A DNA stretch of 64,000 nt from Phycisphaerae bacterium (GTDB lineage: Bacteria; Planctomycetota; Phycisphaerae; Sedimentisphaerales; Anaerobacaceae), in NCBI GenBank assembly GCA_030608075.1, contig JAUWIU010000003.1, positions 1-64,000 of the forward strand, in the 5' to 3' direction. This document shows, piece by piece, positions 1 through 64,000 of this stretch; within the stretch, counting starts at the first letter, position 1; every line of letters begins with the position of its first letter. A program made the translations under genes and the position numbers. The notes beneath the pieces are model-generated. The model saw only the letters and a program-made list of their open reading frames with translations, did not search any database and was not told the DNA's origin.

Positions 1-2
1 AG

Positions 3-752
3 ATTGACCCGTACCACAACCTGCTGAGCATCCATCCGGCGACGAATGCCCGTGATATGTCCGAAGACCCGACAGTGTTCGATTTCGAAATGCTTCAGAC
101 CGGGCATAGCGGCATTGACAGTATCGGGCATACTGCATCTGCGGTAGCCGGGTCGGTCGCGCGTGAACCTCGGATGCCGGTAGTGAACTCAGAAGTAAAT
201 TACGAGGGCATCCGTGGTCAATGCTGGCAGGACATTGTGCGTTTGTCGTTTTACGTCTCGGTCTTTAACGGTACTACGGGGCATACTTACGGCGCCAATG
301 GTATATGGCAGTTCAACGAGAGGGACAAGCCGTACGGGCCCTCACCACACGGACGCAGTTGGGGGAACATGCCGTGGCAGGAGGCGGCACAACTTCCCGG
401 TGGTAAGCAGGTGGCTCTGGGAGGCCGGCTCATAGCGAAGCTGCCCTGGTGGAGAATGAAAAAGCATCCTGAATGGGTAGAGGACAAGAGGCAAGAGACA
501 GACCCTAAGGCAATTCGGTGCATCGGCATTGCCAGAGAGGTGCGTCTGGTCTACGTGCCAATGCTATGGAAGGCACCAATGTTGAAGGGTATCGAGCCTG
601 ACGTGCAGTACCGGGCCTATTATTTCGACCCGTGCACCGGTGCTGAGCACGATTTGGGCCAAGTGACTGCGGACGCTGGAGGTAATTGGCGGCCGGCGTT
701 TCCTCCTGAAGCGCATGATTGGGTGATTGTTCTCGAAGCGAAAGACAAATAG
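3..752 (+). CDS. DUF4038 / apiosidase-like glycoside hydrolase, C-terminal part (5' end outside window)
   Basis: The reading frame is open from base 3, before the first ATG at 57, so this is the 3' end of a longer gene. The visible 249 residues hold the end of an apiosidase-like (DUF4038, GH140-type) barrel: the frame starts IDPYHNLLSIHP, then NSEVNYEGI with a likely catalytic acid, a YGANGIWQFN segment, and SPHGRSWGNMPW. A C-terminal beta domain of the 'putative collagen-binding' type follows and ends HDWVIVLEAK. Such proteins are usually exported and act on side chains of pectin-like polysaccharides; that role is known of the family and only inferred here. It is followed on the same strand, 74 nt downstream, by another exported glycan-type protein. 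I am fairly sure of the family and unsure of the substrate. Confidence 0.8.
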   Translation: MDPYHNLLSIHPATNARDMSEDPTVFDFEMLQTGHSGIDSIGHTASAVAGSVAREPRMPVVNSEVNYEGIRGQCWQDIVRLSFYVSVFNGTTGHTYGANGIWQFNERDKPYGPSPHGRSWGNMPWQEAAQLPGGKQVALGGRLIAKLPWWRMKKHPEWVEDKRQETDPKAIRCIGIAREVRLVYVPMLWKAPMLKGIEPDVQYRAYYFDPCTGAEHDLGQVTADAGGNWRPAFPPEAHDWVIVLEAKDK

Positions 753-826
753 TCCGGGAAGCAGCCGAAATTCAGGAAAGTGTACTTTCTCAGTGGTTTT
801 AATGGGTTTACTGGTGAGGTTATAAA

Positions 827-1519
827 ATGGGCAGAATAATCCTTGTTTTTGTTTTTAACGTGGTGTGGTTGATGGGCAGTTCGTTCGGGGCGGAAACTGC
901 CGGCGCCAACGGCAAAGAAATTGATTATCTTGGAATTGTAAAGGCCTACGCCGGTGCTATGATTGAGCACGGCCGAGACACTTACGGTAAAGAGCACTCT
1001 CCGCTGTTTGCCACGATGCTGGACCGTAAGACTATGAGGATGTTTTCAGAGGCCGAGCAAAAACGACTGTGGAGAATACGGTTAGACGACTGGGAAAACT
1101 GGGGGATTCGAAATCGTGACCGTGTTTTCAAGGGTGCCAACCCTATGCACGATGAGAACCTGTACCAGGTTCTCTACGCCCTGACGGAAGCAACCGGAGA
1201 CAAGCGTTATGCCGATGAGGCGGACAAGACACTCAAATGGTTCTTCGAGCACTGCCAGAGCCCGGTTACCGGCCTGTTGGCGTGGGGAGAGCACATGGGG
1301 TGGGACTTCAATACCGAGACTATCATCTGGAAAAAAAGTCGTCATCACGGCGCTGAGCTGCTTGAGTGCGTTACTCACGAGTTTGCGTGCCCGTGGGTGC
1401 TGTGGGAGCGGTCATTCGAGTTAGCACCGGAGGCGTGCAGGAAATTTGCACTCGCCTTATGGGAACACCAGATTGCCGACCATATCCAGCCGGCCCTTAT
1501 CACATGGAATACCTGTTAG
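827..1519 (+). CDS. Exported alpha/alpha-barrel-type protein, truncated by an inserted block
   Basis: A GAGGTT ribosome site sits 6 nt before the ATG at 827. Residues 1-22 form a signal peptide. The rest is helical and rich in Trp and His, with WENWGIRNRDRVFKG, DENLYQVLYALTEATGD and GWDFNTETIIWKKSRHHGAELL. This resembles the (alpha/alpha)-toroid, pectate-lyase or AGE-epimerase-like exported proteins of planctomycetes, which are about 500-600 residues. Only 230 residues are left. At about residue 214, inside HQIADH, the sequence enters the 31-bp repeat at 1468-1498 and reads 16 foreign residues to a stop. A possible 3' remnant on the same strand is at 4951-5103. I therefore read it as an interrupted gene, probably non-functional. 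The exact family is not certain. Confidence 0.6.
   Translation: MGRIILVFVFNVVWLMGSSFGAETAGANGKEIDYLGIVKAYAGAMIEHGRDTYGKEHSPLFATMLDRKTMRMFSEAEQKRLWRIRLDDWENWGIRNRDRVFKGANPMHDENLYQVLYALTEATGDKRYADEADKTLKWFFEHCQSPVTGLLAWGEHMGWDFNTETIIWKKSRHHGAELLECVTHEFACPWVLWERSFELAPEACRKFALALWEHQIADHIQPALITWNTC
1468..1498. repeat. Cassette-boundary repeat, copy 1 (31 bp; core CCAGCCGGCCCTT at 1486-1498)
   Basis: This 31-bp segment matches 2665-2695 with only two differences (TAT against CAC in the middle). Its last 13 bases, CCAGCCGGCCCTT, occur a third time at 4754-4766. The copy lies exactly where the coding sequence of the preceding gene stops resembling a normal protein. The three cores delimit two units of 1197 and 2071 bp. 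Confidence 0.8.
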
Positions 1520-1577
1520 TAACCTTATCCAGACTCAAATGGATTCTAACTGGTCTCTCTGTACTTCAAATACCTAC

Positions 1578-2240
1578 TCATTTGGGCTTAGGGAATCCCC
1601 ATGCTTTTAGCCGCCTTTGTAACTCATAAGATGTCCAGCCAATGCCACAAATTGCTTCGCTTTCGTAGCTATCGCAAGCGATGGGTATGATAAATTTGTA
1701 TTTACCTGTCATTATCTGCATCCGATCATAGTGACCTAAAACAATTTCCTCGTTGGCAAATCTGTTTCTTTCTTTTTTCATCGCTTTACAAAAAAGCCTG
1801 ATGGTTTCACTTATCCTTTTTGGCTCGACGATTTCAGCCCATAAGTTGTGCCAATTTTCCGGTTTGCTCGTATTCTCATCCATAACATTTTCATAAAAAG
1901 CGATCCTCTGAACATTTTCTTTTTCAAGATGCTGCCAAACACATTCCAGCCGGTTACATTCTGTCCACTCTTTTGCTAAAGGATGAGGCTTGCAAAAACA
2001 ACAACCAGCAAGGGTTAGAATAGAATCTTCAAATTCTCTCAGCGGAACTTCTTCAACCGGCTCATTATTATCCTCACCGTAAAAAACCATCATCTGGATA
2101 TTTTGCTCTCGGAAATTATTGAATAAAACTTCCAATCTTTGACATTCTACATTCTCGCTGCATGAGACACGCCGGTTATTTTCTGCGCAGCCTGTAATTC
2201 CAAGTAGTGTAACAAGACTTATAATCAAAATATTTTTCAT
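1578..2240 (-). CDS. Lipoprotein with an internal duplication; partner gene of unit B
   Basis: The first 18 residues form a lipoprotein signal ending in the lipobox ITGC, so the mature 200-residue protein is probably anchored to a membrane by Cys18. I do not recognise the family. The sequence contains a visible internal repeat: ECQRLEVLFNNFREQNIQ followed by MMVFYGEDNNEP near residue 33 recurs as ECNRLECVWQHLEKENVQ followed by RIAFYENVMDE near residue 95. Several cysteines (GCCFCKP, IACDSYESEAICG) may form disulfides outside the cytoplasm. A GGAG site lies 8 nt before the ATG. The start is only 14 nt after the stop of the caspase-like fragment at 2255, so the two are likely co-transcribed. 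Base composition is clearly more AT-rich than the flanking genes, which suggests transfer. Confidence 0.65.
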   Translation of the reverse strand: MKNILIISLVTLLGITGCAENNRRVSCSENVECQRLEVLFNNFREQNIQMMVFYGEDNNEPVEEVPLREFEDSILTLAGCCFCKPHPLAKEWTECNRLECVWQHLEKENVQRIAFYENVMDENTSKPENWHNLWAEIVEPKRISETIRLFCKAMKKERNRFANEEIVLGHYDRMQIMTGKYKFIIPIACDSYESEAICGIGWTSYELQRRLKAWGFPKPK

Positions 2241-2254
2241 AGGTCATTCTCCAT

Positions 2255-2680
2255 TTATTCAACCCTAAGATCAGTAATGTCACCCTGACCCATTAACCTA
2301 AAATTGTCGTGAGGGCCATCAGGAATCCAATCTGTTTCATCGATAGCATACAGCAACGCCTGATATAGATTATCACCTTCTCCAAGTTTGGTCCACTCAT
2401 GGTAAGCAAAATGGTTGTATTTTGAAGTGCCTCCTTTTGGCACTTCACCCCACCAGCCTTGATAAATCTGTGTGTATGAGCTTGACATTTTCAACGCCCA
2501 ACTCATATCACCGTGAAAATAAGACAAAAGACCTTGTGACCCTTCCGGGCCTTCAATTAGTCGGTTGTCACCTGTTATTTTCAGACGCCCAGTCAGACAG
2601 CAGTCAAAGTGGAGGAGTTTCAACTCACCCTGGCTAAATCCTGTTCGTCTCAATTCTTTATCAGCCAGATTGCCGACCAC
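2255..2680 (-). CDS. Beheaded caspase-like (clan CD type) domain, C-terminal half; unit B
   Basis: The frame has a GTG at 2680 but stays open upstream through the boundary repeat, so the true 5' end seems lost. Near the start, LKLLHFDCCLTG has the form of a caspase-fold catalytic strand (hydrophobics, Asp, x, Cys, x, Thr/Gly). SYTQIYQGWWGEV then resembles the 'A-h-h-G-W' strand, and YHEWTKLGEGDNLYQALLYA resembles the terminal helix of caspase/C25/CHAT-like domains. The catalytic His, normally N-terminal to the Cys, is absent. The tail, HDNFRLMGQGDITDLRVE, parallels DDNIFLWGNGLINQMELDP in the fragment at 4241, so the two are paralogues. The next gene begins 14 nt after its stop. The assignment rests on motif reading only. 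It could be a pseudogene or a swapped C-terminal module. Confidence 0.5.
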   Translation of the reverse strand: MVGNLADKELRRTGFSQGELKLLHFDCCLTGRLKITGDNRLIEGPEGSQGLLSYFHGDMSWALKMSSSYTQIYQGWWGEVPKGGTSKYNHFAYHEWTKLGEGDNLYQALLYAIDETDWIPDGPHDNFRLMGQGDITDLRVE

Positions 2681-2695
2681 ACCCAGCCGGCCCTT
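2665..2695. repeat. Cassette-boundary repeat, copy 2 (31 bp)
   Basis: This copy matches 1468-1498 at 29 of 31 positions. On the plus strand it still encodes QIADHTQPAL, parallel to QIADHIQPAL at the broken end of the gene at 827, so it carries a piece of that gene's reading frame. On the minus strand it lies at the extreme 5' edge of the caspase-like fragment. Confidence 0.8.
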
Positions 2696-2827
2696 GTATT
2701 TTAAGCAACTTCTTCCTATTCATTCAACAGGATTCTTAAATGCTTAAGATTATCACTCAGGCTGATTTACTTCTTCTATTTTCTTCTGAGTCTCTGCTTC
2801 TTTTTCTACTTTTCATTGTTCAAATTT

Positions 2828-4225
2828 TTAATAGCGACTTTCAAATCTTTCCACTAAACTAGCATCTGTTTTTTGATATATTGTGCTTCGTATCATATTG
2901 TGTTGTTGAATAGGCCAGTAAACGATATCTAACTTGACTGCTCCGCCCTCATCTTTGAAGTTCTCTCCAATGCTGTAAAGTTTGAAGTTATCTTCGGTAA
3001 GTTTATAGACTAACGCCCCATCACTGTAAGAGTCCATTGGGACAGATTGGAGATAACTGGCGGAAACAAGCTTATCAAGCGATTTTGGAAATTGGCCGGT
3101 ATCAGCTTTATAGCGCAAAATTGCGAGAACGGCAACTAAAGCATCTGTTTGAGCTCTTGTTTTGTGATATGAATGAAAAATGCTCTTCGGGGTTGTCCCG
3201 AAAATTTGCAAAAACCAATTGCCGTTATTAATGTTCTTGATTTCTCCAAAATAATCGTATGCTTCGTTTTTGATCTGCCAAGGCGTTTTAGCCATTATCT
3301 GACCGGATATAGTTAAGATTTTCTCAATTTGCCCGACTATCTCATTTTTGGTCGGGCCCGTAAAACAAGCGTATAGCCTTCTTCTAAAGTTGTTCCGCTC
3401 GTCGTACAGCATCTCATAATACCAGCCTGTTCTCCAAGCTAATCGCCCAGTACCTTTGCCATTGTCGATAAAAGTTCGCTGCAATGCGTCATAGAGAAAA
3501 TACTTTTCTGCTCGTATATCTGGTATATAATCGTCGTTGTTAAGCTCTGATTGTAAAGCATTCTGAAGGAACCTCAAAGCTTTATCTTCAACCTTCGAGT
3601 TATCCAGAATGATGAAAGCACTACGGACAGTGTCTTGTTTAATCCTAAGGCCGGTATGCTGCCCCATCAAAATTAGGTTTGGACGACATTTATGGTTGCC
3701 TGCCTTATAGCAACCAAGAATATTTTCAAACGCAAGTCGAAACCGGCCTTTGAAGGCATTTAGTTTTGCGTCCCAGGTAAGTACCTCAGTTAATTTCCGA
3801 AGTTGAGCTAAATCAGGTGTTGTTATACTGCCTATATAGTTGTCTTTTTTGGCCCTTCTCTCTAACCAATAATAAGGTTTATTCAAAGCTCCTCTAAAGT
3901 ATTCGAAGGCCAGTGTATTTGAAATGACCCATTTTTGGAGTAGTTCCCGTTCAATATCATTGAAATCTGCGCACCAGTTTATATATGGCTTCTGCAGTTT
4001 GTCAGGCATATCTACAAATGCATCAAAGGCCTTTTGATAATATAGCGCAGCATTTTCATTCGGATCGTAATTTCGTGGGCGAGCCGTTCGGTTGTATTCA
4101 GCCAGATAATTGACTGTAATTTTGGGTTCAGCAATCAAAAGCAATAGTATTTTCAGAATTAACAGAGCCAGCAAAAGTCCAATAGTTGCTAATAGCCACT
4201 TTTTACTTATCCTTAATGGTTTCAT
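2828..4225 (-). CDS. Membrane-anchored protein of unknown function; partner gene of unit A
   Basis: This is a 465-residue protein with one N-terminal transmembrane helix (about residues 10-32, very rich in Leu and Ile) and a large, mostly helical exported region. The C-terminal part (about residues 360-430) has ALVAVLAILRYKADTG, FPKSLDKLV, VPMDSYSDGALVYKL, FKLYSIGENF and a closing DEGG. This is the pattern of planctomycetal proteins with a pseudopilin-like 'DP-Sg-pl-hY' tail, a widespread uncharacterised group. It starts 15 nt after the stop of the caspase-like fragment at 4241, mirroring the 14-nt spacing in the other unit. Composition is AT-richer than the flanks. I do not know its function. 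Exported location and co-transcription with the fragment are inferences from the sequence. Confidence 0.65.
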   Translation of the reverse strand: MKPLRISKKWLLATIGLLLALLILKILLLLIAEPKITVNYLAEYNRTARPRNYDPNENAALYYQKAFDAFVDMPDKLQKPYINWCADFNDIERELLQKWVISNTLAFEYFRGALNKPYYWLERRAKKDNYIGSITTPDLAQLRKLTEVLTWDAKLNAFKGRFRLAFENILGCYKAGNHKCRPNLILMGQHTGLRIKQDTVRSAFIILDNSKVEDKALRFLQNALQSELNNDDYIPDIRAEKYFLYDALQRTFIDNGKGTGRLAWRTGWYYEMLYDERNNFRRRLYACFTGPTKNEIVGQIEKILTISGQIMAKTPWQIKNEAYDYFGEIKNINNGNWFLQIFGTTPKSIFHSYHKTRAQTDALVAVLAILRYKADTGQFPKSLDKLVSASYLQSVPMDSYSDGALVYKLTEDNFKLYSIGENFKDEGGAVKLDIVYWPIQQHNMIRSTIYQKTDASLVERFESRY

Positions 4226-4240
4226 CTTTGGTATCTCAAA

Positions 4241-4720
4241 TTATGGGTCTAACTCCATTTGATTGATCAAGCCATTACCCCACAAGAAGATGTTATCATC
4301 TTCTTCAGGTTGACCAATATCAGGAAGGCCATTTACGCCCCACATGGCTTCTTGCATTCCTATGCTTCCATGCACGTAAGTATAGTAGAGAGCATCATGA
4401 ACGTCATCGCCATAACCCATTCTCTCCCAGAACATCCTCACACCTTCAGTTGTGTTACCCACGATTTGTTCCATAATACCTGTAGTAACAAGGACCTTTA
4501 TCCGCCATCCAATATAGATCTGATCAAGACTGCCTTGGCCCTGTAGCGAGAACGCCCCATAAGCATCAGCCATATCAGGAGGTGCAGTTGCACTTAAACA
4601 GCCGTCAACAAAAACAATCTTTTTGTTCCATGAATCATACATACCAAGTGACCACAAATTAAATCCACGCTCATCCCAGTCATCTGGAAGCGGCTCTTCT
4701 GAATCAAAATAAGAAAACAC
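4241..4720 (-). CDS. Beheaded caspase-like (clan CD type) domain, C-terminal half; unit A
   Basis: The GTG at 4720 is only the first start-like codon. The frame is open back to a TAA just upstream of 4785 and has no ATG, so the fragment begins effectively at the boundary core 4754-4766. KKIVFVDGCLSA matches the caspase/C25/CHAT strand ending in D-x-C-x-S/T. LDQIYIGWRIKV and FWERMGYGDDVHDALYYTYV match the following strand and helix of that fold. The upstream His-bearing half is missing. The ending DDNIFLWGNGLINQMELDP parallels the paralogue at 2255. The partner gene follows after 15 nt. It could be a degraded secreted protease, or a displaced C-terminal effector module with its partner. Family assignment is by eye. 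Confidence 0.5.
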   Translation of the reverse strand: MFSYFDSEEPLPDDWDERGFNLWSLGMYDSWNKKIVFVDGCLSATAPPDMADAYGAFSLQGQGSLDQIYIGWRIKVLVTTGIMEQIVGNTTEGVRMFWERMGYGDDVHDALYYTYVHGSIGMQEAMWGVNGLPDIGQPEEDDNIFLWGNGLINQMELDP

Positions 4721-4753
4721 ACCTATTTTATGCCAGTTACTTATAATATCCCA

Positions 4754-4766
4754 CCAGCCGGCCCTT
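4754..4766. repeat. Cassette-boundary core, copy 3 (CCAGCCGGCCCTT)
   Basis: An exact 13-bp copy of the core shared with 1486-1498 and 2683-2695. Only the core is conserved here; the 18 bases on its left differ from the other two copies. It lies at the 5' edge of the caspase-like fragment of unit A, the position that copy 2 takes in unit B. Confidence 0.7.
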
Positions 4767-4780
4767 TCACTGAGATCAGC

Positions 4781-4948
4781 TTATTTTTCCAAATGGCCTT
4801 TAAGTCGTTTGAGTCGTTCCTCAAGGTGTTTTATGTATTCATCTGTACCAAGCATGTAGGCTTTACGAGCTGATAATTGTGTTTCAATGTAGGCGTCAAG
4901 ATACTCAAGGTTGGTATATCTTTCAATATTAATTTCTGTTTTTTTTAC
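4781..4948 (-). pseudogene. Short C-terminal coding remnant, unrecognised
   Basis: On the minus strand the frame reads about 55 residues without a start: TEINIERYTNLEYLDAYIE, then TQLSARKAYMLGTDEYIK, then HLEERLKRLKGHLEK and a TAA at 4781-4783. The composition is protein-like (charged amphipathic helix) and the region is AT-rich like the adjacent units. No ATG and no ribosome site precede it. It looks like the tail of a gene whose 5' part was lost when the block assembled. I do not recognise the parent family. Confidence 0.4.
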
Positions 4949-4950
4949 AG

Positions 4951-5103
4951 TCGGGCAAGGGGCGTAAGGCGGAGAGGCGGTGGATCAACGATTCTGGGTC
5001 TTCCTAGTTTACATTAGGTGTGGTGCGGGCTAATAATCCGGAACCTGCAAACTGGAATGAGATGAAAGAACAAATGCGGCTTATAGCAGGTTTGTTCGTG
5101 TAA
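4951..5103 (+). pseudogene. Possible 3' remnant of the interrupted gene at 827
   Basis: On the plus strand a 51-codon frame has one internal stop (TAG at 5005-5007): GKGRKAERRWINDSGSS, stop, TLGVVRANNPEPANW, NEMKEQMRLIAGLFV, then TAA. The last part reads like a genuine C-terminus of an exported sugar-active enzyme. Its strand fits the gene broken at 1519, and it lies just outside the opposite-strand block. That it belongs to that gene is inference: the fragments share no sequence that could prove it, and several hundred residues would be missing between them. Confidence 0.35.
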
Positions 5104-5129
5104 ATCAAGTCCTTCGGCGGAAAACGTAT

Positions 5130-5171
5130 CCCCGCTTGCGCGGGGACAAGTTTACCCCTGCGCAAGCAGGG
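5130..5171. other. Two adjacent short hairpins
   Basis: Two perfect stem-loops lie back to back. The first is CCCCGC-TTGC-GCGGGG (5130-5145), the second CCCTGC-GCAA-GCAGGG (5156-5171). Neither is followed by a T-run, so they are poor intrinsic terminators. They lie between the remnant ending at 5103 and the methyltransferase gene at 5320, in its likely leader. A promoter-like ATGCTATATTGCAC follows at 5186-5199. The rest of 5104-5319 shows nothing else that I can identify. Confidence 0.5.
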
Positions 5172-5319
5172 ACATGCACTTGCAAATGCTATATTGCACT
5201 TAGCTGGCGGTCGGGGCTGGACAACAAATCTAACGGGTGGTATTATTGTCTCTGCGGCAGCGTCGACTCACTGGTAAACCCAACGAGTGCGACTGAAATT
5301 CAGGAAGGGTTGATTGAAG

Positions 5320-6210
5320 ATGGCTGAAGAACATCCGACGGCGCGTAAGAAAAAATGGCTTGTGGCTGTGTCTTTTCTCGCAGTTTTCGCTCTTGTGATT
5401 GTTTTTGGTCCCGGCCGGTTAGTAAGGCCCAGGTTTAGTTTCGCCTCGCAAGACGACAAAGCTGACCCAAATAATGCGACTGAGCAGGAACTAAAGAAAA
5501 GTGCAGAGAACAAGCCCCCGCGTCCGCTGCATACGCATCGCTCTTTCAGCGAGCGTATTCATCAGCGGCAGATGATGGTAGCGAGGCAAATCCGGGCGCG
5601 GGATGTGCAGGACGCGAATGTGCTCGCCGCAATGCGTACTGTCCCTCGCCACGCTTTTGTTCGAGGCCGGGACCTTCGCAGGGCGTACTATGACCATCCG
5701 CTTGCAATAGGTTACGGCCAAACTATAAGTCAACCATATATTGTCGCTTATATGACTGAGTCTTTGAAGCTTGACCCCAATTCCACAGTTTTGGAAGTGG
5801 GCACCGGCTCGGCATACCAGGCGGCAGTCTGCGCCGAGATTGCCCGGGAGGTTTATACAATCGAAATCATCGAGGAATTGGCTGCTTCGGCCAAAAGCCG
5901 GCTCAAAGAGCTTGGCTACACAAACGTCTTTGCCAGAGCGGGCGACGGGTATTACGGCTGGAAACAAAAAGTGCCCTTCGACGCCATCATAATAACCGCT
6001 GCGGCGCCTCTGGTCCCGCCTCCGTTAATCGAACAGCTAAAGCCGGGCGGGCGTATGATACTGCCTCTCGGAAGCCCATACGGCGCCCAAACACTTGTGC
6101 TGATTACCAAGGATGACAAAGGTAAAATCCGAAGCAAGAGCCTGCTGCCGGTGCGATTTGTTCCTATGATTGGCCACGTTACTAAAGCCGACCAGTCGCC
6201 TGAAAAATGA
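5320..6210 (+). CDS. pcm: Protein-L-isoaspartate O-methyltransferase, membrane-anchored
   Basis: The enzyme methylates L-isoaspartyl residues with S-adenosylmethionine so that damaged proteins can be repaired. The catalytic domain (about residues 75-280) shows RTVPRHAFV, IGYGQTISQPYIVAYMTE and the SAM-binding motif VLEVGTGSAYQAA. EEVYTIEII-type and DAIIITAAAP segments follow, as in the family. Unlike the usual 210-residue cytosolic enzyme, this one has an N-terminal basic stretch and one hydrophobic helix (about residues 13-33), so it is probably exported or anchored. I chose the ATG at 5320, with AGGAAGG about 11 nt upstream; a TTG at 5314 in the same frame is possible. The gene overlaps the next one by 4 nt (ATGA). 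Confidence 0.85.
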   Translation: MAEEHPTARKKKWLVAVSFLAVFALVIVFGPGRLVRPRFSFASQDDKADPNNATEQELKKSAENKPPRPLHTHRSFSERIHQRQMMVARQIRARDVQDANVLAAMRTVPRHAFVRGRDLRRAYYDHPLAIGYGQTISQPYIVAYMTESLKLDPNSTVLEVGTGSAYQAAVCAEIAREVYTIEIIEELAASAKSRLKELGYTNVFARAGDGYYGWKQKVPFDAIIITAAAPLVPPPLIEQLKPGGRMILPLGSPYGAQTLVLITKDDKGKIRSKSLLPVRFVPMIGHVTKADQSPEK

Positions 6211-8633
6211 TACTGACCTCAATCGCAATCTTTTTGATTTCTGCAGCGGCGCTGGCGCTGGAAGTTGTTCTGGTGCGGGTGCTGTCCATTGGTCACTGGC
6301 ATCATTTTTCGTACCTGGTCATCAGTACGGCCCTTCTTGGTTTCGGCTCGGGGGGAACCTTTGTTGCTGTCGGCCCGAAGGCCCTTGTAAGGAACTATGC
6401 TAAGAGCCTGTGGGGCTTTTCATTGGCGCTGGGGGTAAGTGTTCCCTTTGTCTTTTGGATTTGTCAAAAGGTGCCGCTTGACGAATTGCAACTGATATGG
6501 GACCGGCGGCAGATACTTTATCTGTTTGCATATTATATGCTTTTTTTCATTCCATTTTTCTGTGCCGGTGTATGCGTTACCATAGCGTTTACAGCTTGCG
6601 CCGAAAAGGCCCACAGTCTGTACTTCTACAATATGGCCGGTTCCGGCGCCGGTGTCGCGGCAATCGTGGCGATGATGTACTTGTGTCGGCCCGAACAATT
6701 GCTGCTGCTGGTCAGTTCGGTGGCGTTTGCTTCGGCAATGATTTTGGCGTTTGGAACGTCGCGGCGGCTGGCGGCAGGCACTTTGGCTTGTGCGGCCATT
6801 TGTCTTTTGGTCTTTAGCCGGGCGGGGCCATTGGCACTTGAAATCGATATTTCGGAAAACAAGTCCTTGACTTTCTACAGGGCCTTGCCGGAAGCGGAAA
6901 ACCTCGCTGTCCGTCACAGCCCATTAGGCCGGCTCGATTGCATAAAGGCTCCGACTATTCGCCATTTCCCCGGCCTGAGCATGACCTACCGGGGCGGATT
7001 ACCTGAACAGATTCTGATTATCACCGACGCCGACGGCATCTCGGCTGTGAACAACTTCAAAGATTTCGAGGACCTCGGCTGCTATGACTATATGACTTCC
7101 GCTTTGGCCTACCATCTAAAAAAAGAGCCTGATGTGTGCGTTATCGGGGCCGGTGGCGGCTCGGATGTCGCCCAGGCTCTGGCTCTAAACGCTGCCAGCG
7201 TCACCGCCGTCGAGATGAATTCGCAGACAGTAGATTTGGTTCACGAACAGCTCAATGAATTTGCGTCCGGCTTGTACAGACGCGATGATGTTGAGATTAT
7301 CACTGCCGAGGGCCGGAGTTTCCTACAGCGGACAAAGCGGCTTTTCGACATTATCAATATTTCATTGCTCGACTCGTTTAGCGCATCGGCTGCGGGACTT
7401 TACGCTCTTAATGAAAGTCACCTGTATACCATCGAGGCGATAAAGCTGGCCCTTAGTCGGCTGCGGCCTACGGGGCTGCTGAGCATAACGAGGATGCTCA
7501 AGACTCCCCCAAGGGACAGTCTCAAGGCCTTTGCCACCATAACCGAGGCACTGCGGTCAGCGGGTGTTGCCGATGCAGCCGAGCACATCATAATGATTCG
7601 AAGCTGGGCTACTGCGACGATTTTTGTCTCGCCGCGGTCTTTTTCCGAGGGACAAATAGCCGCCGCGCGACGCTTTGCCCGGCAGCGCTGTTTTGACCTG
7701 GTACATCTGCCGGGCATTGACCGGAAAGATACAAACCAATTTCACGTGCTTGACGAGCCTATCTACTACGAGAGTGTGCAAAAAATTCTCTCGGCTGACC
7801 GTGACGTTTTCTTTCGCAGGTATAGCTATAATATTCGTCCGGCTACTGACGACAGACCTTATTTTTTCGATTTTTTCAAGTGGAAGGCTCTGCCGTATAT
7901 GATTCGCGCCGTTCCAGGCCGATGGCTGCCATTTTCTGAATGGGGTTATCTGGTTATGGCCGCCACTTTGCTTCAGGCCGTCTGCGCCAGCGGGCTGTTT
8001 ATCCTGCTGCCGCTCGTCGTCACAAAGCCGATTAAAGCGGTCGCTTCAGGTAAGTCTGCCACATTCGCCTATTTTTTTCTGCTGGGTCTTTCGTATATGT
8101 TTCTGGAAATGGGTTTTATTCAGAAGATGACGCTGTTAATCGGCCATCCTGTTTTCGGAGTCGCCGTCACTTTGCTTAGCTTCCTGGTCTTTTCCGGCTG
8201 CGGCTCGCTGGTTTCAGGGCGGCTGCTCAAGCTTGCGAAGCGTACTAACGGCGGTTACCAATCGAGTGTCCGCGCAGTTCAGATTACAGCGCTGGCCGTT
8301 GTTACTATCGGCATAGGCGAAATAGTCATAATGAGGTTCTGGTTTGGACCATTAGTGGGATTGTCACTGCCGGCTCGTTTATTGGTGGGATTGCTAATCA
8401 CCGCTCCGCTGGCGTTTTTTATGGGGATACCTTTTCCTACGGCTCTCAAGCAGGTTCACAGACACAGGCGGCCGCTCGTTCCCTGGGCCTGCGGCATTAA
8501 TGGATTTGCTTCGGTAACCGCCGCTGTTCTCGGGATGTTTCTGGCGATTTCCTTAGGCTTTACGGTTTTGAGCCTCATAGCATTGACAGGCTATGTCTTA
8601 GCTGCAATCATTGTAAGGCGAGTGGTCGCTTGA
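6207..8633 (+). CDS. Polytopic membrane protein with a spermidine-synthase-like domain
   Basis: This is an 808-residue protein with about six transmembrane helices in the first 205 residues, a soluble Rossmann domain at about 300-470, and further helices from about 585 to the end. The soluble part has the spermine/spermidine-synthase SAM-binding motif VCVIGAGGGSDVAQALAL, the acidic VEMNSQTVDLV, and NISLLDSFSASAAGLYALNE in place of the usual D-x-x-D-P-x-G-P. It may therefore not use putrescine. Such fused 'spermidine synthase-like' membrane proteins are widespread, and their substrate is unknown. The start overlaps the stop of pcm (ATGA), which suggests translational coupling of two SAM-dependent proteins. 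Confidence 0.75.
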   Translation: MILTSIAIFLISAAALALEVVLVRVLSIGHWHHFSYLVISTALLGFGSGGTFVAVGPKALVRNYAKSLWGFSLALGVSVPFVFWICQKVPLDELQLIWDRRQILYLFAYYMLFFIPFFCAGVCVTIAFTACAEKAHSLYFYNMAGSGAGVAAIVAMMYLCRPEQLLLLVSSVAFASAMILAFGTSRRLAAGTLACAAICLLVFSRAGPLALEIDISENKSLTFYRALPEAENLAVRHSPLGRLDCIKAPTIRHFPGLSMTYRGGLPEQILIITDADGISAVNNFKDFEDLGCYDYMTSALAYHLKKEPDVCVIGAGGGSDVAQALALNAASVTAVEMNSQTVDLVHEQLNEFASGLYRRDDVEIITAEGRSFLQRTKRLFDIINISLLDSFSASAAGLYALNESHLYTIEAIKLALSRLRPTGLLSITRMLKTPPRDSLKAFATITEALRSAGVADAAEHIIMIRSWATATIFVSPRSFSEGQIAAARRFARQRCFDLVHLPGIDRKDTNQFHVLDEPIYYESVQKILSADRDVFFRRYSYNIRPATDDRPYFFDFFKWKALPYMIRAVPGRWLPFSEWGYLVMAATLLQAVCASGLFILLPLVVTKPIKAVASGKSATFAYFFLLGLSYMFLEMGFIQKMTLLIGHPVFGVAVTLLSFLVFSGCGSLVSGRLLKLAKRTNGGYQSSVRAVQITALAVVTIGIGEIVIMRFWFGPLVGLSLPARLLVGLLITAPLAFFMGIPFPTALKQVHRHRRPLVPWACGINGFASVTAAVLGMFLAISLGFTVLSLIALTGYVLAAIIVRRVVA

Positions 8634-8715
8634 GCCGCGCTAACGACACGATGCGGGGCTGTTACGGGAAATCAGGCTTGACGGCTTATTCAAAGAAAGG
8701 GCTAAAAACTCGGCT

Positions 8716-9462
8716 ATGGGTAAGCACAGTTTTGACATGCGGATAGGTACCTCCGGGTGGCATTACAATCACTGGGTTGGGCCTTTTTACCCTGATAAGC
8801 TGCCCAAGAGCAGGTGGTTTGAATACTACGCTCAGAATTTTGATACCGTTGAAATAAACAATACGTTCTATCAGCTTCCGAAAGACAGCTCTTTTGAAAA
8901 ATGGTACGCCCAGGCACCGGAGGGTTTTGTCTATACCGTAAAGGCCAATCGTTATATCACTCACATAAAGAGAATCAAAGACGTGTCGGATGAGCTTCAA
9001 CGGTTCTTTGCAAGGGTTGTGATATTGAAGGAAAAACTTGGGCCCATTTTGTATCAACTGCCGCCGAGCATGCAGCAGGACCTTGAGCGGCTTAAAAATT
9101 TCATAAAGCTTCTGCCGAAAAATCGGGAAGGGGTTTTTGAATTCAGGCATAAGAGCTGGTTTTCGGAGGACACCTTCAGATTGCTTAACAAGTTTGGGCT
9201 TGGCTTTTGCGTGCACGATTTGGCCGGTATTTGCTCGCCTCGTGTTATCACCGGCGAGATAATCTACGTAAGGTTCCACGGCCCAACGGGAAAGTATCAG
9301 GGAAATTACTCTAAGGCCGCGTTGAAGGACTGGGCCCAGTGGATAAAACAGCATAACAAAGAAGCTCGCAGCGTTTATGTTTATTTCAATAATGATATTG
9401 GTGCAAATGCGGTTCGGAATGCGAAGACTTTGAAGCAATACCTGGAACCTCGCGCTAAATGA
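8716..9462 (+). CDS. DUF72 (YecE-like) protein
   Basis: A 248-residue protein that matches the DUF72 TIM-barrel family over its full length. It shows MRIGTSGWHYNHWVGPFYP, then TVEINNTFYQLP, VYTVKANRYITHIKRI, GPILYQLPPSM, VFEFRHKSWF, and near the end YVYFNNDIGANAVRNA. The biochemical function of the family is not established. An AAAGAAAGGG purine stretch precedes the ATG. It lies 82 nt after the membrane protein and overlaps the next gene by 4 nt (ATGA), so 5320-10088 is probably one operon. Confidence 0.85.
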   Translation: MGKHSFDMRIGTSGWHYNHWVGPFYPDKLPKSRWFEYYAQNFDTVEINNTFYQLPKDSSFEKWYAQAPEGFVYTVKANRYITHIKRIKDVSDELQRFFARVVILKEKLGPILYQLPPSMQQDLERLKNFIKLLPKNREGVFEFRHKSWFSEDTFRLLNKFGLGFCVHDLAGICSPRVITGEIIYVRFHGPTGKYQGNYSKAALKDWAQWIKQHNKEARSVYVYFNNDIGANAVRNAKTLKQYLEPRAK

Positions 9463-10088
9463 AAAATGAAAAAGACGATATTGCGGCAAGGCTGGCGGTC
9501 GATTTTGTATTGCTGCCCTCAGAGCAGATGACCGAGATAGCAATCGAGGCAAACAAAAAACTGCTGCTGAATAATCACGCCAAAATAGCTCTTAATAAGC
9601 AGGACTGTCTGCCTCACATCTCTTTGGCTATGGGCTGTATTTACGAAAAAGATATGACGGCTATCGCCGAGATTCTGGACGATATTGCCAAACGCAGCGC
9701 TGTTGGCCGGCTGAAAGCTGTTGACGTCCACGTGGACACAAACTCGGTCGGCGAAGAGGTCTCGGTTCTTCGAATAGAGAAAACAAGCCGGCTTCAATCA
9801 CTTCACGAGACCATAACCAGAGAATTTACGCCGTACTTGAGCTATGATGTGGCCGCTGAGATGCTAATCATGCCGGATGAGGTCAGGGAGTCGACATTGC
9901 TTTGGGTAAAGAACTATCGCCGGCGGTCAAGTTTTGCCGCGTTCTTTCCACATATAACGATTGGATACGGCCGGCTGGAAAATATCGACCTTCCCCTACA
10001 ATTTACCGCTTCAAAATTGGCGCTGTGCCACTTAGGAAATCACTGCACGTGCAGGAAAATCCTTGTATCAACTGAAATTGACAAATAG
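9459..10088 (+). CDS. 2H phosphoesterase family protein (2'-5' RNA ligase / cyclic phosphodiesterase-like)
   Basis: A 209-residue protein with the two catalytic H-x-S/T motifs that define 2H phosphoesterases: LPHISLAMG (about residues 51-59) and FFPHITIGYG (about residues 165-174). The length and spacing fit the LigT/YjcG-like group, which acts on 2'-5' RNA bonds or 2',3'-cyclic phosphates. It is translationally coupled to the DUF72 gene upstream and converges on the RNA ligase rtcB 32 nt downstream. A role in RNA end repair together with RtcB is an inference from that neighbourhood. Confidence 0.75.
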   Translation: MKNEKDDIAARLAVDFVLLPSEQMTEIAIEANKKLLLNNHAKIALNKQDCLPHISLAMGCIYEKDMTAIAEILDDIAKRSAVGRLKAVDVHVDTNSVGEEVSVLRIEKTSRLQSLHETITREFTPYLSYDVAAEMLIMPDEVRESTLLWVKNYRRRSSFAAFFPHITIGYGRLENIDLPLQFTASKLALCHLGNHCTCRKILVSTEIDK

Positions 10089-10120
10089 GTTTGTGCGGAC
10101 AGCAGGTGAGGAGCTTTTCG

Positions 10121-11554
10121 TCATCCTTTTATGCAAACCATAGGCCTTAATTTGGCCACTTTGCGCGACAGTTTCGCCTGGTGCGCTGCTTCGACAACTA
10201 CGTTGACATCCTTGTATGCGTCAGGGGCCTCTTCAGCGATTCCTCTAAAGGAGCGACTGCGTATCAGGATTCCGCGGGAGGCCAATGAGTTGACTACCTC
10301 TTGGCCTCGCCACATCTTTCTGGCTTTTGAGCGGCTCATACTTCTTCCTGCGCCGTGGCACGATGAGCCGAATGCTTTCGACATGCTCTCATCGGTTCCG
10401 GCCAGTATGTATGAAGCCGTGCCCATTGTGCCCCCAATCAGGACAGGCTGGCCTGCACCGTCAAACTCTCGTGGAAGCTCGGCGCAAGACGGACCGAAAG
10501 CCCGTGTGGCGCCTTTACGGTGAACAAAAAGCCGTTTGGCTTTGCCGTTGACCGTATGCGTCTCTTGCTTGCAGGTATTATGGGAAACATCGTACAGCAG
10601 TTTGAGCTCGGCTTTGGGAAAGACGCTGGCAAGGGCCTCTCTGACCAGGTGCGTGAGTACCTGACGGTTTGCCAGTGCGCAGTTGATGCCGGCTCTCATG
10701 GCGCCGAGATACTCCCTGCCGACTGGTGAGTCGACAGGCGCACAGGCCAGCTCGCGGTCAGGCAGTTCTATGCCGTAGCTGCCAGCCGCAGCGACCATCT
10801 TCTTAATAAAGTCGGTTCCTATTTGATGGCCGAGCCCTCGCGAACCGCAGTGTATCGTGATTAGGATTTGACCTTTTCTCAAGCCGTAGGCCTGTGCGAT
10901 TTTCTCGTCAAGAACCTCGGCTACTTTTTGGATCTCGAGGTAGTGGTTTCCCGAGCCAAGTGTTCCAACTTCATCGCGCTGTCGTTTTTTTGCCTCATTT
11001 GAGACATACTGCGGCCTGGCTGCGGGCATACAGCCCTGCTCTTCGATGTAGTCGAGGTCCTGCGTTGTTCCGTAGCCGTGCTCAACAGCCCAGCGTGCGC
11101 CGCCGACAAGCATATCGTCCATCTCGGCAGGGCCAAGCACGAGCTTGCCTCTGCTGCCTACACCGGCAGGAATCTTTCGGGCGAGCAGGTCGGCGAGTTT
11201 GGTTTTTACAGGTTCTATATCCTCGACAGTCAACTGTGTTCTGAGCGTTCGCACGCCGCAGGCGATATCGAAGCCGACGCCGCCGGCTGAAATGACACCG
11301 CCTTTATCCGGGTCAAAGGCGGCCACGCCTCCTATGGGAAAGCCGTAGCCCCAGTGCGCATCAGGCATTGCATAGGAAGCTTTCACTATCCCTGGCAAGC
11401 CTGCCACATTGATTGCCTGTTGACAGACGTTCTGCTCCATCGCTTTAATAAGAACTTCATTGCCGTAGAAGATTACCGGGACCCGCATTTTCCCGAAGGG
11501 CTCGATAACCCACTCGTATTCAGAACGTTTTTTTAGAGTTGTTTTTGTATCCAT
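10121..11554 (-). CDS. rtcB: RNA-splicing ligase RtcB
   Basis: RtcB joins RNA 2',3'-cyclic phosphate (or 3'-phosphate) ends to 5'-OH ends using GTP and Mn2+. The 477 residues cover the family end to end. Visible are SYAMPDAHWGYGFPIGGVAA, GGVGFDIACGVRTLRTQL (metal-binding Asp and Cys), GTLGSGNHYLEIQ, and ITIHCGSRGLGHQIG (metal-binding His). Towards the end are SHNTCKQETH, SSCHGAGRSMSRSKA (the active-site His region that is guanylylated) and the final LRPMVCIKG. It starts 19 nt after the archease stop, the classical pairing, because archease activates RtcB for multiple turnover. Confidence 0.95.
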   Translation of the reverse strand: MDTKTTLKKRSEYEWVIEPFGKMRVPVIFYGNEVLIKAMEQNVCQQAINVAGLPGIVKASYAMPDAHWGYGFPIGGVAAFDPDKGGVISAGGVGFDIACGVRTLRTQLTVEDIEPVKTKLADLLARKIPAGVGSRGKLVLGPAEMDDMLVGGARWAVEHGYGTTQDLDYIEEQGCMPAARPQYVSNEAKKRQRDEVGTLGSGNHYLEIQKVAEVLDEKIAQAYGLRKGQILITIHCGSRGLGHQIGTDFIKKMVAAAGSYGIELPDRELACAPVDSPVGREYLGAMRAGINCALANRQVLTHLVREALASVFPKAELKLLYDVSHNTCKQETHTVNGKAKRLFVHRKGATRAFGPSCAELPREFDGAGQPVLIGGTMGTASYILAGTDESMSKAFGSSCHGAGRSMSRSKARKMWRGQEVVNSLASRGILIRSRSFRGIAEEAPDAYKDVNVVVEAAHQAKLSRKVAKLRPMVCIKG

Positions 11555-11573
11555 CTTTATTCTCGCCGGCCAT

Positions 11574-12023
11574 TCACACGTCTACAACACATTGCGCAAC
11601 CCATGTTTGGTCGTGGGCTTGTCGCACAGTCAGAGCGGTATAGGTAGCGGCTTTGACTTCCACTGTGGGCTGATGCTTTTTGACGTCGGTTTTTTCACCC
11701 CAGGCCGCAGCGTTAAGATGCTGTTTGTCAATATGAACTTCAAACCGCCCAAAGAGCATTTTTCGCGTTGCCATCTCGTAAACAAGGCTGTTGAGCCAGT
11801 CCACCAGCAGGGTTTCATCTTCGCAGATTCGTAAGGTTATTTTCACTTCTTGCTGCGGGTCGACCTTTTCCGGTTCGGTAATCACAGCGGTCAAAGCGAC
11901 GGCAGCCTGCTCAAAGGCCTGCTCTTTAGTTGCCCCAAAGCCGCGTATTCCAATATCGGCCCTGTGTTCAAAGTGTTCCCATCTGTGCTTTTGCTTTTCG
12001 CGCACAAGTTCCAGCCCCTGCAT
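11574..12023 (-). CDS. Archease, RtcB cofactor
   Basis: Archease helps RtcB become guanylylated. The domain begins at HRWEHFEHRADIGIRGFG and contains ALTAVITEPEKV and LLVDWLNSLVYEMATRKMLF, the family's signature. The C-terminus is VEVKAATYTALTVRQAHD followed by WVAQCVVDV. I place the start at the ATG at 12023, which gives 149 residues, the normal family length. A longer frame from a TTG at 12119 adds 32 residues with no archease similarity and no convincing ribosome site. The gene lies just upstream of rtcB on the same strand and is divergent from nrdJ. Confidence 0.85.
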   Translation of the reverse strand: MQGLELVREKQKHRWEHFEHRADIGIRGFGATKEQAFEQAAVALTAVITEPEKVDPQQEVKITLRICEDETLLVDWLNSLVYEMATRKMLFGRFEVHIDKQHLNAAAWGEKTDVKKHQPTVEVKAATYTALTVRQAHDQTWVAQCVVDV

Positions 12024-12206
12024 TTGGCGCCAAATAACCGTCTGTAATGCGTGCGTCGGACCAGGCAAAGAAGCTGGCGGCAAATCGCCCACAAAAAATC
12101 CGCCAATGACCCTTTTCAAAGTGCTGTACGTATTCTATCATAATGTGTGGTAAAGCAACACCGACTTATTTTCCCGAAAACTCCATAAACGCTGGGAGCT
12201 TAAAAA

Positions 12207-14063
12207 TTGGCTGGGCCGTATAAAGAAAAGCGAAGTCAGAGGTGTTCCGTAAAGCCGGCTTTGGATTTGACCGACGACTTGAAGCTGCCTGTAAATACGA
12301 TGGAGGTCCTGAAGCGGCGGTACCTGCTGAAAGACGCCCGGCAAAACATCATCGAGACGCCTGCGGAACTTTTCAGGAGAGTTGCACACAGTATTGCCGA
12401 GGCCGAGAATAATTTCAAATCAAAGCTCAGCGCCACCGACGTTGAAGAGACGTTTGAGCAGATGATGGCGAAGCTCGAATTCCTGCCCAATTCTCCGACC
12501 TTAATGAATGCCGGTACCTCTCTCGGTCAGCTTTCAGCGTGTTTTGTCCTGCCTATCCGCGATTGCATGGAAGGCATATTCGAGGCGCTCGGCAATATGG
12601 CGAAAATTCACCAGAGCGGCGGAGGAACCGGGTTCAGCTTCTCAAGCCTGAGGCCGAAATCCGACATCGTCGAATCCACAAAAGGCCGAGCCTCCGGGCC
12701 GGTCTCGTTTATGACCATATTCGACCAGGCCACGGGCGTCATCGTGCAGGGCGGAAGAAGACGCGGCGCAAATATGGGAATCTTAAGATGCGACCATCCG
12801 GATATAGTCGAGTTCATAGAGGCAAAAATGCGCGATACGGCGTTCAGCAATTTCAATTTGTCGGTCGGCGCCACCGACAGATTCATCCAGGCGGTCAAAA
12901 GAAATACGAATTTCAGCCTGCTCAATCCCCGCACGGGCAAAGTGGTCGAAAAGGTAAAGGCCGGCGGTTTGTTTGACGTGATTGTCAATGCAGCCTGGCG
13001 CACAGGTGACCCCGGGCTGGTATTTCTCGACGAGATAAACAGACGAAATCCCACGCCGGAGCTGGGACAAATCGAGGCTACGAACCCATGCGGAGAGCTG
13101 CCGCTGCTGCCGTTTGAGAGCTGCAATCTGGCTTCGATAAATCTTGCCAAAATGGTAAGGAACGGCCGCGTAAACTGGCGAAGGCTCGAAAAAACAATCC
13201 ACTGGGCAGTCAGGTTCCTCGATGATGTCATTGAAGTCAACAACTTCCCGCTTGAGCAGACCAGGCAGATTACCCTGGCAAATCGAAAAATCGGGCTGGG
13301 TGTAATGGGTTTTGCCGACATGCTTATCAAGCTCGCAATTGCCTATAATAGTCCGCAGGCGGTGGGCCTTGCGCGAAAGCTCATGCGTTTCATTCATCGG
13401 CAGTCTTTGGCCGCTTCAGCAGCCCTTGCCAAACAGCGCGGCGTATTTCCTAATTTCAAACGGTCAGTCCACGCACGCGACAATTTGAGGCTGCGTAACG
13501 CTACGGTAAATACCATAGCGCCCACCGGGACGATAAGCATAATAGCCGGCTGTTCCAGCTCGATAGAGCCCCTGTTTGCGATAAGCTTTGTGCGAAATGT
13601 CCTGTCGGGGGCGAAACTCTTTGAGACGAACGCGTTGTTTGAACAAGCCGCCAAAAAAGCAGGGATTTACAACAAAAGTCTCCTCTCCGAAATCGCCCGC
13701 AAAGGTTCCCTGCAGAACATAGGGGCAATCCCGCAGGACTTAAAACAAGTTTTCGTAACCGCCTTTGATGTAAAGCCTCGCGAGCATCTGGCGATTCAGT
13801 CCGCCTTTCAGAAATACACCGACAACGCTGTTTCAAAGACGATAAACCTGCCGGCAAACGCCACCGTAGACGATGTCAGGGACATATATTTGACGGCGCA
13901 CAAACTTAAGTGCAAGGGCATAACGGTTTACAGGTATGGCTCAAAGGCCGGCCAGGTACTTACCTTGCCTGACGCCGATGATGCTGCGGCATCCGGCGGC
14001 GAAGTCGTTACCGCAGGAGCCGAGTTTTCAGGCGGCTGCCCGACAAGCCTATGCGTTTTCTAA
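12207..14063 (+). CDS. nrdJ: Adenosylcobalamin-dependent (class II) ribonucleoside-diphosphate reductase
   Basis: The enzyme reduces ribonucleotides to deoxyribonucleotides with a cobalamin-generated thiyl radical and needs no oxygen. The sequence shows FLPNSPTLMNAGTSLGQL followed by SACF (the first redox Cys), HQSGGGTGFSFSSLRP, QGGRRRGANMGIL and DHPDIVEFI. The active-site triad is NPCGELPL with Asn, thiyl Cys and Glu, then SCNLASINL. IAPTGTISIIAG and a C-terminal pair CPTSLC, five residues apart, for external reduction complete it. The annotated start is a TTG; an ATG at 12300 would cut into the conserved VLKRRYLLKD region, so an upstream start is needed. At 618 residues it belongs to the compact NrdJ group. 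No B12 riboswitch was seen in the 87-nt leader. Confidence 0.92.
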   Translation: MAGPYKEKRSQRCSVKPALDLTDDLKLPVNTMEVLKRRYLLKDARQNIIETPAELFRRVAHSIAEAENNFKSKLSATDVEETFEQMMAKLEFLPNSPTLMNAGTSLGQLSACFVLPIRDCMEGIFEALGNMAKIHQSGGGTGFSFSSLRPKSDIVESTKGRASGPVSFMTIFDQATGVIVQGGRRRGANMGILRCDHPDIVEFIEAKMRDTAFSNFNLSVGATDRFIQAVKRNTNFSLLNPRTGKVVEKVKAGGLFDVIVNAAWRTGDPGLVFLDEINRRNPTPELGQIEATNPCGELPLLPFESCNLASINLAKMVRNGRVNWRRLEKTIHWAVRFLDDVIEVNNFPLEQTRQITLANRKIGLGVMGFADMLIKLAIAYNSPQAVGLARKLMRFIHRQSLAASAALAKQRGVFPNFKRSVHARDNLRLRNATVNTIAPTGTISIIAGCSSSIEPLFAISFVRNVLSGAKLFETNALFEQAAKKAGIYNKSLLSEIARKGSLQNIGAIPQDLKQVFVTAFDVKPREHLAIQSAFQKYTDNAVSKTINLPANATVDDVRDIYLTAHKLKCKGITVYRYGSKAGQVLTLPDADDAAASGGEVVTAGAEFSGGCPTSLCVF

Positions 14064-14132
14064 AGAGCATTGTTACTCCGGGACAGAACACAGTGCCGGG
14101 TGATAATTGCTCGCATAATAGGTGAGACGCCG

Positions 14133-16817
14133 CTAATCGGGCAGCGGCTTGATTTCGCAATGGTCGACATCGACACTGCCGCAGCTCATCATAATATAAG
14201 CCGCGGCCGATTCGCTCAAAGCTCTGCCGAAGTAGATACCGGCCTTGCTGTGCGGAAGCTCGGTGGTGGCTTCGGCACCGTTGAGGCCGTAGAATATGCG
14301 GACACGCCGGGTCTTTTCGTTGTAGATGAACTTCAGATTAGCTGATTTCGGCGCGACAGAAAAATAGACGTTGTAGTTACGACCCTCGGGAAAGGGAACC
14401 CTGTCTTCCTCATCCTGCAGGCCCAGGGACAGGCGATTGTCCCTGACGTAGAAATGCAGCCTTCGCATCATTGCATCCTTAATCCAGATGGTGATACCGG
14501 GTGAAGCCGTCGGCCCGCGCGGATTAAAGTGGATGTTCTTAAACGCCATATTCATCTCAAACGAGCCGGCGCCGATAATGCGGTTCATTCCCTGAAAATG
14601 TGACTTCGACAGTATGGTATATTGTCCCTTGCCGTTGAAGCCGCCCGAGTGCCCGTGATAGGGCTGCCAGCCTTTGGCGTCAAAGTCGGGGCCTGTGAAC
14701 GTTTCGACGGCGGGCATCACCGGCACAATACGCCTGGCCGGTGGTTGTGGCGTTTTGAGCCAGGCCAGGTTAAAGCTGTAATGCTCATAGCTGCTTATCA
14801 AATGAATGACGCCGTCGAGGCCCTGACAGCCTGACATATAGCCGCGGTATTCGGCTGTGCGGTCTCCCATAGTGAAAAATCCGCCGTTAGTAGTTTCGAC
14901 GGCCCTGCCCGAGCCGTCGGAAATCAGGCGTATATAGGGCCAGGTTTCTCCGCCGTCTTCTGAGACTGCGCCGAACATTCCGCGGACTTCTCGTTTTTGT
15001 CCTGCGGCATCTGTAATGATTATTCCCCTGTTTGCAAATGAAGCCAGGAAGAGCGGCCCTTCTTTGAGGCGGAGCAGGACCAGACGCTGACCGCCGTATA
15101 TACAGGGGAATACGCTCGCAGTTTGAGTCCAGGTTTTGCCTCCGTCGGCGGAGATGGACTTTTTCATCCTCCGGTTTCTCGCCTTGTGGGTCAATGTCCT
15201 TCCCATATCCTGGTAGGTGGTTATGACCTCTTTTGCTTCGAGCTCGTGGTCGCGGACAAATCCGATAAGCCTGCCGTCGGCAAGCTGGGTGACACCGGGG
15301 TGATTTCCGATGAGCGTACCGCCGCAACTATGCCAGGAAAGTCCTTCGTCCGGGCTTGTCCACAGCGTTGGGAAACCATCAGTGACAATCGCTATGGCGC
15401 CATCGTTCATTCGGAAGACGGGTTCACTGTCCATATGTCCGCCTCTGGCGTTTGCATGTCCGGGTACAATTATTCGCGCTCTGGACCATGTCGCTCCGCT
15501 GTCGGCCGATGAGCGCATTATCATTGCGAGTGTGCCGTAGGTTGCCCCTGCTGAAACTCCACAGAAATGGTAGATTTTACTTGTTCCATCAAACCACAGT
15601 GTTGGGCAGTGGTCATTTCGGTCTGGAACATCCCAGAAGGGTGAAGCCTGCTCCCACTGGTCGGTGCCGTATCTGAGCCGGCTGGCAGCCTGGCCCAGCT
15701 CGCGGTCTTTTTCCGAGACGCACGTGTACCATATTGTCAGCAAATCACCGTTGGGGCACTCGACAATTGCGGGATTATGATTGTGCCCTGCAAAGACCGG
15801 GCCTATTGAGGCCGGCGGGATATTCATAAATCGCCGCGGCCCGCTGAAATATGGTTTATTCCGGTCAGGCCCTCGGCTGACCTCTGCCCTGTCACGGGCA
15901 ATTACGTTTTGCTGATAGAGTGCCGGCTTTGGCGGCGGTAGCGGCCTGGTTTTCGGAAGTTCCCCGATTACAACCCTAAAGCCGATGAGCCAGTGTTTGT
16001 CCTCCGGCAGTGCTCCCATCCGGTTAGCCGACCTGAGGAAGTACGGGCTTGTCGCGTAGCTTCCACCCCTGGTAACACGAAAATCACCCTGTGCATAGCC
16101 GACCGGGTCGACCTGGCGACCCTTTTTGTAGGGGCCGTACCAGTCATTGCACAACTCCTCGATATTGCCGTGCATATCGTATAGTCCCCAGGCGTTTGGG
16201 GTGGTCTTTCCGACCTGCAGAGGCCTTGCCCCTGGCATTCGGACCCTGCCGGGCTGTTTCTGAAACTCTCTTGGTAGAATATCGCCTGTATAGTAGTTCG
16301 TGGCGGTGCCGGCTCGGCAGGCATATTCCCACTCAGCTTCGGTGGGCAGTCGATACGGCAGGCCCTCGATGTCACTGAGCCATTGGCAAAAGGCCTGGGC
16401 GTTGTACCAGTTGACATAAATAACGGGCTCATCATCATCGACAGAGACCTTATCAATGCCCCGCTTTCTTTTGTGCGAGGGGTCGAACAGCTCGTACTGA
16501 AAATTGGTTACCTCGCAGGCAGCCATATAAAATGGCTTTGTGATTGTGACGGTATGGACGGGTCTTTCATCGTAATCCCCATTGTCCAGCAGGTCAAATC
16601 TGCCGCCACGGTCCCCGCCTTCGATGAGCGGCAGCACTTCCGGCTCCAGTTTCTTCAACTGGCCCATCCTGAAGGTGCCCGGCTCAATTCGCACAAACTT
16701 CATACCGAGCGAGTTGGTGAAGGTGTTACCCCGTGGGCGTTTTCCCACGGCCGGCGCCAGCCCTGCGGCAGAGCCAAACACAAAAATACACACAAGCAGA
16801 AATTGTCGTTTCATCAT
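14133..16817 (-). CDS. Exported SUMF1-like domain fused to a sialidase-like propeller and a C-terminal jelly-roll
   Basis: Residues 1-24 are a signal peptide. Residues 37-285 form a SUMF1/FGE-like domain (NSLGMKFVRIEPGTFRMG, RLPTEAEWEYACRAGT, GLYDMHGNIEELCNDWYG, FRVTRGGSYATSPYFLRS). At the spot where true formylglycine-generating enzymes carry their two catalytic cysteines (after RGGS) there are none, so it is probably not a sulfatase activator. Residues 335-690 form a sialidase/BNR propeller with four Asp-boxes: SADSGATW 437-444, SPDEGLSW 488-495, SADGGKTW 556-563 and SEDGGETW 619-626. The last 190 residues look like a concanavalin/DUF1080-type sandwich. It is a paralogue of the protein at 22886. 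The substrate is unknown; an exported glycan-binding or glycan-cleaving role is inferred. Confidence 0.8.
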   Translation of the reverse strand: MMKRQFLLVCIFVFGSAAGLAPAVGKRPRGNTFTNSLGMKFVRIEPGTFRMGQLKKLEPEVLPLIEGGDRGGRFDLLDNGDYDERPVHTVTITKPFYMAACEVTNFQYELFDPSHKRKRGIDKVSVDDDEPVIYVNWYNAQAFCQWLSDIEGLPYRLPTEAEWEYACRAGTATNYYTGDILPREFQKQPGRVRMPGARPLQVGKTTPNAWGLYDMHGNIEELCNDWYGPYKKGRQVDPVGYAQGDFRVTRGGSYATSPYFLRSANRMGALPEDKHWLIGFRVVIGELPKTRPLPPPKPALYQQNVIARDRAEVSRGPDRNKPYFSGPRRFMNIPPASIGPVFAGHNHNPAIVECPNGDLLTIWYTCVSEKDRELGQAASRLRYGTDQWEQASPFWDVPDRNDHCPTLWFDGTSKIYHFCGVSAGATYGTLAMIMRSSADSGATWSRARIIVPGHANARGGHMDSEPVFRMNDGAIAIVTDGFPTLWTSPDEGLSWHSCGGTLIGNHPGVTQLADGRLIGFVRDHELEAKEVITTYQDMGRTLTHKARNRRMKKSISADGGKTWTQTASVFPCIYGGQRLVLLRLKEGPLFLASFANRGIIITDAAGQKREVRGMFGAVSEDGGETWPYIRLISDGSGRAVETTNGGFFTMGDRTAEYRGYMSGCQGLDGVIHLISSYEHYSFNLAWLKTPQPPARRIVPVMPAVETFTGPDFDAKGWQPYHGHSGGFNGKGQYTILSKSHFQGMNRIIGAGSFEMNMAFKNIHFNPRGPTASPGITIWIKDAMMRRLHFYVRDNRLSLGLQDEEDRVPFPEGRNYNVYFSVAPKSANLKFIYNEKTRRVRIFYGLNGAEATTELPHSKAGIYFGRALSESAAAYIMMSCGSVDVDHCEIKPLPD

Positions 16818-17200
16818 AGAGCCCTTTAATAAAATCCAGCCGCTATCATAAACGGCAAATCTCTGCCGGTCAACTAATTCTTGCCATTTGTTTTGCCGGG
16901 CATTTTACGCCCGCAGCTTTTTTTCGCCCTTTTAATCTATTGTTGCGTCTGTAGCTATCCCGGTAAGGGCCGGTTCCGCTGCGCACGCCTCTTGCACTTT
17001 CACCCATGGTTAGCTCCTTTTTCCTATGTTAAATGTCAAGTATTAGGCCCCGGTGCCAACGGAAGGAGCCGGGTGAGTATTCTATTGGCTTGGATTTCGG
17101 GCATCAGGTTCCTCGACAAGTACGCCCAACAATCGCGACTGTAATTCCGGTATAAGGGTGTCGGCGCATTTTCTTATTTCTCCCGTGTGTGTTCCTTGGG

Positions 17201-17434
17201 TTAAGGTTCCCACATAGGCGTTTGCTCGCCGTAATCTGGAATGGAGTCAAGCCCTACGATTTTCCTTTGTTCATCGCGAATATACGAGTAACAGCATTGG
17301 TCATAATCAACCCTCTCCAGAGTCAAGACGCACCACAAGTCATCCATACCAACTGCTTTTCTTTTGGAGTGTATACAGGTTCCGCAGCATTCACGAGATG
17401 CCGGGCTTGGGTCGTTTTTGCCTTTAGTCTGCAT
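17201..17434 (-). CDS. Small cysteine-rich protein, possibly metal-binding
   Basis: A 77-residue frame from an ATG at 17434. The core is RECCGTCIHSKRK, then DDLWCVLTLERVDYDQCCYSY. A Cys-x-x-Cys pair, a single Cys before a hydrophobic, and a closing Cys-Cys with aromatics follow the pattern of small rubredoxin-like or zinc-ribbon proteins common in environmental bacteria. The frame extends upstream to 17530, but the extra residues look random. I see no strong ribosome site. It is a candidate gene only; the family and function are unknown. Confidence 0.4.
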   Translation of the reverse strand: MQTKGKNDPSPASRECCGTCIHSKRKAVGMDDLWCVLTLERVDYDQCCYSYIRDEQRKIVGLDSIPDYGEQTPMWEP

Positions 17435-17575
17435 GATTCTTTTTACCGATGTATCCCAATTCCTTTTTAACGATTGCCATAAAAACTGCCGCGAGGTTCC
17501 GGGATTTAGGGCCGGACGCCTCCGATGCAAAATCTAACGTTCTGCGGGTTACTATGCTGATTTTTGGTCATTTTA

Positions 17576-17662
17576 TGTCATTGCGAACGAGGCAGAGCCG
17601 AGCGCGGCAACACCGGCCTGCGAAAATTCGAGATTGCTTCGGCCTAAATGCCTCGCAATAAC
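17576..17662. repeat. Dispersed inverted repeat of the 'GTCATTGCGA' type
   Basis: The element begins GTCATTGCGAACGAGGCA and ends TGCCTCGCAATAAC. ATTGCGA-(AC)-GAGGCA pairs with TGCCTCGCAAT, so it can fold as a long hairpin. The inner part has GAGATTGCTTCGG. The same motifs occur in inverted orientation at 40612-40698. Elements of this kind (CGTCATTGCGAG ... GAAGCAATCT) are scattered between genes in many bacterial genomes. The copy here is degenerate. Confidence 0.6.
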
Positions 17663-17731
17663 ACAAAAACGCCGTTTTCCCCCCGTGAACGCTTCCCTTT
17701 ATTTTTCATCGCAAATCCAAAACACGCTTTC

Positions 17732-17813
17732 TCGAATACGTACTCGAAAGTTCTTTTCGCTCTCTCGAATACGTATTCGAAAGTTCTTTTTGTTATCTCG
17801 AATACGCATTCGA
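17732..17813. promoter_or_regulatory. Three 16-bp palindromes with exact 33-bp spacing (probable operator array)
   Basis: TCGAATACGTACTCGA (17732-17747), TCGAATACGTATTCGA (17765-17780, a perfect palindrome) and TCGAATACGCATTCGA (17798-17813) start exactly 33 bp apart. The spacers of the first two are nearly the same (AAGTTCTTTT plus a few bases). Thirty-three bases is about three turns of DNA, so a dimeric regulator could bind all three on one face. The array lies 209 bp before the first LamG-propeller gene and upstream of the divergent SUMF1-sialidase gene. The binding protein is unknown. Confidence 0.6.
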
Positions 17814-18021
17814 CTTCGTAATAGGAGCAACTTGCGCGTTTGATTCGAAAATCAGCCGTTTGGCCGAGAGCAAATAATTCGTAAACCTATGTACAGACTA
17901 CAGTAATAATTTTTTCAAAAATCTTTTTTTTTGGGCAAGCCCCCCTGCGCAATCGATGCTATATTGTACCTCCTGTGTGCACGTAGCTCAATTGTTTATT
18001 GGCTAAGGAGATTTTGTTATT

Positions 18022-20421
18022 ATGCTGTTAAGAAAAGCCGCTCCTGGGGCAGGGAAAAATAGTTTATTGCTGTTAATTTTTGCGTCGGCGCTGGTGTCGG
18101 CCTGCTGGGCCGCACAGGCCGAAAAAGATTACTTTCCCTCGTTTGCCGACAAACACACGGTGGGGCTGTGGCTCTTTGACGAGACGTACTATCCTTACAC
18201 CACGCTCACCGACGCCAGCCGGTACGAGTATGACCTGCGGTTGATGAAAGGTGGCAAGCTTGTACCGGGTAAATACGGTAACTGCTTAAAGATGACACCG
18301 GGATTGGACTACAGCACAAGTTTTGCAGCCTGGCAGGGTTCGGTTGGCTTTAGAAAAATGAGGGAGATGAGCGGAAAACCCGGCAGCGGCCTGTTCGGGC
18401 CAACAATCGTACCCAAAGAAATCCTCCAGACCTTTGCCGAGCGAGATTTTACCTGCGAATTCTGGCTGCTCCTGATGTCAAAACCTACCTGGGATGTCAC
18501 CCTAATTGACCTCGGCAACAAATTCGAAGCCGGCTTCGCGATAACTCTCAAGGTCGACGCCAAAGGCTTTGCAATCGAAAACGCCTACGCCGGATTTAAG
18601 GCTGTCTGTCCCATCGTGCTTGACCAGATTTGGGGTCGCACGTGGCATCATGTCGCATTTACTCACGCCGCTGGAAGCAAGTCTCTCGACTATTTCGTAG
18701 ACGGCGTGCGTCAGCAGCCGGCTGAGCTGGCTCCGATTCAAAAAGCGCAAGTCCCTGCTTCAATTCGTCCACCATCTATCAGCAATACCACTTACGGAAT
18801 CTTCGAAAAACAAGACCGGACCGAAAAATCCGATTACGCCGTCCGCATCAAGAATCGCTTCAACTTCGCCATAGGTCATGACCGCCACGGCAACAAGGAC
18901 TTTAACGGTAACATAGATGAACTGCGTTTTTCAGATGTCATCCGCTACACACAGAGTTTCTCTCTGCCTGACAGCTTTTCCCGAAACTACGGCAAAGGCG
19001 CCCCGGCTCCTGCCGTTGCCAACGGGCCGCCGCTGTTGTTCGCATTGGACAAGAAGTACCTGCCCAACGAACCGGTTATGCTTGGCCCGCGCAAGCACGT
19101 ATTTATTGACGAAGTAATGGTCGACAGAAAACAGAACGTAAAACTGATGCTTAATCCCCCCACCGATGCAGTGAAAACCAACGAATACGCCGCGTGGGAC
19201 GCATCCTTCTTTGAACATGAAGGTAAGATATACACGGTCGTCTCAGAGGGCTACGAAGGCGACGAAGGCCCGATCAACCTCCTGGTTTCAGAGGACGGAA
19301 TCAATTTTGAGAGACCAAGCCTGGGCCTCATTGAATACAAGGGCTCAAGGGATAATAACCTGATAATGCTCGGCCTGCCAAGCTGGGGAAAGTATTTTAA
19401 GGATACCAATCCCATCTGTCCCCCGGAAGAGTTGTTCAAGGCGACGCTTTGGGTTGCGCAGAGAGGTATTTATATGTATTTCTCGCCGGATGCGGTCCAC
19501 TGGCGACGTAACGAAACGTGTATGCTGCCCTTAGTAAGCGGCGGTGGCTGCGAAACCTTCTGGGATGACCAGCAGGGATGCTACTTCAACTACATAAAAC
19601 GCGATGGCAGCTACAGCACCGGCCTTTTCCCACACTACGGGCGAGGCACCACCATGTTCAAAACCCGCCAGGTAAACAAACCCTGGCCATTTAACCCAGT
19701 ACCAGACCCCTACTTCGAGGGCTGGCCCTTCCCCGCTGTCACTGGCGAAGGCCTCACCGTCTTCGACCCGGACCTTTTTGACCCCGACATGGGACAGGTC
19801 TTCAGAAGCCGCCCGCAGAAATACCTCTGGGCACCAGATACTTACGTCGCGTTCTTGGTCCGCAACGGCAAAGCCGACCTTGCAACAAGCCGAGACGCCG
19901 TCCACTGGAAACTCTGCTCCGAGCAAGGCCTCGGATACTACGCCGACTCAATTATTGCAAATGGACTCATACGTAGAGGCGACCAAATCTGGCAGTATGG
20001 AAAGGACCGCTTTGCCGATAGCGGCAGCAAAGGAAGACCCAGTGTGAGGCTGACTCAACGCCTCGATGGTTTCCTTTTCCTCGATGCCGGCGCCCAACCC
20101 GGCGTAGTTGTGACCCGACCTTTCGTTTTTCAGGGTGATAGGCTCTCTTTGAATGTTGATGCCAAGGGCGGTCGGGTGAAAGTCGCAATCGTGGCCCTCC
20201 ACGGCAAAGAGTACACCGGCTATAACGTAGCGTCAACAAACCCGCCCAAAGAAATGCTGCGGGGCTTTGGAATCAAGGATTGCGACCCCATAAAAACCGA
20301 CTCCGTACGACACGTCGTCACCTGGAAAGGCAGCCCTGACGTCGGCAACCTTGCCGGCCAGGTCGTCCGCCTGCGATTCGAAATGCAAAACGCCAAGCTT
20401 TACGCCTTCAAATTTGATTAA
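18022..20421 (+). CDS. Exported LamG-domain / glycosidase-like propeller protein, copy 1
   Basis: A 799-residue protein. The N-terminus is a signal whose VSAC at about residue 30 could be a lipobox. Residues ~45-325 form a LamG/concanavalin-type domain (HTVGLWLFDETYYPYTTLTD, FTCEFWLLLMS, TWHHVAFTHAAGSKSLDYFV, ELRFSDVIRY). Residues ~345-690 look like a five-bladed glycoside-hydrolase-like propeller (GPRKHVFIDEVMVDRKQNVK, LLVSEDGINFERP, GIYMYFSPDAVHWRRNET, VSGGGCETFWDD). A beta-rich C-terminal domain ends in NAKLYAFKFD. This architecture is typical of planctomycetal polysaccharide loci, but its enzymatic activity has not been established to my knowledge. AAGGAG precedes the start, and three palindromes lie upstream. 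It forms a tandem pair with the next gene, 20 nt away. Confidence 0.75.
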   Translation: MLLRKAAPGAGKNSLLLLIFASALVSACWAAQAEKDYFPSFADKHTVGLWLFDETYYPYTTLTDASRYEYDLRLMKGGKLVPGKYGNCLKMTPGLDYSTSFAAWQGSVGFRKMREMSGKPGSGLFGPTIVPKEILQTFAERDFTCEFWLLLMSKPTWDVTLIDLGNKFEAGFAITLKVDAKGFAIENAYAGFKAVCPIVLDQIWGRTWHHVAFTHAAGSKSLDYFVDGVRQQPAELAPIQKAQVPASIRPPSISNTTYGIFEKQDRTEKSDYAVRIKNRFNFAIGHDRHGNKDFNGNIDELRFSDVIRYTQSFSLPDSFSRNYGKGAPAPAVANGPPLLFALDKKYLPNEPVMLGPRKHVFIDEVMVDRKQNVKLMLNPPTDAVKTNEYAAWDASFFEHEGKIYTVVSEGYEGDEGPINLLVSEDGINFERPSLGLIEYKGSRDNNLIMLGLPSWGKYFKDTNPICPPEELFKATLWVAQRGIYMYFSPDAVHWRRNETCMLPLVSGGGCETFWDDQQGCYFNYIKRDGSYSTGLFPHYGRGTTMFKTRQVNKPWPFNPVPDPYFEGWPFPAVTGEGLTVFDPDLFDPDMGQVFRSRPQKYLWAPDTYVAFLVRNGKADLATSRDAVHWKLCSEQGLGYYADSIIANGLIRRGDQIWQYGKDRFADSGSKGRPSVRLTQRLDGFLFLDAGAQPGVVVTRPFVFQGDRLSLNVDAKGGRVKVAIVALHGKEYTGYNVASTNPPKEMLRGFGIKDCDPIKTDSVRHVVTWKGSPDVGNLAGQVVRLRFEMQNAKLYAFKFD

Positions 20422-20441
20422 TAGTCAGGAGACCAGGGAAC

Positions 20442-22847
20442 ATGTCGCAAGAGCACGTGAAACAAATTTATCTACTGGTTTTGGCATTTGTGATTGAAGC
20501 GGGTCTTGTCTGTACAGCAAGTGCCGATGAGAATCATTTTCCGTCATTCTCCGACACATATACTGTTGGCCTGTGGCTTTTCGATGAAACTGATTACCCG
20601 TACACAACGCTCACCGATGCAAGCCGATATGAATACGACCTGCGCTTGATGAAGGGTGGCAAGCTTGTCCCCGGCAGGTTCGGCAATTGCCTCAAACTCA
20701 CGCCCGGCCTTGATTATGCCGTCGGGTACGCCGCATGGAAAGGCATGGTGGCGTTCACCCACATGAGAGAGGTCAGCGGCAGAGCCGGTAGCGGACTATG
20801 GGGACCAACGGTGGCTCCTGGGAAGTTGCTCAATGCGCTGGCCGGCCGTGACTTTACCTGCGAATTCTGGCTGCTGTTGATGTCCAACCCAATTCAGGAT
20901 GTGGTCCTTATCGATTTGGGTGATAAGTATGAGCACGGTTTTACTCTGACCCTTAGAAAAAGAGCAAAAGGCTTCGTCGTGGAAAATACCTACACCGGCT
21001 TCAAGGCCGAATGTCCAACTGTCCTCAACCAGCTTTGGGGCCGAGCGTGGCACCATGTGGCCTTCACTTACTCGGCTGGCAGTAAGAACCTTCGATACTT
21101 CATTGACGGCCAGTTTCAAGCAGATATTACGCTTGTGCCTGTGGGCAAATCGAAAGTGTCGACCAGTATCTGGCCCGAATCACTGCACAACACAACTTAC
21201 GGCACTTTCAAAAAGCAAGACAGGAAGGACAAACCCGATTTTGAGATACGCAGAAAAAACCGATTTAATTTCGCATTGGGACATGACCGCCACGGCGACC
21301 ATGACTTCAACGGAAATATCGACGAGCTGCGGTTCTCCGATGTTATCCGTTACAAGCAAGATTTTCCCCTGCCGGCCAGCTTCTCCCGGAACTACGGGCC
21401 TGATGCGCCGAAGCCCGCCGTGCCTAACGGCCCGCCGCTGTTGTTTGGGCCGGATAAAAAGTATCTGCCCAATGAGCCTGTCAAGCTCGGCTCGCGCAAA
21501 CACGTTTTTATCGACGAAGTCATTATCGACAGAAAACGCAACATCGAACTGACGGTCAACCCACCTGTCGAGCCTGTAGTTACCAACGCACGCACCCGTG
21601 GTGACACACCCATATTCGACCACGATGGAAAAGTATGGATGGTTCGCACGCCTGGATACGGTTCCGCCGAGGGCCCTATCCGCCTGTTGACCTCCGAAGA
21701 TGGAATTAATTTTGAAATGCCGGACCTTGGCCTTATAGAGCATAAAGGGTCAAGACACAACAATTTGCTCTTTATCCACCTGCCGTGCTGGGGCCGCTTC
21801 TTCAAAGACACCAACCCAAATGCAAGGCCCGAAGAACAATTCAAATTTACCGGCTGGATTGCCCAGCGCGGAATTTATCTGTATATGTCACCCGACGGCA
21901 TACATTGGCGGCGAAACGAAACCTGTATGCTGCCGCTGGTCAGCGGCGGAGGCTGTGAAACCTTCTGGGACGACCAGCGCGGCCTCTATGTAAATCTGCT
22001 CAAGCGCGACGGTAGCTACAACACCGGCGACTTCCCCGCCTATGGCCGCGGCGCCACCCTTTTCGAAACCCGCGAGGTCGCCAAGGCCTGGCCTATGAAA
22101 GATGTCCACAATCCGTACTATGAAGGCTGGGCCTATCCCGCCGTCACCGGCGAAGGAATCACCGTCATGGGACCGGATATATTCGACCCCGATGAGGGCC
22201 AGGTCTTCCGTACGCGCGCAAGGAAATACCCATGGGCTCCGGATACGTACGTGGGTTTTCTGGCGCGGAACCACCATACAGAACTGGCGGTCAGCCGCGA
22301 CGGCATCAACTGGCACATTTATGACCGCGACGGCGACCTGCCATATCTGCCAAAAAAGGTGCAAGTGGGCGGCACAAGCGTCGGCCTAGGCTGGCCAACG
22401 GATGGATTGATTCGCCGTGGCGACACCATCTGGCAGTACTCCAATCCCGAGGGCCATCCGCGAGGAAAAACCGTCCGCTTTTCTCAGCGGCTTGACGGTT
22501 TTGTATCTCTCAACGCCGGCGACCAAACCGCAACCATCATTACCCGCCCGCTTATCTTCGAAGGTGACACACTTACTGTCAATGCTGATGTTAAGGGGTG
22601 GATGAAGGTGGGAATCCTGAATCTTTCCGGCAAGGCGATGACCGGCTTTAACGTGGGACTGACGGATGAGCCTAAGAAACCTGTGCCCGGTTTTGCCGTT
22701 AAAAATTGCAACGTCATCAAAGGCGATTCTGTCCGGCACGTCGTCGGTTGGAAAGGTGAACCCAGTCTCGGCAACCTTGCCGGCCAGGTCGTACGCCTCC
22801 GCTTTGAAATGCAAAACGCAAAACTTTACGCCTTCAAATTCGATTGA
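20442..22847 (+). CDS. Exported LamG-domain / glycosidase-like propeller protein, copy 2
   Basis: An 801-residue paralogue of the preceding protein, alike in domain order and in most motifs: GLWLFDETDYPYTTLTDASR, FTCEFWLLLMS, AWHHVAFTYSAGSKNLRYFI, GSRKHVFIDEVIIDRKRNIE and MLPLVSGGGCETFWDD. The final 20 or so residues are the same in both. It has its own signal peptide (residues 1-28), without the cysteine that may make copy 1 a lipoprotein, so the two may differ in location. AGGAG lies shortly before the ATG. It is almost certainly co-transcribed with copy 1 and ends 39 nt before the convergent SUMF1-sialidase gene. The pair reflects a tandem duplication followed by divergence, perhaps for two linkages of one substrate. 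Confidence 0.75.
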   Translation: MSQEHVKQIYLLVLAFVIEAGLVCTASADENHFPSFSDTYTVGLWLFDETDYPYTTLTDASRYEYDLRLMKGGKLVPGRFGNCLKLTPGLDYAVGYAAWKGMVAFTHMREVSGRAGSGLWGPTVAPGKLLNALAGRDFTCEFWLLLMSNPIQDVVLIDLGDKYEHGFTLTLRKRAKGFVVENTYTGFKAECPTVLNQLWGRAWHHVAFTYSAGSKNLRYFIDGQFQADITLVPVGKSKVSTSIWPESLHNTTYGTFKKQDRKDKPDFEIRRKNRFNFALGHDRHGDHDFNGNIDELRFSDVIRYKQDFPLPASFSRNYGPDAPKPAVPNGPPLLFGPDKKYLPNEPVKLGSRKHVFIDEVIIDRKRNIELTVNPPVEPVVTNARTRGDTPIFDHDGKVWMVRTPGYGSAEGPIRLLTSEDGINFEMPDLGLIEHKGSRHNNLLFIHLPCWGRFFKDTNPNARPEEQFKFTGWIAQRGIYLYMSPDGIHWRRNETCMLPLVSGGGCETFWDDQRGLYVNLLKRDGSYNTGDFPAYGRGATLFETREVAKAWPMKDVHNPYYEGWAYPAVTGEGITVMGPDIFDPDEGQVFRTRARKYPWAPDTYVGFLARNHHTELAVSRDGINWHIYDRDGDLPYLPKKVQVGGTSVGLGWPTDGLIRRGDTIWQYSNPEGHPRGKTVRFSQRLDGFVSLNAGDQTATIITRPLIFEGDTLTVNADVKGWMKVGILNLSGKAMTGFNVGLTDEPKKPVPGFAVKNCNVIKGDSVRHVVGWKGEPSLGNLAGQVVRLRFEMQNAKLYAFKFD

Positions 22848-22885
22848 GGACCGGCCTGTTTTGCGCCTTTCCCGGACTCGATACT

Positions 22886-25378
22886 TTATGGTTGGTATGG
22901 GCCGCTTAAATCATAAGCAACATAATCGACCACGGCCTCGGCGCTTTTGCCAAGACTAAAATGGATGTATGCATCACGCGGCGTTCGGTATTCGTAATTC
23001 CGCACGCCTAACAACTTTCCATCTCGATAGATTTGAGCAACACGGTCCTCTCGAACGGCTAATCGATACGTGTGCATTTTGTCGCTATTGTCCAGGCCCT
23101 CTGCGACCGGGGTAAATTGGTCGAACGGAAGTGTCGCGGTGCCTAAAATAAGGCCCTCGTACCAGTACACGCCGTTGGCCGTAATTGTCATTGCGTAACG
23201 CCCACATCCACCATCATAAATCTCAACGTTCACACTGCACTCATTCTCCGCTCGTTTCACGACCTTAGTCCTGATTTCCGCTGTGAGGCCTTTTCTTTCG
23301 CTGACCGCCGCGAATTCATCTTTTCCGCCCATGTTCGAAGGCAATTGCTGCCCCTGGCTCATATAGATATTTGCCAGCTTTTTTTTGACCGCCAGCAGCC
23401 TCGCCCGGGGCGGCGGCGGCTCCGATGGAGCCGCTGGCGGCGGCGTCAAGAGCCACTTGAGATTAAAGGCGTAGTGCTGCCGGCTCGTCAGAATGTGGAT
23501 AATGCCGTCGGATGACTGGCAAACCGTCAGGTAGCCAACCGATTCGGTATTGTATGGGCTCATCGTAATAAGATTTCCGTCCATTGTCTCTATATCGCGG
23601 CCCGGACCGTCATCGGTTATCAGCCGGCGCGACGGCCAGGTCTTGGCCTCGTCACGTGAAACCGCCCCGAAAAGCCCCGATACTAAGTGTTTGCCGCCGG
23701 AGGAATCAGTCACCTTCATCCTCTTGCAGAAAGAGGCGAAGAACAACGGCCCCTCTTTCAGCCTCAGCAGAACGCTCCTCTGGCCCCAGCAGACAGGCTG
23801 AAACTCACTTGCCGAGTATTGCCAGCTTTTGCCCATGTCCGCCGAAATGCTTATTGGCATCATGCCGTCGATATTCCTCTCACGGCCGAATGCTATCAGC
23901 CGTCCGTCATTTAACTGCGCAACGGTGGCGTGTTTTCCCCTGATGTGTCCTTCGCTTTTACACCAATGCTGTCCCTGGTTGCGGCTGACCCACAGCACGG
24001 TCGGGCCTTTGTCGCAAACAAGTGTGTAAAAACCTTCATTCATTCGGAAAACCGATTCTATCGGCATCCGGCTCGGGCCGTGTCCACCGCTGATTATTCT
24101 TGCTTTGGACCAGGTGACGCCATTGTCGCTTGAGGTTCGCATTATCAAAGCAACGTCCCTGACCTGTGTTGCAAGTCCCTGGAAATGATAAATCGCATCT
24201 TTTCCGTCGAACCATAATGCATGTCCGTGGTCGTTTCGGTCGGGTGCATCCCAGAAAAGCGACGCCGGCTCCCAGTCTTCCCGGCCGTAGCGCAGTCGGC
24301 TGCCGGCAACGCAAAGCTCACGCCCCGACTCGCCTATGCAGGTATGCCAGATGGCTAACAGGTCACCATTGGGACAATTAACCACGGACATAAAGTGGTT
24401 ATGTTTTGCAAACAACGGGCCCCTGTTGCCTTTCGGCATCTTCACAAACTCACGCGGCTTATGAAAGTAAGTCTTGTCCGGGTCTGGGCCTTGTGCAGCA
24501 TCCGAAGGCCTCTTTTGTCTGACGTTTCTTTGGTAGAGCTGTTTTGCAGGTTTGGGCAGCGGCAAACCTGCCGGCATCTCACCGAGTACCACGCGAAAAC
24601 CTATCAGTGTGTGTTTGTCTTCCGGTATTGTCCCCATTCGGTTGGACGAGCGAAGGTAGTAAGGCTCTGTGGAGTGACTGCCGCCCCGCGTAACCTTGAA
24701 ATCGCCGTCGATTCGTCCCACGGGGTCAACCTGCTCTGTGGCTTCGTAAGGACCGTACCAGTCCAGGCACCATTCTTCAACGTTGCCGTGCATATCATAG
24801 ATGCCGCACTGATTTGGCGGCTTCTGAGCCACGGCCAAGCGCCTCGCTTGTCTCTTCCCGTATTCCTTCGGAAGTGTCGCGCCGGTGTGATAAGCGCCGG
24901 TCGTACCCGCCCGGCAGGCGTATTCCCACTCCGCCTCGGTGGGCAGTCTGTAAGGCCTGCCCTCTTTTTCGCAAAGCCATTCACAAAAGCCGACCGCGTC
25001 ATACCAGTTCACATCCACAACCGCCTCGTCATCGCCAGCCGAAGCGCTCCTGCCTCGCAGCTTTCGGTGACTGCTGTCGAACTGCTCATATTGTGCGTTA
25101 GTGACCTCGCAGGCAGCAATGTAAAAAGGCCTGCTGATTTTCACCCGATGCGTCGGATGCTCATCGAAATCCCCCTCGCGGAATTGTCCCGCCCCGGTTA
25201 CCACTTCATCGGCCAGAATCTCTCCGCCGAAACCCATTGCAAAACTGCCCGGCTCAAGGCGAACAAATTTCATACCGATGGAATTGACAAAAGTTTTCCT
25301 TGTTGGCGCTTCTGCCGCAACGGCGCTCGTTACACAGATAAGCCCAAAAATACTGCTGACAAGAAATTGCTTCTTCAT
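22886..25378 (-). CDS. Exported SUMF1-like / sialidase-like fusion, second copy
   Basis: The domain order is the same as in the protein at 14133: signal peptide, SUMF1-like domain (NSIGMKFVRLEPGSFAMG, RLPTEAEWEYACRAGT, IYDMHGNVEEWCLDWYG, FKVTRGGSHSTEPYYLRS), sialidase-like propeller (NGDLLAIWHTCIGESGREL, SSDNGVTW, SADMGKSW) and a C-terminal concanavalin-like domain that differs from copy 1. Again no cysteines follow RGGS, so sulfatase activation is unlikely. Only two of the Asp-boxes are intact; the others are eroded (SRNQGQHW, SRDEAKTW). I start it at the ATG at 25378 with GGAG 8 nt before; an in-frame ATG at 25399 lies upstream of that site. It converges with the LamG pair. Confidence 0.78.
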   Translation of the reverse strand: MKKQFLVSSIFGLICVTSAVAAEAPTRKTFVNSIGMKFVRLEPGSFAMGFGGEILADEVVTGAGQFREGDFDEHPTHRVKISRPFYIAACEVTNAQYEQFDSSHRKLRGRSASAGDDEAVVDVNWYDAVGFCEWLCEKEGRPYRLPTEAEWEYACRAGTTGAYHTGATLPKEYGKRQARRLAVAQKPPNQCGIYDMHGNVEEWCLDWYGPYEATEQVDPVGRIDGDFKVTRGGSHSTEPYYLRSSNRMGTIPEDKHTLIGFRVVLGEMPAGLPLPKPAKQLYQRNVRQKRPSDAAQGPDPDKTYFHKPREFVKMPKGNRGPLFAKHNHFMSVVNCPNGDLLAIWHTCIGESGRELCVAGSRLRYGREDWEPASLFWDAPDRNDHGHALWFDGKDAIYHFQGLATQVRDVALIMRTSSDNGVTWSKARIISGGHGPSRMPIESVFRMNEGFYTLVCDKGPTVLWVSRNQGQHWCKSEGHIRGKHATVAQLNDGRLIAFGRERNIDGMMPISISADMGKSWQYSASEFQPVCWGQRSVLLRLKEGPLFFASFCKRMKVTDSSGGKHLVSGLFGAVSRDEAKTWPSRRLITDDGPGRDIETMDGNLITMSPYNTESVGYLTVCQSSDGIIHILTSRQHYAFNLKWLLTPPPAAPSEPPPPRARLLAVKKKLANIYMSQGQQLPSNMGGKDEFAAVSERKGLTAEIRTKVVKRAENECSVNVEIYDGGCGRYAMTITANGVYWYEGLILGTATLPFDQFTPVAEGLDNSDKMHTYRLAVREDRVAQIYRDGKLLGVRNYEYRTPRDAYIHFSLGKSAEAVVDYVAYDLSGPYQP

Positions 25379-25431
25379 TATGACACTCCAATAGAACATT
25401 AACCTTCAATCCATCCTTGTATTGCTTTTTG

Positions 25432-25437
25432 ATTATA
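25432..25437 (-). promoter_or_regulatory. Possible -10 element of the second SUMF1-sialidase gene
   Basis: The minus strand reads GGTTATAATC, a perfect TATAAT, about 55 bp before the ATG at 25378. No good TTGACA is found at 16-18 bp upstream; the nearest, TTGTTA, is 21 bp away. The position between the terminator at 25489 and the gene makes a promoter plausible. Confidence 0.35.
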
Positions 25438-25488
25438 ACCGAAATGCTTTTTCGTAGCTAACAATTCCGCTCTGCGGCAGTTAAGAAA

Positions 25489-25520
25489 GGGGCCTATACC
25501 CGCTAACAGGCATAGGCCCC
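25489..25520 (-). terminator. Intrinsic terminator of the Calx-beta/dockerin-like gene
   Basis: A perfect 9-bp stem, GGGGCCTAT at 25489-25497 against ATAGGCCCC at 25512-25520, encloses a 14-nt loop. Read on the minus strand it is followed at once by TTTCTTAA. It lies about 45 bp beyond the stop of the gene at 25563. Confidence 0.8.
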
Positions 25521-25562
25521 GAATTTAGTGTGCTTCAAACACGCCAAGCATCGAGTAGCTAA

Positions 25563-28500
25563 CTATTCACACGGCACGATAAACGGAGGTCCCGCATTGA
25601 CTAACAGATTGACCATAGCATCGAGGTCCTGCAGGTCTACCTGTCCGGTCGGCTGAGCCATATCACCGCAGTGACCCGGCTCAACCGGAACGATAAACGG
25701 AGGCCCGGCAGCAACCAACATATTGACCATCGCATCCAGGTCCTGAAGGTCTACCTGACCGGCAGGCGCAGCCAAATCGCCTAAGCACGGACAACCAGGT
25801 GCCTCAAGCAGTTCCAGCTCAAAGGCGTTGAGGATACCCCGTCCACCAAATCGCGCCGGCCTTGCGCAGTCCAGGAAATGATAATCCTGTGCCTCATAAA
25901 TAACCAGCACTTCCAACCCGTTGGTTTCAAACACGACCCTCGACTTGGAAACTTCATCATCGTCCAGGGTGGCCGTGACCGGCACGTTATAGGCATCCTC
26001 GATAGGCATTACGCCAACGCCGGTACCGAGCAGGCACAGACCACTGTAATTATCTTTGCCCGGCGGCTTACCTGCAACCGGCAGGGGGTGAACAGTGATA
26101 GACGGTATAGGAGGCCTGTCCGTGACACAGTCGCAGCAATTGCGGTTGCTCTGGCCCGGGCCAGGTTCCCAGTAATTGTGGTAGCTGGTCAGCTCATAGG
26201 CGCCAGCCGGCAAATCGGTGAGAATAAGCACAATATCACCAGCCTGCGGACCAACCCAGTCGACGCCGTAGTACCAACTATTGGCGATTGGGTCGCCTAT
26301 CGGACTGCCGGTCGGCGCACAGTCGCCGGCTAGGTTGCACCTGCACATACCTTTGACGTGCAGTCCACCCTGGCCCTCATAACCGCAGCTGAGCATGGCG
26401 TGAACGCCGCTGCCCGAGATGCCTGCTGGGTCTTGCGCGTCCTTCTCCCACACGCAGTCGTGGGCGTACATGTCGTACCAGCGTGAGGCAACAAATGGGT
26501 ACCAGCCTTCCTTGAGGGTGCCGGGACGCGGCTGTGTGCTGCTGCCACTAACCGGATGGGCCAGGTCAACCCTCAGATAAACGCGGCCTGCGGCCTGGAA
26601 ACTCCAGACGTCACCTTCGACAAATGTGGTCTGACCAACCTCGTCGATACGCCAGAAGTAGGTTGTGCCCTCCTGCAGAGGAGGCGGATTATAGCTCGTG
26701 GTGCTCTGGTTGCCTTTGTATTCGTTCGACGCGGTAGTTGCATTTGCCACAGCGGCCTCGTTGGTGCCGAAGTAAACGTCGTGCGACATTGCAAGGGCTC
26801 CTGCTGACCATTGAAGGATGTCACCACTAATCAGCTTGCCGTCATCTACGGGCTTGGGGTCGCGCGCTTTTCCACTATCGACCGGAAAGCTCCAGATATC
26901 TCCTGCCAGAGTTGTGTCACCAATCTCGTCGATTCGCCAATAGTAAGTCTGGCCAAAATCCAAAAGGCCGGGCGGGTCATAGATGGTTTCAGTCTGGTTA
27001 CACACGAATTCGCCGGAAGAGGTGGTTGCATTTGCCATAGCGGTCTCGTCGGTTCCCAAATACACGTCATGCGAAACCGCACCTTCTCCAGCCACCCATT
27101 CAAGGGCCACGTCCGGCGATACATTGTTGGCTTTATCATCCGGGCTTGGATTGGAAGCCAGGGCTGGTCGCACAGCAGAACACAGCCTAAAGGCATTGAT
27201 AACGGTCTTGCTGTCGAACTCGGCCTCGTAGGTGATGGTTACCGGGCCGGAGCCGTCCGCGTAGAACTTAACCACTGATGGGATAAGCTCGTCATCGGAA
27301 CTGACGCTCTGGATGGGCACATCGGTAACCGGTTCAACCTGGACAACGCCTTCACCAGTAGCCTTGATAGAGGGCATATTGAGCAGGTCGCCCCAGTTAT
27401 GGTATGTATACAACCAGTATTCAGTGGCGACAAGGCCTTGTCCGCTTAGCCTGATAAACAGGCTGCCGCCGGGGTCGCCGGTGCCGCCGGTGACGTCCTG
27501 GAAGGCGGTGCCTGCGATAGGATCGCCGCCGGCCGCCAACACGTTCACGTTACCGCTGCCGGGAACGCTATCAATATCGACATTTATGCCTGTACCACCA
27601 ACATCGGAAAGACCTCTGCCGTCGTGGGGCTGGCCGTCACACCATTGAGTGCCTTCGAAAGGTATCCATCCATCTTTATAAGTCGTCTCATTACCGGGGC
27701 AACCTATATCAACCTTGAACACCTCATAGACTATTTTTGCCCAGGGGTCGCGCAGCATAACAGTGTGCTGCGATTGACTTCCCAGCCGCAATTTGTTGCT
27801 GGGGTCGGGGTTCGACAACGTCAAAACAATCGTCTCGGGCATTTCCCTTACGCCATCGTCAATTGGTTGTATGTCGAGCGTTTTGGTTGTCTCACCGGGA
27901 GAAAAGGTGAATGTTCCTGGTAAGAAGCCATAATCCACGCCAACAGTGGCCGTTCCGCCAGTGACATGATAATCAACGGTTACGGTGACTTCAGCGGGTG
28001 TAGAGAGACTGACCGTAATATCGTGAGGCGAGATATTTTCCAAAGCCTCGCTGCTATCAGTATCGAACTGTACCGCTGGTCTTGGGTCAATAATTGTATA
28101 GGTGTGCTGCTTTATACTTCCCAGTACCGCGCCTCCACCGCTGGGATTCGACAATGTCACGATGATTGTTTCATCATCTTCATCCACACCATCGTCAACA
28201 ATGGTAACAATAATATCTTTACTCGTCTGGCCGGCACTGAACGTCAACGACCCAGCGCTCAGCACGTAGTCTTCGTCCGCGACAGCCGTTCCACCGGTGA
28301 CGGCATAATTCACAGTATATGCCTCGTTCTTGGCATCGACCACGTTAACCGTCAGACCGGCTGGACTTACACTCTCAAAATCACCTGAAGCCTCCAAGTC
28401 AAACGTTATCTTTGGAATTATAGTAGCAGATATTTCAGTCTTACCGCCGACACTTCTGATGATTATTGGGCCGAAGCCTTCGGCCGGCACAATTCCTCCC

Positions 28501-28994
28501 TGGTTAAGCCAGTCGCGAGGATTGTGGCGGTCACCACTCGTTGAATCGAGCAGCATTTTGCCGTAACCAACTATAATCAAGCTGTCACGGTCGACGAAAT
28601 TTTCACAGTTGTTGCAGGAGAACACGCCGTCATTGAGAATAAGCCGACAAGGGCCCCCCGTATCCGGGAACTTGTAATCCCCATTAACGCGCACCGAACC
28701 CCCTTGGTTAATGATGATATCGCCCCCGTCATGATTAAACCTGTCGGCGACATTGACCGTGCCGCCATTGACAATCAACTGGCCGCCGCCGCAGATGCGC
28801 TGCTCGACACTACCGCTGCCGGTGCAGTTCAGCACTCCCGTCGGACAGACCTCCCAAACATCCTGTGGGCTGGTCAAATCCATCAGCTCAACATCTAACG
28901 TCTCGTCGCAGACCAGCCTATACCCGGCCGACGCTGCGCCGGCCAGACCCAGCACCAAAACAGCGCCAACTAAAACCATCATTTTCTTAAACAT
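25563..28994 (-). CDS. Large exported Calx-beta protein with dockerin-like C-terminal repeats
   Basis: A 1143-residue surface or secreted protein; AGGAGG lies 6 nt before the ATG. Residues 1-23 form a signal peptide. Residues ~30-190 form a pectate-lyase-like or autotransporter-like repeat region (GGQLIVNGGTVNV, GGDIIINQGGSVRVNG). Two Calx-beta domains follow at about 200-310 and 315-420 (YTVNYAVTGGTAVADEDYVL, VTVDYHVTGGTATVGVDYGF). Next come a planctomycete-specific module with FKVDIGCPGNETTYKDGW, two Fn3-like modules (SHDVYLGTDETAMANAT, SHDVYFGTNEAAVANAT), a second module related to the DIGCPG one, and two C-terminal dockerin-like repeats (QVDLQDLDAMVNMLV and QVDLQDLDAMVNLLV). A structural or adhesive role at the cell surface is likely. 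No catalytic domain is apparent. Confidence 0.8.
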   Translation of the reverse strand: MFKKMMVLVGAVLVLGLAGAASAGYRLVCDETLDVELMDLTSPQDVWEVCPTGVLNCTGSGSVEQRICGGGQLIVNGGTVNVADRFNHDGGDIIINQGGSVRVNGDYKFPDTGGPCRLILNDGVFSCNNCENFVDRDSLIIVGYGKMLLDSTSGDRHNPRDWLNQGGIVPAEGFGPIIIRSVGGKTEISATIIPKITFDLEASGDFESVSPAGLTVNVVDAKNEAYTVNYAVTGGTAVADEDYVLSAGSLTFSAGQTSKDIIVTIVDDGVDEDDETIIVTLSNPSGGGAVLGSIKQHTYTIIDPRPAVQFDTDSSEALENISPHDITVSLSTPAEVTVTVDYHVTGGTATVGVDYGFLPGTFTFSPGETTKTLDIQPIDDGVREMPETIVLTLSNPDPSNKLRLGSQSQHTVMLRDPWAKIVYEVFKVDIGCPGNETTYKDGWIPFEGTQWCDGQPHDGRGLSDVGGTGINVDIDSVPGSGNVNVLAAGGDPIAGTAFQDVTGGTGDPGGSLFIRLSGQGLVATEYWLYTYHNWGDLLNMPSIKATGEGVVQVEPVTDVPIQSVSSDDELIPSVVKFYADGSGPVTITYEAEFDSKTVINAFRLCSAVRPALASNPSPDDKANNVSPDVALEWVAGEGAVSHDVYLGTDETAMANATTSSGEFVCNQTETIYDPPGLLDFGQTYYWRIDEIGDTTLAGDIWSFPVDSGKARDPKPVDDGKLISGDILQWSAGALAMSHDVYFGTNEAAVANATTASNEYKGNQSTTSYNPPPLQEGTTYFWRIDEVGQTTFVEGDVWSFQAAGRVYLRVDLAHPVSGSSTQPRPGTLKEGWYPFVASRWYDMYAHDCVWEKDAQDPAGISGSGVHAMLSCGYEGQGGLHVKGMCRCNLAGDCAPTGSPIGDPIANSWYYGVDWVGPQAGDIVLILTDLPAGAYELTSYHNYWEPGPGQSNRNCCDCVTDRPPIPSITVHPLPVAGKPPGKDNYSGLCLLGTGVGVMPIEDAYNVPVTATLDDDEVSKSRVVFETNGLEVLVIYEAQDYHFLDCARPARFGGRGILNAFELELLEAPGCPCLGDLAAPAGQVDLQDLDAMVNMLVAAGPPFIVPVEPGHCGDMAQPTGQVDLQDLDAMVNLLVNAGPPFIVPCE
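25578..25785 (-). repeat. Tandem duplication encoding the two dockerin-like repeats
   Basis: Two near-copies with a 114-bp period (38 residues): 25578-25671 and 25692-25785, each starting GATAAACGGAGG on the plus strand. Each encodes a G-D-x-A-x-P-x-G-QVDLQDLDAMVN block followed by AGPPFIVP. The loop keeps some acidic residues of a calcium-binding dockerin segment but replaces the first loop positions by Ala-Pro. Confidence 0.75.
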
Positions 28995-30088
28995 AGTTTT
29001 CCTCCTTTATCACAAGTTAGAGGTTTGTGTTATCGTGCCCGGAACATCGAGCAAAACACTACTTTCTTGACAAGCATCGTTTTTTCATCGCACGCCAATA
29101 CGATGGGCCTTCATTATTAATATTCGGCGCTTGTCTTAATCGGCTTCCAGACTTTTCCAGAGTTTTTGCCGGCAAATCTCTCGGCGCCGGATTTTCACCT
29201 CCTTTCATCGGGAATTTACCGCACATACGGCCTCCCGTCCGTGCCGAAATCATTCTCTTGCCACAGTAAATAAAATTATACAGGTTTACGTCCAATAAAG
29301 CAACCCTTTTTTCCCCAAAGGGCAGAATAATTGCTTGCTTGTATCCTGCCCGGCGACCAGCAAAGCGCCGTATCGGTGGTGACGCTTTCGGCGCCGTCGG
29401 CTGGCATGGGTGTAATGCCGGGCAGGGCTGAAAGCTCGGTATAGCCGGCCTTGCCCTCGACCACCAGTTCAACATAACCGAAAGCCAGATGCACCATCCC
29501 TTCATCAATAAAGAACTGTGGGTCGCCCAGCTCGTGGCTCTCAACCTGCAGCACACCACATCCCACCGTTATCCAAGACGTGGGAGTCGGTGCAGGGCCG
29601 CTCTGGGCGGTTGCGACGGGATATTTTGGGCGGTTGTGGATATTATAATTGGAGTTAAGGTGTGATTTCGCAATTCGGCGAAAGAAGGTAATCAGCGCCC
29701 CGCCCCCCCTTTGACAAGGCGCTGACATCAATACCTAATTGCCCGTCAGGCATCACAGAAACCCCAGCCGACCTTTACTATCACGCGGCGTATTATAAGA
29801 AAACGGCCAAAAAAGTGCACAAAGGGAAATACGATATATGGAGGGATAAAGTCCGTGAGCTCTGCGCGGCATAGTCTCGTCCGTCTTCGGGAAAACTCCT
29901 CAATCAAAGCAGATGCCCGTATTTGTAGATAGCAAAATGAGCGACCGGCATGGTGCACGTCGGCGACAGATGGGGGACAAGCCAGGAACAAGAATACTTA
30001 TCGGACGCCAGGTCTGAGGCATTTTGGCGCAGGAAAACGGCGCGATGAAACGATGGACGAAGGAGAGGGTGTCCGTGTGTTTGATTGG
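28995..30088. other. 1.1-kb region without an intact gene
   Basis: This is the upstream region of the Calx-beta gene. It contains a decayed coding remnant on the minus strand (29276-29731, listed separately), a C-rich run with GACAAGGCGCTGAC near 29700, and several frames with random-looking composition. A strong ribosome-site-like AAAGGAGGTGA on the minus strand near 29207-29217 is not followed by a start codon at a useful distance. I find no RNA gene or clear promoter. Confidence 0.5.
29276..29731 (-). pseudogene. Remnant of an exported protein with an Fn3-like module
   Basis: The minus-strand frame contains a protein-like block: SWITVGCGVLQVESHELGD, FFIDEGMVHLAFGYVELVVE and GYTELSALPGITPMPADGAE, then TTDTALCWSPG. 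The last part matches the 'P-x-D-x-A-x-x-V-x-x-D-x-x-L-x-W-x-x-G' opening of the Fn3-like modules in the neighbouring Calx-beta protein (SNPSPDDKANNVSPDVALEW). No signal peptide is present, and the ends of the frame look random. It is probably the leftover of a related surface-protein gene. Confidence 0.4.
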
Positions 30089-30742
30089 TTAGACCTCTAC
30101 GGAGGTCAGGCCTTCGCGGATGGCATATTTTGTGAGCTCTGCAAGGCTGCAGATGCGCAGTTTCTTCATGATGTGTCGGCGATTTGCATCGGCGGTTTTG
30201 GGACTTATACCTAAATGTGAACCAACCTGTTTGGTGGAACGACCTTCTGCCAGGAGGTGAACGATTTGGCGTTCTCTGTCTGTGAGTGTGTGGAGAGGAT
30301 TGTCTTGCATCGTGGTCGGGTGCTTTATGTAGTTTTCGACAAGAACATCGGCTACTTGAGGGCTTAAGTAGCGTTGATTTTTCATTACGGTACGTATTGC
30401 CATTATCAGTTCATCGAACAGACAGGATTTAAGAACATAGCCCAAAGCGCCTGCTCTGAGCATTTCGATGACCAGGTAGTTGCTGTGATACCTCGACAAA
30501 GCTATGATGCGCGCATCAGGAATATGGCGGCGAATAAGCTGCGTGGCTCGGATTCCATCCAGGTCTGGCATCTTTATATCGGTGATAATAACGTCGGGCA
30601 GGAGCTCTTTTGCCAATCGCACTGTGGCGCGGCCATCTTGGGCCTCGCCGATTACTTCCATATCGTCTTGCTTCTCGAGCAGAACTCTGAGCCCCTGCCG
30701 AACAATTCCTAAAGAGTCTGCAATCAGAATCTTCATATTCAT
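30089..30742 (-). CDS. NarL/FixJ-type response regulator, orphan
   Basis: The receiver domain (residues 3-120) has the phospho-acceptor Asp55 in VIITDIKMPDLDG and a conserved Lys in GYVLKS. A LuxR-type HTH domain follows (about residues 150-210: LTDRERQIVHLLAEGRSTK, LGISPKTADANRRHIMKKL). It binds DNA as a phosphorylated dimer in this family. No histidine kinase is encoded nearby, so its input is unknown. It is separated by more than 1 kb from the Calx-beta gene downstream and by about 530 bp from the small gene at 31271. Confidence 0.9.
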   Translation of the reverse strand: MNMKILIADSLGIVRQGLRVLLEKQDDMEVIGEAQDGRATVRLAKELLPDVIITDIKMPDLDGIRATQLIRRHIPDARIIALSRYHSNYLVIEMLRAGALGYVLKSCLFDELIMAIRTVMKNQRYLSPQVADVLVENYIKHPTTMQDNPLHTLTDRERQIVHLLAEGRSTKQVGSHLGISPKTADANRRHIMKKLRICSLAELTKYAIREGLTSVEV

Positions 30743-31270
30743 ACCCCCAAACTAAGGTTCTCGGCTTATGCTTCAGCGGTGTAGTTTGGTCCGCACCCCA
30801 TACTTGGCCTGGCTTGAAATTGCTTTTTCAGCAGCAGCGCAGGTGCTGCAGGCCGTCGCACATTATTTCCGTGCCGATTGGAAGAGCTCTTCGACCTCAA
30901 TGCTCCACGCCCCCATGTTATTTGCCTTTGCATGCTTGGCAGCATTGGCCACAAGTTGCCCGACAGGCTCAAAACAAAAGCATGCAAAAATCATCATCAA
31001 GACTAAGAACCCAATTGTCAAGGATAATTTTCTAATTTTCTGGGTTCTCCAGGGAACAGCGTATACCTCTGAGAAGGATGCGATGTATGACCAAAAGGCT
31101 CTAAGAAAATGGGCTATCCGGCATATTGAGAAAAGTGGGGTTCATAAGATAAGCGAGGGAAAGACAGATGTAAAATAAAGAGGGCTGTGGGGTGCGGACA
31201 CCCACAGCCAATAAGGAGTACACATGTCAGCAATTCCAAGATTCCGTGCTGAAATCAGCTATGATAGAGC
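30743..31270. other. Intergenic region with a hairpin and a possible tiny ORF
   Basis: No convincing long gene lies here. A 136-codon frame on the plus strand (30768-31178) has no ribosome site and only its last 30 codons look protein-like. A perfect hairpin GGCTGTGGG / CCCACAGCC with a 9-nt loop occupies 31183-31209. It is followed by AAGGAG and a 16-codon ORF (31224-31274). Confidence 0.4.
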
Positions 31271-31274
31271 TTAG
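31224..31274 (+). CDS. Possible 16-residue peptide behind a strong ribosome site
   Basis: ATAAGGAGTACACATG gives an AAGGAG six nt from the ATG. The frame codes MSAIPRFRAEISYDRA and ends TAG, overlapping the 3' end of the minus-strand gene at 31271 by 4 nt. A perfect hairpin lies just upstream. It could be a leader or small peptide, or chance; there is no further support. Confidence 0.2.
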   Translation: MSAIPRFRAEISYDRA

Positions 31275-31546
31275 AGGTCTGTTTTGAGCTGCTTTTCTTC
31301 GAGCTTTTGCTTAATAAACCTGCTGGCATGCTTAGTGGCATCCTTAGCAACTTCCAGACATTTGTGCATCTGGACGTTGAAAGAATGTGCGAACCCGTCC
31401 GAGTTGAACACCGACGCCGCAAAGGTGCTTTCGCCGGTCTGACCTGGTTGATTTTCGGGAACAGGTGCCAGGCAGTAGACCGCGGTTGCAAAACCTGCAA
31501 AATAGACTATCAGCAAGAATATGAATTTAATTCTCCACCCTCTCAT
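31271..31546 (-). CDS. Small exported or membrane protein, unknown
   Basis: A 91-residue protein with GGGAG about 8 nt before the ATG at 31546. Residues 1-26 are an N-terminal membrane helix or signal (RIKFIFLLIVYFAGFATAVY). A proline-rich linker and a helical, lysine-rich tail follow (EVAKDATKHASRFIKQKLEE). It may be anchored with its tail in the periplasm. I recognise no family. It lies 149 nt beyond the stop of the aminotransferase gene and may be transcribed with it. Confidence 0.6.
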   Translation of the reverse strand: MRGWRIKFIFLLIVYFAGFATAVYCLAPVPENQPGQTGESTFAASVFNSDGFAHSFNVQMHKCLEVAKDATKHASRFIKQKLEEKQLKTDL

Positions 31547-31695
31547 TCAATGTTTCTCCCTTCCGAAAAATCTCCTTCAAAAACATCACTTTTTCTACAA
31601 TCTTACACAGCCGCGCACAGAGCAAGGCATTTTTATCGGGCACACAGGCCCTCGTGATTCCCTCTATAACAAATATAAGATAAAAAACCGTAAGG

Positions 31696-32826
31696 TCAAA
31701 CTGCTGAAAGATTTTTATCCAAAGATTCTTTCAGCCGGCTGCACACAATTGCGACTTCATCTTTGGTCAGATTATTATAAAGCGGCAGGGCAATAGTACT
31801 CTTGCACACGGATTCAGTGACAGGGAAATCGCCCTGTTTGTAGCCGAACCGTTCAACCATAAACGGCTGCAAATGCACGGGCGGGAAATAGTTGCTTACC
31901 TGAATCCCCCGGCTTTTCATAGCCTGCAAGACTGCGTCGCGATGTTCCCGGGTAAATTTGTCCGTCAGGCCAACGACAAAAACGAACCAGCTCATGTCGC
32001 AGCCGTCGGCCTCGACAGGAACTATCAACCTGTCGTCATCCGCCAGCATTTCCTGATACCATTTTGCCACCCGACTGCGTTTGGCTTTGATTTGTTCAAT
32101 CCTTGAAAGTTGGACAATTCCAAGGGCACAGTTGATATCGCTGAGTCGGTAGTTGTAACCGAGCCGTTCGTGCCCCAGCCAGCCACCACTTTTGCTCCTT
32201 CCCTGATTGCGAAGGGAGACGCACATATCGGCTAAATCATCGTCGTCAGTCAGTATCATTCCACCCTCTCCTGTGGTTATCTGCTTGTTTGGGTAAAATG
32301 CGAAGAGGCTCATTTCGCCGAATGTACCGACCTTTTTTCCGTTCAATGCCGAGCCCAGCGCCTCACAACTGTCCTCAATTACGGGAAGGGTGTGATTTTG
32401 AGCCACTTGGCAGATGCTATCGAGACCCGCGGGGTTGCCGAAAACCTCCACCGGAAGAACAGCTTTTGTTCTGTCGGTAATCTTTGGCTCGATTTTTGAT
32501 GGGTCGATGTTCAAAGTTACGGAGTCTATGTCAGCGAAGACGGGGGTGGCACCGGCCATCATTATAGACGTCGCAGTTGCAATGAAAGTGAAAGGCGTAG
32601 TAATGACTTCGTCGCCCGGTCCGATTCCGAGCGCCAACATACATAAGAACAGACCGCTGGTTCCGCTGTTGACGGCAACGGCTCGCTTTTTGCCGATGTA
32701 TTCTGCGAAAGCCTCCTCGAATTCGGATACTTTGGGACCAAGTGAAAGGTCCGGACTGCGAAGAACAGCACAGACTGCCTCGATTTCCTTTTCGGTAATA
32801 TCCGGTCTGGACAAATATATTCGCAT
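31696..32826 (-). CDS. DegT/DnrJ/EryC1/StrS-family PLP-dependent sugar aminotransferase
   Basis: Enzymes of this family transfer an amino group from glutamate to a keto-sugar nucleotide, usually for cell-surface polysaccharides or antibiotics. The 376 residues cover the full family: NSGTSGLFLCMLALGIGPGD, TTPFTFIATATS, VIEDSCEALGS (Asp152 for the cofactor ring), FYPNKQITTGEGGM with the Schiff-base Lys181, and GYNYRLSDINCALGIVQL. No other sugar-nucleotide gene is adjacent, which is unusual because these genes normally sit in biosynthetic clusters, so the substrate cannot be inferred. The upstream region is divergent to the HTH-pseudoreceiver gene. Confidence 0.9.
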   Translation of the reverse strand: MRIYLSRPDITEKEIEAVCAVLRSPDLSLGPKVSEFEEAFAEYIGKKRAVAVNSGTSGLFLCMLALGIGPGDEVITTPFTFIATATSIMMAGATPVFADIDSVTLNIDPSKIEPKITDRTKAVLPVEVFGNPAGLDSICQVAQNHTLPVIEDSCEALGSALNGKKVGTFGEMSLFAFYPNKQITTGEGGMILTDDDDLADMCVSLRNQGRSKSGGWLGHERLGYNYRLSDINCALGIVQLSRIEQIKAKRSRVAKWYQEMLADDDRLIVPVEADGCDMSWFVFVVGLTDKFTREHRDAVLQAMKSRGIQVSNYFPPVHLQPFMVERFGYKQGDFPVTESVCKSTIALPLYNNLTKDEVAIVCSRLKESLDKNLSAV

Positions 32827-33131
32827 AATAGAATTTGCTCTTCAAAGACAACTCGAGATTGCTGACATCTAATAACATTGTACTGCTTACGACTGGATAA
32901 ATCAAAGATATTTTTGAATGTGGTCGCGTAAGCTGACGGCAAAGGTACGGAGGCTTCGGCACGTATTAGGTCTGTGCGCAGCAACAGCACTTATGGGACG
33001 TGCTGTCAGGCAGATAGCGGCTTATTGGGCTATGGGTTGGAAGTTGGAAATTCTGCGTTAAATAGTACCGCTTTTGAGCCGAATAACGCTTATAGCATGT
33101 GGAGTTGATAGGTGGCATTGGAGATAGAGAG
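32827..33131. other. Divergent intergenic region
   Basis: About 300 bp between the aminotransferase gene (minus) and the HTH-pseudoreceiver gene (plus) must carry promoters for one or both. I see TTGGAA-type -35 candidates near 33040 but no consensus -10 at the right distance, and no repeat or RNA structure that I can support. Confidence 0.4.
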
Positions 33132-33710
33132 ATGACAAAAGGCAAAAACGTGCTGACGACGGGTGATGTGGCCAAGATTTGTAACGTAGCTCCTCGCACA
33201 GTTTCAAAGTGGTTTGACAGAGGTGAGCTCAAAGGCTACCGTATTCCAGGCAGCAAGGACCGTCGCATACCCGTAAGTGAGCTGATTCGATTTATGAAAG
33301 TGAACAATATGCCTGCGACGGAGATCGCCGCCGGCAAAATACGTGTGTTGATAGTAGGCGATGAAAGCGATGCGACCTCAGCTTTGTCCGAGGCTTTGCG
33401 AACAAAGGCCGATTATGAAGTGGAGACGGTGCACGGCAATTTTGAGACCGGCGTAATTGCACAGAAATTTGCTCCGCACGTCTTGTTAGTGAATCTGTTG
33501 GCCAAGGGCGTAGACGTGACAGACATCTGCAAAAGCATTCGGGCAAATGAAGACCTGCAGACGATGAAGATTATAGCTATTGCCAACGAGTTAAGCGAGT
33601 CCGAGGCTGCCGCACTGTTGGAGAAGGGTTTCGACGGCTACGTAGCTGATATAGCCGATGGCAGTGAGGTCATCAAAAAGGTCGAGGAAACAACTGCGAT
33701 TATCTATTAG
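33132..33710 (+). CDS. MerR/excisionase-type HTH protein with a degenerate receiver domain
   Basis: I start it at the ATG at 33132, which has GGAG about 9 nt upstream; a longer frame from 33099 lacks this. Residues 6-58 form an HTH_17/BldC-like DNA-binding domain (LTTGDVAKICNVAPRTVSKW, RIPGSKDRRIPVSELIRFMK). Residues 70-190 resemble a response-regulator receiver (RVLIVGDESDATSALSEALR, HVLLVNLLAKGVDVTDICKS). The residue where the phosphorylated Asp should be is Asn121, and the usual acidic pair is reduced to GDES. It is therefore probably a phosphorylation-independent pseudoreceiver. The combination is seen in planctomycetes. Its target genes are unknown, the divergent aminotransferase gene being one candidate. 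Confidence 0.75.
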   Translation: MTKGKNVLTTGDVAKICNVAPRTVSKWFDRGELKGYRIPGSKDRRIPVSELIRFMKVNNMPATEIAAGKIRVLIVGDESDATSALSEALRTKADYEVETVHGNFETGVIAQKFAPHVLLVNLLAKGVDVTDICKSIRANEDLQTMKIIAIANELSESEAAALLEKGFDGYVADIADGSEVIKKVEETTAIIY

Positions 33711-33762
33711 CCGGTGTGAACTAACGTCAACTGCGGATTCAAGCCGGCGGAATTGTCGCTAT

Positions 33763-34293
33763 TTACTTTTTCTGCAGCATTTGAGCCTGTAGTTCTATTA
33801 GCTCTTCGGCGGTGACCGTCTCTTCGCGATAGTTGCCAAAAATCACTTTGTACTTACCGTCCGCAAGTTTCCAGTGCATCAGCAGTGCGTGGGAATCGTC
33901 CGGCGGAATACTATCACCGTAACATACGACCTCTGTGCCCCGGTTAATCAAATGCTGCTCGAAATCATTCAGCAGATTGCTTCGTCCCGAATCGCCGACT
34001 CCGAGGCAGTACTTTATCAATAGTTTGCTCTCTTTGTATAAACCATCGTTTGGCGAGTCTCTGCTGCCAAGAAAATTCAGGAACAAAGCGGTCGTCACAA
34101 TTATTATCGCGGCCGCCGCTAATCTATTTATCCTTAAATCTATTATGATATTGATTGTCCCCGTGCTGCTCTTTGATGGCATGAGCGGCTGCGGAATCTG
34201 GTGCTTTATAGCTTCGGCAAGCCCGGGGCTGACAGGCTCTGTTGTGGCATCTGCCAGTTCAGTTAGCAGTTTTTCCAGTTTTTCTTCTTTCAT
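33763..34293 (-). CDS. Putative membrane anti-sigma factor
   Basis: A 176-residue protein encoded 2 nt after the ECF sigma gene, with GGGGAATAG before its ATG. It has a cytoplasmic N-terminal region (residues 1-55, EKLEKLLTELADATTEPVSP), one transmembrane helix (about residues 57-74, RLAAAAIIIVTTALFLNFLG) and an exported domain ending in ETVTAEELIELQAQMLQ. This order fits a regulator that holds the sigma factor at the membrane. No zinc-binding anti-sigma motif (HxxxCxxC) is present, so its mechanism is not the classic ZAS type. Function is inferred from gene order and topology. Confidence 0.65.
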   Translation of the reverse strand: MKEEKLEKLLTELADATTEPVSPGLAEAIKHQIPQPLMPSKSSTGTINIIIDLRINRLAAAAIIIVTTALFLNFLGSRDSPNDGLYKESKLLIKYCLGVGDSGRSNLLNDFEQHLINRGTEVVCYGDSIPPDDSHALLMHWKLADGKYKVIFGNYREETVTAEELIELQAQMLQKK

Positions 34294-34295
34294 AG

Positions 34296-34856
34296 CTATT
34301 CCCCGCTTTCAGCAACAATCTGATTTTTCAGAGCTGTCACTGCCCTGTTGAGCCTGCTTTTGAAGGTGCCTTGTCTTATTCCAGCCGCCTCGGCAGCCTC
34401 GGCAATAGTCAGGTGCTGAAGGTAATGTAGTGTAAGCACCTGCCTGAATTTCATCGGCAGTTGTGCAACGGCTTTTTTCAACAACGTAAGCTGCTCTGAA
34501 TGTTCCAGGTTGTCAGGCTCACTCTGGCGGTTCCCCGGAACGTCAAATTCTTCAAGACTGACGGCCTTTTTAAGCTTATGCCTTCGCCAGTAGAGCTTTG
34601 AAATATTGGCTGCAATCCGATATAGCCAGCCGCTCAGCGACTTAGCTTCTCTCAACTGACCTATATGCTGCCAGGCCTGGATAAAGCTTTCCTGTGTTAG
34701 GTCCTCACTGACCTGACGGCTGTGCCCGAGTCTTCTCATAAACAGGTATATTTGCTGATAGTACATATCAACCAGCTCCGTTGCAGCGTCCTGATTTCCA
34801 GATTTCAGTCGAGCCGCGAGAGAATCCTGTTCTTGCTCCGAGCGTTGATTATTCAT
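34296..34856 (-). CDS. ECF-type RNA polymerase sigma factor
   Basis: A 186-residue sigma-70-family factor with region 2 (about residues 25-95: ATELVDMYYQQIYLFMRRLG, EDLTQESFIQAWQHIGQL, SGWLYRIAANISKLYWRR) and region 4 (about 125-180: QLPMKFRQVLTLHYLQHLTI, AAGIRQGTFKSRLNRAV). It has no region 3, as usual for ECF factors. It would direct transcription of a specific regulon when released from the anti-sigma partner encoded directly downstream. No autoregulatory promoter motif could be defined in the 149-nt upstream gap. Confidence 0.9.
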   Translation of the reverse strand: MNNQRSEQEQDSLAARLKSGNQDAATELVDMYYQQIYLFMRRLGHSRQVSEDLTQESFIQAWQHIGQLREAKSLSGWLYRIAANISKLYWRRHKLKKAVSLEEFDVPGNRQSEPDNLEHSEQLTLLKKAVAQLPMKFRQVLTLHYLQHLTIAEAAEAAGIRQGTFKSRLNRAVTALKNQIVAESGE

Positions 34857-35005
34857 GCGGACGTCTCAACACCTGTTTATAAGATGCGCAAAACCGGGCC
34901 TTTGTTTCATTTAATCCGTTTTTTTTTCAGTTTTTTTGCCTTCACCCGGCGAAGAAGCAGTCTATTGCAAATCCGGTTTTCCTGCAAGGCCGAGACCTGG
35001 GCGTA

Positions 35006-36088
35006 TTAGAATGGCTTTTTGCGTTCGATGTCCGTCCGTTCGTCCCGCGGATTAGCGGTCGAAATAGCCCTGATGGCTGACAAAAGGGCTTCAATGTTTG
35101 TGGTAGCGACGTCCGGGGGCATGCCCCCTCCGCAGGAAATGATAATGCGGCTCCTGTCCTCAAGGGATTCGAAAGCTGCTTTGACGCCGTGGCGGACCTC
35201 TTCGGCTGTGCCCTCGGCAAGAATGTCACGTGGCGGGATATTTCCGAGCAATGCGATAGTATTGTTCGTGAGTGCTTTCATTTCGGTGAGGCTATGCTCG
35301 AAACTGAAGTTGAACAGGTTGACGCCGATTTCTGGCAGATACGGCGCACACACCAGGCCCCCTGCATCGTTGTGAAAGAATTTGACAGTAACGTCGAAGG
35401 ATTGAAAAATGCGATTGAGATAGGGCAAGGCGACTTGTTTGAAATCGTCTTCGCCGCAGAAGCCCACAATATCGTCGAGGATAAATATGCCGTCGATGGA
35501 AGGGAACGTTTCGGCCTGCAGCCTCAGCCAGTCAATGATAAATTCCGTCACAATCCCCAGCAGCTTGTGGACCTGGTCAGGGTTGATTCGGATGGCCGTG
35601 AGGAATTCGCCACTGCCGAGGAGAAATGTTGCCACATTCAACGGCCCGCGAGAGACGGCGAACCTGATAGCGTGCCCTTCCTCTTGGATTCGCGACTGGT
35701 AATGTTTCAGGCGATTGAGGACTAATGGCGTCAGGCCGTCGGTGGCCGGATTGGGCCTGCCAAGCGAGTCAACACTTTCGATGTCCATAATCTTTTCGGC
35801 AAAGGGTAGCTGCGCATCGGACCACCGGCATTTGGTGCCGAACGCTGAAGGCTCTGTGCACATTCCGAACTCGGACCAGAACCCCGGAAAGAACATCACC
35901 TCGGGAAACCGGCGGACGGCCTTAAGATTGGCCTCGAACCACATCTGTTCGCTGGAGAAGTAGTCCATAAGCGAAATCCCCGCCCATTTCGGCAGCCAGG
36001 GGCTGTCGATGATAAAGCCGGCCGGCAGCGGCTCGAAGACTTCGCCGTTGATAACGGCCTGCAATTTCTCCCATTGCTCGCCCGTCAT
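35006..36088 (-). CDS. Uroporphyrinogen-decarboxylase-family (URO-D-like) protein, copy 1
   Basis: A 360-residue URO-D-fold protein (GFIIDSPWLPKWAGISLMDY, RFAVSRGPLNVATFLLGSG, DGIFILDDIVGFCGEDDFKQ, FFHNDAGGLVCAPYLPEIGV, IALLGNIPPRDILAEGTAEE, IISCGGGMPPDVATTNIEAL). True heme enzymes are different. Members of this branch are related to MtaA/MtbA/CmuA-type methyltransferases that move methyl groups to or from corrinoids and thiols. The Cys in SCGGGMPP may be a metal ligand, as in those enzymes. I place the start at the ATG at 36088, which overlaps the stop of the transporter gene (ATGA). The longer frame upstream merely overlaps that gene. Substrate unknown; no corrinoid protein lies nearby. Confidence 0.75.
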   Translation of the reverse strand: MTGEQWEKLQAVINGEVFEPLPAGFIIDSPWLPKWAGISLMDYFSSEQMWFEANLKAVRRFPEVMFFPGFWSEFGMCTEPSAFGTKCRWSDAQLPFAEKIMDIESVDSLGRPNPATDGLTPLVLNRLKHYQSRIQEEGHAIRFAVSRGPLNVATFLLGSGEFLTAIRINPDQVHKLLGIVTEFIIDWLRLQAETFPSIDGIFILDDIVGFCGEDDFKQVALPYLNRIFQSFDVTVKFFHNDAGGLVCAPYLPEIGVNLFNFSFEHSLTEMKALTNNTIALLGNIPPRDILAEGTAEEVRHGVKAAFESLEDRSRIIISCGGGMPPDVATTNIEALLSAIRAISTANPRDERTDIERKKPF

Positions 36089-37881
36089 TGTGCCGTCGCT
36101 CGCCTCTTTCGTTTGCGAATGATATGTACCACCGCGGCCAGCCCGATGTACGCAGCGACCGCAGCAACACCATACCAACCGGAACCAAACCGCTTCTTGG
36201 TTACAGACCATACAGCGTACGGACAAGCAAGCATGACTGTACCGGTGGCAATTACCATTAGCACGTTCCACGCAAGGCGCTTACCACCTCGGGGCATATA
36301 ATCACCCAACAGTTTCTTCTGGTTCATAAGCAGCAGGAACGCAAGGTACGCAATCGGGATGAGTGTGAACGCGAACACCGATGTCGGCACCGCCAGCCAC
36401 ATCTTAGCGTCTTTCCAGAAGAGCGGCCCAAGAGCGCCCACCGAAACCATCAAAGCGCCGATTCGCTGCGTCCAGCCTCTCGGCGCCCTGCCCAATAGCT
36501 CGCATAAACAAAGCCCGTTGATTGTCATCAGCATTGTTGCGGCGCTCATCGCCATCCCCATCACGCCGAGGCCAAACAGATATTGCGAGAGACCTCTTTC
36601 TTTACCGACGCCGAATAGTGGTGCCAATGTGTCGGCCAGGTTAAAGGCGTCACGCTTGACGAGCGTCGCAGCCATCCTTCTGTCTGCATAGGACAGCGCC
36701 TTTGTTCGCTCGGTTCGTTCTGCCCCGGACAGCTCTTGAAATTCTTCGATACCGATTTCGAATTTCAAACGTTGTGCAGTCAGATTATTGAATCGGCCCA
36801 CGAGCTCTTCGTCCACAGCTCTTGTTTGCACTTCACCAAGTAACGCCTTTTCCGGCACAGCGTGGAACTGAGATGCCGAAGCAATGACTACACAGCCGGT
36901 TGCAATAATAAACGGTATAAACAGTCCTGTCGACAAGTCGAAAATTGCCAGACCACGAAAGTCTTTGTCCCATCCTTTGCGCAGCATCGAGTAAGGCAGC
37001 AGGAAGGTCATATTGATGCCGACCGCGGTGGCCGCTGCGCTTATCATAACGTCGCGCTGTTGGCCAACAATCAAAGACGTCCAGAACCCCTGGAATTTGG
37101 GGTCGACCTCAGCGATAAACTTCATAATCTGCTCGGTAGGCCTGTATAGCAGTCGCAGGTCGGGCACCAGCCCTCGCAAAATCTGACCCCAATCCAGGCC
37201 GCCGGCTTCCACCGGTACCAGGCTCAGCTTGACTACGACGCCGAGAAAGCACAGCACAATCATAGTAACTACTGCTTTTATGATGATTTCAAATACTTTC
37301 ACACCTCGGCCCCCGGCACCGTAAAGGAACGTTACTGTAATGCACACCGCCAGAAAGCAGCAGCCAACCAGTATCTTACCCCACGGGTCCGGCATCGCTT
37401 CCGGCCCAACGAGTTTGGGAAAGATATTTTGCTGAATCGCCGCTGTTCCCAGCGCAAATTGGGGCAGAGACCATACGAGGTTGGCTATCATCGAGGCAAT
37501 CAGCCAGCCCCACCCAAGCACGGGATTGACGTGTTCATTTATCGCACGAAGCGGACGCTGGCCCGTAGATAGTGTTACATACCCAATCGCGCTGAGCATA
37601 ATGATACCTAACATCATTGCTAACGGCTGCAGCCACATAAAACTAAAGCCCACCAGCACACCTAAGTACAGACTCGACGACAACGACCCGCCGCCTAATG
37701 TAATTCCGCTTTGAAGCCAGCCGGGCCCGGACAACCTTGCAAATGTCTTGAAAATTGCTCCCCGGCCTTTTTCCCTGGCACTCGCGAGCATTTGCCGGTC
37801 TTTTTCGATGCGTGGATTCATGTGCATAATTTGCTGCTCCTGGCTTGGGGAGCTTTGTTCTGTTTCGCCGTTTCCAGCCAT
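36085..37881 (-). CDS. Nramp-like membrane transporter
   Basis: AGGAGG lies 7 nt before the ATG. The 598-residue protein has about 11 transmembrane helices. The first shows GPGWLQSGITLGGGSLSSS, the Nramp helix-1 region. Normal Nramp metal transporters have D-P-G-N here for binding Mn2+ or Fe2+; that motif is replaced by a Gly/Ser-rich stretch, so the substrate is probably not a divalent metal. A long insertion between residues ~350 and 430 is hydrophilic. It is sandwiched between, and coupled to, two URO-D-family genes, so it may import the compound they process. That is an inference. Confidence 0.7.
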   Translation of the reverse strand: MAGNGETEQSSPSQEQQIMHMNPRIEKDRQMLASAREKGRGAIFKTFARLSGPGWLQSGITLGGGSLSSSLYLGVLVGFSFMWLQPLAMMLGIIMLSAIGYVTLSTGQRPLRAINEHVNPVLGWGWLIASMIANLVWSLPQFALGTAAIQQNIFPKLVGPEAMPDPWGKILVGCCFLAVCITVTFLYGAGGRGVKVFEIIIKAVVTMIVLCFLGVVVKLSLVPVEAGGLDWGQILRGLVPDLRLLYRPTEQIMKFIAEVDPKFQGFWTSLIVGQQRDVMISAAATAVGINMTFLLPYSMLRKGWDKDFRGLAIFDLSTGLFIPFIIATGCVVIASASQFHAVPEKALLGEVQTRAVDEELVGRFNNLTAQRLKFEIGIEEFQELSGAERTERTKALSYADRRMAATLVKRDAFNLADTLAPLFGVGKERGLSQYLFGLGVMGMAMSAATMLMTINGLCLCELLGRAPRGWTQRIGALMVSVGALGPLFWKDAKMWLAVPTSVFAFTLIPIAYLAFLLLMNQKKLLGDYMPRGGKRLAWNVLMVIATGTVMLACPYAVWSVTKKRFGSGWYGVAAVAAYIGLAAVVHIIRKRKRRATAQ

Positions 37882-37911
37882 TTTTTAACCTCCTGTTTTC
37901 GAGAAGTTTTT

Positions 37912-38880
37912 TTAGACGTCCCTGGACAAAATATATTCTCTCGTTTTCAAAACCATTTGCGGGTCTGCTTCAAAGGGAAGGCAGCCTGTTCCCAGGCAGA
38001 CCTTCTCTCTATTCGCTGCCAACGCCATAACCCGGTCGACTTCACCGTAGGCAGCCGCGAGGTCACCTGACGCTATTATTCCGGGGTCCATATTTATCCG
38101 AACCATTACCTCGGGATGCGCCTGCATTTTTTTCATAAACTCCTGCTGGTCTGTTTCTGACGGACAGCAGACGTATCCGGTTCCCGTTTCCAGGATTGAG
38201 TCAAGAATCGGCGTCGTGTTTCCACCCATAACACAGGGGACGGGATGGCCGAGGGTCGCTGCTGCAGCTTCGATGATGGCTTTCAGGGCGGGAAGCTCAA
38301 TATCTCTAAACTGCCTGGGTGACATCAGCGGAGGCACCGCAGCCGACTCAAAAAAGGCAATATCCAATCCCTGGTCGGCAATCTCCTTAGCAAAGTGCAC
38401 TTGTCCGGCTACAAGATGCTTAAGGGCCTGACTGACCGAATCAGGGTCGGTGGCTATCGTGGACAGCAGATTCTCAAATCCAATCAGGTTGGTCGCCACG
38501 GAAAATGGCCCTGCCAGAGGTACTCGTACATCAGCTTCCGGACACTTCTCTGCGACACGTTTGGCCGCTTTTATCACCATCGGGATGCGGCCGTCGGTTT
38601 TCGGATTGAACGGTTTCAGGGCCGGGATTTCTTTTGGCGCCGAATATGGATGCCTGGAAATAGCGGGGATGCCATTTCCCAGAGGCCTTTGAACGGTTGC
38701 ACCGTATGCTTCGGCTTCCAGGTTGTATATGTCTATACCGACTACCACGGGACGATGGCGGTAAAGACGAAAAGCCTCGCAGTTGCCTTCAGCAAGCAGC
38801 TCGGCACTTCGCGATACCTCCCACGGACTCTTGTTAATGACTCTTGCAGCGTGTTCATATACCGAAGGTGAAAATTCCAT
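37912..38880 (-). CDS. Uroporphyrinogen-decarboxylase-family (URO-D-like) protein, copy 2
   Basis: A 322-residue protein of the MtaA/CmuA-like branch. It shows VVVGIDIYNLEAEAYGATVQ, EADVRVPLAGPFSVATNLIG, DIAFFESAAVPPLMSPRQF, VPCVMGGNTTPILDSILETG, YVCCPSETDQQEF, and KVCLGTGCLPFEADPQMVLK. The Cys in GTGCLP near the end is in the position of the zinc-binding Cys of methyl-coenzyme M methyltransferases. It is quite diverged from the paralogue at 35006, and the two probably act in sequence or on related methylated substrates. It starts 35 nt after the symporter gene and lies 30 nt before the Nramp-like gene, all in one operon. Confidence 0.75.
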   Translation of the reverse strand: MEFSPSVYEHAARVINKSPWEVSRSAELLAEGNCEAFRLYRHRPVVVGIDIYNLEAEAYGATVQRPLGNGIPAISRHPYSAPKEIPALKPFNPKTDGRIPMVIKAAKRVAEKCPEADVRVPLAGPFSVATNLIGFENLLSTIATDPDSVSQALKHLVAGQVHFAKEIADQGLDIAFFESAAVPPLMSPRQFRDIELPALKAIIEAAAATLGHPVPCVMGGNTTPILDSILETGTGYVCCPSETDQQEFMKKMQAHPEVMVRINMDPGIIASGDLAAAYGEVDRVMALAANREKVCLGTGCLPFEADPQMVLKTREYILSRDV

Positions 38881-38915
38881 TTAGTTTTTGTCCTTTCAAA
38901 AACTTTTTGCCATTA

Positions 38916-40601
38916 TTATTTCAGCAGTGCAAGCATCACGAAAACGGCTGCGGCGCAAAATCCTGCCGCGACAAAGAAGCCGACCCACGCTTGCCGCGAG
39001 GGTTTGACGATGACCAGCCCACCGGCGGTGAGAAGGCGCTTTGCCGGCGGCACCACCTCGTCAAGACTCAAACCGAGCTTTTCCTCCTGGCCGACAGGCA
39101 CATAGATTTTCGTGAAGAATTTCTCGATTACCCCACGGGCCGGGGCAGCAGTAATCAAGCTCCCGACAATAGCACCCGCCAGGCCCGTGACCAGCGGCAG
39201 CAGGGAAGCTAAATAATCTGGGATGAAATAATAGCTGGTTTTGCTGCTAAGCAGGATAAGTACGTAGACGGCTGTTGCCGGGAGGATACTGCAGAATACG
39301 CCGGCACTGTTCATTCTACGCCACAGGATACCCAAAGCCACCGCGATGCCTATAAAGCTTAAGATTCGGAAATATGCGATAATCGATGCCACAAAGGCGT
39401 CCTTGCACAGGACGGCAAAGGCCAGCGATATCGATATAATGACGATGCCGCCGATGCGAGTAACTCGTATCTGTTTGGCCGGGTCCGCATTTGGGTTGAT
39501 ATAGGTGCGATATATGCTTTGGGTAAAAAGTCCGGCGACGGTAACCTGCACGGCGTCTCCGGAGGACATCGCTGCGGCGCAAATGCAGGCGAGCATCAAC
39601 CCCTGAGCTGCTGCCGGCAAAACTGAACGAATGCAATCACCGAAAGCCGCATCGGGATGGATTTGCGAACCGGTTTTTATCAGATATGCGAGCCAGCACA
39701 GGCCTAAAATTGACCAGCCGATGGTGCAGATACGTTTGAGCATATTGCCGTAGGTAAATCCCATGCGCCCGGCCCATTCGTTCCGACCGGCACCACAGAC
39801 GCTCATCAGGTGCGGCAACGCCAAAGCGGTAAGTGGTGCGCTGATACATAACGTGATTACTTTCCACAGACTGAATCCACCCTGTGAGCTGAACAGGTTC
39901 AGATAGCTACTATTAGCGCCGGCAAGCGTTTGGCGCATTCCGGATAAGCCACCCACCTCTTCGAGCCTAAGAACTGGGCCGATTGCCATAACCGACAGGA
40001 TAATAATCATAAGGCCCTGAATCATATCGGTGCGGATGGCGGCGATGATACCGCCCCAATAGCCGTACACCACGAAAGTTACCGTAGTAACAAGCAAAAT
40101 GCCGTAAAACCACCAGTCAACCTGCCCGGGTCGGGCAATAAATCCTTCGCCCATCATTCCCTGAATGGTACGGACCGTACCGAGCAGAACGCCGGCGAAG
40201 AAAATGGTCATAGCGATGCCGGAGCTGATGGTGTAAAGTACCGCGGCCTTTTTGCCGAACCTTTCCTGAAAATAGTCGGCCATCGTCAAACAGCGCATAC
40301 GCCGCACGACCGGGGCAATGAGCCAGTAGAAAGGCGTGCCGAACATCCACATCCAGGAGACCCAGATACCCGAGGCCCCCGCCGAGACAGTCCTGCTGAT
40401 GGTGCCGGTTGTGTCACTCGGATTGGTTCCGGCGCCGAAGGCGTGCATTATCATATAGGCGACGCCGAACTGGCGGTTACCGAGCAGATAGCTCTCGGTA
40501 TTTTTGATTCGGCGTCTGCACGACCATCCCACAAGCAGCATACCGGCAAAGTAGAACGCCAATACCACCCAAATCGCATAGTTCAAACCGAGAAACTCCA
40601 T
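38916..40601 (-). CDS. Sodium:solute symporter (SSS family)
   Basis: The protein has 561 residues from the ATG at 40601, which has GGGAG 6 nt upstream. About 13 transmembrane helices are visible, with WSCRRRIKNTESYLLGNRQF and VSAGASGIWVSWMWMFGTPF near the N-terminus, then SSGIAMTIFFAGVLLGT, VVYGYWGGIIAAIRTDMIQG and ICAAAMSSGDAVQVTVAGLF, as in sodium-coupled sugar and solute carriers. A longer frame back to 40670 exists, but those 23 codons lie in an inverted repeat element and are not part of the protein. Context suggests uptake of the sugar or glycoside handled by the oxidoreductases encoded upstream. Confidence 0.85.
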   Translation of the reverse strand: MEFLGLNYAIWVVLAFYFAGMLLVGWSCRRRIKNTESYLLGNRQFGVAYMIMHAFGAGTNPSDTTGTISRTVSAGASGIWVSWMWMFGTPFYWLIAPVVRRMRCLTMADYFQERFGKKAAVLYTISSGIAMTIFFAGVLLGTVRTIQGMMGEGFIARPGQVDWWFYGILLVTTVTFVVYGYWGGIIAAIRTDMIQGLMIIILSVMAIGPVLRLEEVGGLSGMRQTLAGANSSYLNLFSSQGGFSLWKVITLCISAPLTALALPHLMSVCGAGRNEWAGRMGFTYGNMLKRICTIGWSILGLCWLAYLIKTGSQIHPDAAFGDCIRSVLPAAAQGLMLACICAAAMSSGDAVQVTVAGLFTQSIYRTYINPNADPAKQIRVTRIGGIVIISISLAFAVLCKDAFVASIIAYFRILSFIGIAVALGILWRRMNSAGVFCSILPATAVYVLILLSSKTSYYFIPDYLASLLPLVTGLAGAIVGSLITAAPARGVIEKFFTKIYVPVGQEEKLGLSLDEVVPPAKRLLTAGGLVIVKPSRQAWVGFFVAAGFCAAAVFVMLALLK

Positions 40602-40611
40602 AGCGACTCCC

Positions 40612-40698
40612 AGATTGCCGCGCCGAGCTTCAGTCGGCTCGCAATGACGGGCAAACGGCACACACGTCATTGCGAGGAGCGAAGCGACGAAGCAATCT
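40612..40698. repeat. Dispersed inverted repeat (CGTCATTGCGAG type)
   Basis: AGATTGC at 40612 pairs with GCAATCT at 40692-40698, and CTCGCAATGACG (40638-40649) pairs with CGTCATTGCGAG (40665-40676), so the element is a long imperfect palindrome with a 15-nt centre. It lies in the gap between the symporter and the first Gfo/Idh/MocA gene. Related motifs occur at 17576-17662. Translated, it gives the RHCEPTEARRGNL-like peptide that is a common false N-terminus in automatic gene calls. Confidence 0.75.
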
Positions 40699-40780
40699 CA
40701 ACCACCGATACTCACGTGGCTGTTCAAACGAGAGGATGGTACACGGGAAGCAGGGGTTTGTAAACATTATCCTCAGTGTA

Positions 40781-41962
40781 TCAGAACGTTTTGATTTCGA
40801 CCTCGGCGCCCATTTTCTCCGCTGAAACGTACGCGCTGTAAATAGTGGAGATGCAGTCGGCAGCGAGTCGGCTGTCCCTTTCGACCGGCTCACCATAGGC
40901 TGCGGCGCGGTAGAACGCCTCAATTTCCTGGGGATAACCGGTGAACCAGTCTTCGTCCGGGCAAGGATTAGACCAGCCCTGCTTGGTGCCGATTTTCTCG
41001 ACTACGTAGATGTCGGCGAAGTTTTCGTCGACCGGGTTGTAGGTCTGTATTGCGGAGGTGGGGTTTATATTGCAGATTGTTCGATGATTGTTGGCTGCCA
41101 CCTCAAGCTCGTTGTGAATACCTCCGAGAATAATGGCTGATGCGACACTGTCGACGAGCGTACCATCCTCGAAGACGACGTGCATGAGCGAAAAGTCGTC
41201 TATATCATAGTAGTCGGTGCGAATATGGCCTTCGTCCCTGAAGCCGGGCATTCTCGTTATTATATGTGTCCGGGCCGAAACGGAATTCGGGTGAATGACC
41301 CTGCCGCTGCGAGCCTTGCCCTCGACGCGCTTCAGATAAAGCGCCGCGGTGAGGGGGTGACAACCCTTGCCAATCATAACACCGCCGCCGGCAAACTTCC
41401 AGAAACCATAGTACTCTGCGTGCGAGCCCGAGTGCGATTCCTCGCCGTGCATCCACAGTATCTGAGCGCCGGTCTTCTCGATAATCTCGCGCTCTTTTTG
41501 AATTGACGGGGCATAAACCCAGTTCTCGGCGTAGAGGATTTTGCTTTTGCTTTTCGCTTCGGCGGCAATGAGCCTCTCGATACTGGCTAAGGCCTGGTCG
41601 AGCGCTTCGGTTTTGGGAAAGTCTTGGCCGTTGAAATCTTCCGACCCATCTCCGAAATAGCCGGTAAGCGGCTTTTCGACAATAGGAAACTTGTCCTGCT
41701 CAAGCACCGCAATTGCGATGGACTCGTGAGTCGAGGCCGGCGCACAAACATGAACAACATCGACACTGTCTATAAGCTGCTCTAAACTGCCGAACGCGCG
41801 AATCCTGCGCTTTTTGGCGTATTCCTTCGCCTGCTCGGTGTCGAGCGCGTACACGCCCTCGACCTGAACGTTTGTGCCGTAGACCTTTTTCAGGGCCTCG
41901 AAGTGAAATGTTGCGGAGAATCCCGCACCAACAATGCCCGCACGAACAGTTCTCTTATCCAT
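40781..41962 (-). CDS. Gfo/Idh/MocA-family oxidoreductase, cytosolic
   Basis: AAGGAG lies before the ATG. The 393-residue protein has an N-terminal NAD(P)-binding fold (VRAGIVGAGFSATFHFEALK, DSVDVVHVCAPASTHESIAI) with the conserved EKP catalytic Lys motif (FPIVEKPLTGYF). A C-terminal substrate domain holds WMHGEESHSGSHAEYYGFWK and GGGVMIGKGCHPLTAALYLK, the latter containing the catalytic-type His. No signal peptide is present. Such enzymes oxidise or reduce sugars or inositols with a tightly bound or exchanging nicotinamide. The substrate is unknown. It follows a Tat-exported family member, forming a cytosolic/periplasmic pair. Confidence 0.88.
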   Translation of the reverse strand: MDKRTVRAGIVGAGFSATFHFEALKKVYGTNVQVEGVYALDTEQAKEYAKKRRIRAFGSLEQLIDSVDVVHVCAPASTHESIAIAVLEQDKFPIVEKPLTGYFGDGSEDFNGQDFPKTEALDQALASIERLIAAEAKSKSKILYAENWVYAPSIQKEREIIEKTGAQILWMHGEESHSGSHAEYYGFWKFAGGGVMIGKGCHPLTAALYLKRVEGKARSGRVIHPNSVSARTHIITRMPGFRDEGHIRTDYYDIDDFSLMHVVFEDGTLVDSVASAIILGGIHNELEVAANNHRTICNINPTSAIQTYNPVDENFADIYVVEKIGTKQGWSNPCPDEDWFTGYPQEIEAFYRAAAYGEPVERDSRLAADCISTIYSAYVSAEKMGAEVEIKTF

Positions 41963-42002
41963 CCAAAATCTCCTTTTAGCTTATATCTGTAAAGAACTTG
42001 GC

Positions 42003-43391
42003 TTACAAATGCCACGGGCTGCGCATAGGTCTTGAGAGCACCCGCGAGGCTGTTTCGTCGCCGATGATTGCCTCTTTTTCCGGGTCCCATTTGATTTTTC
42101 GTCCGGTTCTGATGGCAATATCGCTAAGCTGGCTTATCGTGTCTGACCGCACCGCCGCTGCGATGGGGCTGATGGGCTCTGAGCGCATCCTGATACAATC
42201 AAGGAAGTTTTGTTTGTGGTCGGTGCTTTCCGGCAGGCGGATTTCATTGGGTGAAATGACCGACCTCAGCAAAGACGGCGGGTTGGCATAGGCTCGGCCG
42301 CGGTCTACGTTGACCCAGCCTTTCGTACCGACAAACAACGTCCCGTAGCTGCCGAACCTGCCGTAGCGGTTAAGGGTCGGCTGGGCGACACCTGCGCTCA
42401 TAAAATGCAGCTTCACGCCGTTGGTATATCGGCACCACACATCCCAGTCCGTGGCCGTATCGTACAGACCGTCCGTGGGAAAGACGCCGGCTCCCTCGTA
42501 CTCAATGGGGCTGGTGTGGTCCGTATTGTTGCCCCACTGAGCGATGTCAAGCGGGTGGGCTCCCCAGCCGGCGATAAAGCCCAGAGCGTAATCGGATATC
42601 CAGTTCTTGCCGCGATTAAAGCAGCGGTCATTGTTGAATGCGGCGACAGGCGCCGGCCCGAGCCAGAGGTTATAGTCGAAGCCCTCGGGAACAGGCTTAC
42701 CCTTTAGGGCCCCGCCGGGCTGACCGGCTGCGCACCATACTATGATTGTCTGAAGCCGGCCAATCCGACCATTGCGCACCAGTTCGCAGGCAAACCGAAA
42801 GTCCCGGCCTGACCGCTGCTGAGTACCATACTGCGCAACGTTCTTATACCGCCTCACGGTCTCGCGCAAGGTCCTGTCCTGTTCAACGCTCAGGCCCAGG
42901 GGTTTTTCGACGTATATGTCCTTGCCGGCACGCGCCGCGGCCAATGCAATCGGCACATGCCAGTGACACGGTGGTGCAATGACCACCGCGTCAATATCGT
43001 CGCGCGCAAGCACCTCACGAAAATCATTATATGTCGCACAGCCGCTGTATGTACCGCTTGTGCTTCGTTTAGCATAATGGGCATCGATATAGTCGGCCCA
43101 TGTTTCCCGCCGGGCTTTCAGCGGGTCACAGGTAGCTACGCATTGGGCATCGTTGTGCATGACAAATCCGCTGACGTGACCGCCTCCCATTCCGCCGACG
43201 CCGATGTGCCCGATTGTGATGCGCTCACTCGCCGGCGGTCTGGCGCCGCTGCCAAGTGCCGCTGACGTGATGACATAGGGAGCACCGAATGCCCCCGCCG
43301 CTGCGACGGCCGAGCTTTTCAGGAAGTCACGACGGCTAAGCCTGCCGGCGCTTGTCTTTGTTCCGCTTTTCACGTTATTTCCCTGTACCAT
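42003..43391 (-). CDS. Tat-exported Gfo/Idh/MocA-family oxidoreductase
   Basis: The N-terminus has a twin-arginine signal (LSRRDFLKSSAVAAAGAFGA), so the protein is folded with its cofactor before export. ITIGHIGVGGMGGGHVSG is the NAD(P)-binding turn, followed by DDIDAVVIAPPCHWHVPIAL and GKDIYVEKPLGLSVEQDRTL with the catalytic-region Lys. QYGTQQRSGRDFRFACELV, WLGPAPVAAFNN and WGAHPLDIAQWGNN fit the planctomycetal family in which a bound NAD supports glycoside cleavage or oxidation outside the cytoplasm. The start overlaps the upstream gene by 17 nt. A GTG at 43373, directly after that gene's stop, is an alternative start. Confidence 0.87.
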   Translation of the reverse strand: MVQGNNVKSGTKTSAGRLSRRDFLKSSAVAAAGAFGAPYVITSAALGSGARPPASERITIGHIGVGGMGGGHVSGFVMHNDAQCVATCDPLKARRETWADYIDAHYAKRSTSGTYSGCATYNDFREVLARDDIDAVVIAPPCHWHVPIALAAARAGKDIYVEKPLGLSVEQDRTLRETVRRYKNVAQYGTQQRSGRDFRFACELVRNGRIGRLQTIIVWCAAGQPGGALKGKPVPEGFDYNLWLGPAPVAAFNNDRCFNRGKNWISDYALGFIAGWGAHPLDIAQWGNNTDHTSPIEYEGAGVFPTDGLYDTATDWDVWCRYTNGVKLHFMSAGVAQPTLNRYGRFGSYGTLFVGTKGWVNVDRGRAYANPPSLLRSVISPNEIRLPESTDHKQNFLDCIRMRSEPISPIAAAVRSDTISQLSDIAIRTGRKIKWDPEKEAIIGDETASRVLSRPMRSPWHL

Positions 43392-46179
43392 CTGCTATTT
43401 TCTGTACTTCGACTTCCGGCGGCTCAGCAAAATCGTGCCAGATGCGCTCAGCGTCTGCAGCGCTGATTTTACCTTCGTGAACGTAAAAACGGTATCGAAA
43501 AACGTATTGTTTTGCCGGTTCCATAATCCAGTCGCCGAGCTGCTCCGGTGCGAAACCGAAGAATATATCCCCCGCTTCCCAGATTCGCATAGGTTCCGGA
43601 TGCCGGAAATTGTTCGGGTGGCTCATTGTTGTCACGCCGTTCCAGCCTTTTTCCACCAAACCAAACGTGTCGCACCAGCGTGCCCGTGTCCCTTGCCCAT
43701 CCTTGCGGGTTTTGCCTTGCGAGGTCAGGTAATCGGCGTGTGTCCATTTGTCCGTTGCTCTAAAGCCGAGTCCGCCGTAGTGATGCTTGAGGATACGTAA
43801 AGGGCTTTGGGTAGCGCAGCTCTGCGTCGACACCAGGTCCCACAGCCGGTAACCCTTGTCGCGACCGCCGACGTTGTATACCCGGACATCCCACGTTTCG
43901 TTCAGCGCAACTTCTTCGCCGCCAGGCGCCTTAAGGTCGACATGCTTATGCTGCACCACGAAGCGACCAAAGACAGGCCCGCTTTCAATAGAGTCGAGGT
44001 GAGCGAATCGCACAGTACCTTCGCCCTTCTGGAGATTCCAGAAATCGATTTTTCGGCCCTGGAATTTGGTCTTCGTCCACGCCATCCAGATTCCCATGTG
44101 ATGGATATGGTGCTGCGGATGAATTTGCGTCAGTACCGTGCCTGTCGGCGACCAGAGCGGATGGATGAATCCGCTGCGGGCATACACTGCATCGGCGCCC
44201 TGCGGCGGTGGGACAAGAGCATGATTGTATCGCAGGACTTTGTCTTTTCCTATTTGGATTTGTAAGCATAAGTCGCTCTTTATGACCTGGACGCCCGATG
44301 ATGGTGACTTTGTTTTCGATGCCTTAACCGAAAAGCGATGTTGGATGCCGGGCTGCAAACTAATGGTGATGCCTTCCTGCAGGTGCTTGCCCGTATAAAT
44401 CTCTTTCGAGTTGGTTGTCAGGTTTTCGACGGAATAATTCTTTTCGCCCTGAACGGTAAACCACTCGGGGAACTGGTTGATACGGGGCCAGTCAACGGGC
44501 ATGTTCATATTTGTCTGATGGCGAGGCCTGTCGAAGATGACCCTGCCTTTCCACGGCCTTTCAGCGATGATACTGACATTGAGGCTGGTACCATTTTGTT
44601 CGGCGCCAAAGATGACATCGTCTCGCCAGGGTCGGATTGTTAGCCCTTTTGTTTTCCACAGACAATACATCAGAGTCGTTCGGGCAAAGTTGCCGTCGCC
44701 GTGCCATCCTTCGATGACTCCGTCAGGTTTCTGCTTGTTCCACATCACCTTTATTTCGCTGTCAATCCAGTCAGCACTTGACGGCACGGGTTCGCGATTA
44801 TAGAGGTTGATGGCACTTTCAATGGAGTCGGCATATCCGTCGGCGCCGTGGCCTTCCCACAGGTAATTCCTGTAGTTTTGATTAATGTGCCCAAGCGCTT
44901 TGAGGACGGCCTGCCGGTATGCCTCGGTCCCGTCTATCAGATATACCGTGTAATATCCGTTCAGAGTATAGCCCCAGGTGTCGCAAAGAGCTTCGCTGTG
45001 TGAGCCATCCTGGGGATTAATCGAATCGTAGAACAGGCCATCGTCGTTACGGCCAACTTCCAGGATGCGGTCGAGCATTTCGTGAATGGGTTTTTGGTAT
45101 GATTGCTTTTTGTCCTGTCTCGCAAAGTGGATGGTGGCGTACAGCTCGCACAGGCCGGAGACGATTTCGCAGCCGTGGTCTCGCAGCCTGAGTTTATTCT
45201 CATCGCGCGTGGGATGATGGCTGTCCAGCAGGTAGTAATCGCCCAGGCGGATTGCCCAGTCCAGATATTTCTTCTCGCCGGTCATCCAGTAGATGCGAGA
45301 AAGCGTCTGCAGCATTTCGCCGTTGATTTCCTGGTTGCCGGAAACGATTTTCCCATATTTCGTCTCAATCGGCGCAAGTTTCCACATATCATCGAGCATG
45401 GAAATCATTCGCTGCGACCAGGGACTCGGTCCCAGCCATTCGGTGACGGGCAGCAGGCCGTCTTTAATGTATTCGGAGGCACCGAAGATAATGCGGCCAA
45501 GGTCAGGTTCGGCGTCTCGGAAACTCTGCCTGCAAAAAAGGTATGTATCCGGCAGGGTCCCGATGCGCGAGGTAAGCCTTGTTTCGGTGCGCAGCATATC
45601 GAGCATTCGTCCCTCGAAGGCAGGGCGGTCTATCATGGCGGCAGTTAAGACCATAAAGGGGTAATTATCCGCGGCGCTATTTGCCGCGTCCCAGTACAGC
45701 TTGTTTTTGTCTGTGCTGATTTTTCTGGGAATCAGCCCGCTTTTTGGGTCGGCGTGTTCGAGCCAGCCTTTGACATATCTCTTACAGCGTTTGAATCCTT
45801 CGTTGGCCAGCCGTCCATTTTCCAGGGCCTGACTGAAGGTCGAGGCTTCGCTCAGAAGTTCAAAGACGCGTTTGGCACCGGCTGGTGTCGTACCGGAGAG
45901 TATCCAGGATAGCTGCTCACCGCCGGCCTGGTTGATTTGTGTTGGAACAAACACCCGTTCGGAATCTTTGATTTCTTCCAGACGCAATGCAGTGGTCGCA
46001 GAACAATTATACACCTCATCAAGCGGCATTGAAATCGGCGTATCAACGCGAACATGCTCTCCCGCATCGACAATAATCTTTGCCACTTTCTCGGCGACAG
46101 TTGCGGATTGAAACACCAGGCCTAACAATAAAGCAAGCACAGCACTTGAGTCAGCGGAAAGAAATTTTGAAGTTTTCAT
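43375..46179 (-). CDS. Exported alpha/alpha-barrel protein fused to a DUF6807 (PmoA-like) domain
   Basis: I start the gene at the ATG at 46179 because a signal peptide follows directly (KFLSADSSAVLALLLGLVFQ); a longer frame from 46347 has no such support. Residues ~120-540 form a helical (alpha/alpha)-toroid like that of glycoside hydrolases or lyases (DAANSAADNYPFMVLTAAMI, YWMTGEKKYLDWAIRLGDYY, CDTWGYTLNGYYTVYLIDGT). Residues ~640-925 form a DUF6807 domain, named PmoA in databases (YARSGFIHPLWSPTGTVLT, HHIHHMGIWMAWTKTKFQGR). The latter is not a methane monooxygenase and its role is unknown. The fusion is the first gene of a long minus-strand operon. Confidence 0.75.
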   Translation of the reverse strand: MKTSKFLSADSSAVLALLLGLVFQSATVAEKVAKIIVDAGEHVRVDTPISMPLDEVYNCSATTALRLEEIKDSERVFVPTQINQAGGEQLSWILSGTTPAGAKRVFELLSEASTFSQALENGRLANEGFKRCKRYVKGWLEHADPKSGLIPRKISTDKNKLYWDAANSAADNYPFMVLTAAMIDRPAFEGRMLDMLRTETRLTSRIGTLPDTYLFCRQSFRDAEPDLGRIIFGASEYIKDGLLPVTEWLGPSPWSQRMISMLDDMWKLAPIETKYGKIVSGNQEINGEMLQTLSRIYWMTGEKKYLDWAIRLGDYYLLDSHHPTRDENKLRLRDHGCEIVSGLCELYATIHFARQDKKQSYQKPIHEMLDRILEVGRNDDGLFYDSINPQDGSHSEALCDTWGYTLNGYYTVYLIDGTEAYRQAVLKALGHINQNYRNYLWEGHGADGYADSIESAINLYNREPVPSSADWIDSEIKVMWNKQKPDGVIEGWHGDGNFARTTLMYCLWKTKGLTIRPWRDDVIFGAEQNGTSLNVSIIAERPWKGRVIFDRPRHQTNMNMPVDWPRINQFPEWFTVQGEKNYSVENLTTNSKEIYTGKHLQEGITISLQPGIQHRFSVKASKTKSPSSGVQVIKSDLCLQIQIGKDKVLRYNHALVPPPQGADAVYARSGFIHPLWSPTGTVLTQIHPQHHIHHMGIWMAWTKTKFQGRKIDFWNLQKGEGTVRFAHLDSIESGPVFGRFVVQHKHVDLKAPGGEEVALNETWDVRVYNVGGRDKGYRLWDLVSTQSCATQSPLRILKHHYGGLGFRATDKWTHADYLTSQGKTRKDGQGTRARWCDTFGLVEKGWNGVTTMSHPNNFRHPEPMRIWEAGDIFFGFAPEQLGDWIMEPAKQYVFRYRFYVHEGKISAADAERIWHDFAEPPEVEVQKIADGTGK

Positions 46180-46515
46180 TTGTCGCTCTTGCTCAATTAG
46201 GTCCGCAAGGCTTTCAGCCACTTTCAGACCCGTAAACGACGGTATTAATCCTGTCGTTGCCGGCAGCGCATTGCCATTTCGGGGCAAACCCGGCAACTCC
46301 ATTACAGAGATTGGACAAGCCCTTCTTTTAAGACAGCTATACGGCAAGAAGAATAATCAATAATGGAAACAATAGCAAGAACGGTTCGATAAAACGTCCA
46401 GAATTTGGTTTTTCGCGGTATAGCTTGGAAGAGCCGGCAATTTCGTCGACTGGCAACGTTAAAAGCAACATTCCCCTGCACAAAGAAAAAAGTGTCCCCG
46501 GCAGCGATTATTTTC
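46180..46515. other. Divergent intergenic region, no gene seen
   Basis: This is about 340 bp between the alpha/alpha-barrel gene (minus) and the FHA gene promoter (plus). Short inverted pieces such as GCCGGCA and CCGGCAACTC occur near 46250-46290 but form no clear terminator. I find no coding sequence with a ribosome site. Confidence 0.45.
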
Positions 46516-46544
46516 TTGACAAATGATGGATAATGTGTTATAGA
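46516..46544 (+). promoter_or_regulatory. Sigma70-type promoter of the FHA-GAF gene
   Basis: TTGACA at 46516-46521, a 17-nt spacer, then TATAGA at 46539-46544. The -35 is perfect and the -10 has five of six consensus bases. The FHA gene starts 32 nt further on, after GGGAG. It is the best consensus promoter I see in the window. Confidence 0.75.
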
Positions 46545-46576
46545 TATTTTAGAGTTTAATTCAGGCAGGGAGAGCA

Positions 46577-47461
46577 ATGCGTGTAATTGTGAAACAAAGT
46601 GACGGCACTATCAGCCAGTTTCAATTCACAAAAGGACCCGTCTCTATAGGCAGACGGTCCAGCAGCCAGATTGTCCTGCCTGACAGGGCGGTCTCAAAGG
46701 AGCACGCGGTAATATTCGTTACTGACGGGGGGAAATGGGTGGTTGAAGATATGGATTCGTCCAATAAGACGTATCTAAACGACGACGTGGTCGACAAAGC
46801 GGAAATTAAAAGCGGTGATTGCCTGCGCATAAGTGATTTTACGCTCGAGGTCAACCTTGAGGACAGTGCCGATGCCGACGAAGTCGTTGGCGCCGAAGAT
46901 ACGCTTCATCTGGAAGCGGCGCTGGCGACCCCGCCGCACGAAATAGTAGTAAGGAAACCGGACGCCGGTCACGCCCCCGCCATGAGATTAGCAGCCAAAA
47001 GACTGACGGATTTTTCGCGAGCCACCGAGGTAATCTGCCAGGCGGCCAATCTCGAAGAGTTGCTTCAGGTATTAGTGGATGTAACGTTGCGGCAATTCAG
47101 TGCTTTCCATACCTGGTGTGCTCTTCGGGAACAGCCCAGCGGCCCTATCACCTATCATGCAGGCAAGAGAAGGGATGGGCGAAAAGTAGAGTTAAGCAAT
47201 ATTATACTTGGCGACAAAATCAGTGATGCGATTAAGAGAGGTCAGTCCATGGTTTTGCCGCGAGTTGCGGCACAAATAGAGGAAAAGGAAAGGATTCGTT
47301 CGGCGCTGATAGCGGCTATTATGCGTCCGACGGGCTGTTTCGGCGTGTTATACGTCGACAATGCTATGATGCACACGCACTACAGTCTCAGCGACCTGGA
47401 CTATCTGATGCTGGTCGCGGTCCACACAGCCGCGGTACTAAAGAAGCTTCTGAATTTGTGA
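46577..47461 (+). CDS. FHA-domain protein with a GAF-like domain
   Basis: Residues 1-95 form a forkhead-associated domain with the phosphothreonine-binding signature (SIGRRSSSQIVLPDRAVSKE, HAVIFV, EDMDSSNKTYLNDD, LRISDFTLEV). After an acidic linker, residues ~140-294 form a GAF-like sensor domain (SRATEVICQAANLEELLQVL, MRPTGCFGVLYVDNA). FHA-GAF proteins are cytosolic signalling partners of Ser/Thr kinases or cyclases; here no output domain is attached. It has its own strong promoter and GGGAG ribosome site, and it precedes the cytochrome-flavoprotein operon by 100 nt. It could therefore be a regulator of that operon or simply a neighbour. Confidence 0.85.
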   Translation: MRVIVKQSDGTISQFQFTKGPVSIGRRSSSQIVLPDRAVSKEHAVIFVTDGGKWVVEDMDSSNKTYLNDDVVDKAEIKSGDCLRISDFTLEVNLEDSADADEVVGAEDTLHLEAALATPPHEIVVRKPDAGHAPAMRLAAKRLTDFSRATEVICQAANLEELLQVLVDVTLRQFSAFHTWCALREQPSGPITYHAGKRRDGRKVELSNIILGDKISDAIKRGQSMVLPRVAAQIEEKERIRSALIAAIMRPTGCFGVLYVDNAMMHTHYSLSDLDYLMLVAVHTAAVLKKLLNL

Positions 47462-47560
47462 GTTAGGCCTTCAGCCCGCAAATAGCACCCGCGCAGCCGC
47501 CTGGTCACCTCCTCCGATTTAACGTTGGCATCTCTCACGCGATAATGATAAGCTCTGGGC

Positions 47561-48130
47561 GTGATTAAGTTCGGTACTAAGATAATTAACTTGATATTTA
47601 CCGTTGTCAGGTGGTGCCGAAGAAAGCGCGCACTAATATTTCTCGCGGGGATGGGCGCAAGTGTATTGTGCTTTGTGGGGATTAACGCTGCAATGAGACC
47701 GGTGTCGCGGTCACAGTACTGCGGCAGCAGGTGCCATGAAATGAATACCGCATACCAGAGCTGGAAGGATTCCTCGCACCGAGCCAACAGAAACGGCATT
47801 TGCGTTGAATGTATCGATTGCCACCTTCCCCCGGAGGACGATTATTTTGCTCATGTTGCTGTCAAGGCCTATTGCGGAGCCAGGGGCATCTATGAACACC
47901 ACTTCGGCAGCGAGTACGACGTTGAAAAGACTCGCAAAGAGGTTCTCGACAGCATCGGTAATCAGAGATGTACCAATTGCCACAACGATTTGCTGGCCAA
48001 GCCCGGCTCAACAGCGGCGAGAGTTGTCCACGCTGCAATACTGAATCAGCCGGATGCACCTGATAGCAGATGCGTCAAATGTCACGAAGACGTCGGCCAT
48101 AAGCGCCAAAACAAACTGCCCTCGCCGTAG
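47561..48130 (+). CDS. NapC/NrfH-like tetraheme cytochrome c (quinol dehydrogenase)
   Basis: A 189-residue protein with one N-terminal membrane anchor (about residues 24-45) and a periplasmic tetraheme domain. Proteins of this family take electrons from membrane quinol and pass them to periplasmic reductases. Heme motifs are C54-G-S-R-C58-H59, C84-I-D-C87-H88, C137-T-N-C140-H141 and C171-V-K-C174-H175. The first is C-x3-C-H rather than C-x2-C-H and is followed by E-M (Met61), matching the NrfH-type heme 1 position. CVECIDCHLPPEDDYFAHV is typical of the family. The start is a GTG with only a weak ribosome site. It opens a run of close plus-strand genes with two flavoproteins, which are plausible electron acceptors. 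Confidence 0.85.
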   Translation: MIKFGTKIINLIFTVVRWCRRKRALIFLAGMGASVLCFVGINAAMRPVSRSQYCGSRCHEMNTAYQSWKDSSHRANRNGICVECIDCHLPPEDDYFAHVAVKAYCGARGIYEHHFGSEYDVEKTRKEVLDSIGNQRCTNCHNDLLAKPGSTAARVVHAAILNQPDAPDSRCVKCHEDVGHKRQNKLPSP

Positions 48131-48170
48131 ATTTTGCAATAAGTTCCAAAATGGAGCTTGGTGATTTACC

Positions 48171-50825
48171 ATGTGGGAGTTTCAACTGCGTACAATTGAG
48201 GATTTGAGGCGGTTGAGCCATCGGCTCAATTGTCCCGTTGACGCGACAGAGGATGTTTCCATTCTTGCCGAGCCGGTGCAGGCGGCCGGATTGATGCTGC
48301 CGAATTCCTTGGCAACTCATCCTATGGAGGGCGCCGACGCAGACGCGCAGGGCCGACCGGGAAAACTTACCTTCAGGCGGTATGAGAGATTCGGCGCCGG
48401 CGGGGCCGGGCTGATATGGGCTGAAGCAACCGCGGTAGCGCCCGAAGGCAGGTCTAATCCGCGACAGTTGTGGCTCAGCAAAAATAGCAAAGAGAGCCTC
48501 GCGGCCCTGGTTAAGAAAACAAAAGACGCAGCCAGAGCCAGCGACTCGAAACACCAGCCGATTATCGTAGCCCAGTTGACACATTCGGGTAGATACAGCA
48601 GGCCCGAAGGTATTGCACATCCTCTGATTGTTCAGCGTGACCCGTACCGGGATGCTATGTGCCCACAGCAAAAGCCTGCCACCGGTGTCGCGAGTAAGCT
48701 GCCGAAGGATTGGCCTATTCTGACTGATGAAGAGCTGGAGAAACTTGTTGATGCTTATGTCACCGCAGCGAGGATTGCTTTTGAAGTTGGATTTGATGCG
48801 GTCGATATTAAGTCGTGTCATGGGTATCTGCTTAATGAGTTGTTTGCGTCTCGACAAAGAAGCGGAAAGTACGGCGGCTCATTTGAGAATCGTACGAGGC
48901 TTCTGCTCGAAATAATCGACAAAATTCGGGCCCAACTTGGCCCAGATAAGCCGATTGTAACCAGGCTCGGCATCTATGACGCCATACCATATCCGTATGG
49001 ATGGGGCGTTGACAGCAAAGATTACACCAAGCCCGATTTAACCGAGCCGAAGAAATTAATCGCCCTGCTGCAGGCCCGCGGCGTGAAGATTATCAATGTC
49101 ACCATTGCCAATCCTTACTTTAACCCGCACTATGGAAGGCCATTCAACGAGCCGATAGCCGGAGGTTACGACTCGCCTGAGCATCCGCTGGCAGGCGTGA
49201 GCAGATTGATTCGACTCGCAGGCGAAATTGAAAGAGACTTTCCCGGTATCGCCATCGTCGGCACGGGCTATAGCTGGCTGAGGACACTCCTGCCAAACGT
49301 GGCCGCCGCAAGCAAGGCAAATGGCCTGGCCACTATCATCGGACTCGGACGGATGGCCTTTGCATATCCTGATTTTGCCAGGGATATTATCACCAAAGGC
49401 CGGCTCGACCCTGACAAGGTTTGCGTTTGCTGCAGCGGGTGCACGCAGATTATGCGCGACGGCGGGATGGTAGGCTGCGTAGTGCGGGACAACGAGGTCT
49501 ACGGCCCGATTTACGAACACGGCAGATTGAGTGACAGGGATAACCTGGTCAGGCTCGCTTCAGCGTGTCGCCAGTGTCAGGAGCCAACGTGTCAGGCGGC
49601 GTGTCCGGCGGGTATGAACATATCGAGATTTATCCGACTGTTCCTGGATGGCGACGACAGGGCCGCATTCGAGGCAATGAGAGAATCGAACGTCTTTCCG
49701 GAGGTCTGTGCTTGGCTGTGTCCCGTTGAGCAGCAGTGCCAGGGTGGCTGTCTGCAGAGATTTATCGGAGACGGGCCTTTGCCGATTGCTGCCATACAAC
49801 GGTACCTTGCGCGGAAAGCTAACAGTCAGGGTTGGTCCAAGCTGCACATACCGCAACAGCCGACAGGCAGGACCGTGGCAATAATCGGAGCGGGGCCGGC
49901 CGGCATGGCATGCGCCGCGAACCTGCTCGAAAGCGGCTGCACAGTTACCATATTCGAAAAAGCCAAAGAACCGGGCGGAATGATAAAATCCGTGATTCCC
50001 ATTGACCGACAGGGACATTCGCTTGAAAATGAGATTACAGCCGTATTCAAAGACGTGCCTGCGGACAGGATGGTTTTAGAGCTTGGCAGGGAGCTGGACG
50101 AGCAATTTAATCTGGATGCGATTATCCAACAGGGCTTTGACGCGGTCTTTATCAGTATTGGCCTGCCGGGGTCGGTCACCAGCGGGGAAAATCACGACGG
50201 CTTATGGGATGCAATGGCATTTCTCGCCGCGGCAAAAGAGACGGGCAAACTCGATATCGCAGGCAAGTCCGTGGCGGTGATAGGCGGCGGAAATACCGCT
50301 ATCGACGTGGCAATCACAGCCGAGAGTCTGGGTGCTGAAGATGTATACGTAGTTTACCGCCGAAGCTTTAAGGAAATGCCGGCATGGGTCAGCCAGCGCG
50401 ACAAGGCGATGAACAGGGGCGTTCATTTTCTCATATTAACTCAACTCCTAGACTTCAACTGCGAAGCCGGCAAACTGAAAGGTATCAGAGTTTGTCCGAC
50501 TAAGCTGGGCCGACTGGATGCGTCAGGCAGACGCAGCCCCCAACCAGTTGAGGAAATGGCTTATGAGCTTGATATGGATATTGTGGTCGAAGCAATAGGT
50601 CAGAAATCCGTGGAGAATCTTGACGAGTTCCTGCCGGGTGTGGAGTTGGAAAACGGCCTGATTCAAGTAAGGCAGGACTCATGCCGGACATCAAGACGGG
50701 CCGTTTTTGCAGGCGGAGACCTTGTCCGCGGGCCATCGACCGTAGTCCAGGCCGTCGCTGATGGTATGAAGGCGGCGAAAGAAATAGAGTTTTTTTTGCA
50801 GGAGCTTGAGGAAACAAGCGAATGA
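48171..50825 (+). CDS. Old-yellow-enzyme-type reductase fused to a GltD-like Fe-S flavoprotein
   Basis: Residues ~25-400 form an FMN TIM barrel of the NADH:flavin oxidoreductase / 2,4-dienoyl-CoA-reductase family (AHPMEGADADAQGR-like start, VAQLTHSGRYSRP, FDAVDIKSCHGYLLNELFAS, NRTRLLLEIIDKIR). A cysteine cluster CVCCSGC at ~417 follows. Residues ~465-560 are a ferredoxin-like segment (CRQCQEPTCQAACPAGMNI, CAWLCPVEQQC) as in GltD and dihydropyrimidine dehydrogenase. From ~570 there is a GltD-like domain with FAD (IIGAGPAGMACA) and NAD(P) (AVIGGGNTAIDVA at ~702) sites. The enzyme should move electrons between NAD(P)H, Fe-S clusters and FMN and reduce an activated double bond. The exact substrate is unknown. 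The stop overlaps the next start (ATGA). Confidence 0.85.
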   Translation: MWEFQLRTIEDLRRLSHRLNCPVDATEDVSILAEPVQAAGLMLPNSLATHPMEGADADAQGRPGKLTFRRYERFGAGGAGLIWAEATAVAPEGRSNPRQLWLSKNSKESLAALVKKTKDAARASDSKHQPIIVAQLTHSGRYSRPEGIAHPLIVQRDPYRDAMCPQQKPATGVASKLPKDWPILTDEELEKLVDAYVTAARIAFEVGFDAVDIKSCHGYLLNELFASRQRSGKYGGSFENRTRLLLEIIDKIRAQLGPDKPIVTRLGIYDAIPYPYGWGVDSKDYTKPDLTEPKKLIALLQARGVKIINVTIANPYFNPHYGRPFNEPIAGGYDSPEHPLAGVSRLIRLAGEIERDFPGIAIVGTGYSWLRTLLPNVAAASKANGLATIIGLGRMAFAYPDFARDIITKGRLDPDKVCVCCSGCTQIMRDGGMVGCVVRDNEVYGPIYEHGRLSDRDNLVRLASACRQCQEPTCQAACPAGMNISRFIRLFLDGDDRAAFEAMRESNVFPEVCAWLCPVEQQCQGGCLQRFIGDGPLPIAAIQRYLARKANSQGWSKLHIPQQPTGRTVAIIGAGPAGMACAANLLESGCTVTIFEKAKEPGGMIKSVIPIDRQGHSLENEITAVFKDVPADRMVLELGRELDEQFNLDAIIQQGFDAVFISIGLPGSVTSGENHDGLWDAMAFLAAAKETGKLDIAGKSVAVIGGGNTAIDVAITAESLGAEDVYVVYRRSFKEMPAWVSQRDKAMNRGVHFLILTQLLDFNCEAGKLKGIRVCPTKLGRLDASGRRSPQPVEEMAYELDMDIVVEAIGQKSVENLDEFLPGVELENGLIQVRQDSCRTSRRAVFAGGDLVRGPSTVVQAVADGMKAAKEIEFFLQELEETSE

Positions 50826-52144
50826 GACATGTGAGCTTATGCTGTTTGACTTTTCTTGCAATCCTGTCACCGGCCTGGCTGTGTAAGGCCGATGAAAACC
50901 CGCGGATTGTGCCCGTTGCCAAGGCCTGGGCGAAAACCTCGATAAACGCCATTATATTCAGAGGCAGCTCAATAACAACGCACGCCGATACTCAGTATTT
51001 GGCCTTTTATGATGAGCAGGCCCGGGTTGTTCTGGCAAAGCGCAGGCTCGGAGAGACGAACTGGGAGATTCGCAAAACCCGCTGCACTGGCAATGTCCGT
51101 GACCCTCACAATTCCATTAGTATCGCCGTAGACGGCAGCGGCGTACTTCACATGTCCTGGGACCATCACGGTAATCCGCTGCGTTATTGTCAAGGCGTTA
51201 GTCCCGGCTGCCTGGAGCTAACCGACAAGATGTCGATGACCGGCCTGCGGGAGAAGAAAGTGACATATCCGGAGTTTTACAATCTTCCGGACGGTGACCT
51301 GCTCTTTCTTTATCGGGACGGCGGTTCCGGCAGGGGCGATACCGTGCTGAACCGTTATGACGTAAGAACTCGGAAGTGGGCGGTTGTTCAGCACCCGCTT
51401 ATAGACGGCCAGGGCCGGCGTAATGCCTACACAAATGGGATAGCCATTGACAGCAACGGCCTCTGGCATATCTCATGGTGCTGGCGGGAGACGCCTGACG
51501 TCGCAACAAATCATGACGTCTGCTACGCAAAGTCACCCGATGCGGGTAAAACATGGACCAAATCCACAGGCGCCGAGTATACGCTTCCAATTACCGCCGA
51601 CAGCGCAGAATGTGTCTGGCCGATAGCACAGAAAAGTGAATTGATAAATCAGTGTTCAATGGCGGTTGACTCAAAGGGCCAACCTTACATCGCAACTTAT
51701 TGGCGTAAGCCAGGCGAGAAAATCCCGCAGTACTATCTTGTTTATTGCGATGCTAAAAAGTGGAAAATCGCCCAGGTCGGTCAACACAAAACACCCTTCA
51801 CGCTTAGTGGTCGTGGCGCTAAGTATCTTCCAATGTGTCGGCCGAAAGTCCTGCTGGACTCAAGCGACCGAGTATATGTCGTTTTTTGTGACGCTGAACG
51901 CGGCAATCGCGTTTCCATAGCGGTCAGTAAAGATAAACAGCGGAAAATATGGCAAATCAAGGACCTGACCGCCCAGTCGGTCGCGCAATGGGAGCCGAGC
52001 TGCGACATCACACTGTGGCAGCGAGATAATATCCTTCATTTGTTCCTTCAGAAGGTTCACCAGAAAGAGCATGGCTTGCTTGAGGACACACCGCCTCAAA
52101 TAGTCTCTGTGTTGGAGGCAAAGCCCCAGAGGAGTCGAAAATGA
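50822..52144 (+). CDS. Exported BNR_4-type propeller protein, possible polysaccharide lyase
   Basis: Residues 1-24 form a signal peptide. The rest is a seven-bladed-type propeller of the BNR_4 group (ITTHADTQYLAFYDEQARVV, VRDPHNSISIAVDGSGVLHM, SWDHHGNPLRYC, GIAIDSNGLWHISWCW, SMAVDSKGQPYIATYWR, RPKVLLDSSDRVYVVFCDA). Some BNR_4 members are ulvan or related polysaccharide lyases (PL24/PL25), which leave unsaturated uronic acids; a His is conserved at the central DHHGNP. Assignment as a lyase is inference. It overlaps both neighbours (ATGA at each end), so production is coupled to the flavoprotein upstream and the SDR downstream. Confidence 0.75.
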   Translation: MRHVSLCCLTFLAILSPAWLCKADENPRIVPVAKAWAKTSINAIIFRGSSITTHADTQYLAFYDEQARVVLAKRRLGETNWEIRKTRCTGNVRDPHNSISIAVDGSGVLHMSWDHHGNPLRYCQGVSPGCLELTDKMSMTGLREKKVTYPEFYNLPDGDLLFLYRDGGSGRGDTVLNRYDVRTRKWAVVQHPLIDGQGRRNAYTNGIAIDSNGLWHISWCWRETPDVATNHDVCYAKSPDAGKTWTKSTGAEYTLPITADSAECVWPIAQKSELINQCSMAVDSKGQPYIATYWRKPGEKIPQYYLVYCDAKKWKIAQVGQHKTPFTLSGRGAKYLPMCRPKVLLDSSDRVYVVFCDAERGNRVSIAVSKDKQRKIWQIKDLTAQSVAQWEPSCDITLWQRDNILHLFLQKVHQKEHGLLEDTPPQIVSVLEAKPQRSRK

Positions 52145-52938
52145 GCGACAAACCCGTAGCACTAATTACAGGAGCAAGCCGTGGTATTGGAAAAGCCATC
52201 GCAAAAGAGCTGGCGTCTTTGGGCTTTGACCTGGTGGTCAATCATTTTGACGTTACCGCTAAGGGCCGGCCCGATGAATCCAAAGCAAAGCAAACTCAAA
52301 AGGAGCTTGAGCGTCTCAATACACGGTGTGAGATTTTGCGAGGCGATGTCAGCAGAGCCAAAGACCGCAGGCGCCTTGTTAAGCTGACGAAAAGTAAATT
52401 CGGCAGGTGTGATATGCTTGTCAACAACGCAGGTGTGGCGCCTGCAAAAAGGGCGGATATTCTCGAAGCAACGGAGAAAAGCTTCGACAGGGTAGTTGGG
52501 ATAAATCTCAAGGGACCGTATTTTTTGACCCAAATGGTCGCTAACTGGATGATTAAGCAGACGGAGCAATACCCGCAGCGCGCTCTGCGTATTGTCAACA
52601 TCAGCTCGATGTCAGCCTACACCAGCAGTCCCGGCCGAGGTGAATACTGCGTAAGCAAAGCAGGCGTCAGTATGATGACAAAGCTTTACGCCGATAGATT
52701 GGCCCAGTATAACATCGGAGTATTTGAAATCAGGCCCGGCATCATAGCAACTGATATGACACGCGTTGTGAAAGACAAGTACGATAAACTGATAGCCGAC
52801 GGACTGACGCCGATAAAGAGGTGGGGTCAGCCGGAAGATGTTGCCAAGGCTGTCGGGGCTGTTGCACAGGGCAGGTTCGATTTCTCCACCGGGCAGGTGA
52901 TTAACGTTGACGGCGGCTTTCACTTGAGGAGACTTTGA
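52141..52938 (+). CDS. Short-chain dehydrogenase/reductase
   Basis: A 265-residue classical SDR. The nucleotide site is ITGASRGIGKAIA, the structural motif is LVNNAGVAPA, and the catalytic Ser-Tyr-Lys set lies in NISSMSAYTSSPGRGEYCVS followed by K. The end, FSTGQVINVDGGFHLRRL, is typical of KduD/FabG-like enzymes. In a cluster with a possible lyase and a KDPG-type aldolase, the most sensible role is reduction or oxidation of a keto-deoxy-uronate (as KduD or DehR do), but this is inferred from neighbours only. The start overlaps the BNR gene stop. Confidence 0.88.
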   Translation: MSDKPVALITGASRGIGKAIAKELASLGFDLVVNHFDVTAKGRPDESKAKQTQKELERLNTRCEILRGDVSRAKDRRRLVKLTKSKFGRCDMLVNNAGVAPAKRADILEATEKSFDRVVGINLKGPYFLTQMVANWMIKQTEQYPQRALRIVNISSMSAYTSSPGRGEYCVSKAGVSMMTKLYADRLAQYNIGVFEIRPGIIATDMTRVVKDKYDKLIADGLTPIKRWGQPEDVAKAVGAVAQGRFDFSTGQVINVDGGFHLRRL

Positions 52939-52939
52939 A

Positions 52940-53734
52940 GTGCAAAACATGGACGTCAAAAATACAGTTTCGACATTACTAAAAGATGGATTCATCCTCG
53001 TTTTCAATCAGGACAAACTCAACGTAGTCAAAACCGCCGAAGCCCTGATTAACGCAGGCGTTAATAATATGGAAGTAACCTGTCGAATCAATAAACCCTT
53101 GGAGAAAATTGCCCGGCTGAGCAGGGCTCTTCCCGACTTTGTCGTTGGTGCAGCCAGTCTAATCGACTTTCCGGAAATGCTCAGTGTTTACAATAAGGCC
53201 AATCCCGAGGACCCGCAGCCCACAGTCGACCAGGTCGTAGATGCCGGTGCGAGCTATATTGTGTCGGCAGGTAACTTCAGTGACGAAAGCTACGAGAAAT
53301 TTGCCGGCACCGTTGCCATCATACCGGGATGCAGCACACCAACGGAGATTCTCGCCCAGTTTTCCAGAGGTGCGAATCTTTGTAAGGTTTTCCCTGCCAA
53401 ACAGCTCGGCGGCCCCGCATACATTAAAGCTGTCGACCCGGCAATTCACAAAACAATCAGCCTTGTGCCGACGGGAGGAACCAATGCCGCCAACATTCCA
53501 GACTACATTAACGCCGAAATCCTGGTGCTGGGCGGCTCATTTAGTATGATTGAAAAACCTGTGATGCAGAAGATTATCGACCGGCAGGACTACGACCTTT
53601 TGTCTGCACAGTTGACAAAAGTCAAGCAGTTAATCGACAAGCTGAGGGCGGAAAAATGGCCCGACATCGATTTTGCCAGTGCGCCGGTAGAGCAGGTAAG
53701 TCGAGTTACCGGCCGAAACTTTAATCTCAATTAG
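52940..53734 (+). CDS. KDPG/KHG-aldolase-family protein with a C-terminal extension
   Basis: The enzyme family splits 2-keto-3-deoxy-6-phosphogluconate or related keto-deoxy acids into pyruvate and an aldehyde through a Schiff base. Both key residues are present: Glu45 in NNMEVTCRI and Lys149 in LCKVFPAKQLGG. IIPGCSTPTEILAQF and LVPTGGTNAANIPDYI match the family. It is 264 residues where normal members have about 210; the extra residues are mainly a helical tail (SAQLTKVKQLIDKLRAEKW) and an insert near residue 88. The GTG start has GAGGAG 9 nt upstream. It lies between an SDR and a flavoprotein, fitting a (phosphorylated or free) keto-deoxy sugar acid route. No KDG kinase is in the window. 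Confidence 0.85.
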   Translation: MQNMDVKNTVSTLLKDGFILVFNQDKLNVVKTAEALINAGVNNMEVTCRINKPLEKIARLSRALPDFVVGAASLIDFPEMLSVYNKANPEDPQPTVDQVVDAGASYIVSAGNFSDESYEKFAGTVAIIPGCSTPTEILAQFSRGANLCKVFPAKQLGGPAYIKAVDPAIHKTISLVPTGGTNAANIPDYINAEILVLGGSFSMIEKPVMQKIIDRQDYDLLSAQLTKVKQLIDKLRAEKWPDIDFASAPVEQVSRVTGRNFNLN

Positions 53735-53748
53735 GGGCTGAGCAACCA

Positions 53749-55794
53749 GTGGAAACCATACACATAGCCAATCAGGAAGTTATTATCCATCGGTACAACA
53801 CGATAATCATCGGAGCAGGTGCCGCGGGGATGAACTGCGCCGTACACTTATATGAGTTTCTAAGCGACCAGGGTTTTAGGGACCCGCAGAACAAAATAGC
53901 GGTGCTAACAGCAGGGTTGTCCTTAGGGACGTCCCGCATGAGCGGTTCCGACAAGCAGACATATTACAAAATGGGTACCAGTTGCGAGATGGCCGACAGC
54001 GCCGAAGAGTTCGCGAAAACCCTGACCGCTGCGGGATGCTGTCACGGCGATTTGGCGCTGGCTGAGGCGATAGGCTCACTTCGCGAATTCTATCACCTGG
54101 TTCAGCTTGGAGTGCCGTTTCCCCACGACGCTATGGGCAGCTATATCGGCTATAAGACGGATAACGACCCTTACGAGCGGGCCACGTCCGCCGGGCCGAA
54201 AACAAGCAGATTTATGTGCGAATGCCTTCAAAGGCAGGTCGAGCGCTATGGCATCAAAATATACGACCATATCGAGGTTGCTGACTTGATAACGTGTGGT
54301 CAGGGCGACCAGAAAAGGATTGCCGGTGTGGTTGCTATCGATACAAAAGCCGTTGACAAAAACGACTATGCGATAAACGTTTTTTACTGTGCCAACCTCG
54401 TTTTGGCAGCCGGCGGGCCAGGCGAGCTTTACAAGTCCAGCGTTTACCCGAAAGGCCAGTTTGGCATCCACGGCATCGCACTCAAGGCAGGCCTGGCTTG
54501 CGAAAACCTCACCGAGTCACAGTTCGGACTGGCGAGTATAAAGTTTCGATGGAATGTATCCGGCACCTATATGCAGGCCGTTCCACGAATATTCAGCACC
54601 GACGGCGATGGAACTGATGCTCGCGAATTTCTCACCGATTTTTTCCCTGCGATGAGCAGGATGGCCACAAACATATTTCTCAAAGGCTATCAATGGCCTT
54701 TTGACCCCCAGCGCATAGAAAACGCGCAGTCTTCATTGCTCGACGTGCTTGTCTTCAACGAGACGCAAAAGGGCAGGCGGGTCTTTATGGACTTTCGCAG
54801 CAATCCAATTGGCAGCAATTCAATGCAACGGTTCGCCATTGAAGCTCTTGAGGCCGAAGCACGCGAGTATCTGGAAAAGGCCGGCGCACTTCAACGCACA
54901 CCGATAGAACGCCTGGCCCACATGAATCCGCTGGCTATCGAGATTTACAAGGACAACGGCATTGATTTATATTCCGAGCCGCTTGAAATTGCCGTTTGTG
55001 CCCAGCACAATAACGGCGGCTTCGCTGTCGACAAATGGTGGCAATCCGAGATACCGCAGACTTTTGTGATAGGCGAAATGGCAGGAACACACGGCGTCAA
55101 GCGACCGGGTGGCTCAGCGCTTAACGCCGGCCAGACGGGCGGCCTGCGTGCCGCAGAGTACATCGCGAATGTGTATGGCTTGGACCTGCCGGATTATTCA
55201 GATGCCCAGCCCGAGCTCGACCGCCGGATTACGGACTTCATCACCACGCTCGACAGGTACAAAACTGCGTCAGGTTTGCAGCCCACCGAGGTAATGGAAA
55301 CCGTTCAGAATCGAATGACCGCATCAGCGGCGCATATCAGACAATTAGAAGATGCCCGCCGGGACCTCAGGCAAGCCGTTGAGCTTTACAAGAGCATACA
55401 ACAGCTTGGCCTGAAATCGAAAACCCCAAAAGACATCGTAACTGCTGTCCAGGCCGAGTGCCTCGCTTTGACCAGCGTTGCGTACCTGAAGGCGATTGTT
55501 GAATTGCTCGGTCAGGGCGGCGGTTCCCGCGGTTCCCGCGGTTCCCATCTTGTTCTCGGCGACGATGGTATCCAGATACATCCCGACATAATTAACAAAG
55601 CAACGCACCGCCCACTCAAGTTTAAGCCGGAGAACAAAGCATTAAGAAATTCCATTTTGCGAATCCGATATGACCCGCTTGCGGCTGATTTGTTCACCGG
55701 CGAAAGCATTCCTCTGAGGAAAGCTGCGCCTGACGGAAAGGCTTTTGAGCCGGCCTGGCGAGATTATCGGGAAGGAAAAATCTACACAGATTGA
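53749..55794 (+). CDS. Fumarate-reductase/succinate-dehydrogenase-like FAD flavoprotein
   Basis: A 681-residue protein with the dinucleotide-binding start IIIGAGAAGMNCA (about residues 19-31) and, near residue 435, the flavin-closing segment FVIGEMAGTHGVKRPGGSAL followed by NAGQTGG. This is the same architecture as fumarate-reductase, aspartate-oxidase and urocanate-reductase-type flavoproteins. The C-terminal helical domain (EVMETVQNRMTASAAHIRQL) resembles that of SdhA. No partner iron-sulfur or anchor subunit is encoded, so it probably exchanges electrons with another carrier. It has no recognisable signal peptide, so a direct link to the periplasmic NapC-like protein would need a further carrier. 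Substrate unknown, likely a sugar-derived acid. A 9-bp triplet repeat lies within the gene at 55522-55548. Confidence 0.8.
   Translation: METIHIANQEVIIHRYNTIIIGAGAAGMNCAVHLYEFLSDQGFRDPQNKIAVLTAGLSLGTSRMSGSDKQTYYKMGTSCEMADSAEEFAKTLTAAGCCHGDLALAEAIGSLREFYHLVQLGVPFPHDAMGSYIGYKTDNDPYERATSAGPKTSRFMCECLQRQVERYGIKIYDHIEVADLITCGQGDQKRIAGVVAIDTKAVDKNDYAINVFYCANLVLAAGGPGELYKSSVYPKGQFGIHGIALKAGLACENLTESQFGLASIKFRWNVSGTYMQAVPRIFSTDGDGTDAREFLTDFFPAMSRMATNIFLKGYQWPFDPQRIENAQSSLLDVLVFNETQKGRRVFMDFRSNPIGSNSMQRFAIEALEAEAREYLEKAGALQRTPIERLAHMNPLAIEIYKDNGIDLYSEPLEIAVCAQHNNGGFAVDKWWQSEIPQTFVIGEMAGTHGVKRPGGSALNAGQTGGLRAAEYIANVYGLDLPDYSDAQPELDRRITDFITTLDRYKTASGLQPTEVMETVQNRMTASAAHIRQLEDARRDLRQAVELYKSIQQLGLKSKTPKDIVTAVQAECLALTSVAYLKAIVELLGQGGGSRGSRGSHLVLGDDGIQIHPDIINKATHRPLKFKPENKALRNSILRIRYDPLAADLFTGESIPLRKAAPDGKAFEPAWRDYREGKIYTD
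55522..55548 (+). repeat. Three tandem 9-bp units, GGTTCCCGC / GGTTCCCGC / GGTTCCCAT
   Basis: An in-frame microsatellite inside the flavoprotein gene, encoding GSRGSRGSH after a run of glycines. A change of one unit would insert or delete three residues without shifting the frame. It lies in the C-terminal helical domain, in a loop-like region. Confidence 0.7.
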
Positions 55795-55843
55795 CGCCTC
55801 GCCACGCCGGGCCCGCCAAACATAAGACAATGCACGCGGACCA

Positions 55844-58315
55844 TTAGAGAGATTTGAGGTTGCTGTCGAACTGATAGCTTCTGCCCGCCTCGGTTTTTAG
55901 TTCAACCATCTTTTCTCCGTACCGAACCTTGCAGCTATTGCCGAGCAGCGAGCGAATCACAGCCTTGGTGAGTTTGCCGTCCTGCCAATAGATGTCCACC
56001 TCAAAGCCGCCACGCGCACGAAGGCCTTTGATATGGCCCTTAGCCCAGGCCTGCGGCAAGGCCGGAAGCAGCTTTATAGTCCCAGGCTCAGAGAACAGCA
56101 GCATCTCCATTATCGCCGCCGGTATCCCGCTGGCAGCCTCGAACTGCATCATCGGCGGTCGATGGTGGTATAGCCACAGCGTTGTAAAAAAGTTGGGCAG
56201 CACATAGCCCCGCGCAATTACCTCTAATGCTTTCAACGCATCCTCCGGCTGTTCCAGGCGGGCAAATATGCACGTCGCCAAAACGTACGACCAGGCACAC
56301 GCATACTCCAATTCGCTCATTTTCTTGGCCATCGCGACCCGGCACGCCTGGAAAAGCTTCGGTTTACGCCACCGCGTCACCTCCAGACCCTGGAAAACCG
56401 GATACAGATATGAGAAATGACGATGTTCGTAATTATCCTCGAAATCCGGATGCGACCATTCCTTCAAGGCGCCGTCTTCGTTAATCAAATAGGGCGGCAG
56501 CTTGGTCAGCATCTTGCGCCAACGCGCAACACCGGCCTTTTCGATGCCTAACACTTCGCAGCCCTCACAGAGGTTACTCAGCACCTCCCGCGCAACGGCG
56601 ATATCCATCGTGGCGTTGACCGTGCAGAGGTTTTTCGTATTGCGAGGAGTGTTCTCGGGAGAAAAGGACGGGCTGAAGATGTATCTCCCGTCCGCGCCTT
56701 CGACCAGGAAATCCTCATAGAACAGGGCAACTTCCTTCATAAAAGGCACGGCCCGCTTCTCGAGAAAATCACGGTCGCCGGTAAACAGCCAGTAGTCGTA
56801 GAAAAGTTGTGCCAGCCACCCGCCGCCCGCCGTCCAATAGCTCCAACCCAGACCCGCCACGCCGTGTGTTGTGCCTGACAGTGAGGCCAGTATGCCCCGA
56901 CAGCCGGCGATGTTTCGCGCGTTGGTGCGAAAATCGGCCAGCATCGATTCGTAATAGTCAAAGTATGGCAGCGTAATCTCGGACATATTGCCGGGCAGCG
57001 CCTGAAAATAGTTCATCTGAATGTTTATATCGTTGTGGTAGTCCGCCGCCCAGGGCGGGCCGTATTCGCCGCCCCAGATGCCCTGAAGATTGGCCGGAAG
57101 ACCTTCGGTACCGCTGCTGCAAATGAGCCCATATCTGCCGAAGTCGAACATCTTCTCCAGCAGCGCGTTCATAGCCTGGCCGTGATTTGCTTCGTTGACT
57201 AATTTCTCGTTTGGCAGACCACGGTTCTTTTCCCGCCCACCGAGGTCCAGCCGTACACGCAAAAAAAGCTCTCGGTGCAAGGTAATATGGCGCTTCAGCA
57301 GTTCGTCATAATCGGCAGGCAATTGCTCAAGCTGCTCGGCCAACCGTTTCACTGCAGGGCCGCCTTTTTCGTTGGTGAATAGTTTAATGATGACCAGCAC
57401 TTCGTCTGCATGTGTTGTGCTTACCTGCAGGTCTTTTGTTTGGCCCCTGCCCCCCTTCACGGCGACCAGTGCACTGCCGCCGTACTCATCCCCGCCGACC
57501 ATATGATATTTTCCACCGACGTCATATTTTCCAACAAGCACAAGCTGACTTTTGTCGGCTGAGACATTATAGGTTATTGGAACTTCCTTAAGTCTGATTT
57601 TAGCCACCCGTCCCATCGGAAACCGTGGCACACGGACATTTTTGCCGTCCCTGAGTTCGCAGCGTTTCAGACCCGTCGGCAGCAGGCCGACCTTGCACGT
57701 TATCATTGCCGGTTTTGATGCACCTATCTTCATAACTACAACGTCGTCTTTACGGGAGACAAACAGCTTACGCTCGTATGTAACATCTGAGTGCTTCCAT
57801 CTTACAGATACCTCGCCTGTCTCGAAGTCGACCGCACGCCGCACATCGCTAATCTTGCCGGCAAACGGCATATCGACCGTAACATTGAAGGCCGGATGGA
57901 ACGAGTCCGACCCTTGATGGTCATACTTTATATCCGTTCTGTCTTGAAAGTATCGCCCTGCCTGCTCGTATTGGCCTTGAGCTATCAGCTCTCGTATTTT
58001 CGGAAGGTGCCCGGAAACGTCCGGCAAATGGGGTTTGCGAGTGGTTATGAACAGAGAATCTGCGTTCAGGATGATAGTTTCGTTTTGAATGTTGCCGAAG
58101 ACCAGTGCGCCGACACGACCGTTACCTGTGGGCATAGCCTGGTCCCAGTGCTGGGCGGCCTGGGTTTCAGGTTCGTGTCGCGAGACACGCCTGGAATAAA
58201 TCATCTCGTGTTTTCTCTCGGCGCAGGCTTCTTTTGCCTGCCCTGCGTATGCCACGCCGAACAACACCAACAAGACAATTACCGTTCGTAAGACTAAACA
58301 ATCGCGCCTTTTCAT
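55844..58315 (-). CDS. GH95-family alpha-L-fucosidase (or alpha-L-galactosidase)
   Basis: An 823-residue exported protein (signal peptide residues 1-24) with the whole GH95 layout: an N-terminal beta domain (WDQAMPTGNGRVGALVFGNI, NADSLFITTRKPHLPD), a helical linker, the (alpha/alpha)6 catalytic barrel and a C-terminal beta domain. In the barrel are GTEGLPANLQGIWGGEYGPP and WAADYHNDINIQMNYFQALP, which carry the Asn and Asp residues that fix the catalytic water in this family, and later SFSPENTPRN. GH95 enzymes remove alpha-1,2-linked fucose or galactose by inversion. The start has GAGG about 9 nt upstream. It is transcribed toward and converges with the flavoprotein operon, 49 nt away. Confidence 0.88.
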   Translation of the reverse strand: MKRRDCLVLRTVIVLLVLFGVAYAGQAKEACAERKHEMIYSRRVSRHEPETQAAQHWDQAMPTGNGRVGALVFGNIQNETIILNADSLFITTRKPHLPDVSGHLPKIRELIAQGQYEQAGRYFQDRTDIKYDHQGSDSFHPAFNVTVDMPFAGKISDVRRAVDFETGEVSVRWKHSDVTYERKLFVSRKDDVVVMKIGASKPAMITCKVGLLPTGLKRCELRDGKNVRVPRFPMGRVAKIRLKEVPITYNVSADKSQLVLVGKYDVGGKYHMVGGDEYGGSALVAVKGGRGQTKDLQVSTTHADEVLVIIKLFTNEKGGPAVKRLAEQLEQLPADYDELLKRHITLHRELFLRVRLDLGGREKNRGLPNEKLVNEANHGQAMNALLEKMFDFGRYGLICSSGTEGLPANLQGIWGGEYGPPWAADYHNDINIQMNYFQALPGNMSEITLPYFDYYESMLADFRTNARNIAGCRGILASLSGTTHGVAGLGWSYWTAGGGWLAQLFYDYWLFTGDRDFLEKRAVPFMKEVALFYEDFLVEGADGRYIFSPSFSPENTPRNTKNLCTVNATMDIAVAREVLSNLCEGCEVLGIEKAGVARWRKMLTKLPPYLINEDGALKEWSHPDFEDNYEHRHFSYLYPVFQGLEVTRWRKPKLFQACRVAMAKKMSELEYACAWSYVLATCIFARLEQPEDALKALEVIARGYVLPNFFTTLWLYHHRPPMMQFEAASGIPAAIMEMLLFSEPGTIKLLPALPQAWAKGHIKGLRARGGFEVDIYWQDGKLTKAVIRSLLGNSCKVRYGEKMVELKTEAGRSYQFDSNLKSL

Positions 58316-58333
58316 ATTCGCTTACCTCATAAT

Positions 58334-59236
58334 TTAGACCCTCGTTTTCGCGACCATTTGCGCAAACAGCTCGCGCTGCTCCGCCAGGGCGGCGACGCGG
58401 TCCTTCGGTTTGCTTATTGCTTCCAGCAGAAGCCAACCCTTGTAGTCCATCCGCACGAACAAGTTTATGAGATGCTGGTAGGGATAGTCGCTGCTGTTAA
58501 GCTCTCGCACGTGCGTGGTGTCACCGAACCGGTCCTTGACTAGGTCGAAATTATACTCAAGGCCCTCGCCTGACAGGTCCTGTCTATTGGAATTCCAGCA
58601 GACCCCAACACTTGGGTTGTCGGCAATATCCATGATGGCTTTGATTGTCGGAAGTTCCGCACACTGACCGTGTACTTCGAGGCGAATCTGCTGGCCGTAA
58701 TCCGCTGCGAACTTTCCGACAACGTTCAGCGACCGCCCTATCTGCTCAATCGTTTTTTCACGCGGCCCGCCTTTGTGAAAGCTGTTCGGTTTTACCTTCA
58801 CGCCGCTGCCGCCGCCATCATCACTGAGCTTGACGAAGGCCTTAGTCGGCTCGATAGCCTTGGCAAGTTTATCCGGGTCCGGGTCGTCGAAACGCTCGTT
58901 GGAACCAAGCCCCACCAGCACGACCGGACTGGCCTTGAAGCGTTTCCTGACCTCCTTACGCTGCTGACCGCTGATGCTGGGTTCCACACCGTGGGCGTGT
59001 GTGGTGCGAAGTTCGACCCCTAACACTTTGCTTTTTTCACAGTTGGCGATAAGCATCGGCAGGTCCCAGTCCTTACCCCACAGGTAAGTAACCAGGCCGA
59101 AACGCATTTTCGAGCCTGGCCGCCTCCGCAGGCCGCTGCACGAGCTAAGAGTTGTACCTGCGAGTGCACCGGCGGCGGTTTGTATGCTCCACGCTAAAAA
59201 TTTGCGACGCGAAATTATCTTCGCTTTGCAGGACAT
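58334..59236 (-). CDS. Exported sugar-phosphate-isomerase/epimerase-like TIM-barrel protein
   Basis: A 300-residue protein with an export signal of Tat-like character (SRRKFLAWSIQTAAGALAGT) that ends in LSSC, so it may also be a lipoprotein. The remainder is an AP-endonuclease-2/xylose-isomerase-like TIM barrel (MRFGLVTYLWGKDWDLPMLI, VLGVELRTTHAHGVEPSISG, IRLEVHGQCAELPTIKAIMD, VGVCWNSNRQDLSGEGLEYN, WLLLEAISKPKDRV) with Glu, His and Asp residues in metal-ligand positions. Many planctomycete loci pair such exported barrels with Gfo/Idh/MocA enzymes to act on keto-glycosides. Reaction not established here. AAGGAGAAG precedes the ATG. It lies 18 nt upstream of the GH95 gene. Confidence 0.8.
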   Translation of the reverse strand: MSCKAKIISRRKFLAWSIQTAAGALAGTTLSSCSGLRRRPGSKMRFGLVTYLWGKDWDLPMLIANCEKSKVLGVELRTTHAHGVEPSISGQQRKEVRKRFKASPVVLVGLGSNERFDDPDPDKLAKAIEPTKAFVKLSDDGGGSGVKVKPNSFHKGGPREKTIEQIGRSLNVVGKFAADYGQQIRLEVHGQCAELPTIKAIMDIADNPSVGVCWNSNRQDLSGEGLEYNFDLVKDRFGDTTHVRELNSSDYPYQHLINLFVRMDYKGWLLLEAISKPKDRVAALAEQRELFAQMVAKTRV

Positions 59237-59253
59237 TCGGCTTCTCCTTAAAT

Positions 59254-60675
59254 CTATATTGCGCTCCCCATTTCCATTGGAAAATAGTCTTTGGCGTTAT
59301 TAAAACAGATTCCCTCCACCATTGCAGCCAGAAGTTTCATGTCGTTAGGCACCTCTCCGGTCTCCACATCATTGCCCAGAGTATTGCAAAGAATTCTACG
59401 GAAGTACTCATGTCTCGGATACGATAAAAAGCTGCGCGAGTCTGTCAGCATACCAACGAAACGGCTTAGCAGCCCCAACGCCGAAAGCGCATTTATCTGT
59501 TTTTCGATGCCGTCTTTTTGGTCGAGGAACCACCAGGCCGAGCCGAACTGCATCTTGCCCGGCGCCGGACATCGCTGAAAATTGCCGACCATCGTCGCAA
59601 CAACTTCGTTGTCGCCCGGATTAAGGTTGTACAGGATTGTCTTCGGCAGCTTGTTAATACTATTAAGCCTGTCGAGAAATCTTCCTAACGGTTTGGCTAT
59701 CTCGAAATCTCCGATAGAGTCGAAACCGCAGTCAGCCCCGGCAGCGGCTAACATCGTCGTATTGGTGTTTCTAAGGGCACCGAGATGAAGCTGCTGAACC
59801 CAGCCGCAGTCATAATCCATAATAGCAAATTCAATCATCATCGCCGATTTGAACTTCGTCTGCTCCAAAACGTCTAACTGCTTACCGCCTCTTATCTTAT
59901 TGAAGATAGCCTTGATTTCGCTTTCGGTAAATGTATCCGCATACGCCGTTTCCAGCCCGTGGTCGCTCAGTCGGCAGCTGTTTTGATGAAAATAGTCGTG
60001 GCGTTTCCGCAGCGCTTCGAGATAGCTCGTATAATCATTGACCTCCATATCCGCCGCTTCGCTGAGCTTATCAATCCACATGTTTAGTGCCGACACGTCT
60101 TCAACCGCCATTGCCTTGTCGGGCCGCCACGCTGCGTGTACCGCAATCTCAAAACCGTCAGCTCGAATCTTCTTGTGATGCTGCAGATTGTCTAACGGCT
60201 CTTCGGTCGTGCAAACCAGCTTAACATTCATTTTACGCATTAAATTGCGAACGGTAAATTCCGGCGTCCTCAACAGCTCGCTGCAGGTCTCGTAGATTTG
60301 CCTTGCGGTCTCCGCGTTCAGCAGCTCACTGATTCCGAAATAACGCTTTAGTTCCAGGTGTGTCCAGTGGTAGAGCGGATTTCGCAGGCAGTAGGGCACT
60401 GTCGCCGCCCATTTCTCGAATTTCTCATAATCGCCTGCATCGCCGGTAATGTATTTTTCCGCAATGCCGTTGGCCCTCATCGCTCGCCATTTATAATGGT
60501 CGCCGTACAGCCAGATTTGAGTAAGGTTGTCGAACTGATGGTCGTTGGCTATCTGCTCAGCCGGTAAATGGCAGTGATAGTCGTAGATAGGCATCTTTTC
60601 CGCATATTCGTGGTAGAGAATCCTGGCGGTTTCCGTCTGCAGAAGAAAATCTTCCGTCATAAATTCACTCGCCAT
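59254..60675 (-). CDS. uxaC: Uronate isomerase
   Basis: The enzyme converts D-glucuronate to D-fructuronate and D-galacturonate to D-tagaturonate, the first cytosolic step of hexuronate use. The 473 residues align with the whole amidohydrolase-fold family: IYDYHCHLPAEQIAND (metal-binding His-x-His), RNPLYHWTHLELKRYF, CTTEEPLDNLQHHKKI, FAIMDYDCGWVQQLHLGALR, YNLNPGDNEVVATMVGNFQ, MLTDSRSFLSYPRHEYFRR. AAGGATT lies 8 nt before the ATG. The matching reductases and dehydratases (UxuB/UxaB, UxuA/UxaA) are not in this window. The neighbours, a 6-phosphogluconate dehydrogenase and a LarA-like protein, fit sugar-acid metabolism. Confidence 0.95.
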   Translation of the reverse strand: MASEFMTEDFLLQTETARILYHEYAEKMPIYDYHCHLPAEQIANDHQFDNLTQIWLYGDHYKWRAMRANGIAEKYITGDAGDYEKFEKWAATVPYCLRNPLYHWTHLELKRYFGISELLNAETARQIYETCSELLRTPEFTVRNLMRKMNVKLVCTTEEPLDNLQHHKKIRADGFEIAVHAAWRPDKAMAVEDVSALNMWIDKLSEAADMEVNDYTSYLEALRKRHDYFHQNSCRLSDHGLETAYADTFTESEIKAIFNKIRGGKQLDVLEQTKFKSAMMIEFAIMDYDCGWVQQLHLGALRNTNTTMLAAAGADCGFDSIGDFEIAKPLGRFLDRLNSINKLPKTILYNLNPGDNEVVATMVGNFQRCPAPGKMQFGSAWWFLDQKDGIEKQINALSALGLLSRFVGMLTDSRSFLSYPRHEYFRRILCNTLGNDVETGEVPNDMKLLAAMVEGICFNNAKDYFPMEMGSAI

Positions 60676-60702
60676 TGGCTGAATCCTTGTACTCTTATGC
60701 CT

Positions 60703-62154
60703 TTATGCCGTGTATGTTGAGGCGGATGTTTCGCCGCCGTGGCCCGTCCAGTTCGTGTGGAAGAATTCGCCTCGTGCCTTGTCCACTCGCTCATAAGTGT
60801 GTGCGCCGAAGTAATCTCGCTGGGCCTGCAATAAATTCGCCGGCAGCCGCCCGCTGCGGTAGCCGTCATAGTAGCACAGCGCCGACGTCATAGCGGGCAT
60901 TGCAATACCCATCTCCACCGCCGTAGTAACAACACGTCGCCAGGCCTCCTGCGCCTTTTCGACCGCTTCTTTGAAGAATGGGTCTAACAAAAGATTTACC
61001 AAACCCGGGTTTTTATCAAAGGCCTCCTTTATCTTGCCCAAGAATACCGACCGAATAATGCATCCGCCTCGCCACATCAGGGCGATACCGCCGTTGTTCA
61101 GGTTCCATTTATATTCTTTCGCTGCGGCGCGCATAAGCTGGTAGCCCTGGGCGTAGCTGACGATTTTCGACGCATACAGGGCCTGACGCAAGTCATTGAT
61201 AAACGCCTCTTTCTCACCGGAAAACCGCGGCCCGGGACCCGTCAGAATTTCGGCCGCCGCCACACGCTCTTCTTTCAGCGCCGACAGGCACCTCGCAAAA
61301 ACCGCCTCGCCTATAAGAGTCAGAGGTTGACCAAGATTCAGCGCCGAGATACCTGCCCATTTACCCGTACCCTTCTGGCCCGCGGTGTCGAGGATAAGGT
61401 CAATAACCGCATTACCATCTGCATCTTTATATGCCAGAATGTCGCGGGTTATTTCTATCAGGTAGGAGTTCAGCTCGCCTTTATTCCACTCGGCGAACAC
61501 CTCGTGCATCTGCTCATTAGTCAGGCCCAGTCCCTCTTTCATCATCTGATAGCTCTCGCATATCATCTGCATATCGCCGTACTCGATACCGTTGTGCACC
61601 ATCTTCACGAAGTGCCCCGCTCCATTTTCACCGACCCACTCGCAGCAGGGCTGGCCGTCGGCAGTACGCGCCGCGATTTTCTGGAAGATGGGCTTGACGG
61701 TTTCCCACGCCTTCGGCGAGCCGCCCGGCATAATCGACGGGCCGGTCAGCGCGCCCTCTTCGCCGCCCGATACACCCGTGCCGATATAGAGTTTTCCCTT
61801 GCTTTCGACATACTCCGTCCGACGAATTGTATCAGGAAAATGACTATTGCCGCCGTCGATGATAATGTCACCGTCATCCAGGTGCGGCAGCAGCTTCTCG
61901 ATAAATGCGTCGACCGCCGCGCCGGCCTTGACCATCAGCATTACCTTGCGAGGTCTCTTGATATTCTGCACCAGTTCTTCGATAGAGTGACAGCCGATGA
62001 TGTTTTTATCTTTGGCGCGACCATCGATGAAATTGTCCACCTTCGAGACGGTCCGATTGAAGCAGGCAACCGTAAAGCCCCTGCTTTCCATATTTAATAT
62101 CAGGTTCTCACCCATAAACGCCAGCCCGATAAGCCCGATATCCGCCTTTGCCAT
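60703..62154 (-). CDS. gnd: 6-Phosphogluconate dehydrogenase, decarboxylating
   Basis: The enzyme oxidises 6-phosphogluconate to ribulose 5-phosphate and CO2 with NADP. The 483 residues match the long bacterial form: GLIGLAFMGENLILNM and VACFNRTVSKVDNF (an Asn-Arg-Thr after the second strand, as for NADP). IIDGGNSHFPDTIRR, YIGTGVSGGEEGALTGPSIM and the catalytic Lys-His stretch GAGHFVKMVHNGIEYGDMQM follow, and finally FHTNWTGHGG. AAGGAG precedes the ATG. It is unusual to find it inside a glycan locus. It may serve gluconate-type products or supply pentose and NADPH. Confidence 0.95.
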   Translation of the reverse strand: MAKADIGLIGLAFMGENLILNMESRGFTVACFNRTVSKVDNFIDGRAKDKNIIGCHSIEELVQNIKRPRKVMLMVKAGAAVDAFIEKLLPHLDDGDIIIDGGNSHFPDTIRRTEYVESKGKLYIGTGVSGGEEGALTGPSIMPGGSPKAWETVKPIFQKIAARTADGQPCCEWVGENGAGHFVKMVHNGIEYGDMQMICESYQMMKEGLGLTNEQMHEVFAEWNKGELNSYLIEITRDILAYKDADGNAVIDLILDTAGQKGTGKWAGISALNLGQPLTLIGEAVFARCLSALKEERVAAAEILTGPGPRFSGEKEAFINDLRQALYASKIVSYAQGYQLMRAAAKEYKWNLNNGGIALMWRGGCIIRSVFLGKIKEAFDKNPGLVNLLLDPFFKEAVEKAQEAWRRVVTTAVEMGIAMPAMTSALCYYDGYRSGRLPANLLQAQRDYFGAHTYERVDKARGEFFHTNWTGHGGETSASTYTA

Positions 62155-62187
62155 TTCTAATTACTCCTTCCCAGCTTAATTAACACT

Positions 62188-63468
62188 CTATGCCTGGTTG
62201 TCAAACCTTCCCTTAAACGCCCACAAACCCATCCCAGGGTTGGAAATAAAATAGACTTCCTCTCCGCGAACGAGCCTGTTAAATCCGTTCTGAAGTTTTT
62301 TCGGGTCGTATCGTTTTGTCATCTCCGGCAGAGACGCATATCTGAAGTTCACCGCCTCGATTTGCTCCCGGCTCAACTTCCCGGGACAATAGGTGATGCT
62401 AAACCGATTTTCGCTCGAGCCGTGTATCAGGTGGGCGGCAGCGCTGAGATTGTTCTTAATATCATCATATTTCTCTACCGCCTCGAGCACGCGGTTCGTC
62501 CCCACGTAGCCGTATTTCCTTATAAGTCGGTCGATTTCCGCATCCTCGCCGAACTGGCTCACTCCGGGCGCCAAAACAATCAGCTCGCCTTCGTCGGCCA
62601 TTGCCATACGGGTGCGATAGATACTCTTGTTGCCTAACCACGTGCTCTTATATTCACCCGGGTCCAGGTAAACTACCGCCTTTCTCAATGGCCTGTCAAG
62701 CATTTCAAGATTGACTTTGACCGACAATTCTGCTGCAAGGTTAAAACACTGAATATCATCTCCGATAAACAGGCCTCGCGTCCTGGTAGCTCCATCTTCA
62801 GCCGTGCCAATCACCGTCAGCACATACACAATCGGCATCTCTTTTGCGAAATGGTCGGTGGCGTAATTAAGAACCTGCCTTACGGGATTGTCGGCACGTC
62901 CCATTATCCTTTCCATTCCGTAAGCAGCCCCGAGAAAATGGCTTTTATTGATGCCGTCGGCCCCGCCGGTACCAACAAAAATGTTCTTATTGTAGTTGGC
63001 CATCCCGCTCACCTCGTGGGGCACAACCTGACCTATCGACAATATAAGGTCAAAGCCGCCGTCAACAAGGATACGATTTACCTGGGCAGGCCAACTGAAG
63101 TCAACCCGGCCTTCTGATACTTCGCGAATGAATTCGCAGGGTACTTCCCCAAGCTTTGCCGGCCCCGTCCGCCAGTTATGCTCCCTGAACAATTCCAAAG
63201 GTATGTCACCAAACATCCGTCTTATTTCGGTTTTCGTCATAGGGGCATGAGTACCTAATGCCGGAAGAATATCCGTCAGGCTTTTCCCGTAATAATCCCA
63301 CGCGACGGATGTCATCTCTCCGGCACGGGAATGGTACCGTGTAAAATCGGGTGGAACTGCCAGAACCTTCTTTCTCGCACCGAGCTTGTCAAGCGCCGCA
63401 CACAGGCCCTGCTTAAGGTCTTGCTTGCTCAGCTGCTCGTTTTCGTTTCCACGTGCATAAAGTAACAC
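62188..63468 (-). CDS. LarA/DUF2088-family protein (lactate-racemase-like)
   Basis: The family's founder is the nickel-pincer lactate racemase; relatives racemise or epimerise other 2-hydroxy acids. Visible are the N-terminal VLAVPPDFTRYHSRAGEM (LarA begins similarly with an Asp-x-T-R), then DILPALGTHAPMTKTEIRRM with the catalytic-type His, GEVPCEFIREVSEGRVDFSW, LILSIGQVVPHEVSGMANYN (second catalytic-type His), VLTVIGTAEDGATRTRGLFI and a C-terminal Lys/Arg-rich region. I start it at the GTG at 63468, with GGGAGG 9 nt upstream; a longer frame runs into the HAD gene. In a uronate cluster a sugar-acid epimerase is more likely than lactate racemase. Maturation genes larB, larC and larE are not in the window. 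Confidence 0.8.
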   Translation of the reverse strand: MLLYARGNENEQLSKQDLKQGLCAALDKLGARKKVLAVPPDFTRYHSRAGEMTSVAWDYYGKSLTDILPALGTHAPMTKTEIRRMFGDIPLELFREHNWRTGPAKLGEVPCEFIREVSEGRVDFSWPAQVNRILVDGGFDLILSIGQVVPHEVSGMANYNKNIFVGTGGADGINKSHFLGAAYGMERIMGRADNPVRQVLNYATDHFAKEMPIVYVLTVIGTAEDGATRTRGLFIGDDIQCFNLAAELSVKVNLEMLDRPLRKAVVYLDPGEYKSTWLGNKSIYRTRMAMADEGELIVLAPGVSQFGEDAEIDRLIRKYGYVGTNRVLEAVEKYDDIKNNLSAAAHLIHGSSENRFSITYCPGKLSREQIEAVNFRYASLPEMTKRYDPKKLQNGFNRLVRGEEVYFISNPGMGLWAFKGRFDNQA

Positions 63469-63472
63469 CCGC

Positions 63473-64000
63473 TTACGCCTCCCACGGCGGCTTCTCAGGC
63501 AGGCACGCATCGAACTCGGCAATCACCTTTTCTTCGTATTCACCTGCGTATTCGCCGTTTATAAATTTATCAAAGCCTTCCTCGCAGAATCTTTTCCATG
63601 ATTCAGCCTCGCTGCCGGGATTAACCGGATAAAACAAGGCATCATTTGCCTTCGCCGCCTTCATGTCACCCGGTGCGTCACCGACCATAAGAATGTGATT
63701 CTTCTCGTATTTGCCTTTCGCTGCGTAGTTGAGGTGCTCAGCTTTTTTGCCCATCTCCTGGCCGGCAATAACCCGCGCATACCTGGCAATGTCGTGCTCT
63801 TCCCACTCGCGCATAAGAGCCTCACAAGGGGTGGCTGAGACCACAACAACGTCGGCTAACGGTACGATTTTTTCCAGACTCTCACGCACATACGGAAACG
63901 GCGGCATGTCCTTGACAATATCCGCGATAGCCTCGTTAACCCGCCTGCTCCACGAAAGCGCAAGTTCAAGTTCCGCCTTTGCTTCTGCAGTCCGGGCAGC
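63473..64000 (-). CDS. HAD-superfamily hydrolase, C-terminal part (5' end outside window)
   Basis: The frame remains open to base 64000, so the N-terminus with the nucleophile Asp is not visible. The visible 175 residues show VVVVSATPCEALMREWEEHD (the Ser/Thr of HAD motif II), YARVIAGQEMGKKAEHLNYA with the Lys of motif III, and HILMVGDAPGDMKAAKANDA with the two acidic residues of motif IV. The protein is thus a phosphatase-type HAD with a helical cap. A helical tail, EKVIAEFDACLPEKPPWEA, ends it. It is encoded just upstream of the LarA-like gene, whose GTG lies 4 nt after this stop, and is likely co-transcribed. The substrate cannot be told. Confidence 0.85.
   Translation of the reverse strand, partial: AARTAEAKAELELALSWSRRVNEAIADIVKDMPPFPYVRESLEKIVPLADVVVVSATPCEALMREWEEHDIARYARVIAGQEMGKKAEHLNYAAKGKYEKNHILMVGDAPGDMKAAKANDALFYPVNPGSEAESWKRFCEEGFDKFINGEYAGEYEEKVIAEFDACLPEKPPWEA

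Follow-up and report, generated by a model that had tools for sequence, protein, structure and literature searches.

What does a transporter of the Nramp fold carry when its gene lies between two genes of the URO-D family, and what do the two enzymes do there? These questions are raised by the end of a run of seven minus-strand genes in the window, the whole 64,000-nucleotide stretch of DNA that was analysed, which comes from an uncultured sediment bacterium, probably a member of the Sedimentisphaerales (Phycisphaerae) whose genome was assembled from a metagenome. In order of transcription the run reads:

43375..46347, minus strand: DUF6807 protein, opening the run; its N-terminal half resembles GH127, below the cut-off (17.3 against 24.9 bits, Pfam)
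42003..43391, minus strand: GfoA, a Gfo/Idh/MocA oxidoreductase with a TAT signal, distantly like the glycoside 3-dehydrogenase BT_2158 (120.4 bits, cut-off 750)
40781..41962, minus strand: GfoB, a Gfo/Idh/MocA oxidoreductase linked to the transporter, URO-D1 and URO-D2
38916..40670, minus strand: SSS-family sodium:solute symporter; its true start is probably near 40601, as homologs match from residue 21 onward
37912..38880, minus strand: URO-D1, URO-D family, 322 aa, with GG[DN]T where the zinc HxC pair belongs
36085..37881, minus strand: Nramp-related transporter, 598 aa, with GGGS for DPGN in TM1 and no MPH
35006..36088, minus strand: URO-D2, URO-D family, 360 aa, with HNDAxG where HxCGN belongs

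The last three genes, hereafter the trio, exist as annotated, and the coordinates confirm the nesting of the transporter gene described in an earlier note on this DNA: URO-D1 and the transporter are spaced by 30 nt, and the transporter and URO-D2 overlap by 4 nt (ATGA), the ATG of URO-D2 (36088) lying within the 3' end of the transporter gene. The list of open reading frames begins URO-D2 further upstream, at a GTG (36271) that falls within the transporter gene. Scanning positions 34200-46800 for promoters and terminators gave no signal above chance level. To call the run a glycan operon, as that note did, is fair, though in the window the case is thin, consisting of the SSS symporter, the two Gfo/Idh proteins and the DUF6807 protein.

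Conservation of the trio and its sugar-locus context

A genome scan returned at least 563 relatives of the transporter, of which the best 80 loci were examined. The conservation of the trio, which the earlier note had proposed as a check, was borne out there: transporter and URO-D2 are both matched in 18 of the 80 loci, and in 15 of these 18 the gene order recurs with an overlap of exactly 4 nt. Two others overlap by 52 and 31 nt (in the latter, L091, URO-D2 is split into two ORFs), and in a locus from the Kiritimatiellia (L114) the two genes are separated by 2.7 kb. Such translational coupling fits uptake paired with processing. URO-D1 or URO-D2 is matched in 21 of the 80 loci; the other 59, several of them on short contigs, have neither, and the transporter therefore has a role outside the trio as well. 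It is likewise seen without URO-D1/2 in the stretches covered of Pontiellaceae bacterium B12227 (L135) and Verrucomicrobiaceae bacterium E54 (L116).

GfoB is a recurring partner. Among 397 genomes of the class, with the first 4-5 candidates per genome scored, GfoB was found in 35 (E<=1e-150), URO-D2 in 56 (E<=1e-110) and URO-D1 in 20 (E<=1e-100). GfoB and URO-D2 occur together in 25 genomes against 4.9 expected, figures that ignore relatedness, and 15 of the 20 URO-D1 genomes also have GfoB, as 15 also have URO-D2. GfoB is highly conserved (mean column identity 84% in an alignment of 8 sequences), has no signal peptide match and reaches PDB entries through its NAD-binding part only. At 47 URO-D2 loci, 24 GfoA-type matches lie no more than 4 kb away (332.4 kb of sequence) and 7 lie farther out (338.4 kb); for DUF6807 the numbers are 8 and 2, a low count in that the query missed two Pfam-supported genes (L283, L296).

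URO-D2 also occurs in loci that lack the transporter, where it frequently keeps company with glycan genes: GfoB, DUF6807, ThuA, 3-keto-disaccharide hydrolase, GH2/10/43/67/97, fucosidase and glucuronate isomerase. In 40 neighbours picked by eye, Pfam recognised, among others, GH2, fucosidase, GH97, GH10/43, GH67 and GH120-like proteins as well as UxaC, UxaE, fucose isomerase, FGGY kinase, ThuA and 3-keto-disaccharide hydrolase. The genes in line with a URO-D1 relative (34%, L191) include those for a KHG/KDPG aldolase and an SDR, and a distant subfamily of the transporter neighbours heparinase II/III-like, GH129, GH5 and ThuA genes. Because URO-D relatives so often sit amid genes for the degradation of plant and algal sugars, a sugar-like substrate is probable. 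The components of the known Gfo/Idh-DUF6807-ThuA-3-keto-disaccharide hydrolase sugar loci recur as neighbours of URO-D2; the part of the matching literature that was covered contains no description of a URO-D protein in such loci. Counting against the sugar context, some URO-D2 neighbours have no carbohydrate role (DNA polymerase I in L302, PFOR in L273) or lack a family match (L286, L308).

We regard it as plausible, and on balance evenly poised, that the trio is part of a module for carbohydrate uptake and catabolism in which the Nramp-related protein serves as symporter for an organic solute. The arrangement and overlap of the genes, their conservation, co-occurrence and neighbours are observed, as are the missing motifs and the fold set out below; the class of substrate, the way it is transported, the sequence of the steps and the reaction are inferred, as follows. 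The Nramp-related protein would act as a secondary transporter; its cargo would be organic, most likely a glycan-derived sugar or sugar acid rather than a metal. GfoB would oxidise the imported substrate, and URO-D2 and URO-D1 would act on this substrate or on its oxidised product, in a reaction that would differ from both porphyrinogen decarboxylation and zinc-thiol methyl transfer; decarboxylation, elimination and isomerisation of a keto-sugar acid are candidates. An indirect hint of organic-solute transport comes from loci without an Nramp-like gene, where URO-D1 is adjoined by an SSS gene (L186, L187, L192) or by an MFS (Sugar_tr) gene (L185), whose matches to models of sialate and of aromatic-acid H+ symport stay under the cut-off. 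The case for such a substitution of carriers is weakened by the window and by 6 of the 80 best loci, all of which have both the SSS and the Nramp-like gene.

The URO-D proteins and the methyl-handling question

Both enzymes belong to PF01208 (119.1 and 116.0 bits, cut-off 23.9). The zinc-binding His-x-Cys pair is missing from both, being [VI]-x-G in URO-D1 and H-x-D in URO-D2; of the 27 other URO-D rows compared, taken from the same order and class, 15 retain it. The tree of URO-D rows was read without regard to support values. URO-D2 shares its fold about equally with the methylcobamide:CoM methyltransferases MtaA/MtbA (Z 31.1, 328 aligned) and with the uroporphyrinogen decarboxylase HemE (Z 31.2, 327 aligned). 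The hallmarks of HemE are lacking: the N-terminal arginine motif RQAGRY, present in a HemE-like sequence (L249), is absent from both proteins, and where the family cut-off is 303 bits URO-D2 scores 54.2, while URO-D1 is not among the matches listed. Unlike MtaA/MtbA, neither protein has the HxC...C zinc ligands of the MT2 type, and no linked corrinoid gene was found for them. The best NCBIfam models of both are nevertheless methylcobamide methyltransferase subfamilies, far under cut-off (68.1 against 235.4 bits for URO-D2, 80.1 against 244 for URO-D1).

The earlier note was supported on the altered helix 1 of the transporter, its probably non-metal substrate, the conserved trio and the glycan context, but its proposal that the URO-D proteins handle methyl groups was not, given the absent HxC pair and the rarity of corrinoid and RACo genes nearby. 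Searches by tblastn matched these genes in 4 of 165 stretches (L109, L151, L186, L187), and none of the four holds the complete trio; another 55 stretches with URO-D2 or GfoB gave no match. The 165 include two-source duplicates of one genome, some short pieces and, from the trio's own genome, five stretches. A nearby corrinoid protein, as expected of UroD-type O-demethylases of the MT1 kind (MtvB, OdmB, VdmB, CdmB), was found in one of the 165 (L109, which has no URO-D1/2 match) and in none of the 55. Among 17 stretches that hold URO-D paralogs, the same corrinoid queries match 6; as all six had been chosen on prior indications of a corrinoid gene, this shows that the query works and no more.

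It is nonetheless conceivable, if unlikely, that one or both of the URO-D proteins catalyse the corrinoid-dependent O-demethylation of a methylated sugar, for example 4-O-methylglucuronate; the transporter would import this sugar, and the corrinoid protein and its activator would be encoded elsewhere. Related genomes do have such genes (B12-binding_2 corrinoid protein in 60 of 61, RACo in 56 of 61) whether or not they have the trio, so that a genome-wide search of the kind the earlier note suggested does not discriminate. In L186 and L187, which represent a single genus, RACo is encoded a few kb away from URO-D1 and its SSS neighbour, and a radical SAM/B12-binding protein follows URO-D2 in L294. 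As for the missing zinc pair, one corrinoid-linked paralog (L254) has F-x-C in place of H-x-C, and some UroD-type demethylases are reported to need no zinc (PMC13222342). 

The usual product of GH67 alpha-glucuronidases bears a 4-O-methyl group, and GH67 adjoins URO-D2 in L274 and L289 (one genus), which therefore keeps a methylated uronate among the candidate substrates. All 6 of the 61 relatives with a strong GH67 match have URO-D2, against 31 of 61 overall (hypergeometric p 0.013, uncorrected and ignoring relatedness), but 25 of the 61 have URO-D2 without strong GH67. The 61-, 397- and 80-member sets share genomes and are not independent. In the part of the matching literature covered, we found no catabolic demethylase of 4-O-methylglucuronate.

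The transporter: an Nramp fold without the canonical signatures

By Pfam the transporter is a member of the Nramp superfamily (PF01566, 47.7 bits, cut-off 29.8), and it is a protein with the fold of Nramp that has lost the canonical SLC11 signatures. The fold search gave BfraNramp at Z 39.5 (371 aligned, 2.4 A), the best non-Nramp carrier among the matches listed reaching Z 26.4; absences from fold searches were given no evidential weight. A PDB sequence search with the transporter profile yielded no informative match, and a helical stretch at residues ~340-428 is probably an insertion. In helix 1, LGGGS aligns with LDPGN of human NRAMP2, in agreement with the alteration read earlier from the sequence. 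The canonical DPGN (DxxN) is absent throughout the family alignment: G63 and G64 stand in 40/40 rows, so that the metal ligand is changed from D to G in all of them, and the Asn position is taken by Ser (S66) in 38 rows and by Thr in the other two. No MPH (AxxM) occurs anywhere in the protein, and TM6 reads VGINMT in 40/40 rows, its pairing with the canonical Nramp residues resting on spacing only. These replacements uphold the view that the substrate is probably not a metal.

A second kind of organic substrate has to be weighed. In this reading the transporter family would move a small carboxylate tied to PEPCK/PFOR in central metabolism, and the URO-D genes would have joined it later in one lineage. 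PEPCK lies near the transporter with and without URO-D genes (15 of the 80 best loci), L048 has PFOR and L093 citrate synthase, and 7 of the 80 have a dehydrogenase that most resembles tartronate semialdehyde reductase, at 206.5 bits where the cut-off is 340.75; the Nramp-family protein PxpT, moreover, probably carries a carboxylate (PMC13274462). This reading is distinctly unlikely in our judgement, as the partners URO-D2 and GfoB are often in glycan loci without the transporter, and the distant transporter subfamily itself lies beside glycan-degrading genes. PFOR, citrate synthase and PFK each adjoin the transporter in single loci.

Import of a divalent metal (e.g. Mn, Mg) that serves the URO-D proteins or neighbours such as PEPCK and xylose-isomerase-like enzymes is improbable: the Nramp fold leads by a clear margin, PEPCK matches lie in the same stretch in those 15 loci, and NRMT and YcsG/MntG carry metals despite altered sites (PMC8806188, PMC10448178), but the TM1 and TM6 residues are replaced in every row, the DxxG-TxxA/T signature of the NRMT Mg transporters (PMC8806188) is unmatched, with GxxS and VxxN instead (TM6 by spacing), and the transporter is co-translated with enzymes of sugar loci.

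Known relatives and meaning

Loss of both DPGN and MPH within the Nramp fold is shared with NRMT and with the 'G-motif 3' proteins YcsG/MntG/PxpT (PMC12873925, PMC8806188), of which YcsG/MntG is reported as a Mn importer (PMC10448178). The transporter described here differs from all of these in its GGGS and VGINMT motifs, its length of ~600 aa and its translational coupling to URO-D2. A precedent for the proposed carbohydrate module is pxpTABC of Corynebacterium glutamicum, in which PxpT, required for growth on 5-oxoproline, is likewise an Nramp-family secondary transporter encoded with enzymes for its likely organic substrate; its enzymes are 5-oxoprolinase subunits, in contrast to the URO-D and Gfo proteins found here (PMC13274462).

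More tentatively, one may speculate that an Nramp-fold symporter of a sugar or sugar acid acts with URO-D-fold enzymes and GfoB in an undescribed step of anaerobic glycan breakdown, for example that of glucuronate or 4-O-methylglucuronate. This would extend the Nramp fold to a new class of substrates and the URO-D fold to chemistry of a new kind. Nramp-related groups are described as mostly uncharacterised (PMC12873925), and the conserved, coupled gene set with its recurring dehydrogenase partner provides a defined cluster in which to test Nramp-related and URO-D functions. The automatic label 'metal transporter' is probably wrong for the transporter family (at least 563 relatives in one scan), as is 'uroporphyrinogen decarboxylase' for both URO-D groups. 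URO-D proteins, most of them without known function, are abundant in the order, with at least 28 matches in a single genome (G039; 28 of 48 candidates scored).

The gene trio and its conservation

The nested arrangement of an Nramp-like transporter and two URO-D-family enzymes (PF01208) is a real, conserved module, one that is probably misread by automatic names. The three genes lie as the earlier note described them: the start of URO-D2 (36088) falls within the end of the transporter gene, giving a 4-nt ATGA overlap, and 30 nt separate the end of URO-D1 from the transporter start. They close a longer run of genes that includes two Gfo/Idh/MocA oxidoreductases (GfoA, GfoB) and a sodium:solute symporter (SSS).

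Features of the window
46347-35006, minus strand: DUF6807 protein, GfoA, GfoB, SSS symporter, URO-D1, Nramp-like transporter and URO-D2, in this order
About 40600-40750: stretch ahead of the SSS gene whose translations read RHCEERSDEAI
37912-38880, minus strand: URO-D1
36085-37881, minus strand: Nramp-like transporter
35006-36088, minus strand: URO-D2
34296-34856, minus strand: ECF sigma factor, 149 nt after URO-D2
33763-34293, minus strand: small protein with one hydrophobic stretch, 2 nt after the sigma factor gene; judged by eye, a possible anti-sigma factor

We take RHCEERSDEAI to be a phrase from interspersed repeats of many bacteria, and the SSS reading frame, with its start at 40670, probably extends into it. 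The window's assembly (1.5 Mb, 67% complete) holds eight URO-D matches, six of them above the cut-off.

Transporters of the window type (57-73% identity, E<=1e-160) occur in 19 of 61 related genomes, its own included, and any transporter match in 25. A genome scan yielded at least 563 relatives; locus counts rest on the best 80 of these, which span Planctomycetota, Hydrogenedentota, Kiritimatiellia, Lentisphaerota, Verrucomicrobia and one Aminicenantes MAG. At least one URO-D is found in 21 of the 80 loci: URO-D2 in 18 and URO-D1 in 13, including L079, where it is a C-terminal fragment only. GfoB is found in 16. The nesting itself is conserved, with the exact 4-nt overlap recurring in 15 of the 18 loci with URO-D2; the overlap is 52 nt in L082 and 31 nt in L091, where URO-D2 is split, and in L114 GfoA and GfoB stand between the two genes, which are 2.7 kb apart. 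In L042 and L079, what is found of URO-D1 upstream of the transporter is limited to a C-terminal piece of 52 residues (50% identity), as if the gene were decaying. One contig of genome G036 (L056 and L063) has transporter matches at two distant places, residues 14-443 adjoining URO-D1 and residues 474-596 elsewhere, as would be expected of a broken and relocated gene.

The enzymes and their neighbours

In 397 genomes of the class, with four to five candidates scored per genome, GfoB (E<=1e-150) was found in 35, URO-D2 (E<=1e-110) in 56, and URO-D1 in 26 at E<=1e-40 or 20 at E<=1e-100. GfoB and URO-D2 occur together in 25 genomes versus 4.9 expected, and each is present in 15 of the 20 URO-D1 genomes. 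By their coordinates they lie within about 120 nt, with no transporter alongside, in at least 12 of the 397 (G257, G358, G036, G380, G030, G221, G031, G361, G372, G304, G369, G087), and they are likewise close in L238, from a different class. Because these enzymes are also found without the transporter, GfoB beside URO-D2 included, the nested trio seems to be a lineage-specific arrangement of a broader enzyme set.

Around URO-D2 in 47 inspected loci (L265-L311; transporter present in L285 and L310), GfoA-type matches number 24 at <=4 kb (332.4 kb) versus 7 beyond (338.4 kb), and DUF6807 matches 8 versus 2; GfoB lies within 4 kb in 11 loci. Forty neighbours were run against Pfam and, as they were picked by eye, their tallies are not rates.

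Pfam families of URO-D2 neighbours
L268: fucosidase and GH2
L269: 3-keto-disaccharide hydrolase, GH97
L309: GH97
L270: fucose isomerase; SASA on the opposite strand
L271: UxaC, UxaE, SDR, Gfo/3-keto-hydrolase fusion
L272: GH10 and GH43
L274, L289: GH67
L277, L278, L307: GH2
L281: GH120-like
L282: SASA
L265, L266, L283, L296: DUF6807
L275, L294, L295: ThuA
L295, L300: FGGY kinase
L305: Gfo/Idh
L279, L280: XylR-type regulators
Without a clear link to carbohydrates: L273 (PFOR), L302 (DNA polymerase I), L294 (radical SAM with B12-binding domain), L281 (FGE-sulfatase/HZS-alpha), L306 (N_methyl/pilin-like), L282 (NHL), L271 (Lar_N, HAD)
L286, L308: no Pfam family matched

In L290 and L294, separate genomes within one genus, a 526-aa reading frame follows URO-D2, the L294 copy being the radical SAM protein with the B12-binding domain.

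The substrate of the transporter

The AlphaFold model of the transporter (pLDDT 88.7) is closest, among solved structures, to Nramps: BfraNramp (Z 39.5, 371 aligned, 2.4 A), DraNramp (39.4), EleNRMT (37.9) and YcsG (36.7), with the best non-Nramp carrier among the matches listed at 26.4. In a 40-row alignment TM1 reads L-G-G-[GV]-[ST], with few exceptions at L, and TM6 reads V-G-I-N-M-T in every row. Nramp-related proteins without DPGN/MPH appear in a 2026 Nramp phylogeny, which calls most groups uncharacterised (PMC12873925). Two precedents point in different directions: growth on 5-oxoproline depends on PxpT, whose authors do not exclude metal transport (PMC13274462), whereas its relative YcsG is a reported Mn importer (PMC10448178).

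Where the Nramp-like gene is absent, the carrier beside URO-D1 is an SSS (L186, L187, L192) or an MFS protein (L185), which favours an organic substrate, although this argument is tempered by 6 of the 80 best loci, and the window itself, where SSS and Nramp-like genes coexist. The best reading, which we rate an even chance of being right, is that the transporter moves a non-metal organic solute within a sugar pathway, in keeping with the earlier suspicion that its substrate is not a metal. Speaking against a fixed role, 15 of the 80 loci have PEPCK within the fetched stretch, and PFOR (L048), citrate synthase (L093) and PFK (L121) each turn up in one locus. A second, shorter subfamily of the transporter (L057-L062, 31-38% identity) neighbours heparinase II/III-like, GH129, GH5, ThuA or xylose-isomerase-like genes, with no URO-D1 or URO-D2 match alongside.

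Possible methyl handling

The earlier note also proposed that the transporter and both URO-Ds serve the use of a methylated compound; we consider methyl handling improbable, and its main remaining form would be the removal of the methyl group from a methylated uronate. Two corrinoid and two corrinoid activator (RACo) proteins served as tblastn queries against 165 stretches (the window and L039-L202, 2.14 Mb, duplicates counted). The corrinoid queries matched in L109 only, where neither URO-D1 nor URO-D2 accompanies the transporter, and RACo in L151 (partial), L186 and L187; neither matched in 55 further stretches (L265-L319). The corrinoid query does work, matching 6 of 17 URO-D-paralog stretches, all six chosen from listings pointing there. 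Genome-wide presence, the check for which the earlier note called, is common, with RACo in 56 and B12-binding_2 in 60 of the 61 genomes, and for that reason non-discriminating. The L109 match lies inside a 1208-aa, MetH-sized reading frame (938-4564) divergent from the Nramp-like gene, and in L186 and L187, of one genus, a URO-D1/SSS pair has the RACo gene at a distance of a few kb. In favour of a methylated uronate, all 6 relatives with strong GH67 also have URO-D2, itself present in 31 of 61 (p 0.013, uncorrected); 25 of these 31 are without strong GH67.

When the URO-D1 and URO-D2 groups were aligned together with 27 other URO-D rows, HxC occurred at the zinc site in 15 of the 27, all from the order and including corrinoid-linked L221 and L250-L253; in L254, also corrinoid-linked, the motif is F-x-C. 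URO-D1 carries [VI]-x-G there, the zinc Cys position being Gly (G219) in 10 of 10 rows, and lies in the same part of the tree as L191-L194 and L196, which show GG[DN]T or a similar motif. The corresponding residues of URO-D2 are H-x-D, with H239 and D241 in 18 of 18 rows and C319 in 16 of 18. The missing motif speaks against the MtaA/MtbA type and not against every demethylase, because CdmB and the Moorella demethylase do without zinc (PMC13222342). The URO-D2 model (pLDDT 85.3) matches human UROD (Z 31.2) and MtaA (31.1) in a tie, and fold therefore cannot separate the two known functions. A URO-D1 relative in L191 (5798-13088, minus strand) shares its gene run with an OYE/glutamate-synthase-like flavoprotein, an SDR, an FAD oxidoreductase and a KHG/KDPG aldolase.
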